This document shows, piece by piece, positions 1 through 48,459 of a stretch of DNA of 48,459 nucleotides. The DNA lies in assembly GCF_017104565.1 (NCBI RefSeq), contig NZ_JAAGPD010000070.1, forward strand, positions 1-48,459, read 5' to 3'. The notes beneath the pieces are model-generated. The model was not told the DNA's origin. It saw only the letters and a list, made by a program, of their open reading frames with translations, and did not search any database. Position 1 is the first letter of the stretch, and every line of letters starts with the position of its first letter. Position numbers and translations under genes: made by a program. The stretch is from Paraburkholderia sp. Tr-20389 (GTDB taxonomy: Bacteria; Pseudomonadota; Gammaproteobacteria; Burkholderiales; Burkholderiaceae).

Positions 1-1
1 T

Positions 2-175
2 GGCGGTGCCGGCGGTGCAGTCGCGGTGACGACGGGCGCATTCGACATGTCCAACAACATGGCGAGCGCAGCACAGTCGGCGGCCGGCATTATGGTTCTG
101 AACCAGAACAGCGGCATGGCGTCGATGGTGCAGCAGGCTGTCACAGTGCAGGCGAACCTGGCTGTCGGCCGCTAA
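2..175 (+). CDS. C-terminal end of a secreted Gln/Asn/Ala-rich protein (Fap-like locus), 5' truncated by window
   Basis: The frame is open from base 2 to a TAA at 173-175, giving the last 57 residues of a protein whose start lies outside the window. The piece is rich in Gly, Ala, Asn, Gln, Ser and Met and has no Cys. It ends in a segment, QNSG-x4-VQQAVTV, that matches the same-register C-terminal signature of the two other putative substrates of this locus (QN[ST]-x5-[IV]Q-x2-[TV]). Low-complexity Gln/Asn composition next to a periplasmic C39 peptidase suggests a secreted, possibly amyloid-forming, structural protein like FapB or FapC. That is inference from context; the truncated piece alone would not identify the family. 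Confidence 0.6.
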   Translation, partial: GGAGGAVAVTTGAFDMSNNMASAAQSAAGIMVLNQNSGMASMVQQAVTVQANLAVGR

Positions 176-219
176 CCGGTCTGAAGGACGGTAAGCGTCG
201 ACAAGTCGTTGTGTGATGT

Positions 220-245
220 GCCGTGGGGCGTTCGCGCTCCACGGC
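220..245 (+). terminator. Hairpin between the truncated gene and the next CDS
   Basis: GCCGTGG (220-226) pairs with CCACGGC (239-245), with further GCG/CGC pairing inside. Only a weak U-rich tail (ttctgttcc) follows. It may be a partial terminator, attenuator or mRNA-stabilising stem that sets different levels of the flanking substrate genes. The rest of 176-376 shows nothing else I recognise. Confidence 0.3.
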
Positions 246-376
246 TTCTGTTCCATCGTCAGGCGCACGGGGTAGCCGCGCCGGGCGACGGTCGCACAAG
301 TCTTACTTCGCCGCGCACCGCTGCGCGTGCCGCAAGGCCGTTGCAGCACGGACGGGCGAAGCACCAGGAGACAACC

Positions 377-829
377 ATGCAGGCGTTCAAACGCATTGCG
401 ATGTGGGTACTGCCTGTCGCCATTGGATTGCCGGGCCTCGCAGCCCATGTCGTTGCCGGCGAACTGCGTTCTCCCGTGCAGGCGGATACGTCGATCGCTG
501 TTGTTGCACCCGCTGCGCAAGCGAGCGCGGACAAGACGGGGACGGCCGCCGCATCGACTGCACCGGCGAGTGCAGCCGACGCGACTTTCGGCGTCGCGAT
601 GACGGCCGAGCAGCTCGATGCGCATCGCGGCGGCGAGCAGGTCTTCAACGACATGAACCTGCGCGGCACGGTCGCGAACAATACCGCGCGTGGCGTCGAC
701 ACCGGCTCGAACATGATCACGGGCGGCTCGTTCTCGAGTTCGAGCGGCTTGCCCACCGTGATACAGAACACGGGCGCGAATGTGCTGATCCAGAACGCGA
801 CGATCGTCAATGTTCGCTTCGGGGAATGA
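377..829 (+). CDS. Secreted 150-aa protein with double-glycine motif (candidate C39 substrate)
   Basis: The start is ATG 377, 7 nt after GGAG; longer in-frame extensions upstream lack a signal peptide. Residues 1-28 form a signal peptide (basic start, hydrophobic core, AHVVAG end). Residues 29-74 are an Ala/Ser/Thr-rich pro-like segment. MTAEQLDAHRGG (75-86) then closely resembles a double-glycine leader end (acidic/Leu helix followed by GG). The remaining 64 residues are Asn/Gly/Ser-rich and end in VIQNT-x2-N-x2-IQ-x2-T-x2-N (128-145). It lies 3 nt upstream of the C39 peptidase gene, so the two are almost certainly co-transcribed and coupled. I infer export to the periplasm by Sec, cleavage after Gly86 by the neighbouring peptidase, and a role as a structural or nucleator protein of a surface fibre. 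No database family can be assigned. Confidence 0.75.
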   Translation: MQAFKRIAMWVLPVAIGLPGLAAHVVAGELRSPVQADTSIAVVAPAAQASADKTGTAAASTAPASAADATFGVAMTAEQLDAHRGGEQVFNDMNLRGTVANNTARGVDTGSNMITGGSFSSSSGLPTVIQNTGANVLIQNATIVNVRFGE

Positions 830-832
830 GCG

Positions 833-1522
833 ATGAAACTCCACAGAGCCGTGTGGCTTCTGGCGTGCGCGCTGACGGCGGCAGGCGCGGCGCGCGCCGA
901 CCCCATCACGATCTACGAGCCGTCGGGCGCGGGTTACGCGATGCACGTGACGAGCCTGAAAGAGGCTCGCTTCAAGCGGACCATCAAGCAGCAGTTCGAC
1001 TTCAGCTGCGGGTCCGCGGCCGTGGCGACGCTGCTCACGTATCAGTACAACTATCCCGTGAACGAACAGACGGCATTCCAGGAGATGTACGAGAACGGCG
1101 ATCAGGCGAAGATCCGCACCGAGGGTTTTTCGCTGCTCGATATCAAGCGTTTTCTGGAGCGTCGCGGCTTCATCGCGGACGGCTATGAGTTGCCGCTGCA
1201 AAAACTCGTCGAAACGAATACGCCCGCCATCGTGCTGATCAGCGAAAGCGGCTATCACCACTTCGTCGTGGTGAAGGGCCTGAAGAATGACCGCGTGCTG
1301 GTCGGCGATCCTGCGACGGGCACGCGGCCCATGCCGTTGAAGAGCTTCGAGGCGAAATGGGAAGACCAGGTCCTGTTCGTCATCCATAACAAACCCGGCG
1401 TCGGGGTCTTCAACGATCCCGTCGACTGGCGGGTAGCGCCCGCTGCGCCGCTCTATACGGGCGTCAATCGCGATGGTCTGTTCTTCACCGTGATGCCCAA
1501 GCACGGCGCGAGTGATTTCTGA
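833..1522 (+). CDS. Periplasmic C39-family cysteine peptidase (FapD-like)
   Basis: A 229-aa protein with a signal peptide (residues 1-22, cleavage near AARA). The papain-like C39 core is visible: oxyanion Gln53, catalytic Cys59 in FSCGSAAVATLL, His143 in YHHFVVVKG and Asp159 in GDPATG. In ABC-type bacteriocin exporters this domain cuts after Gly-Gly in leader peptides and is fused to membrane and ATPase domains. Here it is free-standing and exported, as in FapD of the Pseudomonas functional-amyloid operon. The genes on both sides encode secreted proteins with GG motifs, making them the obvious substrates. Start ATG 833 follows GGGGA and lies 3 nt after the previous stop; the next gene starts 8 nt downstream, so this is a tight operon. 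The fold is confident; the exact in vivo substrates are inferred. Confidence 0.88.
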   Translation: MKLHRAVWLLACALTAAGAARADPITIYEPSGAGYAMHVTSLKEARFKRTIKQQFDFSCGSAAVATLLTYQYNYPVNEQTAFQEMYENGDQAKIRTEGFSLLDIKRFLERRGFIADGYELPLQKLVETNTPAIVLISESGYHHFVVVKGLKNDRVLVGDPATGTRPMPLKSFEAKWEDQVLFVIHNKPGVGVFNDPVDWRVAPAAPLYTGVNRDGLFFTVMPKHGASDF

Positions 1523-1530
1523 GGGCCATC

Positions 1531-3036
1531 ATGAAAACGGAGACCCGAAAAATCGCCGGTATCGCCACGATGTTATGTGGCTCGATGGTGACGTTCGGCG
1601 CGCACGCGTTCGAGCAAAGCGCGCCCGCTGCGGAAGCGGCCAATGCGCCCGATGTCGCGGGCGGGACGATCGAGCCGCTGGTGATGCGCGACACGGCGGC
1701 TTCGATCGAAGTGACGAATGCGCCCGATGCCATCACGCAGGCCGTCGTCGATACGTTGTCGTCGCAGAAGCCGCGTGCGTTTGCGGACGACGCCGACGGC
1801 ATGCATCCCGTTCCCGTGTCGTATGCGGCGCCGATTGCCGTCGTGACGCCGCGCAAGGAGGCCGCCGACGAAGCGGTCGGCGCAGCGCCTGTGGTGCCGG
1901 CCGACATCGCGAGCGATACGGTCATCAACGAAGCGTCGTATGCCGTCGATCCAGCGCCATCGCCTTCGGTTGCATCGCCGCAGGGAAGCGATGTACTCGC
2001 GCAGCGCGATGCCGTCGAACAACGGGACGCAACGACAGTAGAGTCTGTCATCGCGCAGAAGGCCGAGCATGCCGTCAAACCGCTTCCGGTGTCGTATGCG
2101 GCGCCGATCGCGGCTGCGGCGCGCAAAGCCGATCAAGCTGAAAACACCAACAAGGCCGACAAGGTCGACAAGGCCGAACAATCCCCCGCGCCGCGCGAGC
2201 AGCACGAAGAACAGCGCGCGCAGTCGAAACCGATGCAGTCTGAAGCGCTGACTCTCGATGCCACGCCGACACCGCCCCCCGTGTCGCCCGCGCATGCAGA
2301 GCCCGTCGCGAACGAGGCGGAGATCGTCAAGCCGCCCGTTTCGTACGCAAGGCCGATAGCCGTACCTGTCAAACGCGAAGCAAAGGAAGTGGCGAGCGCG
2401 CCAGAGAGAACGCCGCCGCAAACCTCGCCACAAGCCTCATCACGAACATCGCTCAAAGAAGCGCCCGCATCCGTTGCCCGGACGCAAAGCAAAGCGCCCG
2501 TCTCGTATGCGGCACCCATCGCCGTGCCTCAAGTGCCTCAATCTGCGCGCAATGACACGCCCCCCGGCGCCAACCGCGAGTTGAAAGCGCAAGCGAGTGC
2601 CGAAGATCCGAACTGGTCGTCGAAAACGACGGTTGCGCTCAGCGAAGAAAAGCTCGACACGATGCGCGGTGGTTTCGACGTGGCAAACGGTCTCAAAGTC
2701 TCGTTCGGCATTTCGAGGATGGCAGTCGTGAACGGCAATCTCGTCACGCAGACCAGCTTCAACATTCCGGACCTGAGCAACATGACGACCCAGCAGGCGC
2801 AAGCGCTCGCGGCGGCGAACATGGGCTCGCTGCTGCAAAACGGCGGAGGCAACATCGCGCAGCAAGGGTCCGTGCCTGGATTGTCGGGCGCGGTGATCCA
2901 GAACACGCTGAGCAACCAGAACATTCAGACGCTCACGACGATCAATGCAGCCGTCAATTCATTGGGTCTGTTCAAGAACATGAATGTCGGCGCGACCTTG
3001 AACAACGCCTTGATGAATTCAGTCAGGCCGCGATAG
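1531..3036 (+). CDS. Secreted 501-aa protein: long repeat-bearing pro-region, GG motif, Gln/Asn-rich C-terminal domain
   Basis: The signal peptide covers residues 1-26 (AHA end). Residues 27-365 are low-complexity (Ala, Pro, Glu, Lys, Thr), probably disordered, and contain four spaced copies of PVSYAxPIA at about 95, 186, 269 and 323. LSEEKLDTMRGG (370-381) is a near-consensus double-glycine leader end. The 120 residues after it are Asn/Gln/Leu-rich, lack Cys, and end with VIQNT-x2-N-x2-IQ-x2-T-x2-N (455-472), the signature also seen in the 150-aa protein. It is last in the operon, 8 nt after the C39 gene, and is followed by a strong terminator. I infer that the periplasmic C39 enzyme cuts after Gly381, freeing the C-terminal domain for export or fibre assembly. 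The role of the pro-region is unknown; it could anchor, chaperone or hold the mature part. Confidence 0.75.
   Translation: MKTETRKIAGIATMLCGSMVTFGAHAFEQSAPAAEAANAPDVAGGTIEPLVMRDTAASIEVTNAPDAITQAVVDTLSSQKPRAFADDADGMHPVPVSYAAPIAVVTPRKEAADEAVGAAPVVPADIASDTVINEASYAVDPAPSPSVASPQGSDVLAQRDAVEQRDATTVESVIAQKAEHAVKPLPVSYAAPIAAAARKADQAENTNKADKVDKAEQSPAPREQHEEQRAQSKPMQSEALTLDATPTPPPVSPAHAEPVANEAEIVKPPVSYARPIAVPVKREAKEVASAPERTPPQTSPQASSRTSLKEAPASVARTQSKAPVSYAAPIAVPQVPQSARNDTPPGANRELKAQASAEDPNWSSKTTVALSEEKLDTMRGGFDVANGLKVSFGISRMAVVNGNLVTQTSFNIPDLSNMTTQQAQALAAANMGSLLQNGGGNIAQQGSVPGLSGAVIQNTLSNQNIQTLTTINAAVNSLGLFKNMNVGATLNNALMNSVRPR
1813..2526 (+). repeat. Four dispersed copies of a PVSYAxPIA-encoding repeat
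   Basis: Units begin at 1813, 2086, 2335 and 2497, inside the pro-region of the 501-aa protein. Each encodes PVSYA[A/R]PIA with conserved residues but different synonymous codons (for example tat/tac for Tyr, gcg/gca for Ala). That points to selection on the peptide rather than recent DNA duplication. Spacing is irregular (273, 249 and 162 nt). Confidence 0.85.
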
Positions 3037-3051
3037 AAGGCCGAATAAAAA

Positions 3052-3080
3052 GGCTCGCGACGCGTTATGCGTCGCGAGCC
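3052..3080. terminator. Bidirectional Rho-independent terminator
   Basis: A perfect 12-bp stem (3052-3063 with 3069-3080), a 5-nt loop, an A-run before and TTT after. It lies between the + strand operon ending at 3036 and the - strand gene ending at 3114, so it can serve both. Confidence 0.9.
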
Positions 3081-3113
3081 TTTGTTTCGATAGCGGTCTA
3101 AGCAGCAGGCCGC

Positions 3114-4544
3114 TCAGAACTGGATCGGCATGCGGAAGGTCAGCGTGAGATCCGGCGTGTCGCGCGTGAGGCCGGCGCCTAGCGAGAAGTTCAGCGTCGT
3201 CTTCGGTGTGATGCGGTATGAGTAGCCGACCAGCAGCGTGCCCAGTATCACGCGTACCGAGCCTGGCACGCTCTGACCGTTCTGCTTGGTCGGCAGCACG
3301 ATGCTCTGGTCGTAGCCGATGCTGAACGAAGCCTTTTCGTTCAGCGCGAGACCCATGCCGATGTTGAAGCCGTAGATGTCGCCGGGCTGGATGTGGCCGA
3401 CGGGATCCGTCTCTCCGTTGAGGATGTGCAGGCTCAGATCGCTGCGGCCGAAGCTGTGCAGATAGCTGAAGTTGCCGAAGAACACGACGGGGTCGCTCGG
3501 GAACAGCCATGTGAGGCCAGGCTGGATCGCATAGAAGCCCGTGCCCGTCGGCTGTTCGAGCGGCAGGCCCGTGCCCGTCGTATTGCCGATACAGCGCGTC
3601 ACGCAGTCGGTGACCACGTCGAACGGGCTCTTGCCCGTCGCCGTCTTGAAGCGCAGCCAGCCGATGTAATAGAACTTGTCCGGGCCGCCTTCGTTCAACT
3701 GGTAGCGCAACGTCATTTCGACGTCGCCGATGCCGTGGCCGCTGCTGTTGAAGACGTTGTCCTGCGCGGAGCCCGTGAAGATCTCGCGGCTCACCGTGTC
3801 GTTGGTCGAATAGACGTACGGCACGCGCACCTCGAACTCCATCCGGTTGGTGATGCCGTAGCGCGCGGCAAGACCGCCTGTGAGCACATTCGACTTGATC
3901 TCGCGCACATCGATCAAACCGATCAGCAATGCGGGAATGATCGTGTAGCCGACCAGTGCCACGCGGTCGGACGACGAATAGCCGAACTGGAACGACGGCT
4001 CCAGCACGAACTTGTTGCGCGGCGTGAGCACGCCGGGTTGATCGAAGATCGGCGCGACGGCGGGCGGCGCCGTATCGGGGATGGGCGCCTGGCCGACAGG
4101 CTGTGCCGGTTGGGTCTGCTGGTCGCCGCCGTTCTGCGCCATGTTGATCGCGGGCGCAGGCGCTGCACCTGTTGCTGCTCCCGCTGTTGTGCCTGCGCCT
4201 GTGCTGGGCGCCGCGCCCGTGTTGTCGCCGGCACCGGCGTTTTGCGCGATGCCCGTGGCGGCCGCCGCACCCGCGCCCGCGCCGGGCTGGCCTGCTCCGC
4301 GGCTTGCGTCCAGCATGCGTGAATCAAGTGCTTTGCTTAATTGCTGGAATTGCGCTTCTTCTTCGGCGAGTTTCTGTTTGAGTGCTTCGAGTTCCTTTAT
4401 ACGGTTGTTCAGTTCCTGGCGAAGGGTTGCGATATTTTCCTGTGCGGTTTGATCGTTCAGCGACTGCGCATGCGCTTCAACGTAAAAGAGAAGCATCGTC
4501 GCGTAACTGATCGTCCGCACATGTCGAAATGGCTCGCGCTTCAT
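3114..4544 (-). CDS. Outer-membrane coiled-coil/beta-barrel export protein (FapF-like)
   Basis: The chosen start is the ATG at 4544, preceded by GGAGA at about 8 nt; it gives a 476-aa protein with a clean signal peptide (residues 1-26, EAHA end). Residues about 30-75 form a heptad-rich coiled coil (LRQELNNRIKELEALKQKLA). Residues about 82-165 are a Gly/Ala/Pro/Gln linker. From about 175 to the end the sequence alternates polar and aromatic residues as in an outer-membrane barrel and ends in Phe. This order (signal, N-terminal coiled coil, linker, barrel) is that of FapF, which exports amyloid subunits across the outer membrane. It is transcribed convergently to the peptidase/substrate operon instead of being its last gene. 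Other PF13557-like barrel families are the alternative identity. Confidence 0.72.
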   Translation of the reverse strand: MKREPFRHVRTISYATMLLFYVEAHAQSLNDQTAQENIATLRQELNNRIKELEALKQKLAEEEAQFQQLSKALDSRMLDASRGAGQPGAGAGAAAATGIAQNAGAGDNTGAAPSTGAGTTAGAATGAAPAPAINMAQNGGDQQTQPAQPVGQAPIPDTAPPAVAPIFDQPGVLTPRNKFVLEPSFQFGYSSSDRVALVGYTIIPALLIGLIDVREIKSNVLTGGLAARYGITNRMEFEVRVPYVYSTNDTVSREIFTGSAQDNVFNSSGHGIGDVEMTLRYQLNEGGPDKFYYIGWLRFKTATGKSPFDVVTDCVTRCIGNTTGTGLPLEQPTGTGFYAIQPGLTWLFPSDPVVFFGNFSYLHSFGRSDLSLHILNGETDPVGHIQPGDIYGFNIGMGLALNEKASFSIGYDQSIVLPTKQNGQSVPGSVRVILGTLLVGYSYRITPKTTLNFSLGAGLTRDTPDLTLTFRMPIQF

Positions 4545-5064
4545 GGGTCTGTTCTCCATGTCAGGCTTGCAGGTTCTACCCCGGTACACCTAGACAACAG
4601 GCCAGCGGCATCGACATGTCCAGTCGTTGTGCTGGGCATGAAGTATTCCCTCGTTAGGCTCCATTAACGCGACTTGGGCGTATCTCCATGCTTGCGAATG
4701 TCATCGGTATTGAAACCGTGAGTCGCTATTGGTGTGCAATTCGAACTTGTCTCCATGCATCCGCAATAAAGCCTTTAAAGATGATCGTCTTTTGCCTTAA
4801 TTCCGGACCATAAAAGCCTAACGCATCAGGGGTGCATCCGCTAATAAGAAGAACCCTGGCCTGTGATCGTTAGCCAACAGAACGAAGCGTTTTTATGGAT
4901 CCTCCAAGTCCGTTGCTGCGCCATCCGCCGTTTGCGCCGACACGCTTCTGTCATGGCCGCGAGCAAGCATGTCCGATGTGCGCGTGCACAATCCGTTTCG
5001 GCTCAACGGGTGCATAATGCGCTTCAGTCGATGCAGCCGATTGTCGCCCCACGCGGAGGACGTC
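4545..5064. other. 520-bp divergent intergenic region
   Basis: It separates the FapF-like gene (-) and the glutamate dehydrogenase gene (+) and must hold both promoters. The stretch 4600-4870 is visibly more AT-rich than its surroundings. I see no convincing -35/-10 pair, operator palindrome, small ORF or RNA gene. Confidence 0.5.
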
Positions 5065-8000
5065 ATGCAAGCGAAAAACGAAGAAGCCATTGCTCATCTG
5101 CTCAACGATGTCGTCGAATTCGCGCGAGGACGATTGCCCGAGCCCGCATTCGCAGCCGTCGAACCTCTCCTGCGCCACTACTACGATTTCGCCGACGCGG
5201 ACGACCTGCAAAGCCGCGGCATCGCCGACCTTTACGGCGCCGCGATGGCGCACTGGCAAACGGCGCAGCGCTTCGTGCCGGGCAGCGAGCGGTTGCGCGT
5301 CTACAACCCCATTCTCGAACAGCACGGCTGGCATTCCGATCACACCGTCATCGAGATCGTCAACGACGACATGCCGTTTCTGGTGGACTCGGTTGCGATG
5401 GCCGTGAACCGTCAGGGGCTCGCGCTGCATTCCGTGCTGCATCCCGTGTTTCGCATCTGGCGCGGCAAGGACGGCGGCATCGAACGCATCGCACCCGGCG
5501 GCGCATCGAGCGATGACGGCCAGTCGCAGCTCGCGTCGTTCATCCATTTCGAAGTGGACCGTTGCGGCGACGCGGCGAAGCTCGATGCATTGCGCAACGA
5601 GATCGCGAAGGTGCTCGGCGACGTGCGCGCGGCCGTCGAGGACTGGCCGAAGATCGTCGACATCGCGCGTACGACGATCCGCGACATGGCCGCGCGCGAG
5701 ACCAGTCCGGAAGGCGTCGAAGCGCGTGCGTTCCTCGAATGGATGGTCGCGGACCACTTCACGTTCCTCGGCCAGCGCGATTACGAACTCGTCACGCATG
5801 ACGGCCAGTATGGTTTTCGCGGCCTCGCCGGCTCGGGTCTGGGCATCCTGCGCGAGACGTTGCGGCCGCAGGGCGCGTCGGAGGTGACGCCGCTGCCGCC
5901 CGCCGCTGCCGATATCATCGCGGGTGCCGCCCCCATCTTTCTGACCAAGGCCAATTCGCGCGCAACCGTGCATCGCCCCGGCTATCTCGACTATGTCGGC
6001 GTGAAGCTGGTCGGGCCGGACGGCAAGATCAGCGGCGAGCGGCGTTTTATCGGGCTGTATACATCGACGGCCTATACGGCGTCGGCGTCGGAGATTCCGA
6101 TCGTGCGCCGCAAGTGCGCGAACATCGTGCGGCGCGCGGGCTTTCTGCCTAAAGGACATCTCGGCAAATCGCTGGTGACGGTACTGGAAACGTATCCACG
6201 CGACGAACTGTTCCAGGCCGACGAGAACGAACTCTACGACACGGCCATGGGCGTGCTGCGTCTCCAGGAGCATCAGCGCACGCGCATGTTCCTGCGGCGC
6301 GACCGCTTCGACCGCTTCGTGTCGTGCCTCGTGTTCGTGCCGCGCGAGAAGTACAACACGGACTTGCGCCGGCGCATCGCGAAGCTGCTGATGAGCGCGT
6401 TCAACGGCACGAACGTGGAATTCACCCCGCTGCTGTCCGAGTCGACGCTCGCGCGCATTCACTTCGTCGTGCATGCGGAGCCCGGTGCGATGCCGGATGT
6501 CGACACGCGCGAACTCGAAGCGCGGCTGATCCAGGTGTCGCGCCGCTGGCAGGACGATCTCGCCGACGCGTTGCTCGACGCATTCGGCGAAGAGCAGGGC
6601 AACCGTCTGTTGCAGCACTATGCGGATTCGTTTCCGGCAGGCTATCGCGACGACTATCCGGCACGCACGGCTGTGCGCGACATCGAACTGATCGAGCGCG
6701 TGCAGGGCACCGGGCACATCGCAATGAATCTGTACCGTCCGATCGAAGCCGGTCCGCGCGCGTTCCGCTTCAAGGTGTATCGCGTGGGGGAGCCGATTGC
6801 GCTGTCGCGCAGCCTGCCGATGCTCGAGCATCTCGGCGTGCGCGTCGACGAAGAGCGGCCTTATCTGATCGAAACGCCGGGCGCCGCCGCCGCATGGATC
6901 CACGATTTCGGCCTCGAACTCGCCGACGATACCGAGTTCGACATCGAGCGCGTGAAGGATCTGTTCGAAGACGCGTTTGACCGCGTGTGGACGGGCGATA
7001 TCGAAGACGACAACTTCAATCGTCTCGTACTGCGCGCGCAACTGAGCGCACGTGAAGTGACGATACTGCGTGCATATGCGAAGTATCTGCGCCAGGTCGG
7101 CTCGACGTTCAGCGATGCGTACATCGAACGCGCGCTGACGGGCAATCCCGCCATCGCGCGCATGCTCGTCGAACTGTTCGTCGCGCGCTCCGATCCGGCG
7201 CCTGCCACCTCGCGCGACACACGCGTCGAGCGGCTATTGAAGACGATCGAAAGCGCGCTCGACGAAGTGCCCAATCTCGACGAGGACCGCATCCTGCGCC
7301 AGTTCCTCGGCGTGATCAACGCGACGCAGCGCACCAACTACTACCGCCGCGAAGCGAACGGCAAACCGCGGCCTTATCTGTCGTTCAAGTTCGATCCCGC
7401 GAAAGTGCCGGGCTTGCCCGAGCCGAAACCGATGTTCGAAATCTGGGTGTACTCGCCGCGTGTGGAAGGCGTGCATCTGCGCGGCGGGCGCGTCGCGCGC
7501 GGCGGCTTGCGCTGGTCCGACCGTCGCGAGGATTTCCGCACGGAAGTCCTCGGCCTGATGAAGGCGCAGATGGTGAAGAACGTGGTGATCGTTCCCGTGG
7601 GATCGAAGGGCGGCTTTGTCGTGAAGAATCCGCCGCCGCCGACCGACCGCGAAGTGTGGATGCGTGAAGGCGTCGCGTGCTATCAGACGTTCCTGCGCGG
7701 GCTGCTCGACCTCACCGACAACCGCGTGGGCGGACAGATCGTGCCGCCGCCCGACGTGGTGCGACACGATCCCGACGATCCCTATCTCGTCGTCGCTGCC
7801 GACAAGGGCACGGCCACCTTCTCCGACTACGCGAACGCGATTTCGCAGGAATACGGCTTCTGGCTCGACGACGCCTTTGCATCGGGCGGTTCGGTCGGCT
7901 ACGACCACAAGAAGATGGGCATCACGGCGCGCGGCGCGTGGGAATCGGTGAAGCGCCATTTCCGCGAAATGGGCGTCGATACGCAGACGACGGACTTCAC

Positions 8001-9921
8001 CGTGGTCGGCGTCGGCGACATGTCGGGTGACGTGTTCGGCAACGGCATGCTGCTGTCGCAACACATTCGCCTCATCGCCGCGTTCGATCACCGTCACGTG
8101 TTTCTCGACCCGAACCCCGATCCATCGACGAGTTTCGCCGAGCGTCAGCGGCTCTTCAATCTGGACCGTTCGAGCTGGGCCGACTACGATCCCGCGCTGA
8201 TCTCGGCGGGCGGCGGCGTGTTCGCGCGCACGGCGAAGACGATTCCGCTTTCGCAGGCGGTGCAGTCGATGCTCGGCATCAACGCTGTCGCGTTGTCGCC
8301 CGCCGAACTGGTGCGCGCGATCTTGCAGGCGCCCGTGGACTTGCTCTACAACGGCGGTATCGGCACTTATGTGAAGGCGAGCCGCGAGACGCATGCGCAG
8401 GTCGGCGACAAGACGAACGACGCCGTGCGCGTGAACGGCTGCGATCTGCGCTGCAAGGTGGTCGCGGAAGGCGGCAATCTCGGCTTCACGCAACACGGGC
8501 GTATCGAGTTCGCGCAGCACGGCGGCCGCATGAATACGGATGCGATCGACAATTCGGCGGGCGTCGATTGCTCGGATCACGAAGTCAACATCAAGATTCT
8601 GCTCGGCCTCGTGGTCGCGGACGGCGAGATGACGGAGAAGCAGCGCAACGCGTTGCTCGCCGAAATGACGGAGGAAGTGGGTCTGCTCGTGCTGCAGGAC
8701 AACTACTATCAGACCCAGGCGCTGTCGATTGCAGGCCGCTATGCAGCCGAACTGTTCGACGCCGAGATGCGCATGATGCGCTATCTCGAACGCGCGGGCC
8801 GTTTGAATCGCGTGATCGAGTTCCTGCCTCCCGAAGACGAAATCAATGAACGGCTCGCCGCGAAGCAGGGTTTGACGTCACCCGAGCGTGCGGTATTGCT
8901 CGCGTACAGCAAGATGTGGCTTTACGACGCGCTGCTCGAATCCGACGTGCCGGAAGACACGCTGGTTGCGGGCATGCTGACCGAATACTTCCCGAAGCCG
9001 CTGCGCCAGCGCTTCAACGAGCCCATGCATCGTCATCCGCTGCGCCGCGAAATTCTGGCCACACACCTGACGAACGCGCTCGTGAATCGTGTCGGCTGCG
9101 CGTTCGTGCACAGCATGATGGAAGAGACGGACGCGAAGCCGGGCGACATCGTGCGCGCATGCATCATCGCGCGCGACGTGTTCGATCTGAACGACGTGTG
9201 GCGCAATATCGACGCGCTCGACAATCGCGTCGCCGACGACGTGCAGGCGCGCATGTTCGTCGAAATCACGAAGCTGCTGGAGCGCGCCGCGTTGTGGTTC
9301 CTGCGTCATCTGCAGTCGGGCGAAGTGACGAACGGCGGCGTGACGGCCTTGATCGCGCGGTGCCGCGATGCCGCGCAACGGCTTGCGCCGCAATTGCCGA
9401 TGCTGTTGCCCGCCGCGGAACTCGAAGCGCTGTCGGAGCGGCAGCGCGTGCTCGTCGATGCGGGTGTCGACAGCGAGCTTGCGGTGCGCGTGGCGAGCGG
9501 CGACATCCCGGCCGCGCTGCTCGATATCGCGGATGTGTCGGCGACGACGGACCGCAGTCTCGAACTCGTCGCGGGCGTGTACTTCGCGTTGAGCACGCAA
9601 CTGAACTATGGGTGGATCGGCGAACGCGCGGCGTCGCTCCCGACGTCGACGCATTGGGACGTGATGGCGCGTGCCGCCGCGCTCGCCGAGCTTGCGCGAC
9701 TCAAGCGCGTGCTGACGACGAGCGCCCTCGCGGAAGCGCCCGAGGCGATGACGGCGGAGGGCGTCGTCGAAGCATGGCGGGCGAAACGAGAGGACGCGCT
9801 CACGCGTTATGCGCAACTGCTGACGGATCTGCGCGCGGCGGGCGGCGCGAGTCTGTCGATGCTGCTCGTGATCGTGCGGGAAATGTCGACGCTCGAACGC
9901 CGTCCGGTGTCGGCGAGCTAG
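5065..9921 (+). CDS. gdhB: NAD-specific glutamate dehydrogenase, large (about 180 kDa) type
   Basis: It oxidatively deaminates glutamate to 2-oxoglutarate and ammonia with NAD, in the cytoplasm, mainly for growth on amino acids. The protein is 1618 aa, the usual size of the large bacterial GDH family (about 1600). The N-terminal half is the regulatory ACT-like region (PFLVDSVAM near residue 110). The catalytic core carries the Lys-rich glycine loop MVKNVVIVPVGSKGG (about 838-852) and ADKGTATFSDYANAI (about 912). The nucleotide-binding turn VGVGDMSGDVFG follows near 982. The start is ATG 5065, five nt after GGAGG; an upstream in-frame extension has no such site. It is a single-gene unit followed by a hairpin terminator. 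Confidence 0.95.
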   Translation: MQAKNEEAIAHLLNDVVEFARGRLPEPAFAAVEPLLRHYYDFADADDLQSRGIADLYGAAMAHWQTAQRFVPGSERLRVYNPILEQHGWHSDHTVIEIVNDDMPFLVDSVAMAVNRQGLALHSVLHPVFRIWRGKDGGIERIAPGGASSDDGQSQLASFIHFEVDRCGDAAKLDALRNEIAKVLGDVRAAVEDWPKIVDIARTTIRDMAARETSPEGVEARAFLEWMVADHFTFLGQRDYELVTHDGQYGFRGLAGSGLGILRETLRPQGASEVTPLPPAAADIIAGAAPIFLTKANSRATVHRPGYLDYVGVKLVGPDGKISGERRFIGLYTSTAYTASASEIPIVRRKCANIVRRAGFLPKGHLGKSLVTVLETYPRDELFQADENELYDTAMGVLRLQEHQRTRMFLRRDRFDRFVSCLVFVPREKYNTDLRRRIAKLLMSAFNGTNVEFTPLLSESTLARIHFVVHAEPGAMPDVDTRELEARLIQVSRRWQDDLADALLDAFGEEQGNRLLQHYADSFPAGYRDDYPARTAVRDIELIERVQGTGHIAMNLYRPIEAGPRAFRFKVYRVGEPIALSRSLPMLEHLGVRVDEERPYLIETPGAAAAWIHDFGLELADDTEFDIERVKDLFEDAFDRVWTGDIEDDNFNRLVLRAQLSAREVTILRAYAKYLRQVGSTFSDAYIERALTGNPAIARMLVELFVARSDPAPATSRDTRVERLLKTIESALDEVPNLDEDRILRQFLGVINATQRTNYYRREANGKPRPYLSFKFDPAKVPGLPEPKPMFEIWVYSPRVEGVHLRGGRVARGGLRWSDRREDFRTEVLGLMKAQMVKNVVIVPVGSKGGFVVKNPPPPTDREVWMREGVACYQTFLRGLLDLTDNRVGGQIVPPPDVVRHDPDDPYLVVAADKGTATFSDYANAISQEYGFWLDDAFASGGSVGYDHKKMGITARGAWESVKRHFREMGVDTQTTDFTVVGVGDMSGDVFGNGMLLSQHIRLIAAFDHRHVFLDPNPDPSTSFAERQRLFNLDRSSWADYDPALISAGGGVFARTAKTIPLSQAVQSMLGINAVALSPAELVRAILQAPVDLLYNGGIGTYVKASRETHAQVGDKTNDAVRVNGCDLRCKVVAEGGNLGFTQHGRIEFAQHGGRMNTDAIDNSAGVDCSDHEVNIKILLGLVVADGEMTEKQRNALLAEMTEEVGLLVLQDNYYQTQALSIAGRYAAELFDAEMRMMRYLERAGRLNRVIEFLPPEDEINERLAAKQGLTSPERAVLLAYSKMWLYDALLESDVPEDTLVAGMLTEYFPKPLRQRFNEPMHRHPLRREILATHLTNALVNRVGCAFVHSMMEETDAKPGDIVRACIIARDVFDLNDVWRNIDALDNRVADDVQARMFVEITKLLERAALWFLRHLQSGEVTNGGVTALIARCRDAAQRLAPQLPMLLPAAELEALSERQRVLVDAGVDSELAVRVASGDIPAALLDIADVSATTDRSLELVAGVYFALSTQLNYGWIGERAASLPTSTHWDVMARAAALAELARLKRVLTTSALAEAPEAMTAEGVVEAWRAKREDALTRYAQLLTDLRAAGGASLSMLLVIVREMSTLERRPVSAS

Positions 9922-9945
9922 CCTGCGTGCGATCTTCGATACCAC

Positions 9946-9972
9946 GCGCCGTCGTCGCGAAGATGACGGCGC
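9946..9972 (+). terminator. Rho-independent terminator after the glutamate dehydrogenase gene
   Basis: GCGCCGTC (9946-9953) pairs with GACGGCGC (9965-9972) across an 11-nt loop, followed by ATTTTTCTTT. Confidence 0.85.
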
Positions 9973-10056
9973 ATTTTTCTTTGCACGGACCGATTCGACG
10001 GTGTGGCAGCGGATTGCCGGATAATAGCCGGATCGACCCACCGTCATTTCATCATC

Positions 10057-11118
10057 ATGAACGAACCTGCTGTCAGTTCCAACGTTCCTCGCCTCACGAG
10101 TCTGTCGCACGGCGGCGGCTGCGGCTGCAAGATCGCGCCGGGCGTGTTGTCCGATCTGCTGAAGCGCAACCTGCCGATGCCGTCGTTTCCCGATCTGCTG
10201 GTCGGCACGGAAACGTCGGACGATGCCGCCGTATATCGCCTCAATGACGAGCAGGCGATCATCGCAACGACCGACTTCTTCATGCCGATCGTCGACGATC
10301 CCTACGACTTCGGCCGTATCGCCGCGACCAACGCGCTCTCCGATGTTTACGCGATGGGCGGCAAGCCGATTCTCGCGCTTGCGCTGGTGGGCATGCCGAT
10401 CAACGTGCTGCCGCACGATGTGATCGCGGCCGTGCTGCGCGGCGGCGAGGATGTCTGCACACAGGCGGGCATTCCCGTCGCAGGCGGCCATTCGATCGAT
10501 TCGGTGGAGCCGATCTACGGCCTCGCCGCGCTCGGTGTCGTGCATCCGAAGCGTGTGAAGCGCAATGCGTCGGCGCAGGCGGGCGATGTGCTCGTGCTCG
10601 GCAAGCCGCTCGGCGTCGGCGTGCTGTCGGCGGCGCTCAAGAAAAACCAGCTCGATGAAGCGGGTTACGCCGCGATGATCGCCGCGACGACCAAGCTCAA
10701 CCGTCCGGGCACGGAACTGGCCGCGCTCGACGGCGTGCACGCGATGACGGACGTGACGGGCTTCGGCCTGCTCGGCCACACGCTGGAACTCGCACGCGGC
10801 GCGCAATTGACCGCACGCGTGCGATACGCGGATCTTCCGTGGATTGCAGGCGCCGAGGCATTCGCGGCAGCGGGCACATTCACGGGTGCGTCTGGGCGCA
10901 ACTGGGCGTCGTATGGCGAAGACGTGCTTCTCGCCGATGCCCTGCCCGATACCGCACGCACGTTGCTGACCGATCCGCAGACTTCGGGCGGGCTGCTCGT
11001 GTCGTGCGCGCCGTCAGCCGCCGACGACGTGCTCGCAATCTTCCGCGCCGACGGCTTCGACCACGCAGTGGTGATCGGCGAACTGCACGACGGCGCGCCG
11101 CGTGTCGAAGTGGTGTGA
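10057..11118 (+). CDS. selD: Selenide, water dikinase (selenophosphate synthetase)
   Basis: It makes selenophosphate from selenide and ATP, the selenium donor for selenocysteine or for 2-selenouridine in tRNA. The 353-aa length is normal. The catalytic N-terminal motif GGGCGCKI has Cys22 and Lys25 (the E. coli Cys17/Lys20 equivalents), so this is the Cys and not the selenocysteine form. ATP-binding AIR-synthase features follow: TDFFMPIVDDPYDFGRIAATNALSD is split across about 70-95, and DVTGFGLLGH lies near 230. ATG 10057 was preferred over a GTG at 10003 because homology begins close to it, although no strong Shine-Dalgarno is visible. No selA, selB or selU lies in the window. Confidence 0.95.
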   Translation: MNEPAVSSNVPRLTSLSHGGGCGCKIAPGVLSDLLKRNLPMPSFPDLLVGTETSDDAAVYRLNDEQAIIATTDFFMPIVDDPYDFGRIAATNALSDVYAMGGKPILALALVGMPINVLPHDVIAAVLRGGEDVCTQAGIPVAGGHSIDSVEPIYGLAALGVVHPKRVKRNASAQAGDVLVLGKPLGVGVLSAALKKNQLDEAGYAAMIAATTKLNRPGTELAALDGVHAMTDVTGFGLLGHTLELARGAQLTARVRYADLPWIAGAEAFAAAGTFTGASGRNWASYGEDVLLADALPDTARTLLTDPQTSGGLLVSCAPSAADDVLAIFRADGFDHAVVIGELHDGAPRVEVV

Positions 11119-11176
11119 TCGTTCATCCATCCATTCGCATCACAACGCATCGCAATACGACCAACCACAAGAGCCA

Positions 11177-12103
11177 ATGAAAGAAGAATCACCGAAGGCC
11201 ATTTTTTACGCGCTGGCGGCGAACGCGGGCATCGCCGTCTGCAAGTTCGCGGCAGCGGCGTTCACGGGTTCCGGCTCGATGTTCGCCGAGGCGATTCACT
11301 CGACAGCCGATTGCGGCAATCAGGTCTTGCTGCTGTTCGGACTGAAACAGGCACGCCGGCCCGCGAGCCTGCTGCATCCGCTCGGCGCGGGGCGCGTGAT
11401 CTATTTCTATTCGCTGATCGTCGCGCTGCTGCTGTTTTTCGTGGGCGGCGTGTTTTCGGTGTATGAGGGCATTCATCGTCTGATGGCGCACGAGCCCTTG
11501 TCGCACGCGTATATCGCGCTGGGCGTGCTGGGTGTATCGGTCGTGCTCGAAACGTTCTCGCTGATGGGGGCGATCCGCGAAATACGCAAGACTAATCCCG
11601 ACAAATCGATGTGGCGATGGTTTCGCGAGACGCGTGAATCCGAATTGCTCGTCGTGACAGGCGAAGACGTGGCCGCGCTGCTCGGCCTTGCGATGGCCTT
11701 CGTCGCCGTGCTGATGACGATGATCACGGGCAATCCGATGTACGACGCGTGCGGTTCCATCGGCGTCGGTGTGTTGCTGATGGTGATTGCGTTTTTGGTG
11801 GCGCGCGAAGTGAAGTCGATGATCATCGGCGAATCGGCAAGCCCGGAAGTGCGGCGTGCGATCGAAGCGCATCTGCGCACGCGCAAGGAAATCCGCAGCA
11901 TCATCAATCTGATCACGCTGCAATGGGGACGCCATGTGGTCGTCGCGGTGCAGGCGGAAATGATCGACTATGAAAGCGGCCGCGCGATGGTCGATGCGAT
12001 CAATATCGTCGAGGCGGATTTGCAGGAGAAGTTTCCGCAAGTGCGCTGGGTGTTTTTCGAGCCGGACGTGCCGAGAGTGAGAACCGAGGCTTCGCTGGAT
12101 TGA
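11177..12103 (+). CDS. Cation diffusion facilitator family transporter
   Basis: A 308-aa inner-membrane protein with about six hydrophobic helices, probably exporting a divalent metal (Zn, Fe, Mn or Co) in exchange for protons. The TM2 metal site HSTAD (near residue 41) and the TM5-type acidic motif GEDVAALLG (near 161) are present. A cytoplasmic C-terminal domain (about 215-300) follows, as in CDF proteins. The EDxAALLG form places it nearer the SLC30A9-like branch than FieF/ZitB. It starts 58 nt after selD and may be co-transcribed with it. The metal cannot be told from sequence. A strong terminator lies just downstream. Confidence 0.88.
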   Translation: MKEESPKAIFYALAANAGIAVCKFAAAAFTGSGSMFAEAIHSTADCGNQVLLLFGLKQARRPASLLHPLGAGRVIYFYSLIVALLLFFVGGVFSVYEGIHRLMAHEPLSHAYIALGVLGVSVVLETFSLMGAIREIRKTNPDKSMWRWFRETRESELLVVTGEDVAALLGLAMAFVAVLMTMITGNPMYDACGSIGVGVLLMVIAFLVAREVKSMIIGESASPEVRRAIEAHLRTRKEIRSIINLITLQWGRHVVVAVQAEMIDYESGRAMVDAINIVEADLQEKFPQVRWVFFEPDVPRVRTEASLD

Positions 12104-12122
12104 TCTTCCGTGCGCGGAACTG

Positions 12123-12161
12123 GACCCGCGAATGGTGCAAATGATGCATCGTTCGCGGGTC
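12123..12161 (+). terminator. Rho-independent terminator after the CDF gene
   Basis: GACCCGCGAA (12123-12132) pairs with TTCGCGGGTC (12152-12161), with a 19-nt loop, followed by TTTTCGTTTTT. Confidence 0.85.
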
Positions 12162-12251
12162 TTTTCGTTTTTGCATCTACCTTTTCGCCTTGCTGTTTTG
12201 CACTCGATTTATGCGAATCAGCTAATCGTATCGGCAAGTGGAATTAGCCAA

Positions 12252-12279
12252 TGGAAAACAATTCGATGCCACCTATACT
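12252..12279 (+). promoter_or_regulatory. Possible sigma-70 promoter of the nucleoside permease gene
   Basis: TGGAAA (12252-12257, 4/6 to TTGACA), a 16-nt spacer and TATACT (12274-12279, 5/6 to TATAAT), about 73 bp upstream of the start codon. The flanks are AT-rich compared with the genes. Confidence 0.35.
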
Positions 12280-12352
12280 AAGCTCCGCCCTGTTACGCGA
12301 GGGCATGCATTCCAGTTCCAATCTTTTAACGCGCTTAAAGAAAGGACTTGTC

Positions 12353-13420
12353 ATGGTAACTCGCACGGTAGGCGCATTGACGGCTCTGGCATTGGCCGCA
12401 TGCACGGCCGTTTCGCCGCTGGCCAATGCGCAGGACGATGGTTTCGCGCAAGACAGTGGCGAATCGCATGGCCGTTCTGTCAAGGTGATGATCATTTCGA
12501 TGTTCGGACCGGAAGGGCAGGTGTGGCTCAATAAACTCGGGCCGTGGCAGGACATTCCCGTCGCAGGGCTGTCGCCCGATTATCCGAACATTCATTGCAA
12601 CAAGCAGGACGTCTGCGTGATGACGACGGGCATGGGACACAGCAATGCCGCCGCATCGACGATGGCGCTCGCGTTCTCGTCACGTTTCGATTTGCGCCAC
12701 ACCTATTTCATGGTGGCGGGCATCGCGGGCATCGATCCGATTCAAGGCACGGTGGGCTCGGCAGCATGGGCCAAATACCTCGTTGACTTCGGCATTCAGT
12801 GGGAAATCGATGGACGCGAAATTCCCGCTGGCTGGACTACGGGCTATCTGGGCATCAATACGAAAAGCCCCACGGAAAAGCCGCCGCTCGATTACCGCAC
12901 CGAAGTCTTCCAGCTGAATACGCGTCTCGCGAATACGGCTTTCGCGTTGTCGCGCAACGTGGTGCTGGCGGACAACGCGGATGCGCAAGCGGCGCGCGCC
13001 AAATACAGCTATGCGCCTGCCAATCGTCCGCCGACTGTCATTCAATGCGACACGCTGGCGGGCGATACGTGGTGGTCCGGCACCAAGCTCGGCGAACGCG
13101 CGCGCGACTGGACGAAGATTCTGACGGACGGCAAGGGCGTCTATTGCACGACGCAACAGGAAGACAATTCGACCTATGAAGCATTGAAGCGCGCGGCGAG
13201 TGTGCATCGTGTCGATTTGAATCGTGTGGCCGTGTTGCGCGCGGGTTCAGATTTCGATCGTCCTTATGATGGACAGACGAGCGCGGACAACCTGCTCAAT
13301 TATGCCGCTCAAGGCGGCTTCACGATCGCGCTGGAGAATCTGTACCGTGCGGGCAATCCGCTGGTTCAGGACATCGTTACGCATTGGGGCGAATGGCGCA
13401 ACGGCGTGCCGCAGCGTTGA
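12353..13420 (+). CDS. Purine nucleoside permease (NUP) family protein, exported
   Basis: A 355-aa protein starting at ATG 12353, preceded by AAAGGA. The N-terminus is a signal sequence ending either at ANA (residues 24-26) or at a lipobox-like LAAC, so it may be a free periplasmic protein or a lipoprotein. The body matches the NUP family first described as a nucleoside permease in Candida (SVKVMIISMF, TTGMGHSNAA, TYFMVAGIAGIDP). The fold resembles nucleoside phosphorylases, and in bacteria such proteins are exported, so binding or cleavage of nucleosides in the periplasm is more likely than transport. It is a single-gene unit with its own terminator. The family is confident, the biochemical role is not. 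Confidence 0.85.
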   Translation: MVTRTVGALTALALAACTAVSPLANAQDDGFAQDSGESHGRSVKVMIISMFGPEGQVWLNKLGPWQDIPVAGLSPDYPNIHCNKQDVCVMTTGMGHSNAAASTMALAFSSRFDLRHTYFMVAGIAGIDPIQGTVGSAAWAKYLVDFGIQWEIDGREIPAGWTTGYLGINTKSPTEKPPLDYRTEVFQLNTRLANTAFALSRNVVLADNADAQAARAKYSYAPANRPPTVIQCDTLAGDTWWSGTKLGERARDWTKILTDGKGVYCTTQQEDNSTYEALKRAASVHRVDLNRVAVLRAGSDFDRPYDGQTSADNLLNYAAQGGFTIALENLYRAGNPLVQDIVTHWGEWRNGVPQR

Positions 13421-13439
13421 CGTCGTATCGTTAGTAACG

Positions 13440-13476
13440 CAAAGCGCTCAATCGCTTTATGCGGTTGAGCGCTTTG
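13440..13476. terminator. Bidirectional terminator between the NUP gene and the DUF4148 unit
   Basis: A perfect 12-bp stem, CAAAGCGCTCAA (13440-13451) with TTGAGCGCTTTG (13465-13476), and a 13-nt loop; a short U-rich tail (tcttt) follows on the + strand. Confidence 0.85.
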
Positions 13477-13494
13477 TCTTTCAATGAACGCTTC

Positions 13495-13527
13495 AGCTTG
13501 ATGCGAGCTTGATGCGAGCTTAATGCG
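13495..13527. repeat. Three tandem copies of an 11-bp unit
   Basis: AGCTTGATGCG at 13495 and 13506, and AGCTTAATGCG at 13517. The single G-to-A change in the last copy creates the TAA stop (on the - strand) of the 22-codon ORF. Confidence 0.9.
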
Positions 13528-13588
13528 AACGATATGGCGTCCAGACGGGAACGTCCGAACCCCAGTCGTCGAGTTCCGATGGGCTCAT
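13520..13588 (-). CDS. Candidate 22-aa small protein
   Basis: The ORF runs from ATG at 13588 to TAA at 13520 and encodes MSPSELDDWGSDVPVWTPYR plus SH. An excellent Shine-Dalgarno, GAAGGAG, ends 6 nt before the ATG, which is the main reason to believe it is translated. It lies 32 nt downstream of the DUF4148 gene on the same strand, so the two may share an mRNA. The peptide is acidic and aromatic (two Trp, one Tyr), with no signal peptide or membrane segment. Function is unknown. Confidence 0.5.
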   Translation of the reverse strand: MSPSELDDWGSDVPVWTPYRSH

Positions 13589-13620
13589 GTTCGACTCCTT
13601 CGATAAGAACGAAAACACGT

Positions 13621-13932
13621 TTATTGACTGCGTGCGACGCGCACGTTGCCGTCGCCGCTTTGCTTGTCGAGGCGTTCGGCTTGCGTGCGGCCAATCAGGC
13701 CTTGTTCCGGGTATGAAGTCTTGTTCAGCGAAGGCAGCGTGCCGTCGCGATAGGCATCGGCGACTTCGGCACGCACTTCTGCGCGCGTCTTCGGCGCGGA
13801 TGCGCTAGTCGAGTGTTGCCACCATTGATCGTTGTACGATCCGGCGCGGCCGATGCCACCGCCGCCGCCGGCAAACGCCGGTGCGCTGACGAGCAACGAG
13901 AGAACGAGACCTGCCAGCAGATTGCGCTTCAT
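13621..13932 (-). CDS. DUF4148 domain-containing exported protein
   Basis: A 103-aa protein with a clear signal peptide (MKRNLLAGLVLSLLVSAPAFA, cut after residue 21), then a Gly run and the DUF4148 pattern KTRAEVRAEVADAYRDGTLPSLN...YP. This family is abundant in Burkholderiaceae, periplasmic, and of unknown function; paralogues are often induced by stress or host conditions. The start is preceded by AGGAG. It is apparently the first gene of a short - strand unit with the 22-codon ORF. Confidence 0.9.
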   Translation of the reverse strand: MKRNLLAGLVLSLLVSAPAFAGGGGGIGRAGSYNDQWWQHSTSASAPKTRAEVRAEVADAYRDGTLPSLNKTSYPEQGLIGRTQAERLDKQSGDGNVRVARSQ

Positions 13933-14060
13933 GATTCACTCCTGTCGATTCAGATTCGTTTGCAGTGCCGTCGTGGTGCGGCGCTGCGACAGGGTGAAAT
14001 GTAGGCTTTGACGTGCGGGCGATAAACCCGACTTTCGTGAAATGAATTGTCGCAATTTCA

Positions 14061-14094
14061 GAACAATCGCGGCGCGGTGCCTCCGCGATTGTTC
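14061..14094 (-). terminator. Hairpin terminator after the LysR gene
   Basis: A perfect 12-bp stem, GAACAATCGCGG (14061-14072) with CCGCGATTGTTC (14083-14094), and a 10-nt loop. It is positioned 33 bp downstream of the LysR stop on the - strand; the U-run there is weak. The rest of 13933-14126 should hold the DUF4148 promoter, of which I see no clear elements. Confidence 0.65.
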
Positions 14095-14126
14095 ATTTGC
14101 CTAAAGCCCTTGCGAGCGATGTGGCA

Positions 14127-15131
14127 TTAAGCAACCCACTCCGTCATCACGGGGGTGTTGAGTTCCGGCGCGGACTCTTTCTGCTCGAACGTGCGTTGCG
14201 TGCAGGTTTTGTCGAGGCTTGCGCGGCCGCTCAATAGCGGGCAGCGGTCGAAAATCTCCGCAATCCAGTCGACGAATACGCGCACTTTCGACGACAGATG
14301 CCGGCTGTGCGGATACACCGCGGAAATCGGCATCGGCAGAGGCTTCAGATCCGGCAACACTTCGACGAGTTGGCCCGAACGCAGATGCGGCAGCACCATG
14401 AAGAGCGGCGGCTGGATCAGGCCGAAGCCTTCGAGGCCGCACGTCACGTACGCATCCGCATCGTTGACGGACACCACGCTCTTCATCTTCACCTCGACTT
14501 CCTTCCCGTCGACGAGAAACGACCAGTCCATCACGCGGCCCGTGCGGCTCGAAAAATAATTGACCGCCTTATGCTGTTCGAGGTCTTCGAGCGTATGAGG
14601 AATACCGGCGCGTTCAATATATGCAGGCGCCGCGCACGTTACGCCCTCGAATAACCCTATGCGGCGTGCGACCAATGACGAATCCTGCAGTGCGCCCACC
14701 CGCACCACGCAATCGACGCCTTCCTGCAGCAGGTCGACAGGGCGGTCGGACAGGCCGAGTTGCAGATCGATATCCGGATACTTCGTGTGGAATTCGCACA
14801 AAGCGGGAATCACGAGCAAACGTCCGATCGATCCCGGCATATCGATGCGCAGCTTGCCACTCGGCTTCTTGTTGCCGCTCTGGAAACTCGCTTCCGTCTC
14901 TTCGACGTCCGCGAGAATGCGCACGCAGCGCTCGTAATACGCAGCGCCGTCGGGCGTCAACGACAGACGGCGCGTCGTGCGGTGCAAGAGGCGCGTGCCG
15001 AGAAACGCTTCGAGATTCTGGATGATCGTCGTGACGGATGCGCGGGGAAGATCGAGCGTTTCCGCAGCCCGGGTGAAGCTGTTCGTGTCGACGACCCGGG
15101 TGAACACTTGCATGGCCTGGAGCCGGTCCAT
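14127..15131 (-). CDS. ceoR: LysR-family regulator of the adjacent RND efflux operon (CeoR/BpeT-like)
   Basis: A 334-aa protein starting at ATG 15131 with GGAGG upstream. The N-terminal winged HTH covers residues about 1-60 (MDRLQAMQVFTRVVDTNSFT, then AAETLDLPRASVTTIIQNLE). The effector-binding domain covers about 90-295. It is divergent from a lipase-like gene and a tripartite RND pump, the exact arrangement of ceoR-llpE-ceoAB-opcM in B. cenocepacia and bpeT-llpE-bpeEF-oprC in B. pseudomallei, whose LysR activators respond to small aromatic or drug-like inducers. It probably activates the pump operon and represses itself. The locus assignment rests on gene order plus family, not on a search. 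Confidence 0.85.
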   Translation of the reverse strand: MDRLQAMQVFTRVVDTNSFTRAAETLDLPRASVTTIIQNLEAFLGTRLLHRTTRRLSLTPDGAAYYERCVRILADVEETEASFQSGNKKPSGKLRIDMPGSIGRLLVIPALCEFHTKYPDIDLQLGLSDRPVDLLQEGVDCVVRVGALQDSSLVARRIGLFEGVTCAAPAYIERAGIPHTLEDLEQHKAVNYFSSRTGRVMDWSFLVDGKEVEVKMKSVVSVNDADAYVTCGLEGFGLIQPPLFMVLPHLRSGQLVEVLPDLKPLPMPISAVYPHSRHLSSKVRVFVDWIAEIFDRCPLLSGRASLDKTCTQRTFEQKESAPELNTPVMTEWVA

Positions 15132-15171
15132 TGCAAACCTCCGAATGAGCCGGAGCACTTTGAAGCATCCG

Positions 15172-15197
15172 CTTTAGCCCGCTAAGCCCGGCTAAAG
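15172..15197. promoter_or_regulatory. Dyad in the ceoR-llpE divergent region, candidate LysR-binding site
   Basis: CTTTAGCC (15172-15179) and GGCTAAAG (15190-15197) form a perfect 8-bp inverted repeat with a 10-nt gap, 41-66 bp upstream of the LysR start. LysR proteins bind interrupted dyads of the T-N11-A type in such positions. Confidence 0.45.
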
Positions 15198-15326
15198 GCG
15201 TCGAATAAAGGCATTCGATTGTTCAGGTGCACCGAATTGTGTTGCCGGATTATAGGCATTTATTTGGAAGTCTGCTGACGCCACAATTCGCACCATTCGA
15301 TAGCTTCGCGCATTGCGCTGTTCGAC

Positions 15327-16181
15327 ATGGATGCATTCAACCCGCGCCACACCTTTGTCCCGCCCGGCACGAGCCTTGGCGACAACGCTGCCTTGCTGGA
15401 CGTCACCGACGTGCAGATCGAAGGCTACGCGCAGGACATCACGTTGCGCCTTTACCGGCGAGCCGCCGCAAAGAACGGCTTGCCGATCCTGCTCTATTTT
15501 CATGGCGGAGGTTTCGTGCGCGGCTCGATCGGAGAAGCCGATTACGCCGCGCGCTATTTCGCGCAGCACACGCCTGCGCTGGTCGTGTCCGTCGGTTATT
15601 CGCTCGCGCCGCAGTTTCCGTTTCCAGCCGCGCCTGAAGACGCGCATCGCGCGGCGCTGTGGGTGCAGACCCGCGCACGAGCGTTCGGCGGCAACACGAA
15701 AAAGATCGGCGTAGCGGGCCACGACGCAGGTGGCTCGCTCGCGAATTGTCTTGCGTTCATCGGCCGCGATCGCGGGGATGTGCGGATCGAAGCGCAAGCA
15801 TTGTTCGGACCGATGCTCGACCCGAGCCTCACGCGTCTCGGCGACGAGAAGCGCTTGAGCTCGGACATCACGGCGAGCGAATGCGCGGCGTGTTATCGCG
15901 CGTATCTGCCGCAGGCTTCGCAACGGATGCATCCGTATGCGGCGCCGCTGGAATCGGTGCGGCTCAAGGGCTTGCCCGCGACGCTGATTGCCACCGCGCA
16001 AAACGACGTGCTGCACGTCGAAGCGGAGAAGTACGCGAGCAATCTGATCGACGCGGGCGTGCAGACGCAGGTGGTCCGATATCCGAGCGTGTCGCACGCA
16101 GCGCTGGCCAATCATCCGGCCGCGTTGCTGGAGGCGGTCCGATTTTTCCAGTGGCGCTTCGACGAGCGCGCACTCCGATAA
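15327..16181 (+). CDS. llpE: Lipase/esterase-like alpha/beta hydrolase of the efflux operon (LlpE-like), nucleophile Ser replaced
   Basis: A 284-aa protein of the hormone-sensitive-lipase branch. The oxyanion motif HGGGF is at 59-63 and typical strands follow (SVGYSLAPQFPFPAA). The nucleophile elbow, normally GDSAGG, reads GHDAGG, so the serine position is Asp133 (codon gac, 15723-15725). The acid Asp227 (QNDVL) and His257 (SVSHA) are kept. It precedes the RND adaptor gene by 35 nt, as llpE does in the ceo and bpeEF operons. With Asp as nucleophile it could be inactive as an esterase, or act through an Asp intermediate as haloalkane dehalogenases and epoxide hydrolases do. No signal peptide is visible. 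The ATG at 15327 has only a weak ribosome binding site. Confidence 0.85.
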   Translation: MDAFNPRHTFVPPGTSLGDNAALLDVTDVQIEGYAQDITLRLYRRAAAKNGLPILLYFHGGGFVRGSIGEADYAARYFAQHTPALVVSVGYSLAPQFPFPAAPEDAHRAALWVQTRARAFGGNTKKIGVAGHDAGGSLANCLAFIGRDRGDVRIEAQALFGPMLDPSLTRLGDEKRLSSDITASECAACYRAYLPQASQRMHPYAAPLESVRLKGLPATLIATAQNDVLHVEAEKYASNLIDAGVQTQVVRYPSVSHAALANHPAALLEAVRFFQWRFDERALR

Positions 16182-16216
16182 ACAAACTTCTATTAACTAA
16201 ATTTCCGGAGTCTGAC

Positions 16217-17524
16217 ATGTCTGTTTTTCCTCTCTCTCGTTCGAAGCTGGCGGTTGCGGCGCTAGCCGTGATCGTCATAGCCGGACTCGGCACGTTCGGC
16301 GCGATTCGCGTCGACGCGCGCTCGCCTGCACAATCCGCGCCGACCATCGTGCCGGAAGTCGACGTCGCCACCGTCATTCAGAAGACCATCACCGACTGGC
16401 AAAGCTATTCGGGCCGTCTTCAGGCAGTAGAAAAGGTCGATGTACGGCCGCTCGTGTCGGGCACCATCGTGTCCGTGAACTTCCAGGACGGCGCGCTCGT
16501 GAAGAAAGGCGACGTGCTGTTCGTGATCGACCCGCGTCCGTATCAGGCGGAAGTCGATCGCGCCGCCGCGCAGCTTGCCGCTGCGCAGTCGCGTTCGGGC
16601 TATGCGCAAAGCGACTGGGAACGCGCGCAACGGCTGATCGGCGATAACGCAATCGCGAAGCGCGATTACGACGAGAAGCAGAACTCGGCGCGCGAAGCGA
16701 ATGCGAACGTGAAGGCCGCGCAAGCGGCGCTCGAAGCTGCACAGATCAATCTCGGCTATACGAAGATCGTCGCACCTGTATCGGGCCGCGTGTCGCGTGC
16801 CGAGATCACGCTCGGTAACGTCGTGAACGCGGGCGCGAGCGCGGCGCCGCTGACGACGCTCGTGTCCGTGTCGCCGATCTACGCGGAGTTCGACGCCGAC
16901 GAGCAGACTTATCTGCAGTACATCAGTCAGGTGAAGAGCGACAGCAAGGTGCCCGTCGAACTGGGCCTTGCGAACGAAACGGGCTACTCGCGCAAGGGCA
17001 CGATCCAGTCGGTCGACAACCGGCTCGATACGTCGTCGGGCACGATTCGCGTGCGCGCGCGTTTCGATAACGCCGACGGCTCGCTCGTCCCCGGCCTCTA
17101 TGCACGCGTGAAAGTGGGCGGCAGCGAGCCGCATTCGGCGCTGCTGATCGACGATGCCGCAATCGGCACGGACCAGGACAAGAAGTTCGTGTTCGTCGTG
17201 GATAAGGACGATCACGTCCAGTATCGCGAGATTCAGCTGGGCGATCTGCAAGGCGCGCTGCGCGTCGTGAAGGGCGGGCTGCATGCGGGCGACCGCATCG
17301 TCGTGAACGGCACGCAGCGCGTGCGGCCGGGCGCGCAGATTCGCGCGCACGTGGTGCCGATGGGTGCTGGTGATGCGAACAGCGCGCCCGTCGCCGACGA
17401 CGCACAGGCGGACAAGCAGGCGCAACTCGACGGATCGAAGAAGCACAACGAACCGCAAGCCCAGTCGAATCAGCAAACGCAGGCACAGGCGCAGCCGCAC
17501 GCGAAGACGCGCAAGGATTCGTGA
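16217..17524 (+). CDS. ceoA: RND efflux periplasmic adaptor (CeoA/BpeE/MexE-like)
   Basis: A 435-aa membrane-fusion protein linking the inner-membrane pump to the outer-membrane channel. An N-terminal hydrophobic anchor or signal covers residues 7-30. The biotinyl-lipoyl halves are VDVRPLVSGTIVSVNFQDG (about 74) and KIVAPVSGRVSRAEITLG (about 188), flanking an alpha-hairpin rich in Ala/Gln (about 110-180). Beta-barrel and membrane-proximal domains follow. The last 50 residues are an unusual Gln/Ala/Lys-rich tail. ATG 16217 has CCGGAG upstream. The pump gene follows 73 nt downstream. Confidence 0.92.
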   Translation: MSVFPLSRSKLAVAALAVIVIAGLGTFGAIRVDARSPAQSAPTIVPEVDVATVIQKTITDWQSYSGRLQAVEKVDVRPLVSGTIVSVNFQDGALVKKGDVLFVIDPRPYQAEVDRAAAQLAAAQSRSGYAQSDWERAQRLIGDNAIAKRDYDEKQNSAREANANVKAAQAALEAAQINLGYTKIVAPVSGRVSRAEITLGNVVNAGASAAPLTTLVSVSPIYAEFDADEQTYLQYISQVKSDSKVPVELGLANETGYSRKGTIQSVDNRLDTSSGTIRVRARFDNADGSLVPGLYARVKVGGSEPHSALLIDDAAIGTDQDKKFVFVVDKDDHVQYREIQLGDLQGALRVVKGGLHAGDRIVVNGTQRVRPGAQIRAHVVPMGAGDANSAPVADDAQADKQAQLDGSKKHNEPQAQSNQQTQAQAQPHAKTRKDS

Positions 17525-17597
17525 TCGGTCGACCGACACACACGATCCTTCGATGCATGCGCACGAGACGTAAGCGCTCCAACATCAAGAGCTTCAC

Positions 17598-20500
17598 ATG
17601 AACATATCCAAATTCTTCATCGACCGGCCGATCTTCGCCGGCGTGCTATCGGTCCTGATTCTGCTGGCCGGTATGATCGCCGTGTTCCAGTTGCCGATCT
17701 CCGAGTATCCGGAAGTGGTGCCGCCCTCCGTCGTGGTGCACGCGCAGTATCCGGGCGCGAACCCGAAGGTGATCGCAGAAGCTGTTGCGTCGCCGCTCGA
17801 AGAGCAGATCAACGGCGTCGAGAACATGCTGTACATGCAGTCGCAGGCCAATAGCGACGGCAATCTCACGCTGACGGTCACGTTCAAGCTCGGCACGAAC
17901 CCCGACCTCGCGACGCAGCTCGTGCAGAACCGCGTGAACCAGGCGTTGCCGCGTCTGCCGGAAGACGTGCAGCGTCTCGGCGTGACGACGATCAAGAGCT
18001 CGCCGACGCTGACGATGGTCGTGCACCTGATCTCGCCGAACGACCGTTACGACATGACGTATCTGCGCAACTACGCGCTGCTCAACGTGAAGGACCGCCT
18101 GGAGCGGATCAAGGGCGTCGGGCAGGTGCAGCTGTGGGGCGCGGGCGACTACTCGATGCGCGTGTGGCTCGATCCGCAGAAGGTCGCGCAACGCAATCTG
18201 ACCGCGATGGAAGTGGTCAGCGCGATTCGCGAGCAGAACATTCAGGTCGCGGCGGGTGTGATCGGCGCGTCGCCTTCCGTGCCTGGCACCGCGTTGCAAC
18301 TGTCGGTGAATGCACGCGGCCGTTTGAAGACGGAAAGCGAATTCGGCGACATCGTCGTGAAGACGGCACCCGATGGCGCGGTGACGTATCTGAAGGACAT
18401 TGCGCGTATCGAACTCGCAGCTTCGGAATATGGCCTGCGCTCGCTGCTCGACAACAAGCCCGCTGTCGCGATGGCGATCAACCAGTCGCCGGGCGCGAAC
18501 TCGCTGCAGATTTCCGACGAAGTGCGCGCGACGATGAAGGAACTCAGCGCGGATTTCCCGGCCGGCGTCGAATACCGCATCGTGTATGACCCGACGCAGT
18601 TCGTGCGCTCGAGTATCGAGGCCGTCGTACACACGCTGCTCGAAGCGATCGCGCTCGTCGTGATCGTGGTGATCGTGTTCCTGCAAACGTGGCGCGCGTC
18701 GATCATTCCGCTGATCGCCGTGCCCGTGTCGATCGTCGGCACGTTCTCGCTGCTGCTTGCATTCGGCTTCTCGATCAATGCGCTGTCGCTGTTCGGGATG
18801 GTGCTCGCGATCGGTATCGTGGTCGACGATGCGATCGTGGTGGTGGAGAACGTCGAGCGGAACATCGAAAGCGGGCTGAGTGCGAGAGATGCGACCTACA
18901 AGGCGATGCAGGAAGTGAGCGGGCCGATCATCGCGATCGCGCTCACGCTGGTCGCCGTATTCGTGCCGCTGGCGTTCATGTCGGGTCTGACGGGCCAGTT
19001 CTACAAGCAGTTCGCGATGACGATCGCCATTTCGACGGTGATCTCGGCGTTCAACTCGCTCACGCTGTCGCCCGCACTGTCGGCGATGCTGCTGCGCGGT
19101 CACGGCGCGAAGGAAGACTGGCTGACGCGCCTGATGAATCGCTTGCTCGGCCGCTTCTTTGCGGCATTCAACAAGGTGTTCCATCGCGGCTCGGATAGCT
19201 ACGGCCGTGGCGTGAACGGCGTGCTGAAGCGCAAGGGCGCGATGCTGGTCGTGTATGCGGTGCTGCTGGGTCTTACGGTGCTCGTTACGCGCATCGTGCC
19301 GGGCGGCTTCGTGCCGGCGCAGGACAAGGAGTATCTGATCGCGTTCGCGCAGTTGCCGAACGGTGCATCGCTCGATCGCACCGAGAAGGTGATTCGCGAC
19401 ATGAGCGCGATTGCGCTGAAGCAACCGGGCGTGGAGAACGCGGTGGCGTTCCCTGGGCTGTCGGTGAACGGCTTCACGAACAGTTCGAGCGCGGGCATCG
19501 TGTTCGTCGCGCTTAAGCCGTTCGATCAACGCAAGGGCAAGGCATTGTCGGCGGGTGCGATTGCGGGCGCATTGAACCAGAAGTACGGCGCGATCAAGGA
19601 TTCGTTCGTTGCCGTGTTCCCGCCGCCGCCTGTTCTCGGTCTCGGTACGCTGGGCGGCTTCAAGATGCAGCTGGAGGATCACGGCTCGCTCGGTTACGCG
19701 GAGCTGAACAAGGCGACGGAGGCGTTCATCAAGAAGGCCGCGACGACGCCTGAACTCGGCCCGACGTTTTCGAGCTATCAGATCAACGTGCCGCAGCTGA
19801 ACGTCGATCTCGATCGCGTGAAGGCGAAGCAACTGGGCGTGCCCGTGACGGATGTGTTCAACACGATGCAGGTGTATCTCGGTTCGCTGTACGTGAACGA
19901 CTTCAACCGTTTCGGCCGCGTGTACCAGGTGCGTGTGCAGGCGGATGCGCCGTTCCGTCAGCAGGCCGACGACATCCTGCAACTGAAGACGCGCAACGTG
20001 AATGGCGACATGGTGCCGTTGTCGTCGCTGGTGACGGTGACGCCGACCTACGGTCCGGAAATGGTGGTGCGCTACAACGGCTTCACGGCAGCCGACATCA
20101 ACGGCGGCCCGGCGCCCGGATTCTCGTCGGGTGAAGCGCAGAACGCCGCGGAGCGCATCGCAGCCGAAGTGTTGCCGAAGGGCGTGAAGTTCGAATGGAC
20201 CGACCTCACGTATCAGCAGATCCTCGCGGGCAATGCGGGCCTGTGGGTGTTCCCGATCAGCGTGCTGCTCGTGTTCCTCGTGCTCGCCGCGTTGTACGAG
20301 AGCCTGACGCTGCCGCTCGCGGTGATCCTGATCGTACCGATGAGCGTGTTGTCGGCGCTGACGGGCGTGTGGCTCACGCAGGGCGACAACAACATCTTCA
20401 CGCAGATCGGTCTGATGGTGCTGGTGGGGCTGGCGTCGAAGAACGCGATTCTGATCGTCGAGTTTGCGCGTGAACTGGAGCACGACGGACGCACGCCGCT

Positions 20501-20783
20501 GCAGGCCGCTATCGAGGCGAGCCGCATGCGTCTGCGGCCGATTCTGATGACGTCGATCGCGTTCATCATGGGCGTGGTGCCGCTGGTGGTATCGAGCGGT
20601 GCGGGTTCCGAAATGCGTCACGCGATGGGTGTCGCGGTGTTCTTCGGCATGTTGGGTGTGACGCTGTTCGGTCTGATGCTCACCCCGGTGTTCTATGTGG
20701 TGTTGCGCACGCTGGCTGGCGGCAAGATTCACGTCGCGCAGAAGGACTCGCCGCATCTCGTCGCGCACACGACGGATGCATGA
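17598..20783 (+). CDS. ceoB: RND multidrug efflux permease, HAE1 family (CeoB/BpeF/MexF-like)
   Basis: A 1061-aa inner-membrane proton/drug antiporter with the family's start (MNISKFFIDRPIFAGVLSVL), large periplasmic loops after TM1 and TM7, and 12 membrane helices. The TM4 proton-relay pair is in GIVVDDAIVVVENVERN (about 400-416). It expels drugs from periplasm or membrane through the adaptor and the outer-membrane factor encoded on either side. In Burkholderia the homologous pump handles chloramphenicol, trimethoprim and quinolones; the substrates of this copy are not provable here. Its stop codon overlaps a possible start region of the next gene, so translation is coupled. Confidence 0.95.
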   Translation: MNISKFFIDRPIFAGVLSVLILLAGMIAVFQLPISEYPEVVPPSVVVHAQYPGANPKVIAEAVASPLEEQINGVENMLYMQSQANSDGNLTLTVTFKLGTNPDLATQLVQNRVNQALPRLPEDVQRLGVTTIKSSPTLTMVVHLISPNDRYDMTYLRNYALLNVKDRLERIKGVGQVQLWGAGDYSMRVWLDPQKVAQRNLTAMEVVSAIREQNIQVAAGVIGASPSVPGTALQLSVNARGRLKTESEFGDIVVKTAPDGAVTYLKDIARIELAASEYGLRSLLDNKPAVAMAINQSPGANSLQISDEVRATMKELSADFPAGVEYRIVYDPTQFVRSSIEAVVHTLLEAIALVVIVVIVFLQTWRASIIPLIAVPVSIVGTFSLLLAFGFSINALSLFGMVLAIGIVVDDAIVVVENVERNIESGLSARDATYKAMQEVSGPIIAIALTLVAVFVPLAFMSGLTGQFYKQFAMTIAISTVISAFNSLTLSPALSAMLLRGHGAKEDWLTRLMNRLLGRFFAAFNKVFHRGSDSYGRGVNGVLKRKGAMLVVYAVLLGLTVLVTRIVPGGFVPAQDKEYLIAFAQLPNGASLDRTEKVIRDMSAIALKQPGVENAVAFPGLSVNGFTNSSSAGIVFVALKPFDQRKGKALSAGAIAGALNQKYGAIKDSFVAVFPPPPVLGLGTLGGFKMQLEDHGSLGYAELNKATEAFIKKAATTPELGPTFSSYQINVPQLNVDLDRVKAKQLGVPVTDVFNTMQVYLGSLYVNDFNRFGRVYQVRVQADAPFRQQADDILQLKTRNVNGDMVPLSSLVTVTPTYGPEMVVRYNGFTAADINGGPAPGFSSGEAQNAAERIAAEVLPKGVKFEWTDLTYQQILAGNAGLWVFPISVLLVFLVLAALYESLTLPLAVILIVPMSVLSALTGVWLTQGDNNIFTQIGLMVLVGLASKNAILIVEFARELEHDGRTPLQAAIEASRMRLRPILMTSIAFIMGVVPLVVSSGAGSEMRHAMGVAVFFGMLGVTLFGLMLTPVFYVVLRTLAGGKIHVAQKDSPHLVAHTTDA

Positions 20784-20797
20784 TGGAGAAAATGACA

Positions 20798-22363
20798 ATG
20801 AAAAGGTTTGAACAAACGAGCGGCCTGAGTGGCTTCGGACGTGCGGCGGCAAGCACGCTGCTGATGTTGCTGCTCGCGGCGTGCTCGGTCGAGCCGACGT
20901 ATAACCGTCCCGATGCGCCGACGCCCTCGGCGTTCAAGGAAGCGCCCGTGACGGCGACGACAGGCGACGCAGCGGCCGCGCCGCTGCCCGCGAGCGAAGC
21001 GGGTACGTGGAAGACGGCCGAGCCCGCCGAGGACGCGCATCGCGGCGAATGGTGGACCGTGTTCGGCGACTCGACGCTCGACGCGCTCGAAAAGCAGGCC
21101 GCCGATGCGAACCAGGACCTGAAGGCAGCGGCCGCGCGCGTGCAGCAGTCGCGCGCGCTGACGAACCAGGCGCGCGCCGCGTGGTACCCGTCGGTCGACG
21201 CGGGCTTCGGCCCGACGCGCGAACGTCAGTCGCCGGCTTCACAGAATCTGCCGAACGATTCGAACGTGCCGACGCAAACGCTGTGGCGCGCGCAGACGAC
21301 GGTCGCGTATGAAGTCGATCTGTTTGGACGCGTGAGTTCGAACGTGCACGCAGCGCGTGCCGACGAGGCGCAGAGCGAGGCGTTGTTCCGCTCGGTGCAG
21401 CTCGCGTTGCAGGCGGACGTCGCGCAGAACTACTTCCAGTTGCGCGAGTTCGATACGCAGTTGAGCCTGTATCGTCAGACGGTGACGTTGCGTGAAGACG
21501 CGTTGAAGCTCGTCGAGCGCCGCTTCAATGAAGGCGAGATCAACGAACTGGATGTGTCGCGTGCCCGCAATGAACTGGCGACGGCGCGCGCCGATGCTGT
21601 CGGCGTCGCGCGTCAGCGTGCGGCGTCCGAGCATGGCCTCGCGATCCTGCTCGGCAAACCGCCGGCGGACTTCACGTTCCCCGAAACGCCGCTCGCGCCG
21701 GTGACGGTGCAGGTGCCTGCCGGATTGCCGTCCGCGCTGCTGGAGCGTCGTCCGGATATCTCGGCGGCGGAGCGCGGCATGGCGGCGGCGAATGCACGCG
21801 TCGGTCTGGCCAAATCGGCGTTCTTCCCGAAGCTCGATATCACGGGGGCATTCGGTTTCGAATCGGCGACGCTTGGCGATCTGTTCATGTGGTCGAGCCG
21901 CGCATTCCTGCTCGGTCCGTTCGCGGGCACGGCGCTGACGGTGCCGCTCTTCGACGGCGGCCGGCGCAAGGCGAATCTCGCGAACGCGCGCGCGAAGTAT
22001 GACGAGGATGTCGCGCAGTATCGTCAGCAGGTGCTGGTGGCGTTCCGTGAAGTCGAAGACAACCTGTCGGACCTGCGTTTGCTCGGAGACCAGACGCGTG
22101 AGCAGAACAATGCCGTCAACGCATCGCAGCGCGCCGAGCATCTGTCGCAGACGCAGTATCAGGAAGGTCAGGTCAGCTATCTCGACGTGATCGATGCGCA
22201 GCGTCAGGTGCTGCAATCGCAGCTGCAACTGAGCCATCTCGCGGGCACGCAGGCAGTGGCGACCGTCAATCTGATTCGCGCGCTCGGCGGCGGGTGGGGC
22301 GATGCGAAGACGGATGTCGGCAACGCGGATGCGCAGGCGCAGCAGCAGTTGGCGAAGCGTTGA
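20798..22363 (+). CDS. opcM: Outer-membrane efflux lipoprotein (OpcM/OprC, TolC/NodT family)
   Basis: A 521-aa protein from ATG 20798, about 10 nt after GGAG; ATGs at 20780, 20783 and 20792 are in frame but fit the site less well. The signal ends in the lipobox LLAAC, followed by SVEPTYNRPDAPTPSAF, the usual NodT-family start. The two tandem OEP halves are seen (ALEKQAADANQDLKAAAARV near 110; GLAKSAFFPKLDITGAFG near 340). It forms the trimeric channel of the pump. A terminator follows at 22395. Confidence 0.93.
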   Translation: MKRFEQTSGLSGFGRAAASTLLMLLLAACSVEPTYNRPDAPTPSAFKEAPVTATTGDAAAAPLPASEAGTWKTAEPAEDAHRGEWWTVFGDSTLDALEKQAADANQDLKAAAARVQQSRALTNQARAAWYPSVDAGFGPTRERQSPASQNLPNDSNVPTQTLWRAQTTVAYEVDLFGRVSSNVHAARADEAQSEALFRSVQLALQADVAQNYFQLREFDTQLSLYRQTVTLREDALKLVERRFNEGEINELDVSRARNELATARADAVGVARQRAASEHGLAILLGKPPADFTFPETPLAPVTVQVPAGLPSALLERRPDISAAERGMAAANARVGLAKSAFFPKLDITGAFGFESATLGDLFMWSSRAFLLGPFAGTALTVPLFDGGRRKANLANARAKYDEDVAQYRQQVLVAFREVEDNLSDLRLLGDQTREQNNAVNASQRAEHLSQTQYQEGQVSYLDVIDAQRQVLQSQLQLSHLAGTQAVATVNLIRALGGGWGDAKTDVGNADAQAQQQLAKR

Positions 22364-22394
22364 GCACTGTTTGACCGGATGCGGATGTCAGATG

Positions 22395-22424
22395 AAGCGG
22401 ACCCTTGCGGGTCCGCTTTTTTTT
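22395..22424 (+). terminator. Terminator of the efflux operon
   Basis: AAGCGGACCC (22395-22404), loop ttgc, GGGTCCGCTT (22409-22418), then a run of eight T. This is a textbook Rho-independent terminator. Confidence 0.95.
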
Positions 22425-22624
22425 CGCCTGCTGCATCGGCGCACTGCTGCTTCACATATCGCGTTTCCAGCTTTCCATTCGACAATCGATTCGTAGACCG
22501 CTGTCATGCACGCATCTATGATCGTCGGCCTCATCTTGAAGTCGCGCGGGCGCTGCTGGTATCCGGTGCGAATGTCGCGGCATACTATGCGATCGACGAC
22601 GACGCCCGCACCCACGGAGACGGC

Positions 22625-23797
22625 ATGAACGATCCACGCATTCCCGCAACAGATTTGCGCACGCTCATCGACGCTCTACGGGAAACTGCCGCCGCGCGCG
22701 ACCGCGCAGGCGGACACGCGGCGCAGGAGAAGCAGTGGATCGCCGACGCGGGCCTGCTTACGCTCGCCGTGCCGCGCGAGTTCGGTGGTGCAGGCGCGCG
22801 CTGGCTCGACGTGTACGAAACGATCCGCACGGTCGCGCGGGTCGACAGTGCGCTCGCGCATCTGCTGGGGTTTCAGTATCTGCAGATCGTGAGCGTCGAC
22901 GTGTGGGGCAATCAGGCACAACGCGAGCGTTATCTGCGCGGCACGGTCGACTCGCGCTGGTGGTGGGGCAACGCGGTGAATCCGCTCGATCCGCGTCTGG
23001 TTGCACGTGCAACGGATGACGGCGGCTATCTGCTCGACGGCGTCAAAGGCTTTTGTTCGGGCACGCGCGGCTCGCAGATGATGACGGTCTCGGCGCACGA
23101 TCCCGCAACGGGCAAGCCCCTATTCGCCGTCGTGCCGACCGGGCGCGAAGGCATCGCGGTGAACGAGGACTGGGACCCCATCGGCCAGCGTCAGACGGAT
23201 AGCGGCAGCGTGTCGTTCACGCGCGTCAAGGTCGAAGCCGCAGAAGTGCTGCATCGCTCCGAAACGCCGCCCATTCCGCGCGCGACGCTGCGCACGCTCG
23301 TCTCGCAGCTCGTGCTGACCAATCTGTTCGTCGGCATCGCCGAAGGCGCGCTGGAAGAGGCCCGCCGATACGTGACGCAGCATGCGCGGCCGTGGATCAA
23401 CTCGGGCGTCGAGAATGCGCTCGACGATCCGTATCTCGTGCAGCGCTTCGGCGAGATGCGCCTCAAGGCAGTGGGCGCGCAGGCGCTTGCCACGCGCGCC
23501 GCGCTCGCGCTCGACGACGCGTGGAGCAAGGGCGACGCGTTGACGGCCGAAGAGCGCGCGCAGGTCGGGCTGGCTGTATCGGAGGCGAAGATTTACGCGC
23601 ATCGCGCGGCGCTCGACGTGAGCGAAGCGCTCTTCGATACATGCGGCGCACGCGCGACGGGCGCGCCGCTCGCGCTCGACCGTTTCTGGCGCAACGCGCG
23701 CGTACACACGCTGCACGACCCGCTCGATTACCGCGTGCGCGACGTGGGTCGCTACGCCCTTACCGGGACGTTGCCGGAGGTTTCTTTGTACACTTGA
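22625..23797 (+). CDS. Acyl-CoA dehydrogenase-fold flavin monooxygenase (DszC/SfnB-like)
   Basis: A 390-aa protein from ATG 22625 with GGAGA upstream. It has the acyl-CoA dehydrogenase N-terminal domain (VPREFGGAGARWLDVYETIR), the middle beta domain (WWWGNAVNPLDPRL, DGGYLLDGVKGFCSG) and the C-terminal helical domain. The middle-domain wording and lack of the usual catalytic Glu context fit the group-D flavin monooxygenases (DszC, SfnB and relatives), which oxidise sulfur or other heteroatom compounds with reduced flavin from a partner. Annotators often call these acyl-CoA dehydrogenases. It stands alone here, without a reductase gene beside it. Substrate unknown. Confidence 0.8.
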   Translation: MNDPRIPATDLRTLIDALRETAAARDRAGGHAAQEKQWIADAGLLTLAVPREFGGAGARWLDVYETIRTVARVDSALAHLLGFQYLQIVSVDVWGNQAQRERYLRGTVDSRWWWGNAVNPLDPRLVARATDDGGYLLDGVKGFCSGTRGSQMMTVSAHDPATGKPLFAVVPTGREGIAVNEDWDPIGQRQTDSGSVSFTRVKVEAAEVLHRSETPPIPRATLRTLVSQLVLTNLFVGIAEGALEEARRYVTQHARPWINSGVENALDDPYLVQRFGEMRLKAVGAQALATRAALALDDAWSKGDALTAEERAQVGLAVSEAKIYAHRAALDVSEALFDTCGARATGAPLALDRFWRNARVHTLHDPLDYRVRDVGRYALTGTLPEVSLYT

Positions 23798-23860
23798 GGG
23801 CGTTTCGCGGCACGGCCTTCGACGCGTGCTGCGAGTTCATTCACCTCGAGGTCACCGGCT

Positions 23861-25189
23861 TTGCAGTTCAAACTTCCTACTACAGCAACCGCGCCGTTCT
23901 GCCCATCCGAGGTGCAGGGCTCCGTTACCGTCTCGCAGTCCGCGCCATTCTGGAAAAAGATCCTTCAGTTCGCAGGTCCTGGTCTGCTGGTGTCGATCGG
24001 TTATATGGACCCGGGCAACTGGGCCACCGATATCGAAGCCGGCTCGCGCTACGGCTATAACCTGCTGTTCGTCGTCGTGCTGTCCAGTCTTGCGGCGATG
24101 GTGCTGCAATGTCTGAGCATGCGTCTTGGCATCGTCACGGGCCGCAATCTCGCGGAGCTGTCGCGCACGCGTTATTCGCCGGGTGTCGCGCGGGTTCAAT
24201 GGCTGCTGGCAGAACTGTCGATCGTCGCCTGCGATCTGGCCGAAGTGCTGGGCGGCGCGCTCGCTTTTCATCTGCTATTCAAGTGCTCGCTGACGGTGGG
24301 CGTGATCCTGACCGCGTTCGATACGCTGATCGTGCTTGGCCTGAAGGGCAAGAACTTCCGCGATCTCGAAGCGATCATGCTCGGCCTGATCGCGACCATC
24401 GGCGTCGGCTATGTGATCCAGCTGGCCCTCGTGCATCCGCACTGGCCGTCCGTCGCGGCAGGCCTCGTGCCGTCATGGCAGGCCATCAGCGAACGCGAGC
24501 CGCTGTATCTCGCGATCGGCATTCTCGGCGCCACGGTGATGCCGCATAACCTCTATCTGCATTCGTCCGTCGTGCAGACGCGCGCCGTGAAGCGCGATCA
24601 TCAAGGCATCGCGGGCGCGATCTCGTTGTCGCGCATCGATACCGTAGTCGCGCTTTTTCTCGCGCTGCTGATCAACGCGGCGATCCTGATCCTCGCGGCA
24701 GCCGCTTTCCATTCGACGGGGCACACGGCCGTCACCGAAATCGAAGATGCCTACCGGTTGCTTGCGCCCGTCGTCGGTACGGGCTTCGCGGCCGTGCTGT
24801 TCGCGATCACGCTGCTCGCGTCGGGGCAAAGCTCGACGTTCACGGGCACGGTCGCCGGGCAGGTCATCATGGAAGGTTTTCTGCAGCTGAAGATTCCGTG
24901 CTACCAGCGGCGCTTCATCACGCGCGCGCTCGCACTGATTCCCGCGCTTGTCGGCGTGCAGATGCTCGGCAACGGCGCCGTCGGCCAGCTGCTCGTCGCG
25001 AGCCAGGTGGTGCTGAGCCTGCAACTGCCGTTCGCGCTCTATCCGCTGATCCGCATGACGAACGACCGCGCGCTGATGGGCGAATTCGCGAACCGGCTGC
25101 CGATGCGCATCATCGCGTGGGCGCTGTTCGGCTTGATCAGCGCGGCGAATATCTGGCTCGTCGTGCAGACGTTCGGCTTCGCCGGCTGA
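23861..25189 (+). CDS. mntH: NRAMP-family divalent metal/proton symporter (MntH)
   Basis: It imports Mn(II) (also Fe(II)) across the inner membrane with protons. The 442-aa protein has about 11 helices. The TM1 metal motif DPGN (50-53) and the TM6 motif MPHN (227-230) are both intact. There is no ATG before residue 49, but a TTG at 23861 lies 8 nt after GAGGT, so TTG initiation is the best choice; a GTG at 23912 is the alternative. No MntR or Fur box is evident in the 63 nt upstream, so it may be read through from the monooxygenase gene. A perfect hairpin follows. Confidence 0.93.
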   Translation: MQFKLPTTATAPFCPSEVQGSVTVSQSAPFWKKILQFAGPGLLVSIGYMDPGNWATDIEAGSRYGYNLLFVVVLSSLAAMVLQCLSMRLGIVTGRNLAELSRTRYSPGVARVQWLLAELSIVACDLAEVLGGALAFHLLFKCSLTVGVILTAFDTLIVLGLKGKNFRDLEAIMLGLIATIGVGYVIQLALVHPHWPSVAAGLVPSWQAISEREPLYLAIGILGATVMPHNLYLHSSVVQTRAVKRDHQGIAGAISLSRIDTVVALFLALLINAAILILAAAAFHSTGHTAVTEIEDAYRLLAPVVGTGFAAVLFAITLLASGQSSTFTGTVAGQVIMEGFLQLKIPCYQRRFITRALALIPALVGVQMLGNGAVGQLLVASQVVLSLQLPFALYPLIRMTNDRALMGEFANRLPMRIIAWALFGLISAANIWLVVQTFGFAG

Positions 25190-25225
25190 AACAGAAAGCA
25201 GGCGAAAAATAAAGCGGACGAAAAA

Positions 25226-25249
25226 AAGCCGGTCTCGCGAGACCGGCTT
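25226..25249. terminator. Bidirectional terminator between mntH and flhC
   Basis: A perfect 24-bp palindrome whose left half is AAGCCGGTCTCG, preceded by a seven-A run (the U-tract for the - strand). It serves the convergent mntH (+) and flhC (-) genes. Confidence 0.9.
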
Positions 25250-25293
25250 CAAAAGTAATTCGTTGCTTCGGATGGACGGTGCGTGGTGCGGCG

Positions 25294-25917
25294 CTAGGCC
25301 GCCAGCGCAGTTTCCTCGATGAGTTCTTCGAGCAGTTCCACTTCTTCCGCGACTTGCGGCAAGGACACGACTTCCTTCTGCGCTTCGCGCTTCGCGGCGG
25401 CGGCCTTCTTTGTCTTGCCGGCGCGCGACGGCGGCTGGCAGGCGCCGCACACGACGTTGTGCTGCAGGTCGTGCTTGTGCGCGACGAACTTGCCGCTGCA
25501 ACGGCAGCACGGCGTCAGTTGCAGGATGTCGGCATCGAAGAAACGCACGAGCGTCCATGCGCGCGTCAGGTCGAGAACCGGCTCGGTCTCGCTATGACGG
25601 CAATGTTCCAGATACAGACGATAACCCTTGGTCAGCGCGTCCAGATGCGAGCAGCGCGCTTCGTTCTTCAGGAACAGATACGTGTTGTAGAAGAGCGATG
25701 CATGGATGTTCGCCAGCCACGTCATGTACCAGTCTGCCGAGAACGGCAGCATGCCCTTCGGCGGCGATACGCCCTTGACCTCGCGGTACAGGCGGATCAT
25801 ACGGTCGCGCGACAGCGTCAGTTCGCTCTCGAGCACCTGCATGCGTGCGCCCAGTTCAATCAGCGCGATGGCGCGGAAAACTTCCTGCGCGTCTTCGGTA
25901 AGGCTCTTTTTCAGCAT
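25294..25917 (-). CDS. flhC: Flagellar master transcriptional activator subunit FlhC
   Basis: It forms the FlhD4C2 complex that switches on class II flagellar promoters with sigma-70. The 207-aa protein starts at ATG 25917 with AGAGGA upstream. The zinc-binding cysteines are at 137, 140, 157 and 160 (PCCRCSGKF and VVCGACQPP), the same numbering as in E. coli FlhC. The C-terminal tail (about 165-207) is longer and rich in Lys, Ala and Glu. It lies 16 nt after flhD in the same unit. Confidence 0.96.
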   Translation of the reverse strand: MLKKSLTEDAQEVFRAIALIELGARMQVLESELTLSRDRMIRLYREVKGVSPPKGMLPFSADWYMTWLANIHASLFYNTYLFLKNEARCSHLDALTKGYRLYLEHCRHSETEPVLDLTRAWTLVRFFDADILQLTPCCRCSGKFVAHKHDLQHNVVCGACQPPSRAGKTKKAAAAKREAQKEVVSLPQVAEEVELLEELIEETALAA

Positions 25918-25933
25918 GGCAGTCCTCTGAGGT

Positions 25934-26254
25934 TTAAGCGAACTGCTCTGCGGGCTGTCCGGCCAGCAGGATCGCGGCATGCGTCGATGCCACTTCTGCG
26001 TGACGGGACGTGTGCGTCAACGCCGACAACATCGCGTGGTCGTTGAAGCGGAAAAAACACAAAAGCTGATCGGAGCTGGCCAGCTTGACGATCTGCGCGA
26101 GCGACAGCCCGGCAAGAAGATCAGCCAGCTCCGACGACAAGCCCAGACGGAACATGCCGACTGCCTTGTCCTCGCGCAACATACGTTGTGCGAGCATGAT
26201 GTAAGACAAATTGATCTCGCGGATAGAATCCAGCGTCTCGCTGCTACGGTCCAT
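25934..26254 (-). CDS. flhD: Flagellar master transcriptional activator subunit FlhD
   Basis: A 106-aa helical protein with the conserved FlhD core (EINLSYIMLAQRMLREDKAV, then FRLGLSSELADLLAGLS). It is the partner of FlhC and first gene of the flhDC unit. The start has no strong Shine-Dalgarno (aacagagaaa precedes it). The long upstream region suggests complex control, as is usual for this operon. Confidence 0.95.
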   Translation of the reverse strand: MDRSSETLDSIREINLSYIMLAQRMLREDKAVGMFRLGLSSELADLLAGLSLAQIVKLASSDQLLCFFRFNDHAMLSALTHTSRHAEVASTHAAILLAGQPAEQFA

Positions 26255-26801
26255 TTTCTCTGTTTCCGAAGCCCCGAATTACTTATGTCGGCATTTTCTG
26301 CCGTTTTGGTCTTATGCCCCGCCGGACACTGAAGATTTCCGGCGTCAAGTTGGTGCAGAGATACATCCAGCCAACCTTTGATACAAGCCGTTACATTTCG
26401 TAACAGCTTGGGCGGAATTGTATGAACAGGATTTCCAGAAATCAATACCTTTCTCAAAAAAAAGATACGACAAAACAACAGAGTTTTCGGTAACTCTTTC
26501 ACGTGGCCGTCATAATGCATAGCCAGACGGAAAACGTTTGCAAGGGGGTACGTGCAAACCCTTGTTGTATAAGGATCGAAGCAATAGTTTCCGATTTATT
26601 GACGTGCCTCCGCTTATGCAAAAACGATATGAGTTCAGAAAGCGAAGGGAAAGAAAACAAAAAACCGGCAGGTAAAAAATACGCTGCCGGTTAGCGGTCA
26701 GGGATAACCCGAGATGTAACGGAAACTAGTTACAAACCGGTAGGAATTTGTAACTAGTTCGGGCCGGGGTTGTTACAGACTCCGGCCGGGTTTGTAACGT
26801 T
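26255..26801 (-). promoter_or_regulatory. Long flhDC upstream region with a cluster of TGTAAC half-sites
   Basis: About 550 bp, markedly AT-richer than the genes, without a credible ORF. It contains GTTAC-N5-GTAAC (26390-26404), TGTAAC (26715), a 13-bp inverted repeat (26724-26759), GTTACA (26772) and TGTAAC (26793). Two short hairpins lie near the flhD start (CGGCA-TGCCG at 26289-26303 and GCCGGA-TCCGGC at 26321-26343). The half-sites could be operators for a flhDC regulator. No confident -35/-10 pair was identified. Confidence 0.5.
26724..26759. repeat. Perfect 13-bp inverted repeat with TGTAAC cores
   Basis: AACTAGTTACAAA (26724-26736) and TTTGTAACTAGTT (26747-26759) with a 10-nt spacer. 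It is not followed by a U-run on either strand, so a protein-binding site is as likely as a terminator. Confidence 0.8.
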
Positions 26802-27569
26802 TCAGCAGCCGGTCTGGCGGATTCGCTCCACTTCGAGTCCGAAAAGCGGACGTAGCCGCGTGCCGATCACGTTGCCGGCGAACGCGGCGACGAGCCACAG
26901 CCAGCCATGCAGGCTGCCTGACACGATGCCGCTGAAATACGCTCTGATAATACAACCGTAGGCCAGCCGGGCCGCGTAGCCGAGCATCATGCCGCCCACG
27001 ACGGCCGCGATGAGGGAGCACATGGGCACGCGCGACACAGGCGCATAGCGGCCCGCCAGCGCGGCCGCCGCCATCGCGCCGAGCACGATGCCCGCATCCA
27101 TTACGCTCGTTACATCGCGTGTAACGGACGCGGTGAGGGCTGCTGCATTTGTGTGAGAACTCCAGTAAGGCCAACTGGCCACGTCGATGCCCGCGAGCGA
27201 GAACAGCTTCGCGCCCCACAGCGCGAATGCCGACGTCACGCCCCACGGACGGCCCGACAGCGCGAGCGTCGTGAAGTTGAGCAGCGCGAGTGCGAGCGCG
27301 CCGGCGAACAGCGGCCACGGCCCGTGCAGCCAGGGCGACGCGTTGGCGGCGCGCGGTGCACCGTTGACGAGGCGTCCATGACGGCGTCGCTCGATTGCGA
27401 CCGTCAGCGCGGCGATTGCGGCGAACACGGCGAGCTTGATCGCGATCGCCGGGCCCGCGCCGAGAGTTGTCACCAGCGAAGTCGGCTTGAGTGACGGCAG
27501 CGCGGTCCAGAACGGCATATGCGCCGTCGCGACGACCGAGCCGACGATGACGCCGCACGGTTGTAAGAC
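26802..27569 (-). pseudogene. 5'-truncated YeeE/YedE-family membrane protein remnant
   Basis: The readable part matches the C-terminal ~60% of YeeE/YedE (thiosulfate/sulfur-compound transport) proteins: PWPLFAGALALALLN, SGRPWGVTSAFALWGAK, and GYAARLAYGC followed by AYFSGIVSGSLHGW. Family-like sequence (GSVVATAHMPFW) continues upstream of the only ATG (27518) up to about 27548. The open frame then runs straight into the TAG of the 2OG-oxygenase gene, in the same frame, so about 150-190 N-terminal residues are missing. The usual GCNIGAYFSG site also reads GCIIRAYFSG. This points to a deletion that fused the remnant to the 3' end of the upstream gene. A short functional 238-aa form from 27518 is possible but less likely. 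Confidence 0.65.
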
Positions 27570-28376
27570 CTATCGCGCGTCATGAAAGATCACGCCTAGC
27601 GTGTGCCGATGCCCTGAGCGCAGCCGGCTCACGCCATGCCGCATGTTCACCCGATACGCGCCGCGCGTGCCCTGCACGGGCCGGTGATGCACGGCGAACA
27701 GCACGGCGTCGCCCTTGCGCAGCGGCACGACTTCCGTGCGCGACTGCATGCGCGGGCGCTGTTCCGTCAGCACGAACTCGCCGCCCGTGAAGTCCTGGCC
27801 GGGCTCGGACAGCAGGATCGCGAGCTGGATCGGGAACACGTGCTCGCCGTACAGATCCTGATGCAGGCAGTTGTAGTCGCCCGTCGCGTACTGGAGTAGC
27901 AGCGGCGTCGGGCGCAACTGGCCCGCCTGATGGCAGCGGCGCAAAAAGGCGGCGTGGTCCGGCGGAAAGCGCACGTCGATGCGCATCGCTTCGTGCCACG
28001 CGTTGGCAATCGGTACGAGATGCGGATAGACGGCCGCGCGCAACGCGCCGATCGCGTCGGGCAGCGGATAGTCGAAGTACTTGTATTCGCCGCGTCCGAA
28101 GCCGTGCCGTGCCATCACGACGCGGCTGCGATACAGATCGTCCCGCCGATAGAGCGCGCTCAGCGCATCGCACTCGCGGGCGCTCAACAGGCCTTCCAGC
28201 ATTGCGCAGCCATGCGCATCGAGTTCGCTGGCGGCGTGTGTCCAGTCGATCGCCTCGATGCGGTTTTCGATGGACTGTTGGGTCGCGATGGCGGGTGTCG
28301 GCTCGCGCCGGTTGTTGCGCGGTGCTTCGTCTGCGCCGAACAGCAAGGCTTGGGTGTCGAAGGCGAAATCCTGCAT
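27570..28376 (-). CDS. 2-oxoglutarate/Fe(II)-dependent oxygenase (COG3826/PF09859-like)
   Basis: A 268-aa protein from ATG 28376, with GGAG 6 nt upstream. The iron site HxD is His172-Asp174 (CLHQDLYGEH). The distal histidine is probably His231 or His247 (VHHRPVQG, YRVNMRHGVS), with nearby Arg for 2-oxoglutarate. The whole matches a family of uncharacterised bacterial 2OG oxygenases annotated as AlkB-like and possibly acting on damaged nucleic acid. It is third in a - strand unit after an XRE/MmyB regulator and a GNAT gene, 115 nt behind the latter. Substrate unknown. Confidence 0.82.
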   Translation of the reverse strand: MQDFAFDTQALLFGADEAPRNNRREPTPAIATQQSIENRIEAIDWTHAASELDAHGCAMLEGLLSARECDALSALYRRDDLYRSRVVMARHGFGRGEYKYFDYPLPDAIGALRAAVYPHLVPIANAWHEAMRIDVRFPPDHAAFLRRCHQAGQLRPTPLLLQYATGDYNCLHQDLYGEHVFPIQLAILLSEPGQDFTGGEFVLTEQRPRMQSRTEVVPLRKGDAVLFAVHHRPVQGTRGAYRVNMRHGVSRLRSGHRHTLGVIFHDAR

Positions 28377-28491
28377 GAGCGGCTCCGTCGCAGTGGTTGC
28401 GTGTTCTATGCCGCCCAGTCTACGCAGCCGCCCGCGTCCATACACTCCGCGTCTTGCTCTCTCATTCGGCAGCGAGCCGAATCGCCACACG

Positions 28492-29019
28492 TCACATGAA
28501 GCGCACCATCAGATCGGCGTCGTGAAAAACGCCGTCGATGCACAGCGCGTCCGGCTCCGTTCCATACACGCGAAAACCGAGCGATTCATACAGCCCACGG
28601 GCCGACGCGTTCGCGCTCGTCACGAGCAGCATGATCTGCCGCAAGCCGTCGACCTGTGCGGCGCGCGCGATCAGGGCGGTCAGCAGCGCGCGGCCGACTC
28701 CGCGGCCCGCCGCCTCGTCCGCGACGTACATGCCGATCACATAGCCCTTGTGCCGTTCCTTGTGACGCGTTTCGCGCATGAGCCCGACCGTGCCGACCAT
28801 CGCGCCAGCCGGCGGGGAAAATGCTCCGAGCAGGAAGCTTCCCTCGGCAGCGCGCATGCCGCTGAGCATCGAATCGAATTGCGACGGCCCGCGCTCGATG
28901 GCTTCGTCATAGCTTTGCCCGAACGCGGCGGGATGCGTTTTCAGGCCGCGCAGACGCAGTGCGAAGAACGCGTCGCGGTCGGCGGGGCCGAGTTGGCGGA
29001 TCGAGAGCGTCTCTGTCAT
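28492..29019 (-). CDS. GNAT-family N-acetyltransferase
   Basis: A 175-aa protein with the acetyl-CoA loop of motif A (YVADEAAGRGVGRALL, about 98-113) and motif B (SARGLYESLGFRVYG). It probably acetylates a small amine or a protein N-terminus; the acceptor cannot be deduced. It starts 9 nt after the XRE regulator's stop, with GAGGG as ribosome binding site, so the two are translationally coupled. Confidence 0.9.
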   Translation of the reverse strand: MTETLSIRQLGPADRDAFFALRLRGLKTHPAAFGQSYDEAIERGPSQFDSMLSGMRAAEGSFLLGAFSPPAGAMVGTVGLMRETRHKERHKGYVIGMYVADEAAGRGVGRALLTALIARAAQVDGLRQIMLLVTSANASARGLYESLGFRVYGTEPDALCIDGVFHDADLMVRFM

Positions 29020-29028
29020 GCGCGACCC

Positions 29029-29898
29029 TCAGGCGCTTGCCGCAGTGGAAGCCGAGCGCGTGTCCGCGAACTTGCGCAGCGCGTCGGCCGTCTGCGGATC
29101 GGCTGGGAAGAATGCTTCGATCGCCAGCTCCGACAGCGTGACGTCGACAGGCGTGCCGAATACTGTCGTCGTGCTGTAGAACGACAGCATGCCGAGTTCG
29201 GTGCGCAGGCGCAACGGCACCGCGATCTGTTCGAGCGGGGACGCGTGGCTGTCGTCGGCGGGTTCGGCGCCGGGCGGCGTCGGGTAATCGGCGAGTTCGT
29301 CGTAGAGCGCAGCGAGCGTCGCATCGGCGCTCACGTCGACCTGCCGCTGCAGGCGCGACAGCAGATGCGCGCGCCATGCATGCCAGTTGGCGATCTGCGA
29401 CGCGATGCCGTCCGGATGCATCGACAGGCGCAGCGCATTCACGGGCGCCTCCAGCAGCGCGGGCTTCGCCGACGTCAGAAGCGGCGCGAGCGCATTGTTC
29501 GCGGCGACGATCGTCCAGTGCCGGTCGACGGCGACGGCGGGATACGGCTCATGACCTTTGAGCACCAGGTCGATGGCCTCGCGCGCCGCGCCCAGTTGCG
29601 GATCGCTCAACTGGCGCTCGCGATAGAGCGGCGCATAGCCCGCCGCGACGAGCAGCGCATTGCGCGCGCGCAGCGGCACTTCGAGCCGTTCGGCGAGGTG
29701 CATGACCATTTCGCGGCTCGGCAGCGCGCGGCCCGATTCGACGAAGCTCAGGTGGCGCGTCGAAATCTCGGCTTCGGAGGCGAGCAGCAGCTGGCTCATC
29801 CGGCGCCGCTGTCGCCATTCGCGCAGCATGTCGCCGACGGTGCGGCTCATCGAGGACGCGCCTGTGAGCGCGGACGAGGTGGCAGTGAGCGTGTTCAT
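29029..29898 (-). CDS. XRE-family regulator with MmyB-like ligand-binding domain
   Basis: A 289-aa protein from ATG 29898. A later ATG (29850) would still keep the HTH (LREWRQRRRMSQLLLASEAE, about 25-80). The C-terminal part (about 110-275; VDRHWTIVAANNALAPLLT) is the PAS-like MmyB domain that senses a small ligand, suggested to be a fatty acid in some relatives. It heads the XRE-GNAT-2OG oxygenase unit. A perfect palindrome 36 bp upstream suggests autoregulation. No Shine-Dalgarno is evident at either start. Confidence 0.88.
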   Translation of the reverse strand: MNTLTATSSALTGASSMSRTVGDMLREWRQRRRMSQLLLASEAEISTRHLSFVESGRALPSREMVMHLAERLEVPLRARNALLVAAGYAPLYRERQLSDPQLGAAREAIDLVLKGHEPYPAVAVDRHWTIVAANNALAPLLTSAKPALLEAPVNALRLSMHPDGIASQIANWHAWRAHLLSRLQRQVDVSADATLAALYDELADYPTPPGAEPADDSHASPLEQIAVPLRLRTELGMLSFYSTTTVFGTPVDVTLSELAIEAFFPADPQTADALRKFADTRSASTAASA

Positions 29899-29933
29899 GT
29901 CGACGATGATAGCCAAACCGCGCGGCGATTCCA

Positions 29934-29948
29934 TTACCTGACAGGTAA
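29934..29948. promoter_or_regulatory. Perfect 15-bp palindrome TTACCTGACAGGTAA, probable XRE/MmyB operator
   Basis: Two 7-bp arms with a 1-nt centre, located between the divergent XRE gene (start 29898) and the small gene at 30058. Position and symmetry fit the autoregulatory operator of MmyB-type regulators. Confidence 0.7.
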
Positions 29949-30057
29949 AGCTCGGTCGCGCGCGAGGCTGTCTTGCGCACGGACAGCGCGCCGCACCATC
30001 GCGGGGGCGGCCAAACGCGCTCATACTGAAGACCTTGCGACCGTTCCGGAGGCGAAC

Positions 30058-30312
30058 ATGTGGGACAAGATCGAGCACAACGGCCAGGAAGTCTGGGTGC
30101 TTCCCGTCACGGCCTACGGGCCGCCCGTGCCGGAAACCTTGTGGCACTACGTCGGCTATGTGTGCCGGCATGGCGCCGACGCGCATCTCGAAGGACAGAG
30201 CCGGCGCTTCCAGGAACTCGTCGCGACGTTCCGCAGCGAAGAGGAAGCGCGCGAAGCGGGCTATGACGAAGGCCGTCGGCTCGCCGATCAGGTCAGCACT
30301 GCAAAGGCCTGA
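30058..30312 (+). CDS. Small hypothetical protein, 84 aa
   Basis: A cytoplasmic acidic protein (MWDKIEHNGQEVWVLP at the N-terminus) with no signal or membrane segment. ATG 30058 has a very strong GGAGG 5 nt upstream. It contains one Cys (YVCRHG) and a charged helical C-terminal half (SEEEAREAGYDEGRRLADQV). It is divergent from the XRE regulator and shares its palindrome, so it may be regulated with it. A terminator follows. Family not recognised. Confidence 0.75.
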   Translation: MWDKIEHNGQEVWVLPVTAYGPPVPETLWHYVGYVCRHGADAHLEGQSRRFQELVATFRSEEEAREAGYDEGRRLADQVSTAKA

Positions 30313-30351
30313 CACGCGCTGCTTCGCAGTTGTTCCGCATGTCGTTCTCTC

Positions 30352-30384
30352 CGGCACCTGTGGCGGCTGAAGTCACAGGTGCCG
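30352..30384 (+). terminator. Rho-independent terminator
   Basis: An 11-bp stem, CGGCACCTGTG (30352-30362) with CACAGGTGCCG (30374-30384), then TTCTTTC. It ends the 84-aa gene's unit. Confidence 0.8.
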
Positions 30385-30509
30385 TTCTTTCATTACCTCC
30401 CGCGTAATCGACCCGCGCACGTTCATCGACGAATCTTCAGTCCGAGGCCGCCGCCATCGTGAAGCACACGGCGGACGTCTCGACCATTCACCGACTGAAG
30501 GAGTCACTG

Positions 30510-30878
30510 ATGAACACGCACACCGCATTGATCGACGGTTACTTCGACGCCTGGAACGAAACCGACGCGGGCCGTCGCCGCGAACTGATCTCGGCGACCT
30601 GGGCGAACGACGCCGCCTATGTCGACCCGCTCTTGTCCGGCAACGGACACGACGGCATCGACGCGATGATCCGCGCTGTCCATGAGCGCTTTCCGCAGCA
30701 CACGTTTCGCCGCACGACGGAGGTCGACGGCTTCGCCAACCGGCTGCGTTTTTCGTGGGAATTGCTGACGCCGTCGGGGGCATCGATCGTGAAGGGCTCC
30801 GATTTCGGCGTCGTCGATACGCGCGGCCGCTTGCAGTCCGTGACGGGCTTTCTCGACGAAGCGCCCGGCGCTGCTTGA
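30510..30878 (+). CDS. SnoaL-like (NTF2-fold) protein
   Basis: A 122-aa protein beginning at ATG 30510, with GAAGGAG upstream. The NTF2-like cone fold is suggested by DGYFDAWNETD at the start, YVDPLLSGNGHDGIDAMI, and the closing strands FSWELLTPSGASIVKGSDFGVVD. Members are small isomerases, hydrolases or ligand-binding proteins; many carry out unknown detoxification roles. It may be co-transcribed with the small membrane protein 39 nt downstream. Confidence 0.82.
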   Translation: MNTHTALIDGYFDAWNETDAGRRRELISATWANDAAYVDPLLSGNGHDGIDAMIRAVHERFPQHTFRRTTEVDGFANRLRFSWELLTPSGASIVKGSDFGVVDTRGRLQSVTGFLDEAPGAA

Positions 30879-30917
30879 CCGATAGCAATCCCACATACCA
30901 AGACCGGAGAGAAAATC

Positions 30918-31157
30918 ATGCATGAGCCCGCCGTCACCTGCGATGCCGCAGCTTGCGGACGCGCGCAGGGCGCAATCGATACGGCATCGGGTGCCGTCGC
31001 CGGATTCGCGCTGCTCGCGAGCGCACGCGCATTCACGTTCATCGCGCTCGTCGCGTGGCGCGAACCGGTGCTCGGCGGAGCGGGGCTCATGCTGCTCGCC
31101 TTGGCCGGCTGGATCAGATGGCGTTTGTGTCGGAATGTGTCATTTGGCAACCGTTGA
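30918..31157 (+). CDS. Small membrane protein, 79 aa, unknown
   Basis: ATG 30918 follows CCGGAGAG. The N-terminus carries two Cys (VTCDAAACG). Residues about 27-47 and 53-68 are hydrophobic and could form two membrane helices, with a basic end (RWRLCRNVSFGNR). Family unknown; it follows the SnoaL-like gene by 39 nt. Confidence 0.55.
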   Translation: MHEPAVTCDAAACGRAQGAIDTASGAVAGFALLASARAFTFIALVAWREPVLGGAGLMLLALAGWIRWRLCRNVSFGNR

Positions 31158-31242
31158 CGTGCGCGTTCGTCGTGACTAAAGTGCTGCGCGAAGCGGTACG
31201 CGCAGGTCGATTCGATAATTTCAACACGACTCCGGGGAACGC

Positions 31243-31575
31243 ATGACCATGCAAACGACGAACAACATCGGCACGATGGGCACGGGCAGCACGAGCGGCG
31301 CGACGGCCACGTCGGGCACTCAGTCGGGCAGCAAGCCGTCCTTCAAGGAACTGCTCGACCAACTGACCGATTACACGAAAGGCTCGGCGGGCGAGCGTCT
31401 GCAGAAGATGATTCTCGCGAAGCTCGGCGTCACGCAAGACGACCTGAACAGGATGTCGCCCGAAGAGCGCGAAAAGGTCATGCAGAAAGTGCGCGAGATG
31501 TTGAAGCAGGAAATCGAAGCGCAAAAGCAGCTCGAAGAAATGCAGAAGAACAACAAGATCCGCGTGTCGGTTTGA
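31243..31575 (+). CDS. Hypothetical 110-aa protein, low-complexity start and charged helix
   Basis: The first 30 residues are Thr/Gly/Ser-rich. The remainder is strongly helical and charged (FKELLDQLTDYTKGSAGERL, then a coiled-coil-like stretch EEREKVMQKVREMLKQEIEA). There are no Cys, signal peptide or membrane segments. The start ATG 31243 has GGGGAA upstream; an in-frame ATG two codons on is equivalent. Family not recognised. Confidence 0.7.
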   Translation: MTMQTTNNIGTMGTGSTSGATATSGTQSGSKPSFKELLDQLTDYTKGSAGERLQKMILAKLGVTQDDLNRMSPEEREKVMQKVREMLKQEIEAQKQLEEMQKNNKIRVSV

Positions 31576-31592
31576 TGACGGCGCGCCGGGCG

Positions 31593-31611
31593 GCCTGCGA
31601 ATAACGCAGGC
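31593..31611 (+). terminator. Short hairpin after the 110-aa gene
   Basis: GCCTGCG (31593-31599), loop aataa, CGCAGGC (31605-31611); no U-run follows, so termination is doubtful. Confidence 0.3.
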
Positions 31612-31698
31612 GCGAAGCGGCGGTCACGCGAGGGGCTCGCGTACAATCGACCCCTCCGTCCTCGGGCGCGACGCGGCGTTGCGCCGAACCGCTGCATC

Positions 31699-33261
31699 AT
31701 GAATCACGATATCGCCCAAAGTCTCGCCGACGCACAGCAGAAGTTCGCCGCCGGTCAATACGACGAAGCGGTCGCGCTGCTGAACGGCATTCTGTCGATC
31801 GACCCCAACCACAACGAAGCACTCGAAGCGCTCGGCTACGTCGCGGCGAAGCAGGGCGATTACACGCGCGCGGCCGACTACGCGTTGCGCGCCGCGCAGC
31901 CTGCATCGACGAATCCGCAGCAGCTTCATTTCGCCGCGCACATCTGTCAGCTCGCGGGGCGTCACGCCGACGCGCTCGCACTGTTCGAGCGCGTTCTCAC
32001 GGCCTTTCCGGATCACGCCGAATCGCTGCATGGCGCGGCGATGTCGCTCGTTGCAACGGGCGAGCACGCGCGCGCGCTGCAACGCCTCGCGCGCCTCACG
32101 CAGCGTTATCCGCAATCGGCCGAAGTGCATTACAACCGCGGTACGCTGCTCGGTCAGATGGAGCGTTATGACGAAGAACTCGCGGCCTATCGCCAGGCGA
32201 TCGCGCTCAAGCCGAACTTCGTGCGCGCGTATGTGAATCTCGGCGTCGCGTTGCGCGATCTGCATCGCTTCGACGAAGCGTTACAGCAGTTCAAGAAGGC
32301 CGTGTCGATCGACACGAACGACGCCGGCGCGCGCACCAATCGCGCGCAGACCAATCTGCTGCTGGGCGAGTTCGAGCATGGCTGGCGCGAATACGAATGG
32401 CGCTGGCTCGACGGCACGATGAGCCACGGCTTGCCAGACGCGACGCTGTGGACGGGTAAGCAGCCGCTCGCCGGCAAGACCTTGCTCGTGCATGCCGAGC
32501 AGGGTTTCGGCGACACGTTGCAGTTCATCCGCTTCGTCGGCCGTCTGAGCGTGATGGGCGCGCATGTGATCTTGCGCGTTCAGGATGCGCTGCTGCCGCT
32601 GTTGCACGATTACACCGGCACGACTGACGTGATCGGCGAAACGGCGCCGCTCCCCGCCTTCGACTATCACATTCCGATGCTCAGTCTCGCGTTCGCGCTG
32701 AAAATCCGCGAAGCCGATCTGCGCATCGAAAGCGCGTATGTGCATGCCGATCCGCAACTGGCAGATCGATTCGCCGATGTGTTCGCGCCAGACGATGCGC
32801 GGCCGCGCGTCGGCATCGTATGGTCGGGCAGCCGCACCCATCTTAACGATCACAACCGCTCGATTCCGCTCGCGCAATGCATGCCGCTCTTCGACGCGCA
32901 TGCGCAGTTCGTGTCGCTCGTGAAGGATGTGCGCGAAGGCGATCGTGCGCGCGTCGATGAGCTCGTTGCACGTGGCGTGTTGCGCGACGTGTCCGACCGG
33001 TTGACGACCTTCGCGGAGACAGCGGCGCTCGTCGCCCAACTCGATCTCGTGATTACCGTCGACACGGCCGTCGCGCATCTTGCGGGCGCGCTCGGCAAGC
33101 GCGTGTGGATCGCGTTGCCGTTTACGCCCGACTGGCGCTGGCAACTGAAGCGCGAAGACACTCCGTGGTATCCGCACATGCGGCTGTTCCGCCAGACGAA
33201 GCGCAACGACTGGAGCGAGGCCATCGCCCAGTTGCGATCGGCGCTGGATGCGGGCATGTAG
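31699..33261 (+). CDS. TPR protein with glycosyltransferase-like C-terminal domain
   Basis: A 520-aa cytoplasmic protein. Residues about 5-235 hold six or so tetratricopeptide repeats (for example YNRGTLLGQMERYDEELAAY, then AYVNLGVALRDLHRFDEALQ). The C-terminal half has the GT-B/GT9-like signature of TPR glycosyltransferases: HAEQGFGDTLQFIRFV (about 274), VGIVWSGS (about 372), and VDTAVAHLAGALGKRVWIALPF near 455. It probably transfers a sugar to a protein or surface glycan; flagellin glycosylation is one known role of such proteins. No glycan genes adjoin it. Terminator at 33293. Confidence 0.85.
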   Translation: MNHDIAQSLADAQQKFAAGQYDEAVALLNGILSIDPNHNEALEALGYVAAKQGDYTRAADYALRAAQPASTNPQQLHFAAHICQLAGRHADALALFERVLTAFPDHAESLHGAAMSLVATGEHARALQRLARLTQRYPQSAEVHYNRGTLLGQMERYDEELAAYRQAIALKPNFVRAYVNLGVALRDLHRFDEALQQFKKAVSIDTNDAGARTNRAQTNLLLGEFEHGWREYEWRWLDGTMSHGLPDATLWTGKQPLAGKTLLVHAEQGFGDTLQFIRFVGRLSVMGAHVILRVQDALLPLLHDYTGTTDVIGETAPLPAFDYHIPMLSLAFALKIREADLRIESAYVHADPQLADRFADVFAPDDARPRVGIVWSGSRTHLNDHNRSIPLAQCMPLFDAHAQFVSLVKDVREGDRARVDELVARGVLRDVSDRLTTFAETAALVAQLDLVITVDTAVAHLAGALGKRVWIALPFTPDWRWQLKREDTPWYPHMRLFRQTKRNDWSEAIAQLRSALDAGM

Positions 33262-33292
33262 CGCGATACGCCGCACGTTCTGCGCGGAGAAA

Positions 33293-33320
33293 AAAACGGA
33301 GCACGCAGGTGCTCCGTTTT
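33293..33320. terminator. Bidirectional terminator
   Basis: A perfect 12-bp stem, AAAACGGAGCAC (33293-33304) with GTGCTCCGTTTT (33309-33320), loop gcag. It carries both A-run and U-run and lies between convergent genes. Confidence 0.95.
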
Positions 33321-33336
33321 CACATCGACACGACGC

Positions 33337-33750
33337 TCAGGCGACGTTCACTTCGATTCGCCGCGGCTGCGCCTGTTCGCGGCGCGGAATGACGAGCTTC
33401 AGCACGCCGTCCTTCAGGTTCGCTTCGATCTTCGACGTGTCGAAGTCGTCGCTGATTGTGAAGCGCCGCGCGAAGAAGGGCGCGCGCACTTCCGCATGCG
33501 AAAAACGCACGTTCGACGGCGCAGGCACAGCGGATTCGCCTTCGATCGTCAGGCTGCCGTCATGCACGCGAATGTCGAGCTTGTCCTTCGACACGCCGGG
33601 CAGATCGGCCCATAGCGTCACGGCCTTGCTGTCTTCGACGATATCCACCGGCGGCGTCAGCGTGACGCGTCGTTCCTGTTCGCGCGCGCCGTTGCGGCTC
33701 GCTGCATGTGCGCTCTCGTCGCGCTGGGTCACTTGAGTGTTGTCGCTCAT
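33337..33750 (-). CDS. Small heat-shock protein, Hsp20/alpha-crystallin family (second of pair)
   Basis: A 137-aa ATP-independent holdase chaperone. The alpha-crystallin domain runs from about 28 to 130 (TPPVDIVEDSKAVTLWADLP; GVLKLVIPRREQ). The N-terminal arm is short and charged. It is 15 nt downstream of the first Hsp20 gene and co-transcribed with it. Paired, diverged Hsp20 proteins usually form mixed or separate oligomers. Confidence 0.93.
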   Translation of the reverse strand: MSDNTQVTQRDESAHAASRNGAREQERRVTLTPPVDIVEDSKAVTLWADLPGVSKDKLDIRVHDGSLTIEGESAVPAPSNVRFSHAEVRAPFFARRFTISDDFDTSKIEANLKDGVLKLVIPRREQAQPRRIEVNVA

Positions 33751-33765
33751 GATTTCACCTCGGAA

Positions 33766-34203
33766 TTATTGAACCGTGATCGCGCGCGGCTTCGATGCTT
33801 CGCGCTTGCCGACCTTGATGACCAGCAGGCCGTCGACATAACGCGCCTGCACGTTGTCGGGATCGGCTTGCTGCGGCAACTCGACGACGCGGCGGAACGT
33901 GCCCTTGAAGCGTTCCTGCGCATAGGCACGCGCGCCTTCTTCCGCCGGCCGTGCCGAGCGTTCGCCGGCGATGGTGAGCAGGCCCTTGTCGATCGATAGT
34001 TCGAGCTTCGACGGATCGATGCCGGGCGCGAACGCGACGATCTCGATCGCGTCGTCCGTCGTGCCGATGTTGAGGCCCGGGAAAGTACCGGCACGGCTCG
34101 AACGAATGCTGGATGGGAAGCCGCCGCCGAACACGCCCGACACATGGCGCTGCAAACGGTCGAGTTCGCTGAACAGATCGGTGCCGAAATAGAAGTCACT
34201 CAT
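33766..34203 (-). CDS. Small heat-shock protein, Hsp20/alpha-crystallin family (first of pair)
   Basis: A 145-aa protein with the class-A type N-terminus (MSDFYFGTDLFSELDRLQRH), the alpha-crystallin domain (FPGLNIGTTDDAIEIVAFAP; ERFKGTFRRVVELP) and the C-terminal GLLVIKVGK strand. It prevents aggregation of unfolding proteins. The ribosome binding site is AGAGGAGA. A sigma-32-like promoter and a ~125-nt leader with a hairpin lie upstream, consistent with heat induction at both transcription and translation. Confidence 0.93.
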   Translation of the reverse strand: MSDFYFGTDLFSELDRLQRHVSGVFGGGFPSSIRSSRAGTFPGLNIGTTDDAIEIVAFAPGIDPSKLELSIDKGLLTIAGERSARPAEEGARAYAQERFKGTFRRVVELPQQADPDNVQARYVDGLLVIKVGKREASKPRAITVQ

Positions 34204-34223
34204 GGTCGCTCTCTCCTCTGAGC

Positions 34224-34258
34224 GGCAAAGCGTGCCGGCCTGAGTGTGCCGGTTTGCC
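34224..34258 (-). promoter_or_regulatory. Leader stem-loop of the hsp20 mRNA, possible RNA thermometer
   Basis: On the - strand GGCAAA (34258-34253) pairs with TTTGCC (34229-34224), and an inner CCGGC/GCCGG stem forms. It lies just before the AGAGGAGA ribosome binding site. Hsp20 leaders often carry ROSE-like thermometers; whether this one masks the site is not shown. Confidence 0.35.
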
Positions 34259-34333
34259 TGTCATGCCGCGACGATCGAAGTGGATGGATGCAGCGCCGAC
34301 ATATCGATGCAGCGGCTGCCCTGATGAGTCGAT

Positions 34334-34362
34334 AGATAGGAAGCCTCTGCAACCTTTTCAAG
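34334..34362 (-). promoter_or_regulatory. Sigma-32-like heat-shock promoter of the hsp20 pair
   Basis: On the - strand CTTGAAA (34362-34356), a 14-nt spacer, then TCCTATCT (34341-34334), against the consensus CTTGAAA / CCCCATNT (7/7, and 5 of the 7 specified bases). The start codon is about 130 nt downstream. Confidence 0.6.
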
Positions 34363-34685
34363 TGCGATTCCTGCAAAAAACGAGGGCTTGAAAAGCGTAT
34401 GCAGCGACCTTAAATGCATGCGTTTTGCGCGGTTGTCGCTGAGATCTTCGAGGTGTGTTCGACCGCGATGAATGGTCCCCTTCGTCGTCGGCCCGAGTTG
34501 GCAAGCGTTTCGACAGCGCTGTTCCAATAGTTGTGACGCCGTTGACCTCGCGTGTCCCGTCTCACGCCCTGGTGAAAACACCAATGGCCGCTGTCCGTCC
34601 CCACGAAAGCCATGCGGGGCAAGACTCTCACGCGTATTCAACGGTTCTGGCAGACGCCCGGACGCGGGAAACAATCATAACGACG

Positions 34686-34705
34686 CTTGTTAGAATCCTC
34701 TCAAG
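34686..34705 (+). promoter_or_regulatory. 20-bp motif upstream of deoC shared with deoR (candidate DeoR operator/-10)
   Basis: CTTGTTAGAATCCTCTCAAG, 68 bp before the deoC start. It matches the deoR upstream copy at 18 of 20 positions. TGTTAGAAT is the half-site of the E. coli DeoR operator, and TAGAAT can serve as a -10 box, as in the E. coli deo promoters where operator and -10 overlap. Confidence 0.65.
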
Positions 34706-34772
34706 CGATGTACGATGCATGCGAATAAACCATCAGCCGTTGCTGTGCATTGCACAAACCTGTGGACGTCTC

Positions 34773-35789
34773 ATGCCTGAAGCTCCTACGCAGTCTTCGT
34801 CGTCGTCGGTGGTCGCGCTACGGCGCGCAGCCCACATTCATCCCGTCCGCAATCCGGGGATGCCTTTCGATCTCGCGTGGCTCGACGGGCTGCGCGTCAA
34901 TCAGTCGGCTGTCGAACGCCGCACGTCGACGCTCGCCACGCGCCGCACCGTCAAGAAGGACGCGCAGGCCGCGTGGCTGCTGAAGGCCGTGACCTGTATC
35001 GATCTCACCACGCTCAACGGCGACGACACCGAGGGCCGTGTGCGCCGTCTGTGTGCGAAAGCGCGGCAGCCGGTGCGCGCCGACATCCTCGCCGCGCTCG
35101 ACGTGCCGTCGCACAGCATCACGACGGGCGCCGTATGCGTGTATCACCGCTATGTCGCGGCCGCCGTCGATGCGTTGCGCGGCAGCGGCATTCCCGTTGC
35201 GGCCGTGTCGACGGGTTTTCCCGCCGGTCTGATTCCACATCCGCTGAAGCTGAAGGAAATCGAGGCATCGGTGGCCGACGGCGCGCAGGAAATCGACATC
35301 GTCGTCACGCGCGAGTATGTGCTCACGGGCAACTGGCAGGCGCTCTACGATGAAGTGCGTGACTTCCGCGCCGCATGCGGCGAAGCGCATCTGAAAGCGA
35401 TTCTCGCGACGGGCGATATCCAGACGCTGTCGAACGTCGCGCGCGCATCGATGATCTGCATGATGGCAGGCGCCGATTTCATCAAGACGTCGACGGGCAA
35501 GGAGGGCGTCAACGCGACGCTCGACGTGTCGCTCGTGATGGCGCGCATGATTCGCGAATACCACGCACGCACGGGCATCCTGATCGGCTTCAAGCCGGCG
35601 GGCGGCGTGTCGAACGCGAAGACGGCGCTGTCGTACCAGATCCTGATGAAAGAGGAACTGGGTCGTCCGTGGCTCGAACCCGAACTGTTCCGCTTCGGCG
35701 CGTCCAGTCTTCTCGCCGATATCGAACGCCAGCTCGAGCATCATGCGACTGGCCGTTATTCCGCCTTCAACCGTCACCCTGTTGCCTGA
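34773..35789 (+). CDS. deoC: Deoxyribose-phosphate aldolase
   Basis: It cleaves 2-deoxyribose-5-phosphate to glyceraldehyde-3-phosphate and acetaldehyde through a Schiff base. The 338-aa protein has the Schiff-base lysine in FIKTSTGK (Lys238) and the activating lysine in GFKPAGGV (Lys274). It is longer than the E. coli enzyme (259 aa) by an N-terminal arm of about 80 residues, as in other proteobacterial DeoC of this branch. The start ATG 34773 has only a weak site (GGACG); in-frame extension to 34455 looks non-coding. It is the first gene of a long operon, and the ALDH gene follows 13 nt after its stop. Confidence 0.95.
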   Translation: MPEAPTQSSSSSVVALRRAAHIHPVRNPGMPFDLAWLDGLRVNQSAVERRTSTLATRRTVKKDAQAAWLLKAVTCIDLTTLNGDDTEGRVRRLCAKARQPVRADILAALDVPSHSITTGAVCVYHRYVAAAVDALRGSGIPVAAVSTGFPAGLIPHPLKLKEIEASVADGAQEIDIVVTREYVLTGNWQALYDEVRDFRAACGEAHLKAILATGDIQTLSNVARASMICMMAGADFIKTSTGKEGVNATLDVSLVMARMIREYHARTGILIGFKPAGGVSNAKTALSYQILMKEELGRPWLEPELFRFGASSLLADIERQLEHHATGRYSAFNRHPVA

Positions 35790-35802
35790 GCAGATCGATC
35801 CC

Positions 35803-38199
35803 ATGAGCGTAGCCGAGTATTTTTCATCGATGGAGTACGGTCCCTCACCGGAGGACGATCAGCCCGCGCGCGCGTGGCTCGCGCAGCATGACGCGACGTT
35901 CGGTCATTTCATCGACGGTGGATGGCGCGCGCCCGCAGCGGGCGCGCGCTTCGCATCACATGAACCGGCGACGGGCGAGTTGCTCGGGGACATCGCGCAG
36001 GGCGATGCAGCGGATGTCGACGCCGCCGTCGCTGCCGCGCGCGCTGCGCAGCCCGCATGGTTCGCGCTGGGCGGCGCAGGCCGTGCGCGGCATCTGTATG
36101 CGTTGTCGCGGATGGTGCAGCGGCACAGCCGCCTGTTCGCGGTGCTCGAAGCACTCGACAACGGCAAGCCGATCCGCGAAACGCGCGACATCGATATCCC
36201 CCTTGTAGCAAGGCATTTTCTGCATCACGCAGGCTGGGCCCAGTTGCAGGACAGCGAGTTCAAGGATTTCGCGCCGCTCGGCGTGATCGGCCAGATCGTG
36301 CCGTGGAATTTCCCGCTGCTGATGCTCGCCTGGAAGATCGCGCCCGCGATCGCGACGGGCAACTGCGTCGTGCTGAAGCCGGCCGAATATACGCCGCTCA
36401 CGGCGCTGCTGTTCGCCGAACTCGCGCAGCGCGCGGGCTTGCCGAAGGGCGTGCTGAACGTGGTGACGGGCGATGGACGCACGGGCGCCGCGCTGGTCGA
36501 ACATGCGGGCGTCGACAAGATCGCGTTCACAGGATCGACGGAAGTGGGCCGCCTGATTCGCGCGGCGACGGCGGGCACGGGCAAGTCGCTCACGCTCGAA
36601 CTGGGCGGCAAGTCGCCGTTCATCGTGTTCGACGACGCGGATCTCGACGGTGCAGTGGAAGGCGTCGTCGACGCGATCTGGTTCAACCAGGGACAGGTGT
36701 GCTGCGCAGGCTCGCGTCTGCTCGTGCAGGAAGGTGTCGCGGAGCGCTTCATCGACAAGCTCAAGCGTCGCATGGCGACCTTGCGTGTCGGTCCGTCGCT
36801 GGACAAGAGCATCGATCTCGGCGCGATCGTCGACAAGGTGCAACTGGAGCGGATCGCGTCGCTCGTCGAAGCGGGGCGTCGCGAAGGTTGCGAAATCTAT
36901 CAATCGGCGGAAGCGGCCGTGCCTGCCGACGGCTGCTTCTATCCGCCGACGCTCGTCACGGGTGTTGCGCCCGCATCGACGCTCGCGCAGGAAGAAATCT
37001 TCGGCCCCGTGCTCGTGACGATGACGTTCCGCACGCCCGACGAAGCCGTCGCGCTCGCGAACAACACGCGCTATGGCCTCGCCGCGAGCATCTGGAGCGA
37101 GACGATCGGTCGCGCGCTCGACATTGCGCCGCGCCTTGCGTGCGGCGTCGTGTGGATCAACGCAACGAATCTGTTCGACGCGGCCGTCGGCTTCGGCGGT
37201 TATCGCGAGTCGGGTTATGGGCGCGAAGGCGGCCGCGAAGGCATCTACGAATACGTGAAGCCGAAAGCGTGGCTTGCGCGCGAAGCGCGTCGCCCGGTGC
37301 ATCGTGTGATCTCGTCGTCGCCGTCGCATGATGCGCAACAGGGTGCCGAGGTGTTCGCTATCGACCGCACCGCGAAGCTCTTCATCGGCGGCAAGCAGGC
37401 GCGGCCCGACAGCGGCTATACGCTGCCCGTGTATGGCGCCGATGGCGAGATCGTCGGCGAAGTCGGCGATGGCAATCGCAAGGACATCCGCAATGCCGTC
37501 GCAGCCGCGCGCGGCGCGCAGAAGTGGTCGCAGGCCACCGCGCACAACCGCGCCCAGGTGATCTACTACCTCGCGGAAAATCTTGCCGTGCGCGCGCATG
37601 AATTCGCGCAGCAACTGGTCAAACGTACGGGCGTGAGCGAGGCCGAAGCGCGCCGTGAGGTGGATGCGTCAGTGACGCGGCTCTTCACGTATGCTGCATG
37701 GGCCGACAAGTTCGACGGCGCGGTGCATGCGCCGCCGTTGCGCGGCGTGGCGCTCGCGATGAACGAGCCGCTCGGCGTGATCGGCGTCGCGTGCCCGGAT
37801 GAAGCGCCGCTGCTGTCGTTCGTTTCGCTGATCGCCCCTGCGCTCGCAATGGGTAATCGCGTGGTCGTCTTGCCGAGTTCGACGAGTCCGCTTACAGTGA
37901 CCGACTTCTATCAGGTCGTCGAGACGTCGGATGTGCCTGCGGGCGTGCTCAACATCGTGACGGGAGAGCGCGGCCCGCTGCTGTCGGCGCTCGCGGAACA
38001 CGACGACGTCGATGCGCTGTGGTGCTTCGGCGCCGCGAAAGATTCGGCTCTGGCCGAACGCGAGTCGGTGGGCAACCTGAAGCGCACGTTCGTCGATCAT
38101 GGCCACGCGTTCGACTGGTTCGACGCATCGAGCGAAGGCCCGGCGTTTCTGCGCCATGCAACACAAGTCAAGAACATCTGGATACCGTATGGCGACTGA
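35803..38199 (+). CDS. Two-domain aldehyde dehydrogenase (ALDH16-like), second domain lacking the catalytic Cys
   Basis: A 798-aa protein. Residues about 30-490 are a full NAD(P)-dependent ALDH with Glu266 (LELGGKSPF) and catalytic Cys300 (GQVCCAGSR). Residues about 520-798 are a second, shortened ALDH-like domain (LFIGGKQARPDSGY; EPLGVIGVACPDEAP) that ends soon after the Rossmann part and has no catalytic Cys motif. This layout is that of ALDH16. Next to deoC it most likely oxidises the acetaldehyde released by the aldolase to acetate; oxidation of deoxyribose itself is an alternative. Start chosen at ATG 35803; the 13-nt gap to deoC implies coupling. Confidence 0.88.
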   Translation: MSVAEYFSSMEYGPSPEDDQPARAWLAQHDATFGHFIDGGWRAPAAGARFASHEPATGELLGDIAQGDAADVDAAVAAARAAQPAWFALGGAGRARHLYALSRMVQRHSRLFAVLEALDNGKPIRETRDIDIPLVARHFLHHAGWAQLQDSEFKDFAPLGVIGQIVPWNFPLLMLAWKIAPAIATGNCVVLKPAEYTPLTALLFAELAQRAGLPKGVLNVVTGDGRTGAALVEHAGVDKIAFTGSTEVGRLIRAATAGTGKSLTLELGGKSPFIVFDDADLDGAVEGVVDAIWFNQGQVCCAGSRLLVQEGVAERFIDKLKRRMATLRVGPSLDKSIDLGAIVDKVQLERIASLVEAGRREGCEIYQSAEAAVPADGCFYPPTLVTGVAPASTLAQEEIFGPVLVTMTFRTPDEAVALANNTRYGLAASIWSETIGRALDIAPRLACGVVWINATNLFDAAVGFGGYRESGYGREGGREGIYEYVKPKAWLAREARRPVHRVISSSPSHDAQQGAEVFAIDRTAKLFIGGKQARPDSGYTLPVYGADGEIVGEVGDGNRKDIRNAVAAARGAQKWSQATAHNRAQVIYYLAENLAVRAHEFAQQLVKRTGVSEAEARREVDASVTRLFTYAAWADKFDGAVHAPPLRGVALAMNEPLGVIGVACPDEAPLLSFVSLIAPALAMGNRVVVLPSSTSPLTVTDFYQVVETSDVPAGVLNIVTGERGPLLSALAEHDDVDALWCFGAAKDSALAERESVGNLKRTFVDHGHAFDWFDASSEGPAFLRHATQVKNIWIPYGD

Positions 38200-38279
38200 T
38201 CGTGTTCTGATCGCCTGACAGGATCCTGCCGGATCCGAACGAACCATAAGCGCGCCAACCGAATAACGGAGGAGACAAC

Positions 38280-38750
38280 GTGCTGAAGAATCTGGACCCG
38301 CTGTTGAACGCCGATGTGCTGCACGCGCTGCGTGCGATGGGCCACGGCGACGAACTGGTGATTTGCGACGCTAACTTTCCGGGCGACTCGGTCGCGCGGG
38401 AGTCCGTCACGGGCAAGCTGCTGCGGCTCGACGGCGTCGATGCGCCGCGCGCGATTCGCGCGGTGCTGTCGGTGTTGCCGCTCGATACCTTCGTCGACGA
38501 TCCTGCGTTGCGCATGGAAGTGGTCGGCGAACCGAATACCATTCCCGCCGTGCAGCGCGAAGCGCAAGCCGAAGTGAACAGGGCCGAAGGGCGCGAGGTG
38601 CCGTTCGTCGGCATTGAGCGCTTTGCGTTCTATGCGCGCGCGAAGAAAGCGTACTGCGTGATCGCGACGGGCGAGCAGCGCGGCTATGGCTGCTTCGTCT
38701 TCAAGAAGGGCGTGCTGCTCGCGCCGGACGCACCTGCTGCGAAGGGATGA
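38280..38750 (+). CDS. fucU: RbsD/FucU-family sugar mutarotase (FucU-like)
   Basis: A 156-aa protein that interconverts sugar anomers before phosphorylation. It aligns well with E. coli FucU: MLKNLDPLLN at the start, AMGHGDELVICDANFP with the catalytic His/Asp region, IERFAFYARAKKA and GYGCFVFKKGVL at the end. The start is GTG at 38280, directly after a strong GGAGGAG. Its stop overlaps the kinase start by 4 nt (ATGA). In this operon the natural sugar is more likely deoxyribose or ribose than fucose. Confidence 0.85.
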   Translation: MLKNLDPLLNADVLHALRAMGHGDELVICDANFPGDSVARESVTGKLLRLDGVDAPRAIRAVLSVLPLDTFVDDPALRMEVVGEPNTIPAVQREAQAEVNRAEGREVPFVGIERFAFYARAKKAYCVIATGEQRGYGCFVFKKGVLLAPDAPAAKG

Positions 38751-39715
38751 ACACGATGGTCATGCAACAGAAAGAAGGCCGCGTCGTCATTCTCGGCATC
38801 TATGTAACCGACCTCACGTTCCGCGCGGACCGTATGCCGCTGATCGGCGAAACGGTCGCGGGCAATGCGTTCAAGATGGGACCGGGCGGCAAGGGCTCGA
38901 ATCAGGCCGTCGCGGCCGCGCGCGCGGGTGCCGATGTGGTGTTCGTCACGCGGATCGGCAATGACGCATTCGGCGCAATCGCGCGTTCGACGTGGGACGC
39001 CGAAGGCATCACGGCGCGCGCGTCGGTGATCGACGGCGCATCCACAGGCGCGGCCCACATTTTCGTCGACGACACCACCGGCAAGAACGCGATCATCGTC
39101 GCATCGGGTGCGGCAGGCTTGATGAACGCGGGCGACGTCGACGCGATCGAGGCCGATATCGCGTCGGCACGCGTGTTCGTCACGCAACTCGAGCAACCGG
39201 TTTCCGCTGCGCGACGCGGTCTCGAAATCGCGCGCAAGCATGGCGTGACGACGGTGTTCAATCCCGCGCCCGCACTACCGCTCGACGACAACATCTTTCC
39301 GCTGTGCGACTACATCACGCCGAACGAAACGGAGACGGCTGCCCTTACCGGCATCGAAGTCCGCAATGTGGACGATGCGCGCCGCGCCGCTGATGTGCTG
39401 CTGAAAAAGGGCGTACGCAACGTGATCGTCACGCTGGGTGAAGCGGGTGCGTTGCTGCATTCGGCTGGGCAATCGGTGTTCGTGCCTGCGTTCCAGTGCG
39501 GACGCGTCGTTGAAACGGCGGGCGCGGGCGACGGCTTCACGGGCGGTTTCGCCGCGGCGCTCGCGCGCGGCGCGGATCCCGTCGAGGCGATGCGCTTCGG
39601 TTGCGCGCTGGCGGGCATTTCGGTGACGCGGCCCGGCACGGCGCCTTCGATGCCGATGCTCGCCGAGGTCAACGAAGTGCTGGCGCAGGCAGGTCATCCG
39701 CTTTCAACGCATTGA
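38747..39715 (+). CDS. Ribokinase-family (PfkB) sugar kinase, probable deoxyribokinase
   Basis: A 322-aa kinase with the PfkB signatures: GPGGKGSNQAVAAARAGADV near residue 45 and the anion hole/catalytic base TAGAGDGFTGG with Asp262. It would phosphorylate the imported pentose at O5. Beside deoC and under a DeoR-type repressor, 2-deoxyribose is the best substrate guess, making it a DeoK equivalent; ribose (RbsK) is the alternative. It is translationally coupled to the mutarotase gene by ATGA overlap. Confidence 0.88.
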   Translation: MNTMVMQQKEGRVVILGIYVTDLTFRADRMPLIGETVAGNAFKMGPGGKGSNQAVAAARAGADVVFVTRIGNDAFGAIARSTWDAEGITARASVIDGASTGAAHIFVDDTTGKNAIIVASGAAGLMNAGDVDAIEADIASARVFVTQLEQPVSAARRGLEIARKHGVTTVFNPAPALPLDDNIFPLCDYITPNETETAALTGIEVRNVDDARRAADVLLKKGVRNVIVTLGEAGALLHSAGQSVFVPAFQCGRVVETAGAGDGFTGGFAAALARGADPVEAMRFGCALAGISVTRPGTAPSMPMLAEVNEVLAQAGHPLSTH

Positions 39716-39721
39716 GCGTGT

Positions 39722-39740
39722 GCGCCGCCCGATGCGGCGC
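39722..39740 (+). other. Intra-operon hairpin after the kinase gene
   Basis: GCGCCG (39722-39727) pairs with CGGCGC (39735-39740), 7-nt loop, no U-run. Probably an mRNA-stability stem rather than a terminator. Confidence 0.35.
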
Positions 39741-39765
39741 GCAGTATGAAGGAGTTCGTCTCGAC

Positions 39766-40785
39766 ATGAAGTCCTCGCTTTCCGCCGGCCTCTTTCGCGA
39801 TCGGCAACTGAACTTTCTGCTGGCCGTCAACGTGCTCGTCGTGCTGGTCGCGACGTGGATCTCGCACGGCCAGTTCGTTTCGCTCGACAACCTCCAGTCG
39901 ATGGGCGGACAGTTGCCCGAACTCGGGCTGCTCGCGCTCGGCATCATGCTGTCGATGGTGTCGGGCAACGGCGGCATCGATCTCTCCGGCGTCGGGCTCG
40001 CGAACCTGTCGGGCATGGTCGCGGCGCTGATCGTGCCGAAGTTCATCAGCGGCGACGATTCGCCGATGCTTTATACGTGGGTGTTCTGCGCGATCGTCGT
40101 CTGCATGGGTGCGATCGGTGGCTTCATCAACGGCGTCGTGATCGCGCGTCTGCGCCTGACGCCGATCCTTTGCACGCTCGGCACGCAGTTGCTGTTCACC
40201 GGCTGCGCGGTCGTGCTGAGCAACGGCGCGTCGGTGCACGTCGACTATGTCGAGCCGCTCTCGGATATCGGCAACGGCACATGGTTCCAGGTGCCCGTCT
40301 CATTCGTGATCTTCATCGCGGCGGTCGTCGTGCTCGGCTGGCTGCTGCGGCGCAGCCCGTTCGGCTTGCGGCTCTATCTGATGGGCACGAATCCGAAAGC
40401 GGCGTTCTACACAGGCATTCCGCGCGCGCGGATGCTGATTCTCACGTACACGATGTGCGGCATCCTCGCGTCGCTAGCGGGGCTGATCAGCGTCACGCAT
40501 ACGTCGAGCGCGAAGTGGGACTACGGCAATTCGTATCTGCTGATCGCGATCCTGATCGCCGTGATGGGCGGCGTGAATCCGGCGGGCGGATATGGCCGCA
40601 TCGTCTGCGTGTTTTTCGCGGCGACGGTGCTGCAGTTCCTGTCGAGCTTCTTCAATCTGCTCGGCGTATCGCAGTTCTTCGGCGATTGCGCATGGGGTTT
40701 CCTGCTGCTGCTGTCGCTCGCGTTTGCGGGCGGCGAGCGCGTGCGCGCGATCTTCGGTTTCGCGCAGCCGAACCAGAGACGCTAG
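39766..40785 (+). CDS. Sugar ABC transporter permease (RbsC family), first of two
   Basis: A 339-aa inner-membrane protein with 8-10 hydrophobic helices and the family's SGNGGIDLSGVGLANLSGM and GFINGVVIARLRLTPILCTL segments. It starts at ATG 39766 after GGAG. Together with the permease at 43502 it would form a heterodimeric channel; RbsC-type systems more often use one permease gene, while heterodimers occur in AI-2, rhamnose and nucleoside systems. Confidence 0.92.
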   Translation: MKSSLSAGLFRDRQLNFLLAVNVLVVLVATWISHGQFVSLDNLQSMGGQLPELGLLALGIMLSMVSGNGGIDLSGVGLANLSGMVAALIVPKFISGDDSPMLYTWVFCAIVVCMGAIGGFINGVVIARLRLTPILCTLGTQLLFTGCAVVLSNGASVHVDYVEPLSDIGNGTWFQVPVSFVIFIAAVVVLGWLLRRSPFGLRLYLMGTNPKAAFYTGIPRARMLILTYTMCGILASLAGLISVTHTSSAKWDYGNSYLLIAILIAVMGGVNPAGGYGRIVCVFFAATVLQFLSSFFNLLGVSQFFGDCAWGFLLLLSLAFAGGERVRAIFGFAQPNQRR

Positions 40786-40885
40786 CGCGGCAGCAACGGT
40801 TTTAGCGGATATCGGGGCCCTGGATTTCCGCCGACGTGCCATGAAGGGGCGACACCAAACGACCAAAGGCAAAGGAGACGAACAC

Positions 40886-41890
40886 ATGAAACTGACCCGA
40901 CTGAGCGCTGCCCTCGCAACGGGCGCACTCGCGCTTGGCGTGATCGCCGCTGCGCAGGCCGCCACCAACGAAACGATCGTCACGGTCGTCAAGGTGACGG
41001 GCATCAACTGGTTCAACCGGATGGACGAAGGCGTCAAGGAGTTCGCGAAGGACAATCCGGGCGTGCAGGCGTATCAGACGGGCCCTGGCCGTGCCGACGC
41101 CGCGCAGCAGCTGAAGATCATCGAAGACCTGATCGCGAAGAAAGTGACCGCCATCGCCGTCGTTCCGTACGATCCGCCGACGCTCGAACCCGCGCTGAAG
41201 AAAGCGATGGATCGCGGCATCAAGGTCGTCACGCATGAAGCGGACAACGCGAAGAACACGATGGTCGACATCGAGGCGTTCGACAACTCCGCGTACGGCG
41301 CGGGCCTGAACGAGCGCCTTGCATCGTGCATGCATCAGGACGGCAAGTGGGCCGTGCTGGTCGGCTCGCTCGGCAGCCGCTCGCAGGTGCAATGGGCCGA
41401 TGGCGGCATCAACAACGCGAAGGCGAAGTATCCGAAGCTGAATCTCGTCGAGCCGAAGCTCGAAACCAACAACGACGGCGAGAAGGCGTATGAAGTCGCG
41501 AAGGAAGTGCTGCGCAAGCATCCCGACCTGAAGGGCTTCCAGGGCTCGTCTTCGCTGGACGTGATCGGCATTGGCCGCGCCGTCGAGGAAGCGGGCTTGC
41601 AGGGCAAGATCTGCGTGTACGGCACGGGCCTGCCGACGGAAGCCGGCAAGTTCCTCGAAAGCGGCGCCGTGAACGGCATCGCGTTCTGGGATCCGAAGCT
41701 GGCCGGTCTCGCGATGAACAAGGTGGCGCAGATGCTGGTCGACGGCAAGACCGTCCAGAACGGCGCGGACCTCGGCATTCCGGGCTATACGAAGGTGACG
41801 GTCGAGAAAGGTCCGGGCAAGGGCATCATCGTGCGCGGCCAGGGCTGGGTGAACGTCGACAAGTCGAACTACAAGCAATACAACTTCTGA
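40886..41890 (+). CDS. Periplasmic sugar-binding protein of the ABC importer (LsrB/RbsB class)
   Basis: A 334-aa protein with a signal peptide (residues 1-25, AAQA) and the type I periplasmic binding fold: VVKVTGINWFNRMDEGVKEF, RADAAQQLKIIEDLIAKKVT, AIAVVPYDPPTLEPALKKAM. Automatic annotation of such proteins is often 'autoinducer-2 binding protein', but the deo context favours deoxyribose or a deoxynucleoside. The ribosome binding site is AAAGGAG. A stem-loop follows the gene. Confidence 0.9.
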   Translation: MKLTRLSAALATGALALGVIAAAQAATNETIVTVVKVTGINWFNRMDEGVKEFAKDNPGVQAYQTGPGRADAAQQLKIIEDLIAKKVTAIAVVPYDPPTLEPALKKAMDRGIKVVTHEADNAKNTMVDIEAFDNSAYGAGLNERLASCMHQDGKWAVLVGSLGSRSQVQWADGGINNAKAKYPKLNLVEPKLETNNDGEKAYEVAKEVLRKHPDLKGFQGSSSLDVIGIGRAVEEAGLQGKICVYGTGLPTEAGKFLESGAVNGIAFWDPKLAGLAMNKVAQMLVDGKTVQNGADLGIPGYTKVTVEKGPGKGIIVRGQGWVNVDKSNYKQYNF

Positions 41891-41903
41891 TCGTTGCATG
41901 ACG

Positions 41904-41936
41904 GCGTGCGGCCTTTGCATAGGAAGGCCCGCACGC
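41904..41936 (+). other. Stem-loop downstream of the binding-protein gene
   Basis: GCGTGCGG-CCTT (from 41904) pairs with AAGG-CCCGCACGC (to 41936) with one bulge. Such stems after binding-protein genes stabilise the upstream mRNA and lower downstream expression, matching the higher need for binding protein. Confidence 0.55.
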
Positions 41937-41967
41937 TTCGATTTCATCTGGAGCACGGCTTTTCAGC

Positions 41968-43500
41968 ATGAATCAAAACGTATCCTCCACGCCGTTCCTG
42001 CAAGTCGTCGGCGTACACAAGCGGTTCACGGGCGTGCATGCGTTGCGCGGTGTGAGTCTGTCGTTCGAGCGCGGGCAGATCTATCACCTGCTCGGCGAAA
42101 ACGGCTGCGGCAAGAGCACGCTCATCAAGATCATCTCCGGTGCGCAGCCGCCCGATGAGGGCGAGTTGATCATCGAAGGCGCGAGTCATGCGCGGCTCTC
42201 GGCGCTTGAATCGCTGGCGGCGGGCATCGAGACGGTTTATCAGGATCTGTCGCTGCTGCCGAACATGAGCGTCGCGGAGAACGTCGCGCTGACGTCCGAG
42301 CTGGCGGAGCACAACGGGCGCCTCACGCGCACGTTCGACCGCAAGGCGCTTGCGCGCACGGCGGCCAAAGCGCTCGAAGCTGTCGGTCTGCCCGGCGATG
42401 CCGAATTTCAGGCGACGCTGATCGAACAGTTGCCGCTCGCGACGCGTCAACTCGTCGCGATTGCGCGTGCGATTGCGAGCGAAGCGAAGTTCGTCATCAT
42501 GGACGAGCCGACCACGTCGCTCACGCAGAAAGAAGTGGACAACCTGATCGCGGTACTCGGTAATCTGCGCGCGCAAGGTGTGACCGTGCTGTTCGTGAGC
42601 CACAAGCTCGACGAGTGCTATGCGATCGGCGGCGAAGTGATCGTGCTGCGCGACGGTCAGAAGATGGCGCAAGGCCCGATCGCCGATTACACCAAGACGC
42701 AGATCAGCGAACTGATGACGGGACGTCATCTGTCCAGCGAGCGATATCGCGAAGGGGAAGTCGGCAAGGAAGTCGTGCTCGATGTAAAGGGCTATACGCG
42801 CGGCACGCAGTTTCGCGATGTGTCGTTCGCGCTGCATCGCGGCGAGATTCTCGGCGTCACGGGACTGCTCGATTCGGGTCGCAACGAACTTGCTCGCGCG
42901 CTGGCGGGTGTGGCGCCTGCCGGGAGCGGCACGGTGACGCTCGAAGGCAAGTCCATCGTGTCGCGCACGCCGTCGGATGCGAAGAACCATCGGATCGGCT
43001 ATGTGCCGGAAGATCGCCTGAATGAAGGGCTATTCCTTGACAAGCCGATTCGCGACAACGTGATCACCGCGATGATTTCGAGTTTGCGCGACCGCTTTGG
43101 ACAGATCGACCGGGCGCGTGCGCAGCAACTTGCCGAGCAGACGGTGAAGGACTTGCAGATCGCGACGCCGGGCGTCGACAAGCCGGTGCAGTCGCTGTCG
43201 GGCGGCAACCAGCAGCGCGTGCTGATCGGGCGCTGGCTGGCGATCGATCCGCGCGTGCTGATATTGCATGGGCCGACGGTCGGCGTGGATGTCGGCTCGA
43301 AGGACATCATCTATCGGATCATGCAGAAGCTGTCGCAACGGGGCATCGGCATCATCCTGATCAGCGATGACCTGCCCGAGTTGCTGCAGAACTGCGATCG
43401 CATTCTGATGATGAAGAAAGGTCGCGTGGCGAATCAATATCACGCGGACCAGTTGAACGAAGCGGAGCTTTATCACGCTCTGTTGTCAGAGGCTGCATGA
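41968..43500 (+). CDS. Sugar ABC transporter ATPase, two-domain (RbsA/XylG type)
   Basis: A 510-aa protein with two ABC domains. The first has Walker A GENGCGKST (near residue 45) and Walker B/H-loop FVIMDEPTTSLTQ. The second (about 265-505) has a degenerate Walker A (GLLDSGRNELARAL), the signature LSGGNQQRV and DVGSKDIIYRIM, as is typical of carbohydrate CUT2 ATPases. It powers import through the two permeases. The next permease gene starts 1 nt after its stop. Confidence 0.94.
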   Translation: MNQNVSSTPFLQVVGVHKRFTGVHALRGVSLSFERGQIYHLLGENGCGKSTLIKIISGAQPPDEGELIIEGASHARLSALESLAAGIETVYQDLSLLPNMSVAENVALTSELAEHNGRLTRTFDRKALARTAAKALEAVGLPGDAEFQATLIEQLPLATRQLVAIARAIASEAKFVIMDEPTTSLTQKEVDNLIAVLGNLRAQGVTVLFVSHKLDECYAIGGEVIVLRDGQKMAQGPIADYTKTQISELMTGRHLSSERYREGEVGKEVVLDVKGYTRGTQFRDVSFALHRGEILGVTGLLDSGRNELARALAGVAPAGSGTVTLEGKSIVSRTPSDAKNHRIGYVPEDRLNEGLFLDKPIRDNVITAMISSLRDRFGQIDRARAQQLAEQTVKDLQIATPGVDKPVQSLSGGNQQRVLIGRWLAIDPRVLILHGPTVGVDVGSKDIIYRIMQKLSQRGIGIILISDDLPELLQNCDRILMMKKGRVANQYHADQLNEAELYHALLSEAA

Positions 43501-43501
43501 G

Positions 43502-44548
43502 ATGTCGTCCATCATGAACCGAACCATGACTACCCCCAACGTCGTCGAAATCGCGCCCGAGGTGAAGCCGCCCACATGGCGCGCGAAGCTCTCGCGTAAC
43601 CCGGAGTGGTTCACTGCGGCGCTGATCGTCGTGACGTCCGTGATCGTCGGCGCGATCAATCCGCGCTTCTTCCAGCTCGCGACGCTGTTCGATCTGTTGC
43701 ACTCGGCGACGACGATGTCGCTGTTTGCGCTCGGCACGCTTGTCGTGCTGGCGTCGGGCGGCATCGACGTGTCGTTCACGGCGATCGGCGCGCTGACGAT
43801 GTATGCGATCACGAAGGCGGTGTTCGCGTGGTGGCCCGATGCGCCGTTTGCGTTGATATTGATTGTCGGTGCGCTGGGTGGGATTGTGCTTGGTGTGATC
43901 AACGGGTTGCTGGTGCACAGGCTGAAGGCGCCTTCGCTGATCGTGACGATCGGCACGCAGTATTTGTATCGCGGGGTGTTGTTGACGTTCGTCGGCACGA
44001 CGTTCTTCATGAACATTCCGCATAGCATGGATCACTTCGGGCGCATTCCGCTGTTTTTCTATCACACGGCGGATGGTTTGCGGGCGGTGTTGCCGGCATC
44101 GGTGATCGCGCTCGTTCTTGCTGCTCTGGTGACATGGTGGCTGCTGAATCGCACGATGATGGGGCGCGGCGTTTATGCCATGGGCGGCAGTCTCGCGATT
44201 GCCGAACGGCTTGGGTATAACCTGCGTGCCATTCATCTTTTTGTGTTTGGCTATACGGGGATGCTCGCTGGGATCGCAGGGATCCTGCATGTGTCGAATA
44301 ACCGGCTTGCGAATCCGTTCGATCTCGTTGGGACTGAACTCGATGTGATCGCTGCTGTGATTCTTGGTGGTGCGAGGATTACCGGTGGCACTGGGACTGT
44401 GGCAGGGACCTTACTTGGCGTCGTGCTCGTTACGCTGATTAACAGCGTGCTTATTCTCGTTGGGGTGCCTAGTACCTGGCAGAAAGTTATTATCGGTGCG
44501 TTTATTCTTGTTGCTGGGACTTTGTTTGCTTTGCAGCGGAAGGGGTAG
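43502..44548 (+). CDS. Sugar ABC transporter permease (RbsC family), second of two
   Basis: A 348-aa inner-membrane protein with the CUT2 permease motifs ASGGIDVSFTAIGALTMYAI and GVINGLLVHRLKAPSLIVTI, and GARITGGTGTVAGTLLGVVL near the end. The start at 43502 is one nt after the ATPase stop; ATG 43514 is an alternative. The last third has visibly looser codon use (more T in third positions) than upstream genes. It is the last gene of the deoC operon, abutting the palindromic repeat. Confidence 0.92.
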   Translation: MSSIMNRTMTTPNVVEIAPEVKPPTWRAKLSRNPEWFTAALIVVTSVIVGAINPRFFQLATLFDLLHSATTMSLFALGTLVVLASGGIDVSFTAIGALTMYAITKAVFAWWPDAPFALILIVGALGGIVLGVINGLLVHRLKAPSLIVTIGTQYLYRGVLLTFVGTTFFMNIPHSMDHFGRIPLFFYHTADGLRAVLPASVIALVLAALVTWWLLNRTMMGRGVYAMGGSLAIAERLGYNLRAIHLFVFGYTGMLAGIAGILHVSNNRLANPFDLVGTELDVIAAVILGGARITGGTGTVAGTLLGVVLVTLINSVLILVGVPSTWQKVIIGAFILVAGTLFALQRKG

Positions 44549-44864
44549 GGGTTGCTTTTTTTGTCTTCGACGCTAGTCGCCATTCTGGTTTTTTGGTTTT
44601 TTACTCGCTGGCATCCGCGTTTTGCTCTGGTTTGCTAGCGTTGCCCCTGTGCGGGGCGGCACCTACTTTTCTTTGCCGCGGCAAAGAAAAGTAGGCAAAA
44701 GAAAGCCGCTCACACCGCTAGCTCTTGTGCTTGCCTGCGGGCCCCCGACTGTTCCTACTCTTCACGCGGCAACGCGTTTGTTTGCGCCCGTTGCCAGCGT
44801 GCTAGCTGCACGCATCACCCGCTTCACATTGCCGCATCACGGCCTGCGTTACCAGACGGCCACC

Positions 44865-45000
44865 GCCGCCCAGGTGGCAAACTGTGTGTAGGCCGTCGCG
44901 ATGGAAGTGCACCACTCCGGACTAAAAAGCGGGATCGGTGTCGTAGGAGCGCGAACGCATAGGGTGCGACAACCTACACACAGTTTGCCACCTGGGCGGC
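44865..45000. repeat. Perfect 28-bp inverted repeat at the core of the palindrome
   Basis: 44865-44892 (starting GCCGCCCAGGTGGCAAACTG) is the exact reverse complement of 44973-45000; an 80-bp unrelated centre separates them. Confidence 0.92.
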
Positions 45001-45194
45001 GCAAACCGTTCGCTGCCGCTGGCTGCGCTACGGGTGACTGGAGTGGGTGATGCGCCTGTTCGAGGCGCTGGCAACGGGCGCAAAACGATGTGTTGCCGTG
45101 TGGAGTGCGGGACCCGATGGGGGCCCGCAGGCAAGAACAAGGGCTGGCGGTGTTAGCCCGCTTTCTTTGCTTACTTTCTTTGCGGCGGCAAAGA

Positions 45195-45417
45195 AAGTAA
45201 GTGCCGCCCCGCACAGGGGCAACGCATGAATCACGAAGGCAAACCGCGGATGCCAGCGAAAGCGGCAGAGCCAAAACCCAAACGGCGAAGCCCGCACCGA
45301 GAAGGGAAGTAAGTGCCGCCCCGCACAGGGGCGACGCATGAATCACGAAGGCAAACCGCGGATGCCAGCGAAAGCGGCAGAGCCAAAACCCAAACGGCGA
45401 AGCCCGCACCGAGAAGG
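45195..45417. repeat. Tandem direct duplication, 112-bp period
   Basis: 45195-45305 is repeated at 45307-45417 with one visible mismatch (aacgc versus gacgc). This recent duplication affects the right arm only. Confidence 0.92.
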
Positions 45418-45458
45418 CCAGAACGACGACTGCGTCGCAGACAACAAAAAAACCAGAT

Positions 45459-46181
45459 TTACTTCCTGGACACCCGCTGTCCCTCTTCAGTGATGATGGA
45501 AGTGAACTCTTCGACTTTAGAAAACCGCACAGCCTTAACCACACCAAACTTGCTGCTATCGACAACGAGATGGCTTTCGACGGCGCTAGCCATAGCGGCC
45601 TGCTTCAAAGCGACTTCGTGAAAGTTCCAGCACGTGACGCCACGTGCATCGTCAACGCCACCGGCGGAAATAAACGCCTTGTTGATCCCCATGCGCCGCA
45701 GCACTTCAATACTTTCTTCGCCCGAAAACGAATCCGAAGAAGGCACATACACGCCGCCGAGCAAGATCATCCGCACATTCGGCTTGCGCCGCAAAATCTC
45801 CGCGACATTCAACGAATAGCACACGACAGTCACATGCAGATCGTTAGGAATCAGCCGGGCGAACGTAGTGAGCGTCGTACCGCAATCGATGAACAACGTC
45901 TCATTGTTGCCGATCAGCTTCGCCGCAATAGCCGATGCCTCCGCCTTGGCCTGCGCGAAATGATCCTTTTCCTCCTCCAGCGAATAGCCGGCCGTATTCG
46001 GCACGTCCGTCGCGCTGACGATATATCCGCCCAGATACGTGAAGTGCCCCGGACTCGCAGCAATGTCACGGCGCACCGTCATCTCCGATACGCCCAGGAG
46101 CGTCGCCGCGTCGCGCAGGCGCATCACGCTCTGTTTGGCCAGCGCATCGGCAAGCACGCGCAGACGTTCAGTTTTAAGCAT
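45459..46181 (-). CDS. deoR: DeoR-family transcriptional repressor, probable DeoR of the deo operon
   Basis: A 240-aa protein with an N-terminal HTH (LRDAATLLGVSEMTVRRDI, about 22-40) and the DeoR sugar-phosphate sensor domain. It parallels E. coli DeoR closely: LGGYIV, LFIDCGTTLTTFA, VVCYSLN, GVTCWNFHE and VVDSSKFG. It should repress the deoC operon and itself until deoxyribose-5-phosphate accumulates. It is convergent to the operon and separated from it by the palindromic element. Both upstream regions carry the same 20-bp motif. Confidence 0.88.
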   Translation of the reverse strand: MLKTERLRVLADALAKQSVMRLRDAATLLGVSEMTVRRDIAASPGHFTYLGGYIVSATDVPNTAGYSLEEEKDHFAQAKAEASAIAAKLIGNNETLFIDCGTTLTTFARLIPNDLHVTVVCYSLNVAEILRRKPNVRMILLGGVYVPSSDSFSGEESIEVLRRMGINKAFISAGGVDDARGVTCWNFHEVALKQAAMASAVESHLVVDSSKFGVVKAVRFSKVEEFTSIITEEGQRVSRK

Positions 46182-46494
46182 GGGGATGGTCTCTTGAACG
46201 CGATGTTGAGCAAGACTATGGCGCGTTAGATTTTGTTCGATTTCCTGAGAGGATTATAACAAGGCCCTGCACCTGCTTGTCGATGAATTTGCTCAATCAA
46301 TGGGCAATGCGGGTTTTCGTGTCCCGTGGGCATCAGCGTCTGTGTTTTGGCGGATCAAGCTCGGATCGCGTCAGATTCAGCTTATGTCGATCGCCTTGGA
46401 AAAGCGGGACATTCCACTTATTCTGACTGCAGCGCCCGGGAACTGATGACGTGCGGCCCGGTCTTCTGCTTAATTCAAATCAGGAGCCACATCC
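46182..46494. other. 313-bp divergent region between deoR and the DoxX gene
   Basis: It contains the deoR copy of the shared 20-bp motif (46244-46263). In the remaining 230 bp, where the DoxX promoter must lie, I see no clear element or ORF with coding character. Confidence 0.5.
46244..46263 (-). promoter_or_regulatory. 20-bp motif upstream of deoR shared with deoC
   Basis: On the - strand CTTGTTATAATCCTCTCAGG, ending 63 bp before the deoR start. It includes TATAAT as a perfect -10 box and TGTTATAAT, one base from the DeoR half-site. Confidence 0.65.
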
Positions 46495-46932
46495 ATGACG
46501 CGTCCCGTCGATTCCGGCGTAATTCTTCTTGCCCGCCTCGCGCTTGCCGTGCTTTTTCTGTGGGGCGGCGTGATGAAGCTGCTCGGCTACGCGGGCTTCG
46601 TCGGATATTTGCAATCGAAGGGCGTGCCGTTCGTGCAGATTGCCGCGCCGATCGCGACGGCCGTTGAGGTGCTGGGCGGCCTCTTCCTCGTGGTCGGCTT
46701 CAAGATCCGCCCGCTCGGCCTGTTCATGGCCGCGTACACGATTGCGACGGCCGTGCTCGGACACGACTTCTGGAACATCACCGACGCCACCCTTCAGCGC
46801 GACATGATCATCCATTTCTGGAAGAACCTCGGCATCGCGGGCGGCTTCCTGCTGCTGTTCGTGACGGGCGCGGGACGCATCAGCATCGACGGCGCGCGTT
46901 CGCCGCGCAGCGGACTCGGCAGCAGCCTGTGA
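46495..46932 (+). CDS. DoxX-family membrane protein
   Basis: A 145-aa inner-membrane protein with four hydrophobic helices and the family pattern LLARLALAVLFLWGGVMKL, then GLFLVVGFKIRPLGLFM and HFWKNLGIAGGFLLL. DoxX relatives act with thiol or quinone-linked redox systems, but most are uncharacterised. ATG 46495 has CAGGAG upstream. Confidence 0.9.
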   Translation: MTRPVDSGVILLARLALAVLFLWGGVMKLLGYAGFVGYLQSKGVPFVQIAAPIATAVEVLGGLFLVVGFKIRPLGLFMAAYTIATAVLGHDFWNITDATLQRDMIIHFWKNLGIAGGFLLLFVTGAGRISIDGARSPRSGLGSSL

Positions 46933-47081
46933 TCGTTGCGCGTGCAGCGGCGTGCGATGCGCAATGCGCGAAACTTGCCCCGATACCCGTCCATCGCGAC
47001 CCTTTCTCCAGAGCGGGCATCATTCGTGCAGCACTCCACACGCAGCACCAGGCAAGCCAATTCGACTAAAAGGAGCACGCG

Positions 47082-47354
47082 ATGATTCAAGCTTTTGACC
47101 AAACGATCAATGGCACGGTCATGCAGTTCTGCGCAAGCATCGGCGAAGGGCCGATGCCGCATCGCGTGATCATCAGCCGCGCGGAGTCGGCTGAAACGCT
47201 GGTGATCCTCGACGCAGCCGGATTGATCAGCTCGATCAAGGCGGAAATCGAAGAGCCGGAGAAGCTCGTCGCGGACGCGATTCGCAAGGTGCAGAACGAC
47301 GGGCTTATCGAAAAGGCGCTCGATACGGGCGTCATTCAGGAGACGTCGCTGTAA
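47082..47354 (+). CDS. Hypothetical 90-aa protein
   Basis: ATG 47082 follows AAAGGAG at a good distance. It is a small acidic cytoplasmic protein with one Cys and a helical C-terminal half (SSIKAEIEEPEKLVADAIRK). No signal, membrane segment or recognised family. Terminator at 47391. Confidence 0.7.
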   Translation: MIQAFDQTINGTVMQFCASIGEGPMPHRVIISRAESAETLVILDAAGLISSIKAEIEEPEKLVADAIRKVQNDGLIEKALDTGVIQETSL

Positions 47355-47390
47355 TACATGCCGCAGTTTTTTCACACCGAGCCGCACAGA

Positions 47391-47427
47391 ACGACACCCA
47401 CGATGCCAGGCGCGTCGTGGGTGTCGT
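47391..47427. terminator. Rho-independent terminator
   Basis: A perfect 13-bp stem, ACGACACCCACGA (47391-47403) with TCGTGGGTGTCGT (47415-47427), 11-nt loop, then GCTTTTG. It lies between convergent genes. Confidence 0.85.
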
Positions 47428-47450
47428 GCTTTTGTGGCGGTCCACGTGCG

Positions 47451-48459
47451 TTATTTGCTGGCGCTGGCGGGCCGCGTGCCGTTGCGGCCGTTGCGAGCGT
47501 GGTGATCCGACGAGTCTTGAGCGTGCGCCTCCGGATGCACGAGACATGCGAGTCCGAGCGCGCATAGCAGGATGCACGAGGAGATCAGCGTCGACGAATG
47601 GAGACCTGCCACGACGTGCGCCGCGCCCGCTGCGCCCGCCGCATCCGACGCGCTAGCAAGCGCGCCGAATGCCGCTACGCCCACCGCGCCGCCCGCCTGT
47701 CGCGCCGTGTTGAGGACGGCTGATGCGGTGCCCGCGCGCTGCCGGTCAACGGATGCGAGCACGGCTGTCGTCATCGCGGGAACGGCGAGTCCCATGCCGG
47801 ACGGAATCAGCAGAAATGGCACGAGCAGCGCCCAGAGCGGCGACGCGGCATCGGCGAAATGCAGCAGCCCGTAACCGAGCGCCGCCGTAATCGCGCCCGC
47901 GATCATCGGCACACGCGCGCCGAAGCGCCCGACCACCCAGCCGCTCGCGACGTTCGACACGAGGAACCCGCCTGTCAGCGGCAGAAACGCGAGACCGGCC
48001 TGCAGCGCCGTCTCGCCGCGCGCATGCTGCAGATACAGGCTCAGCACGAAGACCACGCCGTAGTAAGTCAGATTCACGCAGATGCCGAACAGCACGGCCG
48101 CGCTGAACGTGCGGTTGCCGAAGAAGGTGAGCGGCAGCATCGGCGTACGCACGCGCCGCTCGGTGACGATGAACGCGGCCGCCGCGATCAGCGCGAGCAC
48201 GAAGCCGCCGCCGACGAGCGGATGCATGAGTCCGAGCGGGCGCCACTCGATCACGGCGCCTGTGAAAGCCGTCAGCGCGACGATCGCTAGCAGCTGGCCG
48301 ACGGGATCGATGCCGCGCGCGACCGGGGTCTCTTTTGAGCGCTCCGGCGCTTCGCTAAAAGCTGCTGTGGACGGCGAAAGCGGCACCCACATAAACGTCG
48401 CGGCAAGCCCTAGCGCGCAGATCGGCAGATTGACGAGAAAGATCGCCCGCCAGCCGAAC
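47451..48459 (-). CDS. MFS drug/H+ antiporter, DHA2 (14-TMS) family, N-terminal part beyond the window
   Basis: The frame stays open to the window edge, and the first visible residues (FGWRAIFLVNLP) are the DHA2 motif at the end of TM5-6. The gene therefore starts outside; an ATG at 48392 is internal. About eight further helices follow (LLAIVALTAFTGAVIEW; NRTFSAAVLFGICVNLTYYG; VPFLLIPSGMGLAVPAM). It belongs to the EmrB/QacA-like exporters; substrate unknown. The C-terminal 35 residues are hydrophilic. Confidence 0.88.
   Translation of the reverse strand, partial: FGWRAIFLVNLPICALGLAATFMWVPLSPSTAAFSEAPERSKETPVARGIDPVGQLLAIVALTAFTGAVIEWRPLGLMHPLVGGGFVLALIAAAAFIVTERRVRTPMLPLTFFGNRTFSAAVLFGICVNLTYYGVVFVLSLYLQHARGETALQAGLAFLPLTGGFLVSNVASGWVVGRFGARVPMIAGAITAALGYGLLHFADAASPLWALLVPFLLIPSGMGLAVPAMTTAVLASVDRQRAGTASAVLNTARQAGGAVGVAAFGALASASDAAGAAGAAHVVAGLHSSTLISSCILLCALGLACLVHPEAHAQDSSDHHARNGRNGTRPASASK

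Follow-up and report, generated by a model that had tools for sequence, protein, structure and literature searches.

The window analysed here is a 48,459-nucleotide stretch of Paraburkholderia sp. Tr-20389 (contig NZ_JAAGPD010000070.1), and the genes described below lie at its start (Table 1). The gene order is a fragment encoding the end of a Gly-rich protein, P0002, P0001 (a C39 peptidase), P0003 and then a convergent gene, P0004, encoding a barrel protein. A sequence-only reading had likened this arrangement to the Fap functional-amyloid system; all the items it listed are present, and the peptidase is homologous to FapD and the barrel to FapF. Its first ‘substrate’ gene does encode a Gly-rich secreted protein, but it is a fragment cut by the contig start rather than a whole gene.

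Table 1. Features of the Fap-type locus (positions are those of the window)
Feature	Position	Strand	Remarks
3′ end (57 codons plus stop) of the gene for a secreted Gly-rich protein, a candidate major subunit	2..175	+	truncated by contig start
P0002 (E2 family), 150-aa secreted protein; variable spacer, double-glycine site, 64-aa C-terminal domain	377..829	+	profile family in 113/115 loci
Double-glycine-type C39 site MTAEQLDAHRGG, P0002 residues 75–86	599..634	+	GG at −2/−1 in 102/113 E2 loci
P0001, FapD-homologous periplasmic C39 cysteine peptidase, 229 aa	833..1522	+	Pfam, NCBIfam, catalytic residues
P0003 (E3 family), 501-aa secreted protein; long spacer, double-glycine site, 120-aa conserved C-terminal domain; fapE position	1531..3036	+	
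Double-glycine-type C39 site LSEEKLDTMRGG, P0003 residues 370–381	2638..2673	+	RGG in 115/115 loci
P0004, FapF-type outer-membrane barrel; signal-peptide-like N-terminus, heptad-like stretch, linker	3117..4544	−	stop codon 3114–3116
Double-glycine-like site LDSRMLDASRGA, P0004 residues 73–84, end of heptad-like stretch	4293..4328	−	RG[GAST] in 83/115 barrels

P0001 matches Pfam Peptidase_C39 (E 1.8e-21). Its best NCBIfam model is FapD (E 2.2e-40), which agrees with the proposed grouping, though the score of 138 bits is below the cut-off of 330; a canonical Paraburkholderia FapD likewise scores below it (207 bits). The catalytic residues Q53, C59, H143 and D159 had been read correctly and are identical in all 138 aligned peptidases. 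The protein is free-standing with a signal-peptide-like N-terminus, and Pfam finds peptidase domains only, with no ABC transporter fusion.

Peptide exporters typically combine a C39 peptidase with GG leaders. It could therefore be proposed that the locus exports a bacteriocin or microcin, the GG proteins being toxic peptides cut by the C39 enzyme; two longer ORFs with C39-like matches elsewhere in the source genome would also fit. We regard this as very improbable, given the free-standing peptidase with its own signal-peptide-like N-terminus and the relation of the post-site domains to fibre-type repeats. No ABC-type ORF is evident in window positions 1–9000, and the ABC cassette of the related locus L040 sits farther upstream in the opposite orientation and resembles an importer by inspection.

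The N-termini of the secreted proteins, P0002 included, appear signal-peptide-like on inspection, as had been claimed, and the spacer of P0003 holds four VSYAxPIA repeats. The GG motifs that the sequence-only reading had noted are present in P0002 and P0003. They match the C39 double-glycine leader layout (hydrophobic −12, Leu −7, Arg −3, Gly −2 and Gly −1) inside proteins predicted to be Sec-exported. This layout is a feature of the substrates of C39-containing ABC exporters, and C39 enzymes cut after GG or GA.

Conservation was assessed in 115 pooled loci, which include three twice-fetched pairs (L041/L136, L047/L138 and L053/L145) and a further pair with identical peptidases (L156/L162), giving 111 distinct peptidases. 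As a redundancy check, the peptidases were clustered at 70% identity, producing 23 clusters. The P0003 RGG is found in 23/23 clusters and the P0002 xGG, which is less strict, in 12/23; P0002 (E2) assignments in group B were made by profile, with part of them checked by eye. In 31 aligned P0003 sequences the L, R, G and G of the site are invariant. The post-site length of P0002 is 63–69 residues in the 111 loci with a site, a range narrowed by the scan itself, which for both proteins was confined to within 10 residues of the profile position and preferred GG. An earlier count over all matched ORFs gave P0002 post-site lengths of 63–104 and missed the site in 14 of 131 P0003 and 31 of 128 P0002 ORFs, many of the site-less ORFs being second or non-family ORFs or SGG/TGG forms. 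L118 and L206 had no P0002 site in the position-limited scan; L206 showed TGG in the all-ORF count.

With simple gene calls in L007, L008, L038–L065 and window positions 1–20000, we counted 34 instances of the strict pattern [LVIM]x4Lx3RGG across 32,123 aa of system proteins and 7 across 83,903 aa from other genes; these seven come from a single protein family of canonical fap loci. The leader-spaced motif also recurs in several different protein families of the sampled loci. As the strict pattern is concentrated in system proteins, the GG motif is not a chance occurrence.

The order P0002–C39–P0003–barrel is kept in 113 of the 115 pooled loci, with a Gly-rich-type gene called upstream in 98 of these 113. 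In every pooled locus (115/115), the first system gene after the peptidase gene is P0003. The co-occurrence on which the sequence-only reading depended is found: a barrel is present in 80/80 named loci fetched by peptidase similarity (the best 80 of 159 relatives), and at 39 of the 40 peptidase loci sampled across the class. These 40 were fetched from 58 listed peptidase places, the other 18 being 2 in the window’s own genome and 16 elsewhere. Searching 299 genomes with a P0003-domain profile gave 9 loci in 8 genomes (3 already sampled), each with an adjacent peptidase gene. The opposite orientation of the barrel gene, true in the window, had been offered as a distinguishing feature, but across the 115 loci the barrel lies on the opposite strand in 53 and on the same strand in 62. 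Since orientation differs between lineages, it carries little weight. A search for sigma-54 promoters upstream of window-type genes found no excess (1/86, 0/100 and 0/100; shuffles 0.65, 0.85 and 0.55), and PLSDB listed no genes at the Cupriavidus metallidurans and C. campinensis loci.

P0004 (476 aa) has the expected two-part structure: a heptad-like pattern is visible by eye in its N-terminus, and its C-terminal part is a barrel that matches FapF. Its best PDB match is the FapF crystal construct, aligned over residues 161–476 (E 7.3e-29), and a profile of 37 barrel homologues matches 5o67 with E 2.5e-39. The NCBIfam FapF model gives E 4.3e-41 and 141 bits (cut-off 700), where a canonical Paraburkholderia FapF reaches 358 bits. 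The barrel is a FapF homologue, which speaks against an unrelated porin family. The site at the end of the heptad-like stretch is lineage-restricted (8/23 clusters); L78 and R82 are at least 90% conserved in 37 aligned barrels. By the strict RG[GAST] pattern it is found in 0/23 canonical barrels, and a loose pattern is seen in 2/23 canonical barrels, both at other positions, and in 1/14 group B barrels.

Could the barrel be a porin for small molecules that has no part in protein export and lies close to secreted proteins by chance? FapF resembles COG4313 uptake channels, according to PMC6173800, and a canonical FapF matches Phenol_MetA_deg weakly. However, the barrel gene lies downstream of the peptidase gene in 115/115 pooled loci (upstream in Photobacterium), the main clades are common to the peptidase and barrel trees, and FapF is the best structural match. 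Of all the explanations considered, this is the least credible.

The source genome contains a canonical fap locus as well, divided between contigs C38 and C80. In both the peptidase and the barrel tree, built from 66 rows chosen from the sampled loci and, for the barrel tree, carrying a long-branch warning for the Fil rows, the window type groups in a clade with good support that is distinct from canonical Fap. Together with the FapD and FapF scores below cut-off, this separate clade argues that the window system is not canonical Fap. The proposed substrates had been described as unlike classical FapB or FapC, and this is borne out: the FapA, FapB, FapC and FapE models gave no match to P0002 or P0003 (E up to 1) or to the two Gly-rich proteins of L040 (E up to 0.1). 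FapA, for which no model match was found among the four window proteins or these two Gly-rich proteins, is missing from 6 of 16 Fap genera in PMC3792158. Pfam and NCBIfam return nothing for P0002, P0003, the Gly-rich proteins or the LWDE-type protein.

Relatives carry two tandem Gly-rich proteins of ∼410 aa (e.g. L040:9544-10770:- and L040:8297-9523:-), and contig C27 of the source genome holds a piece matching residues 1–278 of one of them. The Gly-rich C-terminal repeat is tied to Fap-type repeats indirectly, through group B repeats, which match canonical Fap repeats with an hhalign probability of 80.6 (reversed control 0.1), both sets having been chosen by similar motifs, which biases towards a match. 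Direct comparison with canonical repeats is weak (18.8% for P0002 and 29.0% for the Gly-rich end). In 3/15 group A loci, the P0002 profile picks up FapB-like repeat ORFs, each repeat weakly.

Canonical FapE has a site in the same register as that of P0003: RG[KR] is present in 14/14 group A canonical FapE proteins (shuffle mean 0.004) and [TS]GK in 8/8 Paraburkholderia FapE. Aeromonas caviae FapE likewise carries the variant site, so that every canonical FapE examined has it (22/22 plus A. caviae; L106 has no called FapE-position ORF). Comparison of P0003 with canonical FapE gave hhalign probabilities of 17% with the site and 2% without it. As this is not significant beyond the site, the FapE identity of P0003 rests on position and site.

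These resemblances (the FapD and FapF homology, the repeats and the FapE-like site) could mean that the locus is a divergent canonical Fap operon making a FapC-type amyloid. We consider this unlikely, given the separate clade in both trees, the lack of FapA, FapB, FapC or FapE model matches, the canonical fap locus already in the same genome and the P0003-domain profile, which matches 0/23 canonical loci.

On the observed homology, gene order, conserved sites and clade structure, we think it probable that the locus encodes a second, non-canonical Fap-type export system, in which the C39 peptidase cuts the leaders of P0002 and P0003, and in some lineages the barrel, for export of a surface fibre. 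All components would be exported by Sec. The P0002 and P0003 precursors would comprise a signal peptide, a variable spacer, a double-glycine-type leader and a C-terminal domain of near-fixed length; the periplasmic peptidase would recognize the leader, cut after GG and free the C-terminal domain. The two are predicted to act as minor subunits and probably correspond to FapB, the nucleator, and FapE, which serves export or anchoring. The FapF-like barrel would be the outer-membrane pore for the Gly-rich repeat proteins, which would build the surface fibre, possibly an amyloid. In many Burkholderiaceae and Rhodanobacteraceae, the peptidase may also cut at a point between the coiled coil and the linker of the barrel protein, which would gate the pore. 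Cleavage of the minor subunits, and in some lineages of the pore, would most likely license export of the fibre.

A different account is that the RGG has a structural role, the C39 protein cutting another target or serving as a chaperone. Cleavage is deduced here from sequence, canonical FapE has G[KR] or [TS]GK at the site, and some C39-like domains are purely chaperones (PMC6173800). The invariant catalytic residues and the leader-spaced motif in several protein families argue against this, as does the finding, in PMC5557850, that the FapD active-site cysteine is required for FapC secretion, which its mutation abolishes. We judge this account slightly less likely again than a divergent canonical operon.

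The same paper, PMC5557850, reports that the first ∼70 residues of FapE gave no peptides in mass spectrometry. FapE had previously been suspected as a FapD target, and a 2017 paper describes Fap proteins as without canonical C39 sequences. In our literature search, which covered main articles mostly outside subscription journals, nothing was found naming this site or system; the C39 double-glycine leader layout within predicted Sec-exported proteins is, on sequence grounds, new. The partner proteins of the protease of this locus carry a clear candidate for its cutting signal, which suggests where the Fap protease may cut. We lean, with less assurance than for the locus itself, towards the view that FapD-family peptidases read a double-glycine-type leader in Sec-exported periplasmic precursors, RGG here and RG[KR] or [TS]GK in canonical FapE, which would give this suspected substrate an exact cut site, and that several lineages also cut their own pore between coiled coil and barrel, gating secretion. 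A near-invariant leader-like site in two partners, with its FapE variant, provides an exact residue to test, in a widespread export system whose secreted proteins have no Pfam or NCBIfam match.

Three known systems bear comparison. The C39-containing ABC exporters (bacteriocin and type I secretion) share the C39 domain, but the window peptidase is free-standing, with a signal peptide and no ABC transporter fusion, and the leader is inside Sec-exported proteins behind a spacer. Fil-type loci share a homologous peptidase and barrel (FilB E 1.4e-33 and FilC E 1e-13 for the window proteins, both models scoring below FapD and FapF), but the Fil rows fall outside the window clade in both trees (99/99 and 100/99). 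Of 10 Fil-type loci, one (L133) has a signal-peptide ORF with a GG-type match close to the peptidase gene and a few show looser matches; the listing for the A. baumannii locus contains no GG-type match. Therefore, a peptidase and barrel can pair without such a site. The Fap system (fapABCDEF) shares the signal-peptide C39 peptidase, the coiled-coil/barrel pore, the minor protein encoded right after the peptidase gene, the repeat proteins upstream and a double-glycine-type site in the fapE-position protein. The window system differs in its clade, in having Gly-rich major proteins and no FapA, FapB, FapC or FapE by model, in a site that is GG rather than the G[KR] of canonical FapE and extends to the P0002-type protein and many barrels, and in a barrel gene that is often on the opposite strand.

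The locus at the start of the window consists of a truncated gene and four intact ones, at the positions assigned to them in the sequence-only reading. The proposal that P0001 is a C39 peptidase was borne out by Pfam (E 1.8e-21). The protein has a signal-peptide-like N-terminus, and the catalytic residues suggested for it (Q53, C59, H143 and D159) are shared without exception by the 138 aligned relatives. The GG motifs noted earlier lie at residues 85-86 of P0002 and 380-381 of P0003, both of which have signal-peptide-like N-termini. Residues 161-476 of the barrel protein P0004 match the FapF crystal construct (E 7.3e-29), and a profile of 37 barrel homologues aligned to FapF along the whole barrel to its end, PTG motif included. 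The Gly-rich protein represented by the fragment is a tandem pair in relatives, with ∼410 aa per copy; contig C27 of this genome carries a piece that matches residues 1-278 of one copy. The P0003 spacer contains four VSYAxPIA repeats (residues 96, 187, 270 and 324), and P0003 varies strongly in length among relatives.

Coordinates of the features discussed, in the window (P0001 to P0004 and their neighbour) and at loci L040, L058 and L007
Feature	Position	Strand	Remark
End of Gly-rich protein	window 2-175		gene fragment
P0002	window 377-829	+	secreted GG-motif protein
P0001	window 833-1522	+	C39 peptidase
P0003	window 1531-3036	+	secreted GG-motif protein
P0003 spacer repeats	window 1816-2523		residues 96-331
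P0004	window 3117-4544	-	barrel
Carboxypeptidase-like gene and ABC cassette	L040:12353-16000		upstream of the locus in a relative; cassette on the other strand
LWDE-type protein	L058:9949-10428	-	LWDE motif near its end, own DG-type (double-glycine leader) site
LWDE-type protein	L007:2935-3525		own genome, contig C38

The ABC cassette at L040 resembles, by inspection, a phosphonate importer; carboxypeptidase-like and ABC clusters were found repeatedly among many relatives in the genus.

A window-type peptidase (66-100% identity) was found in at least 30 of the 145 genus genomes searched, and for many others the matches listed include only a more distant type (∼32-37% identity). When 369 genomes of the class were scanned with a FapD model, 45 matched at E 1e-15 or better, and 39 of the 40 loci fetched have a FapF-type barrel. 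These 40 loci were sorted by content into canonical Fap (group A, 15), window-like (group B, 14) and a group C of 11, comprising Fil-like loci plus L125, where the peptidase frame is broken. A protein search of named genomes gave 159 relatives, the best 80 of which were taken as loci; they come from Paraburkholderia, Burkholderia, Trinickia, Cupriavidus, Ralstonia, Pandoraea, Massilia, Pseudoduganella, Dyella, Luteibacter, Frateuria, Rhodanobacter and unclassified relatives. Profiles for the peptidase, barrel, P0003 domain and P0002 domain match all 80 and the Gly-rich C-terminal repeat profile 79; as the P0003, P0002 and Gly-rich profiles overlap on some ORFs, positions were checked separately. 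Pooling the window, 20 genus relatives, group B and the 80 named loci gave 115 loci with 111 distinct peptidases. The order P0002-C39-P0003-barrel is kept in 113, with a Gly-rich-type ORF called upstream in 98 of these, and in all 115 the barrel lies downstream, with its strand opposite in 53. Beyond these loci, homologues of all four genes occur in Photobacterium, where the barrel is upstream and reads from the other strand, and in Croceicoccus marinus, an alphaproteobacterium in which RefSeq annotates the neighbours as ‘hypothetical protein’ and ‘transporter’. In Indioceanicola profundi the peptidase is accompanied by weaker matches to P0002 and P0003, with no barrel within the stretch fetched. 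Conversely, searching 299 genomes with the P0003 domain gave nine loci in eight genomes (three already in the set), and at all nine a peptidase gene adjoins the P0003-domain gene.

With GG taken as −2 and −1, the P0002 and P0003 motifs have a hydrophobic residue at −12, L at −7 and R at −3, as laid out in the double-glycine leaders recognised by C39 peptidases. A scan that favours GG close to the profile position found RGG in all 115 P0003 homologues; L−7, R−3, G−2 and G−1 are invariant in a 31-row P0003 alignment. For P0002, the scan found GG in 102 of 113 homologues, GR, AK, GT, GM, AM or GQ in nine, and no site in two. In the 111 P0002 homologues that have a site, 63-69 aa follow it (63-104 over all hit ORFs); the length before it, including untrimmed ORF starts, varies widely. 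With peptidases clustered at 70% identity, P0003 RGG is found in 23 of 23 clusters and P0002 xGG in 12 of 23 (P0002 being present in 21). A background count covered the 28 loci L038-L065 from relatives, two stretches of the window's own genome and the first 20 kb of the window; in the 83,903 aa of other genes there, the strict RGG pattern turned up only as seven copies of one family.

A related pattern, [LVI][STP]xxx[LM]xxxRG[KR][FY], is present in the same register in all 14 FapE-position ORFs called between fapD and fapF among the 15 group A loci (for example LTDGELSGMRGRF and LSESRLSNIRGKY; shuffle mean 0.004). All eight Paraburkholderia canonical FapE proteins have V[DG]DxxLxxQ[TS]GK, and Aeromonas caviae, among the species named as Fap-bearing in PMC3792158, has LADGELAHLRGRY. 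According to Rouse et al. (2017, PMC5557850), FapC secretion requires the FapD active-site Cys; FapE alone lacks peptides in its first ∼70 residues, and the FapF linker likewise lacks them; canonical C39 sequences are absent from Fap proteins, and the FapD target is unclear, FapE being the likely one. Trimming of FapE would fit the site found here, the tie to that experiment being by family. Window-type peptidases are mostly acidic at P0001 positions 97, 116, 119, 138, 173 and 198, unlike canonical FapD (at D116, for instance, 21 of 23 have R); this difference might be tied to preference for GG versus G[KR].

A comparable site stands at the end of the heptad-like stretch of the barrel protein (LDSRMLDASRGA in the window, IGTEVLAAKRGG in Cupriavidus, VGLDSLDASRGG in Luteibacter). 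RG[GAST] occurs in 83 of 115 barrels (shuffle mean 0.41) and RG[GA] in 63 (shuffle mean 0.34); neither form was found in 23 canonical barrels. The site is lineage-restricted (eight of 23 clusters; one of 14 group B loci). Cutting there would free the coiled coil, close to a speculation made for FapF by Rouse et al. (2017, PMC5557850).

In maximum-likelihood trees of 66 chosen rows, the window type and group B cluster together (99/99 for the peptidase, 100/99 for the barrel), and canonical Fap is separate from this clade (99/92 and 99/96). Because the root is arbitrary and the Fil rows are long-branched, nearness among the groups was left unranked. L221 and L225 (Aeromonas caviae and Acinetobacter baumannii) are PLSDB ‘plasmids’ of chromosome-like size, 4.1-4.9 Mb.

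Profile comparisons among the Gly-rich C-terminal repeats, the P0002 domain and the group B repeats (98.8, 98.6 and 96.6% probability) indicate that the three are related. Group B repeats and the repeats of canonical FapB/FapC align in register with 80.6% probability, against 0.1% for a reversed control; similar motifs had been used to select both sets. The P0002 profile reached FapB-like ORFs in three of 15 group A loci, each repeat weakly. A distant tie of the substrates to Fap repeats is therefore likely, though not proven. The P0003 domain is tied to the P0002 domain (77.7%, site excluded); its profile comparison with FapE was not significant (2% without the site).

Elsewhere, the same genome encodes another peptidase (34% identity, contig C38) and another barrel (31%, contig C80). 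A relative has the corresponding locus in full (L058, genome G078), where the best NCBIfam models are FapB, FapC, FapD, FapE and FapF, and that of an own-genome gene in L007 is FapA, those of L058 all below curated cut-offs; by these matches, the genome holds both canonical Fap and the window locus. The own-genome fap locus is divided between contig ends (C38 and C80; L007 and L008), and the window contig begins within the gene for the Gly-rich repeats; the assembly may have broken at these points on tandem near-repeats. All eight canonical Paraburkholderia loci start with a small secreted LWDE protein bearing the DG-type site LDDQxLSxQRGG, with look-alikes at five of 15 group A and two of 14 group B loci. 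Pfam and NCBIfam gave no family for the one tested; it is possibly an unnamed Fap accessory.

From the signal-peptide-like N-termini, all parts would be exported by Sec, and FapF homology points to the barrel as the export pore. Site conservation, the identical catalytic residues and the published FapD data suggest that the peptidase recognises the leader and cuts after GG. Cleavage of the barrel could, more speculatively and in some lineages, gate the pore; the repeats and the family point to a fibre or amyloid product. With this site, where FapD cuts becomes testable at a single residue. The original Fap-like reading is supported and sharpened: the window locus would work like Fap and, by the tests run, falls outside canonical Fap.
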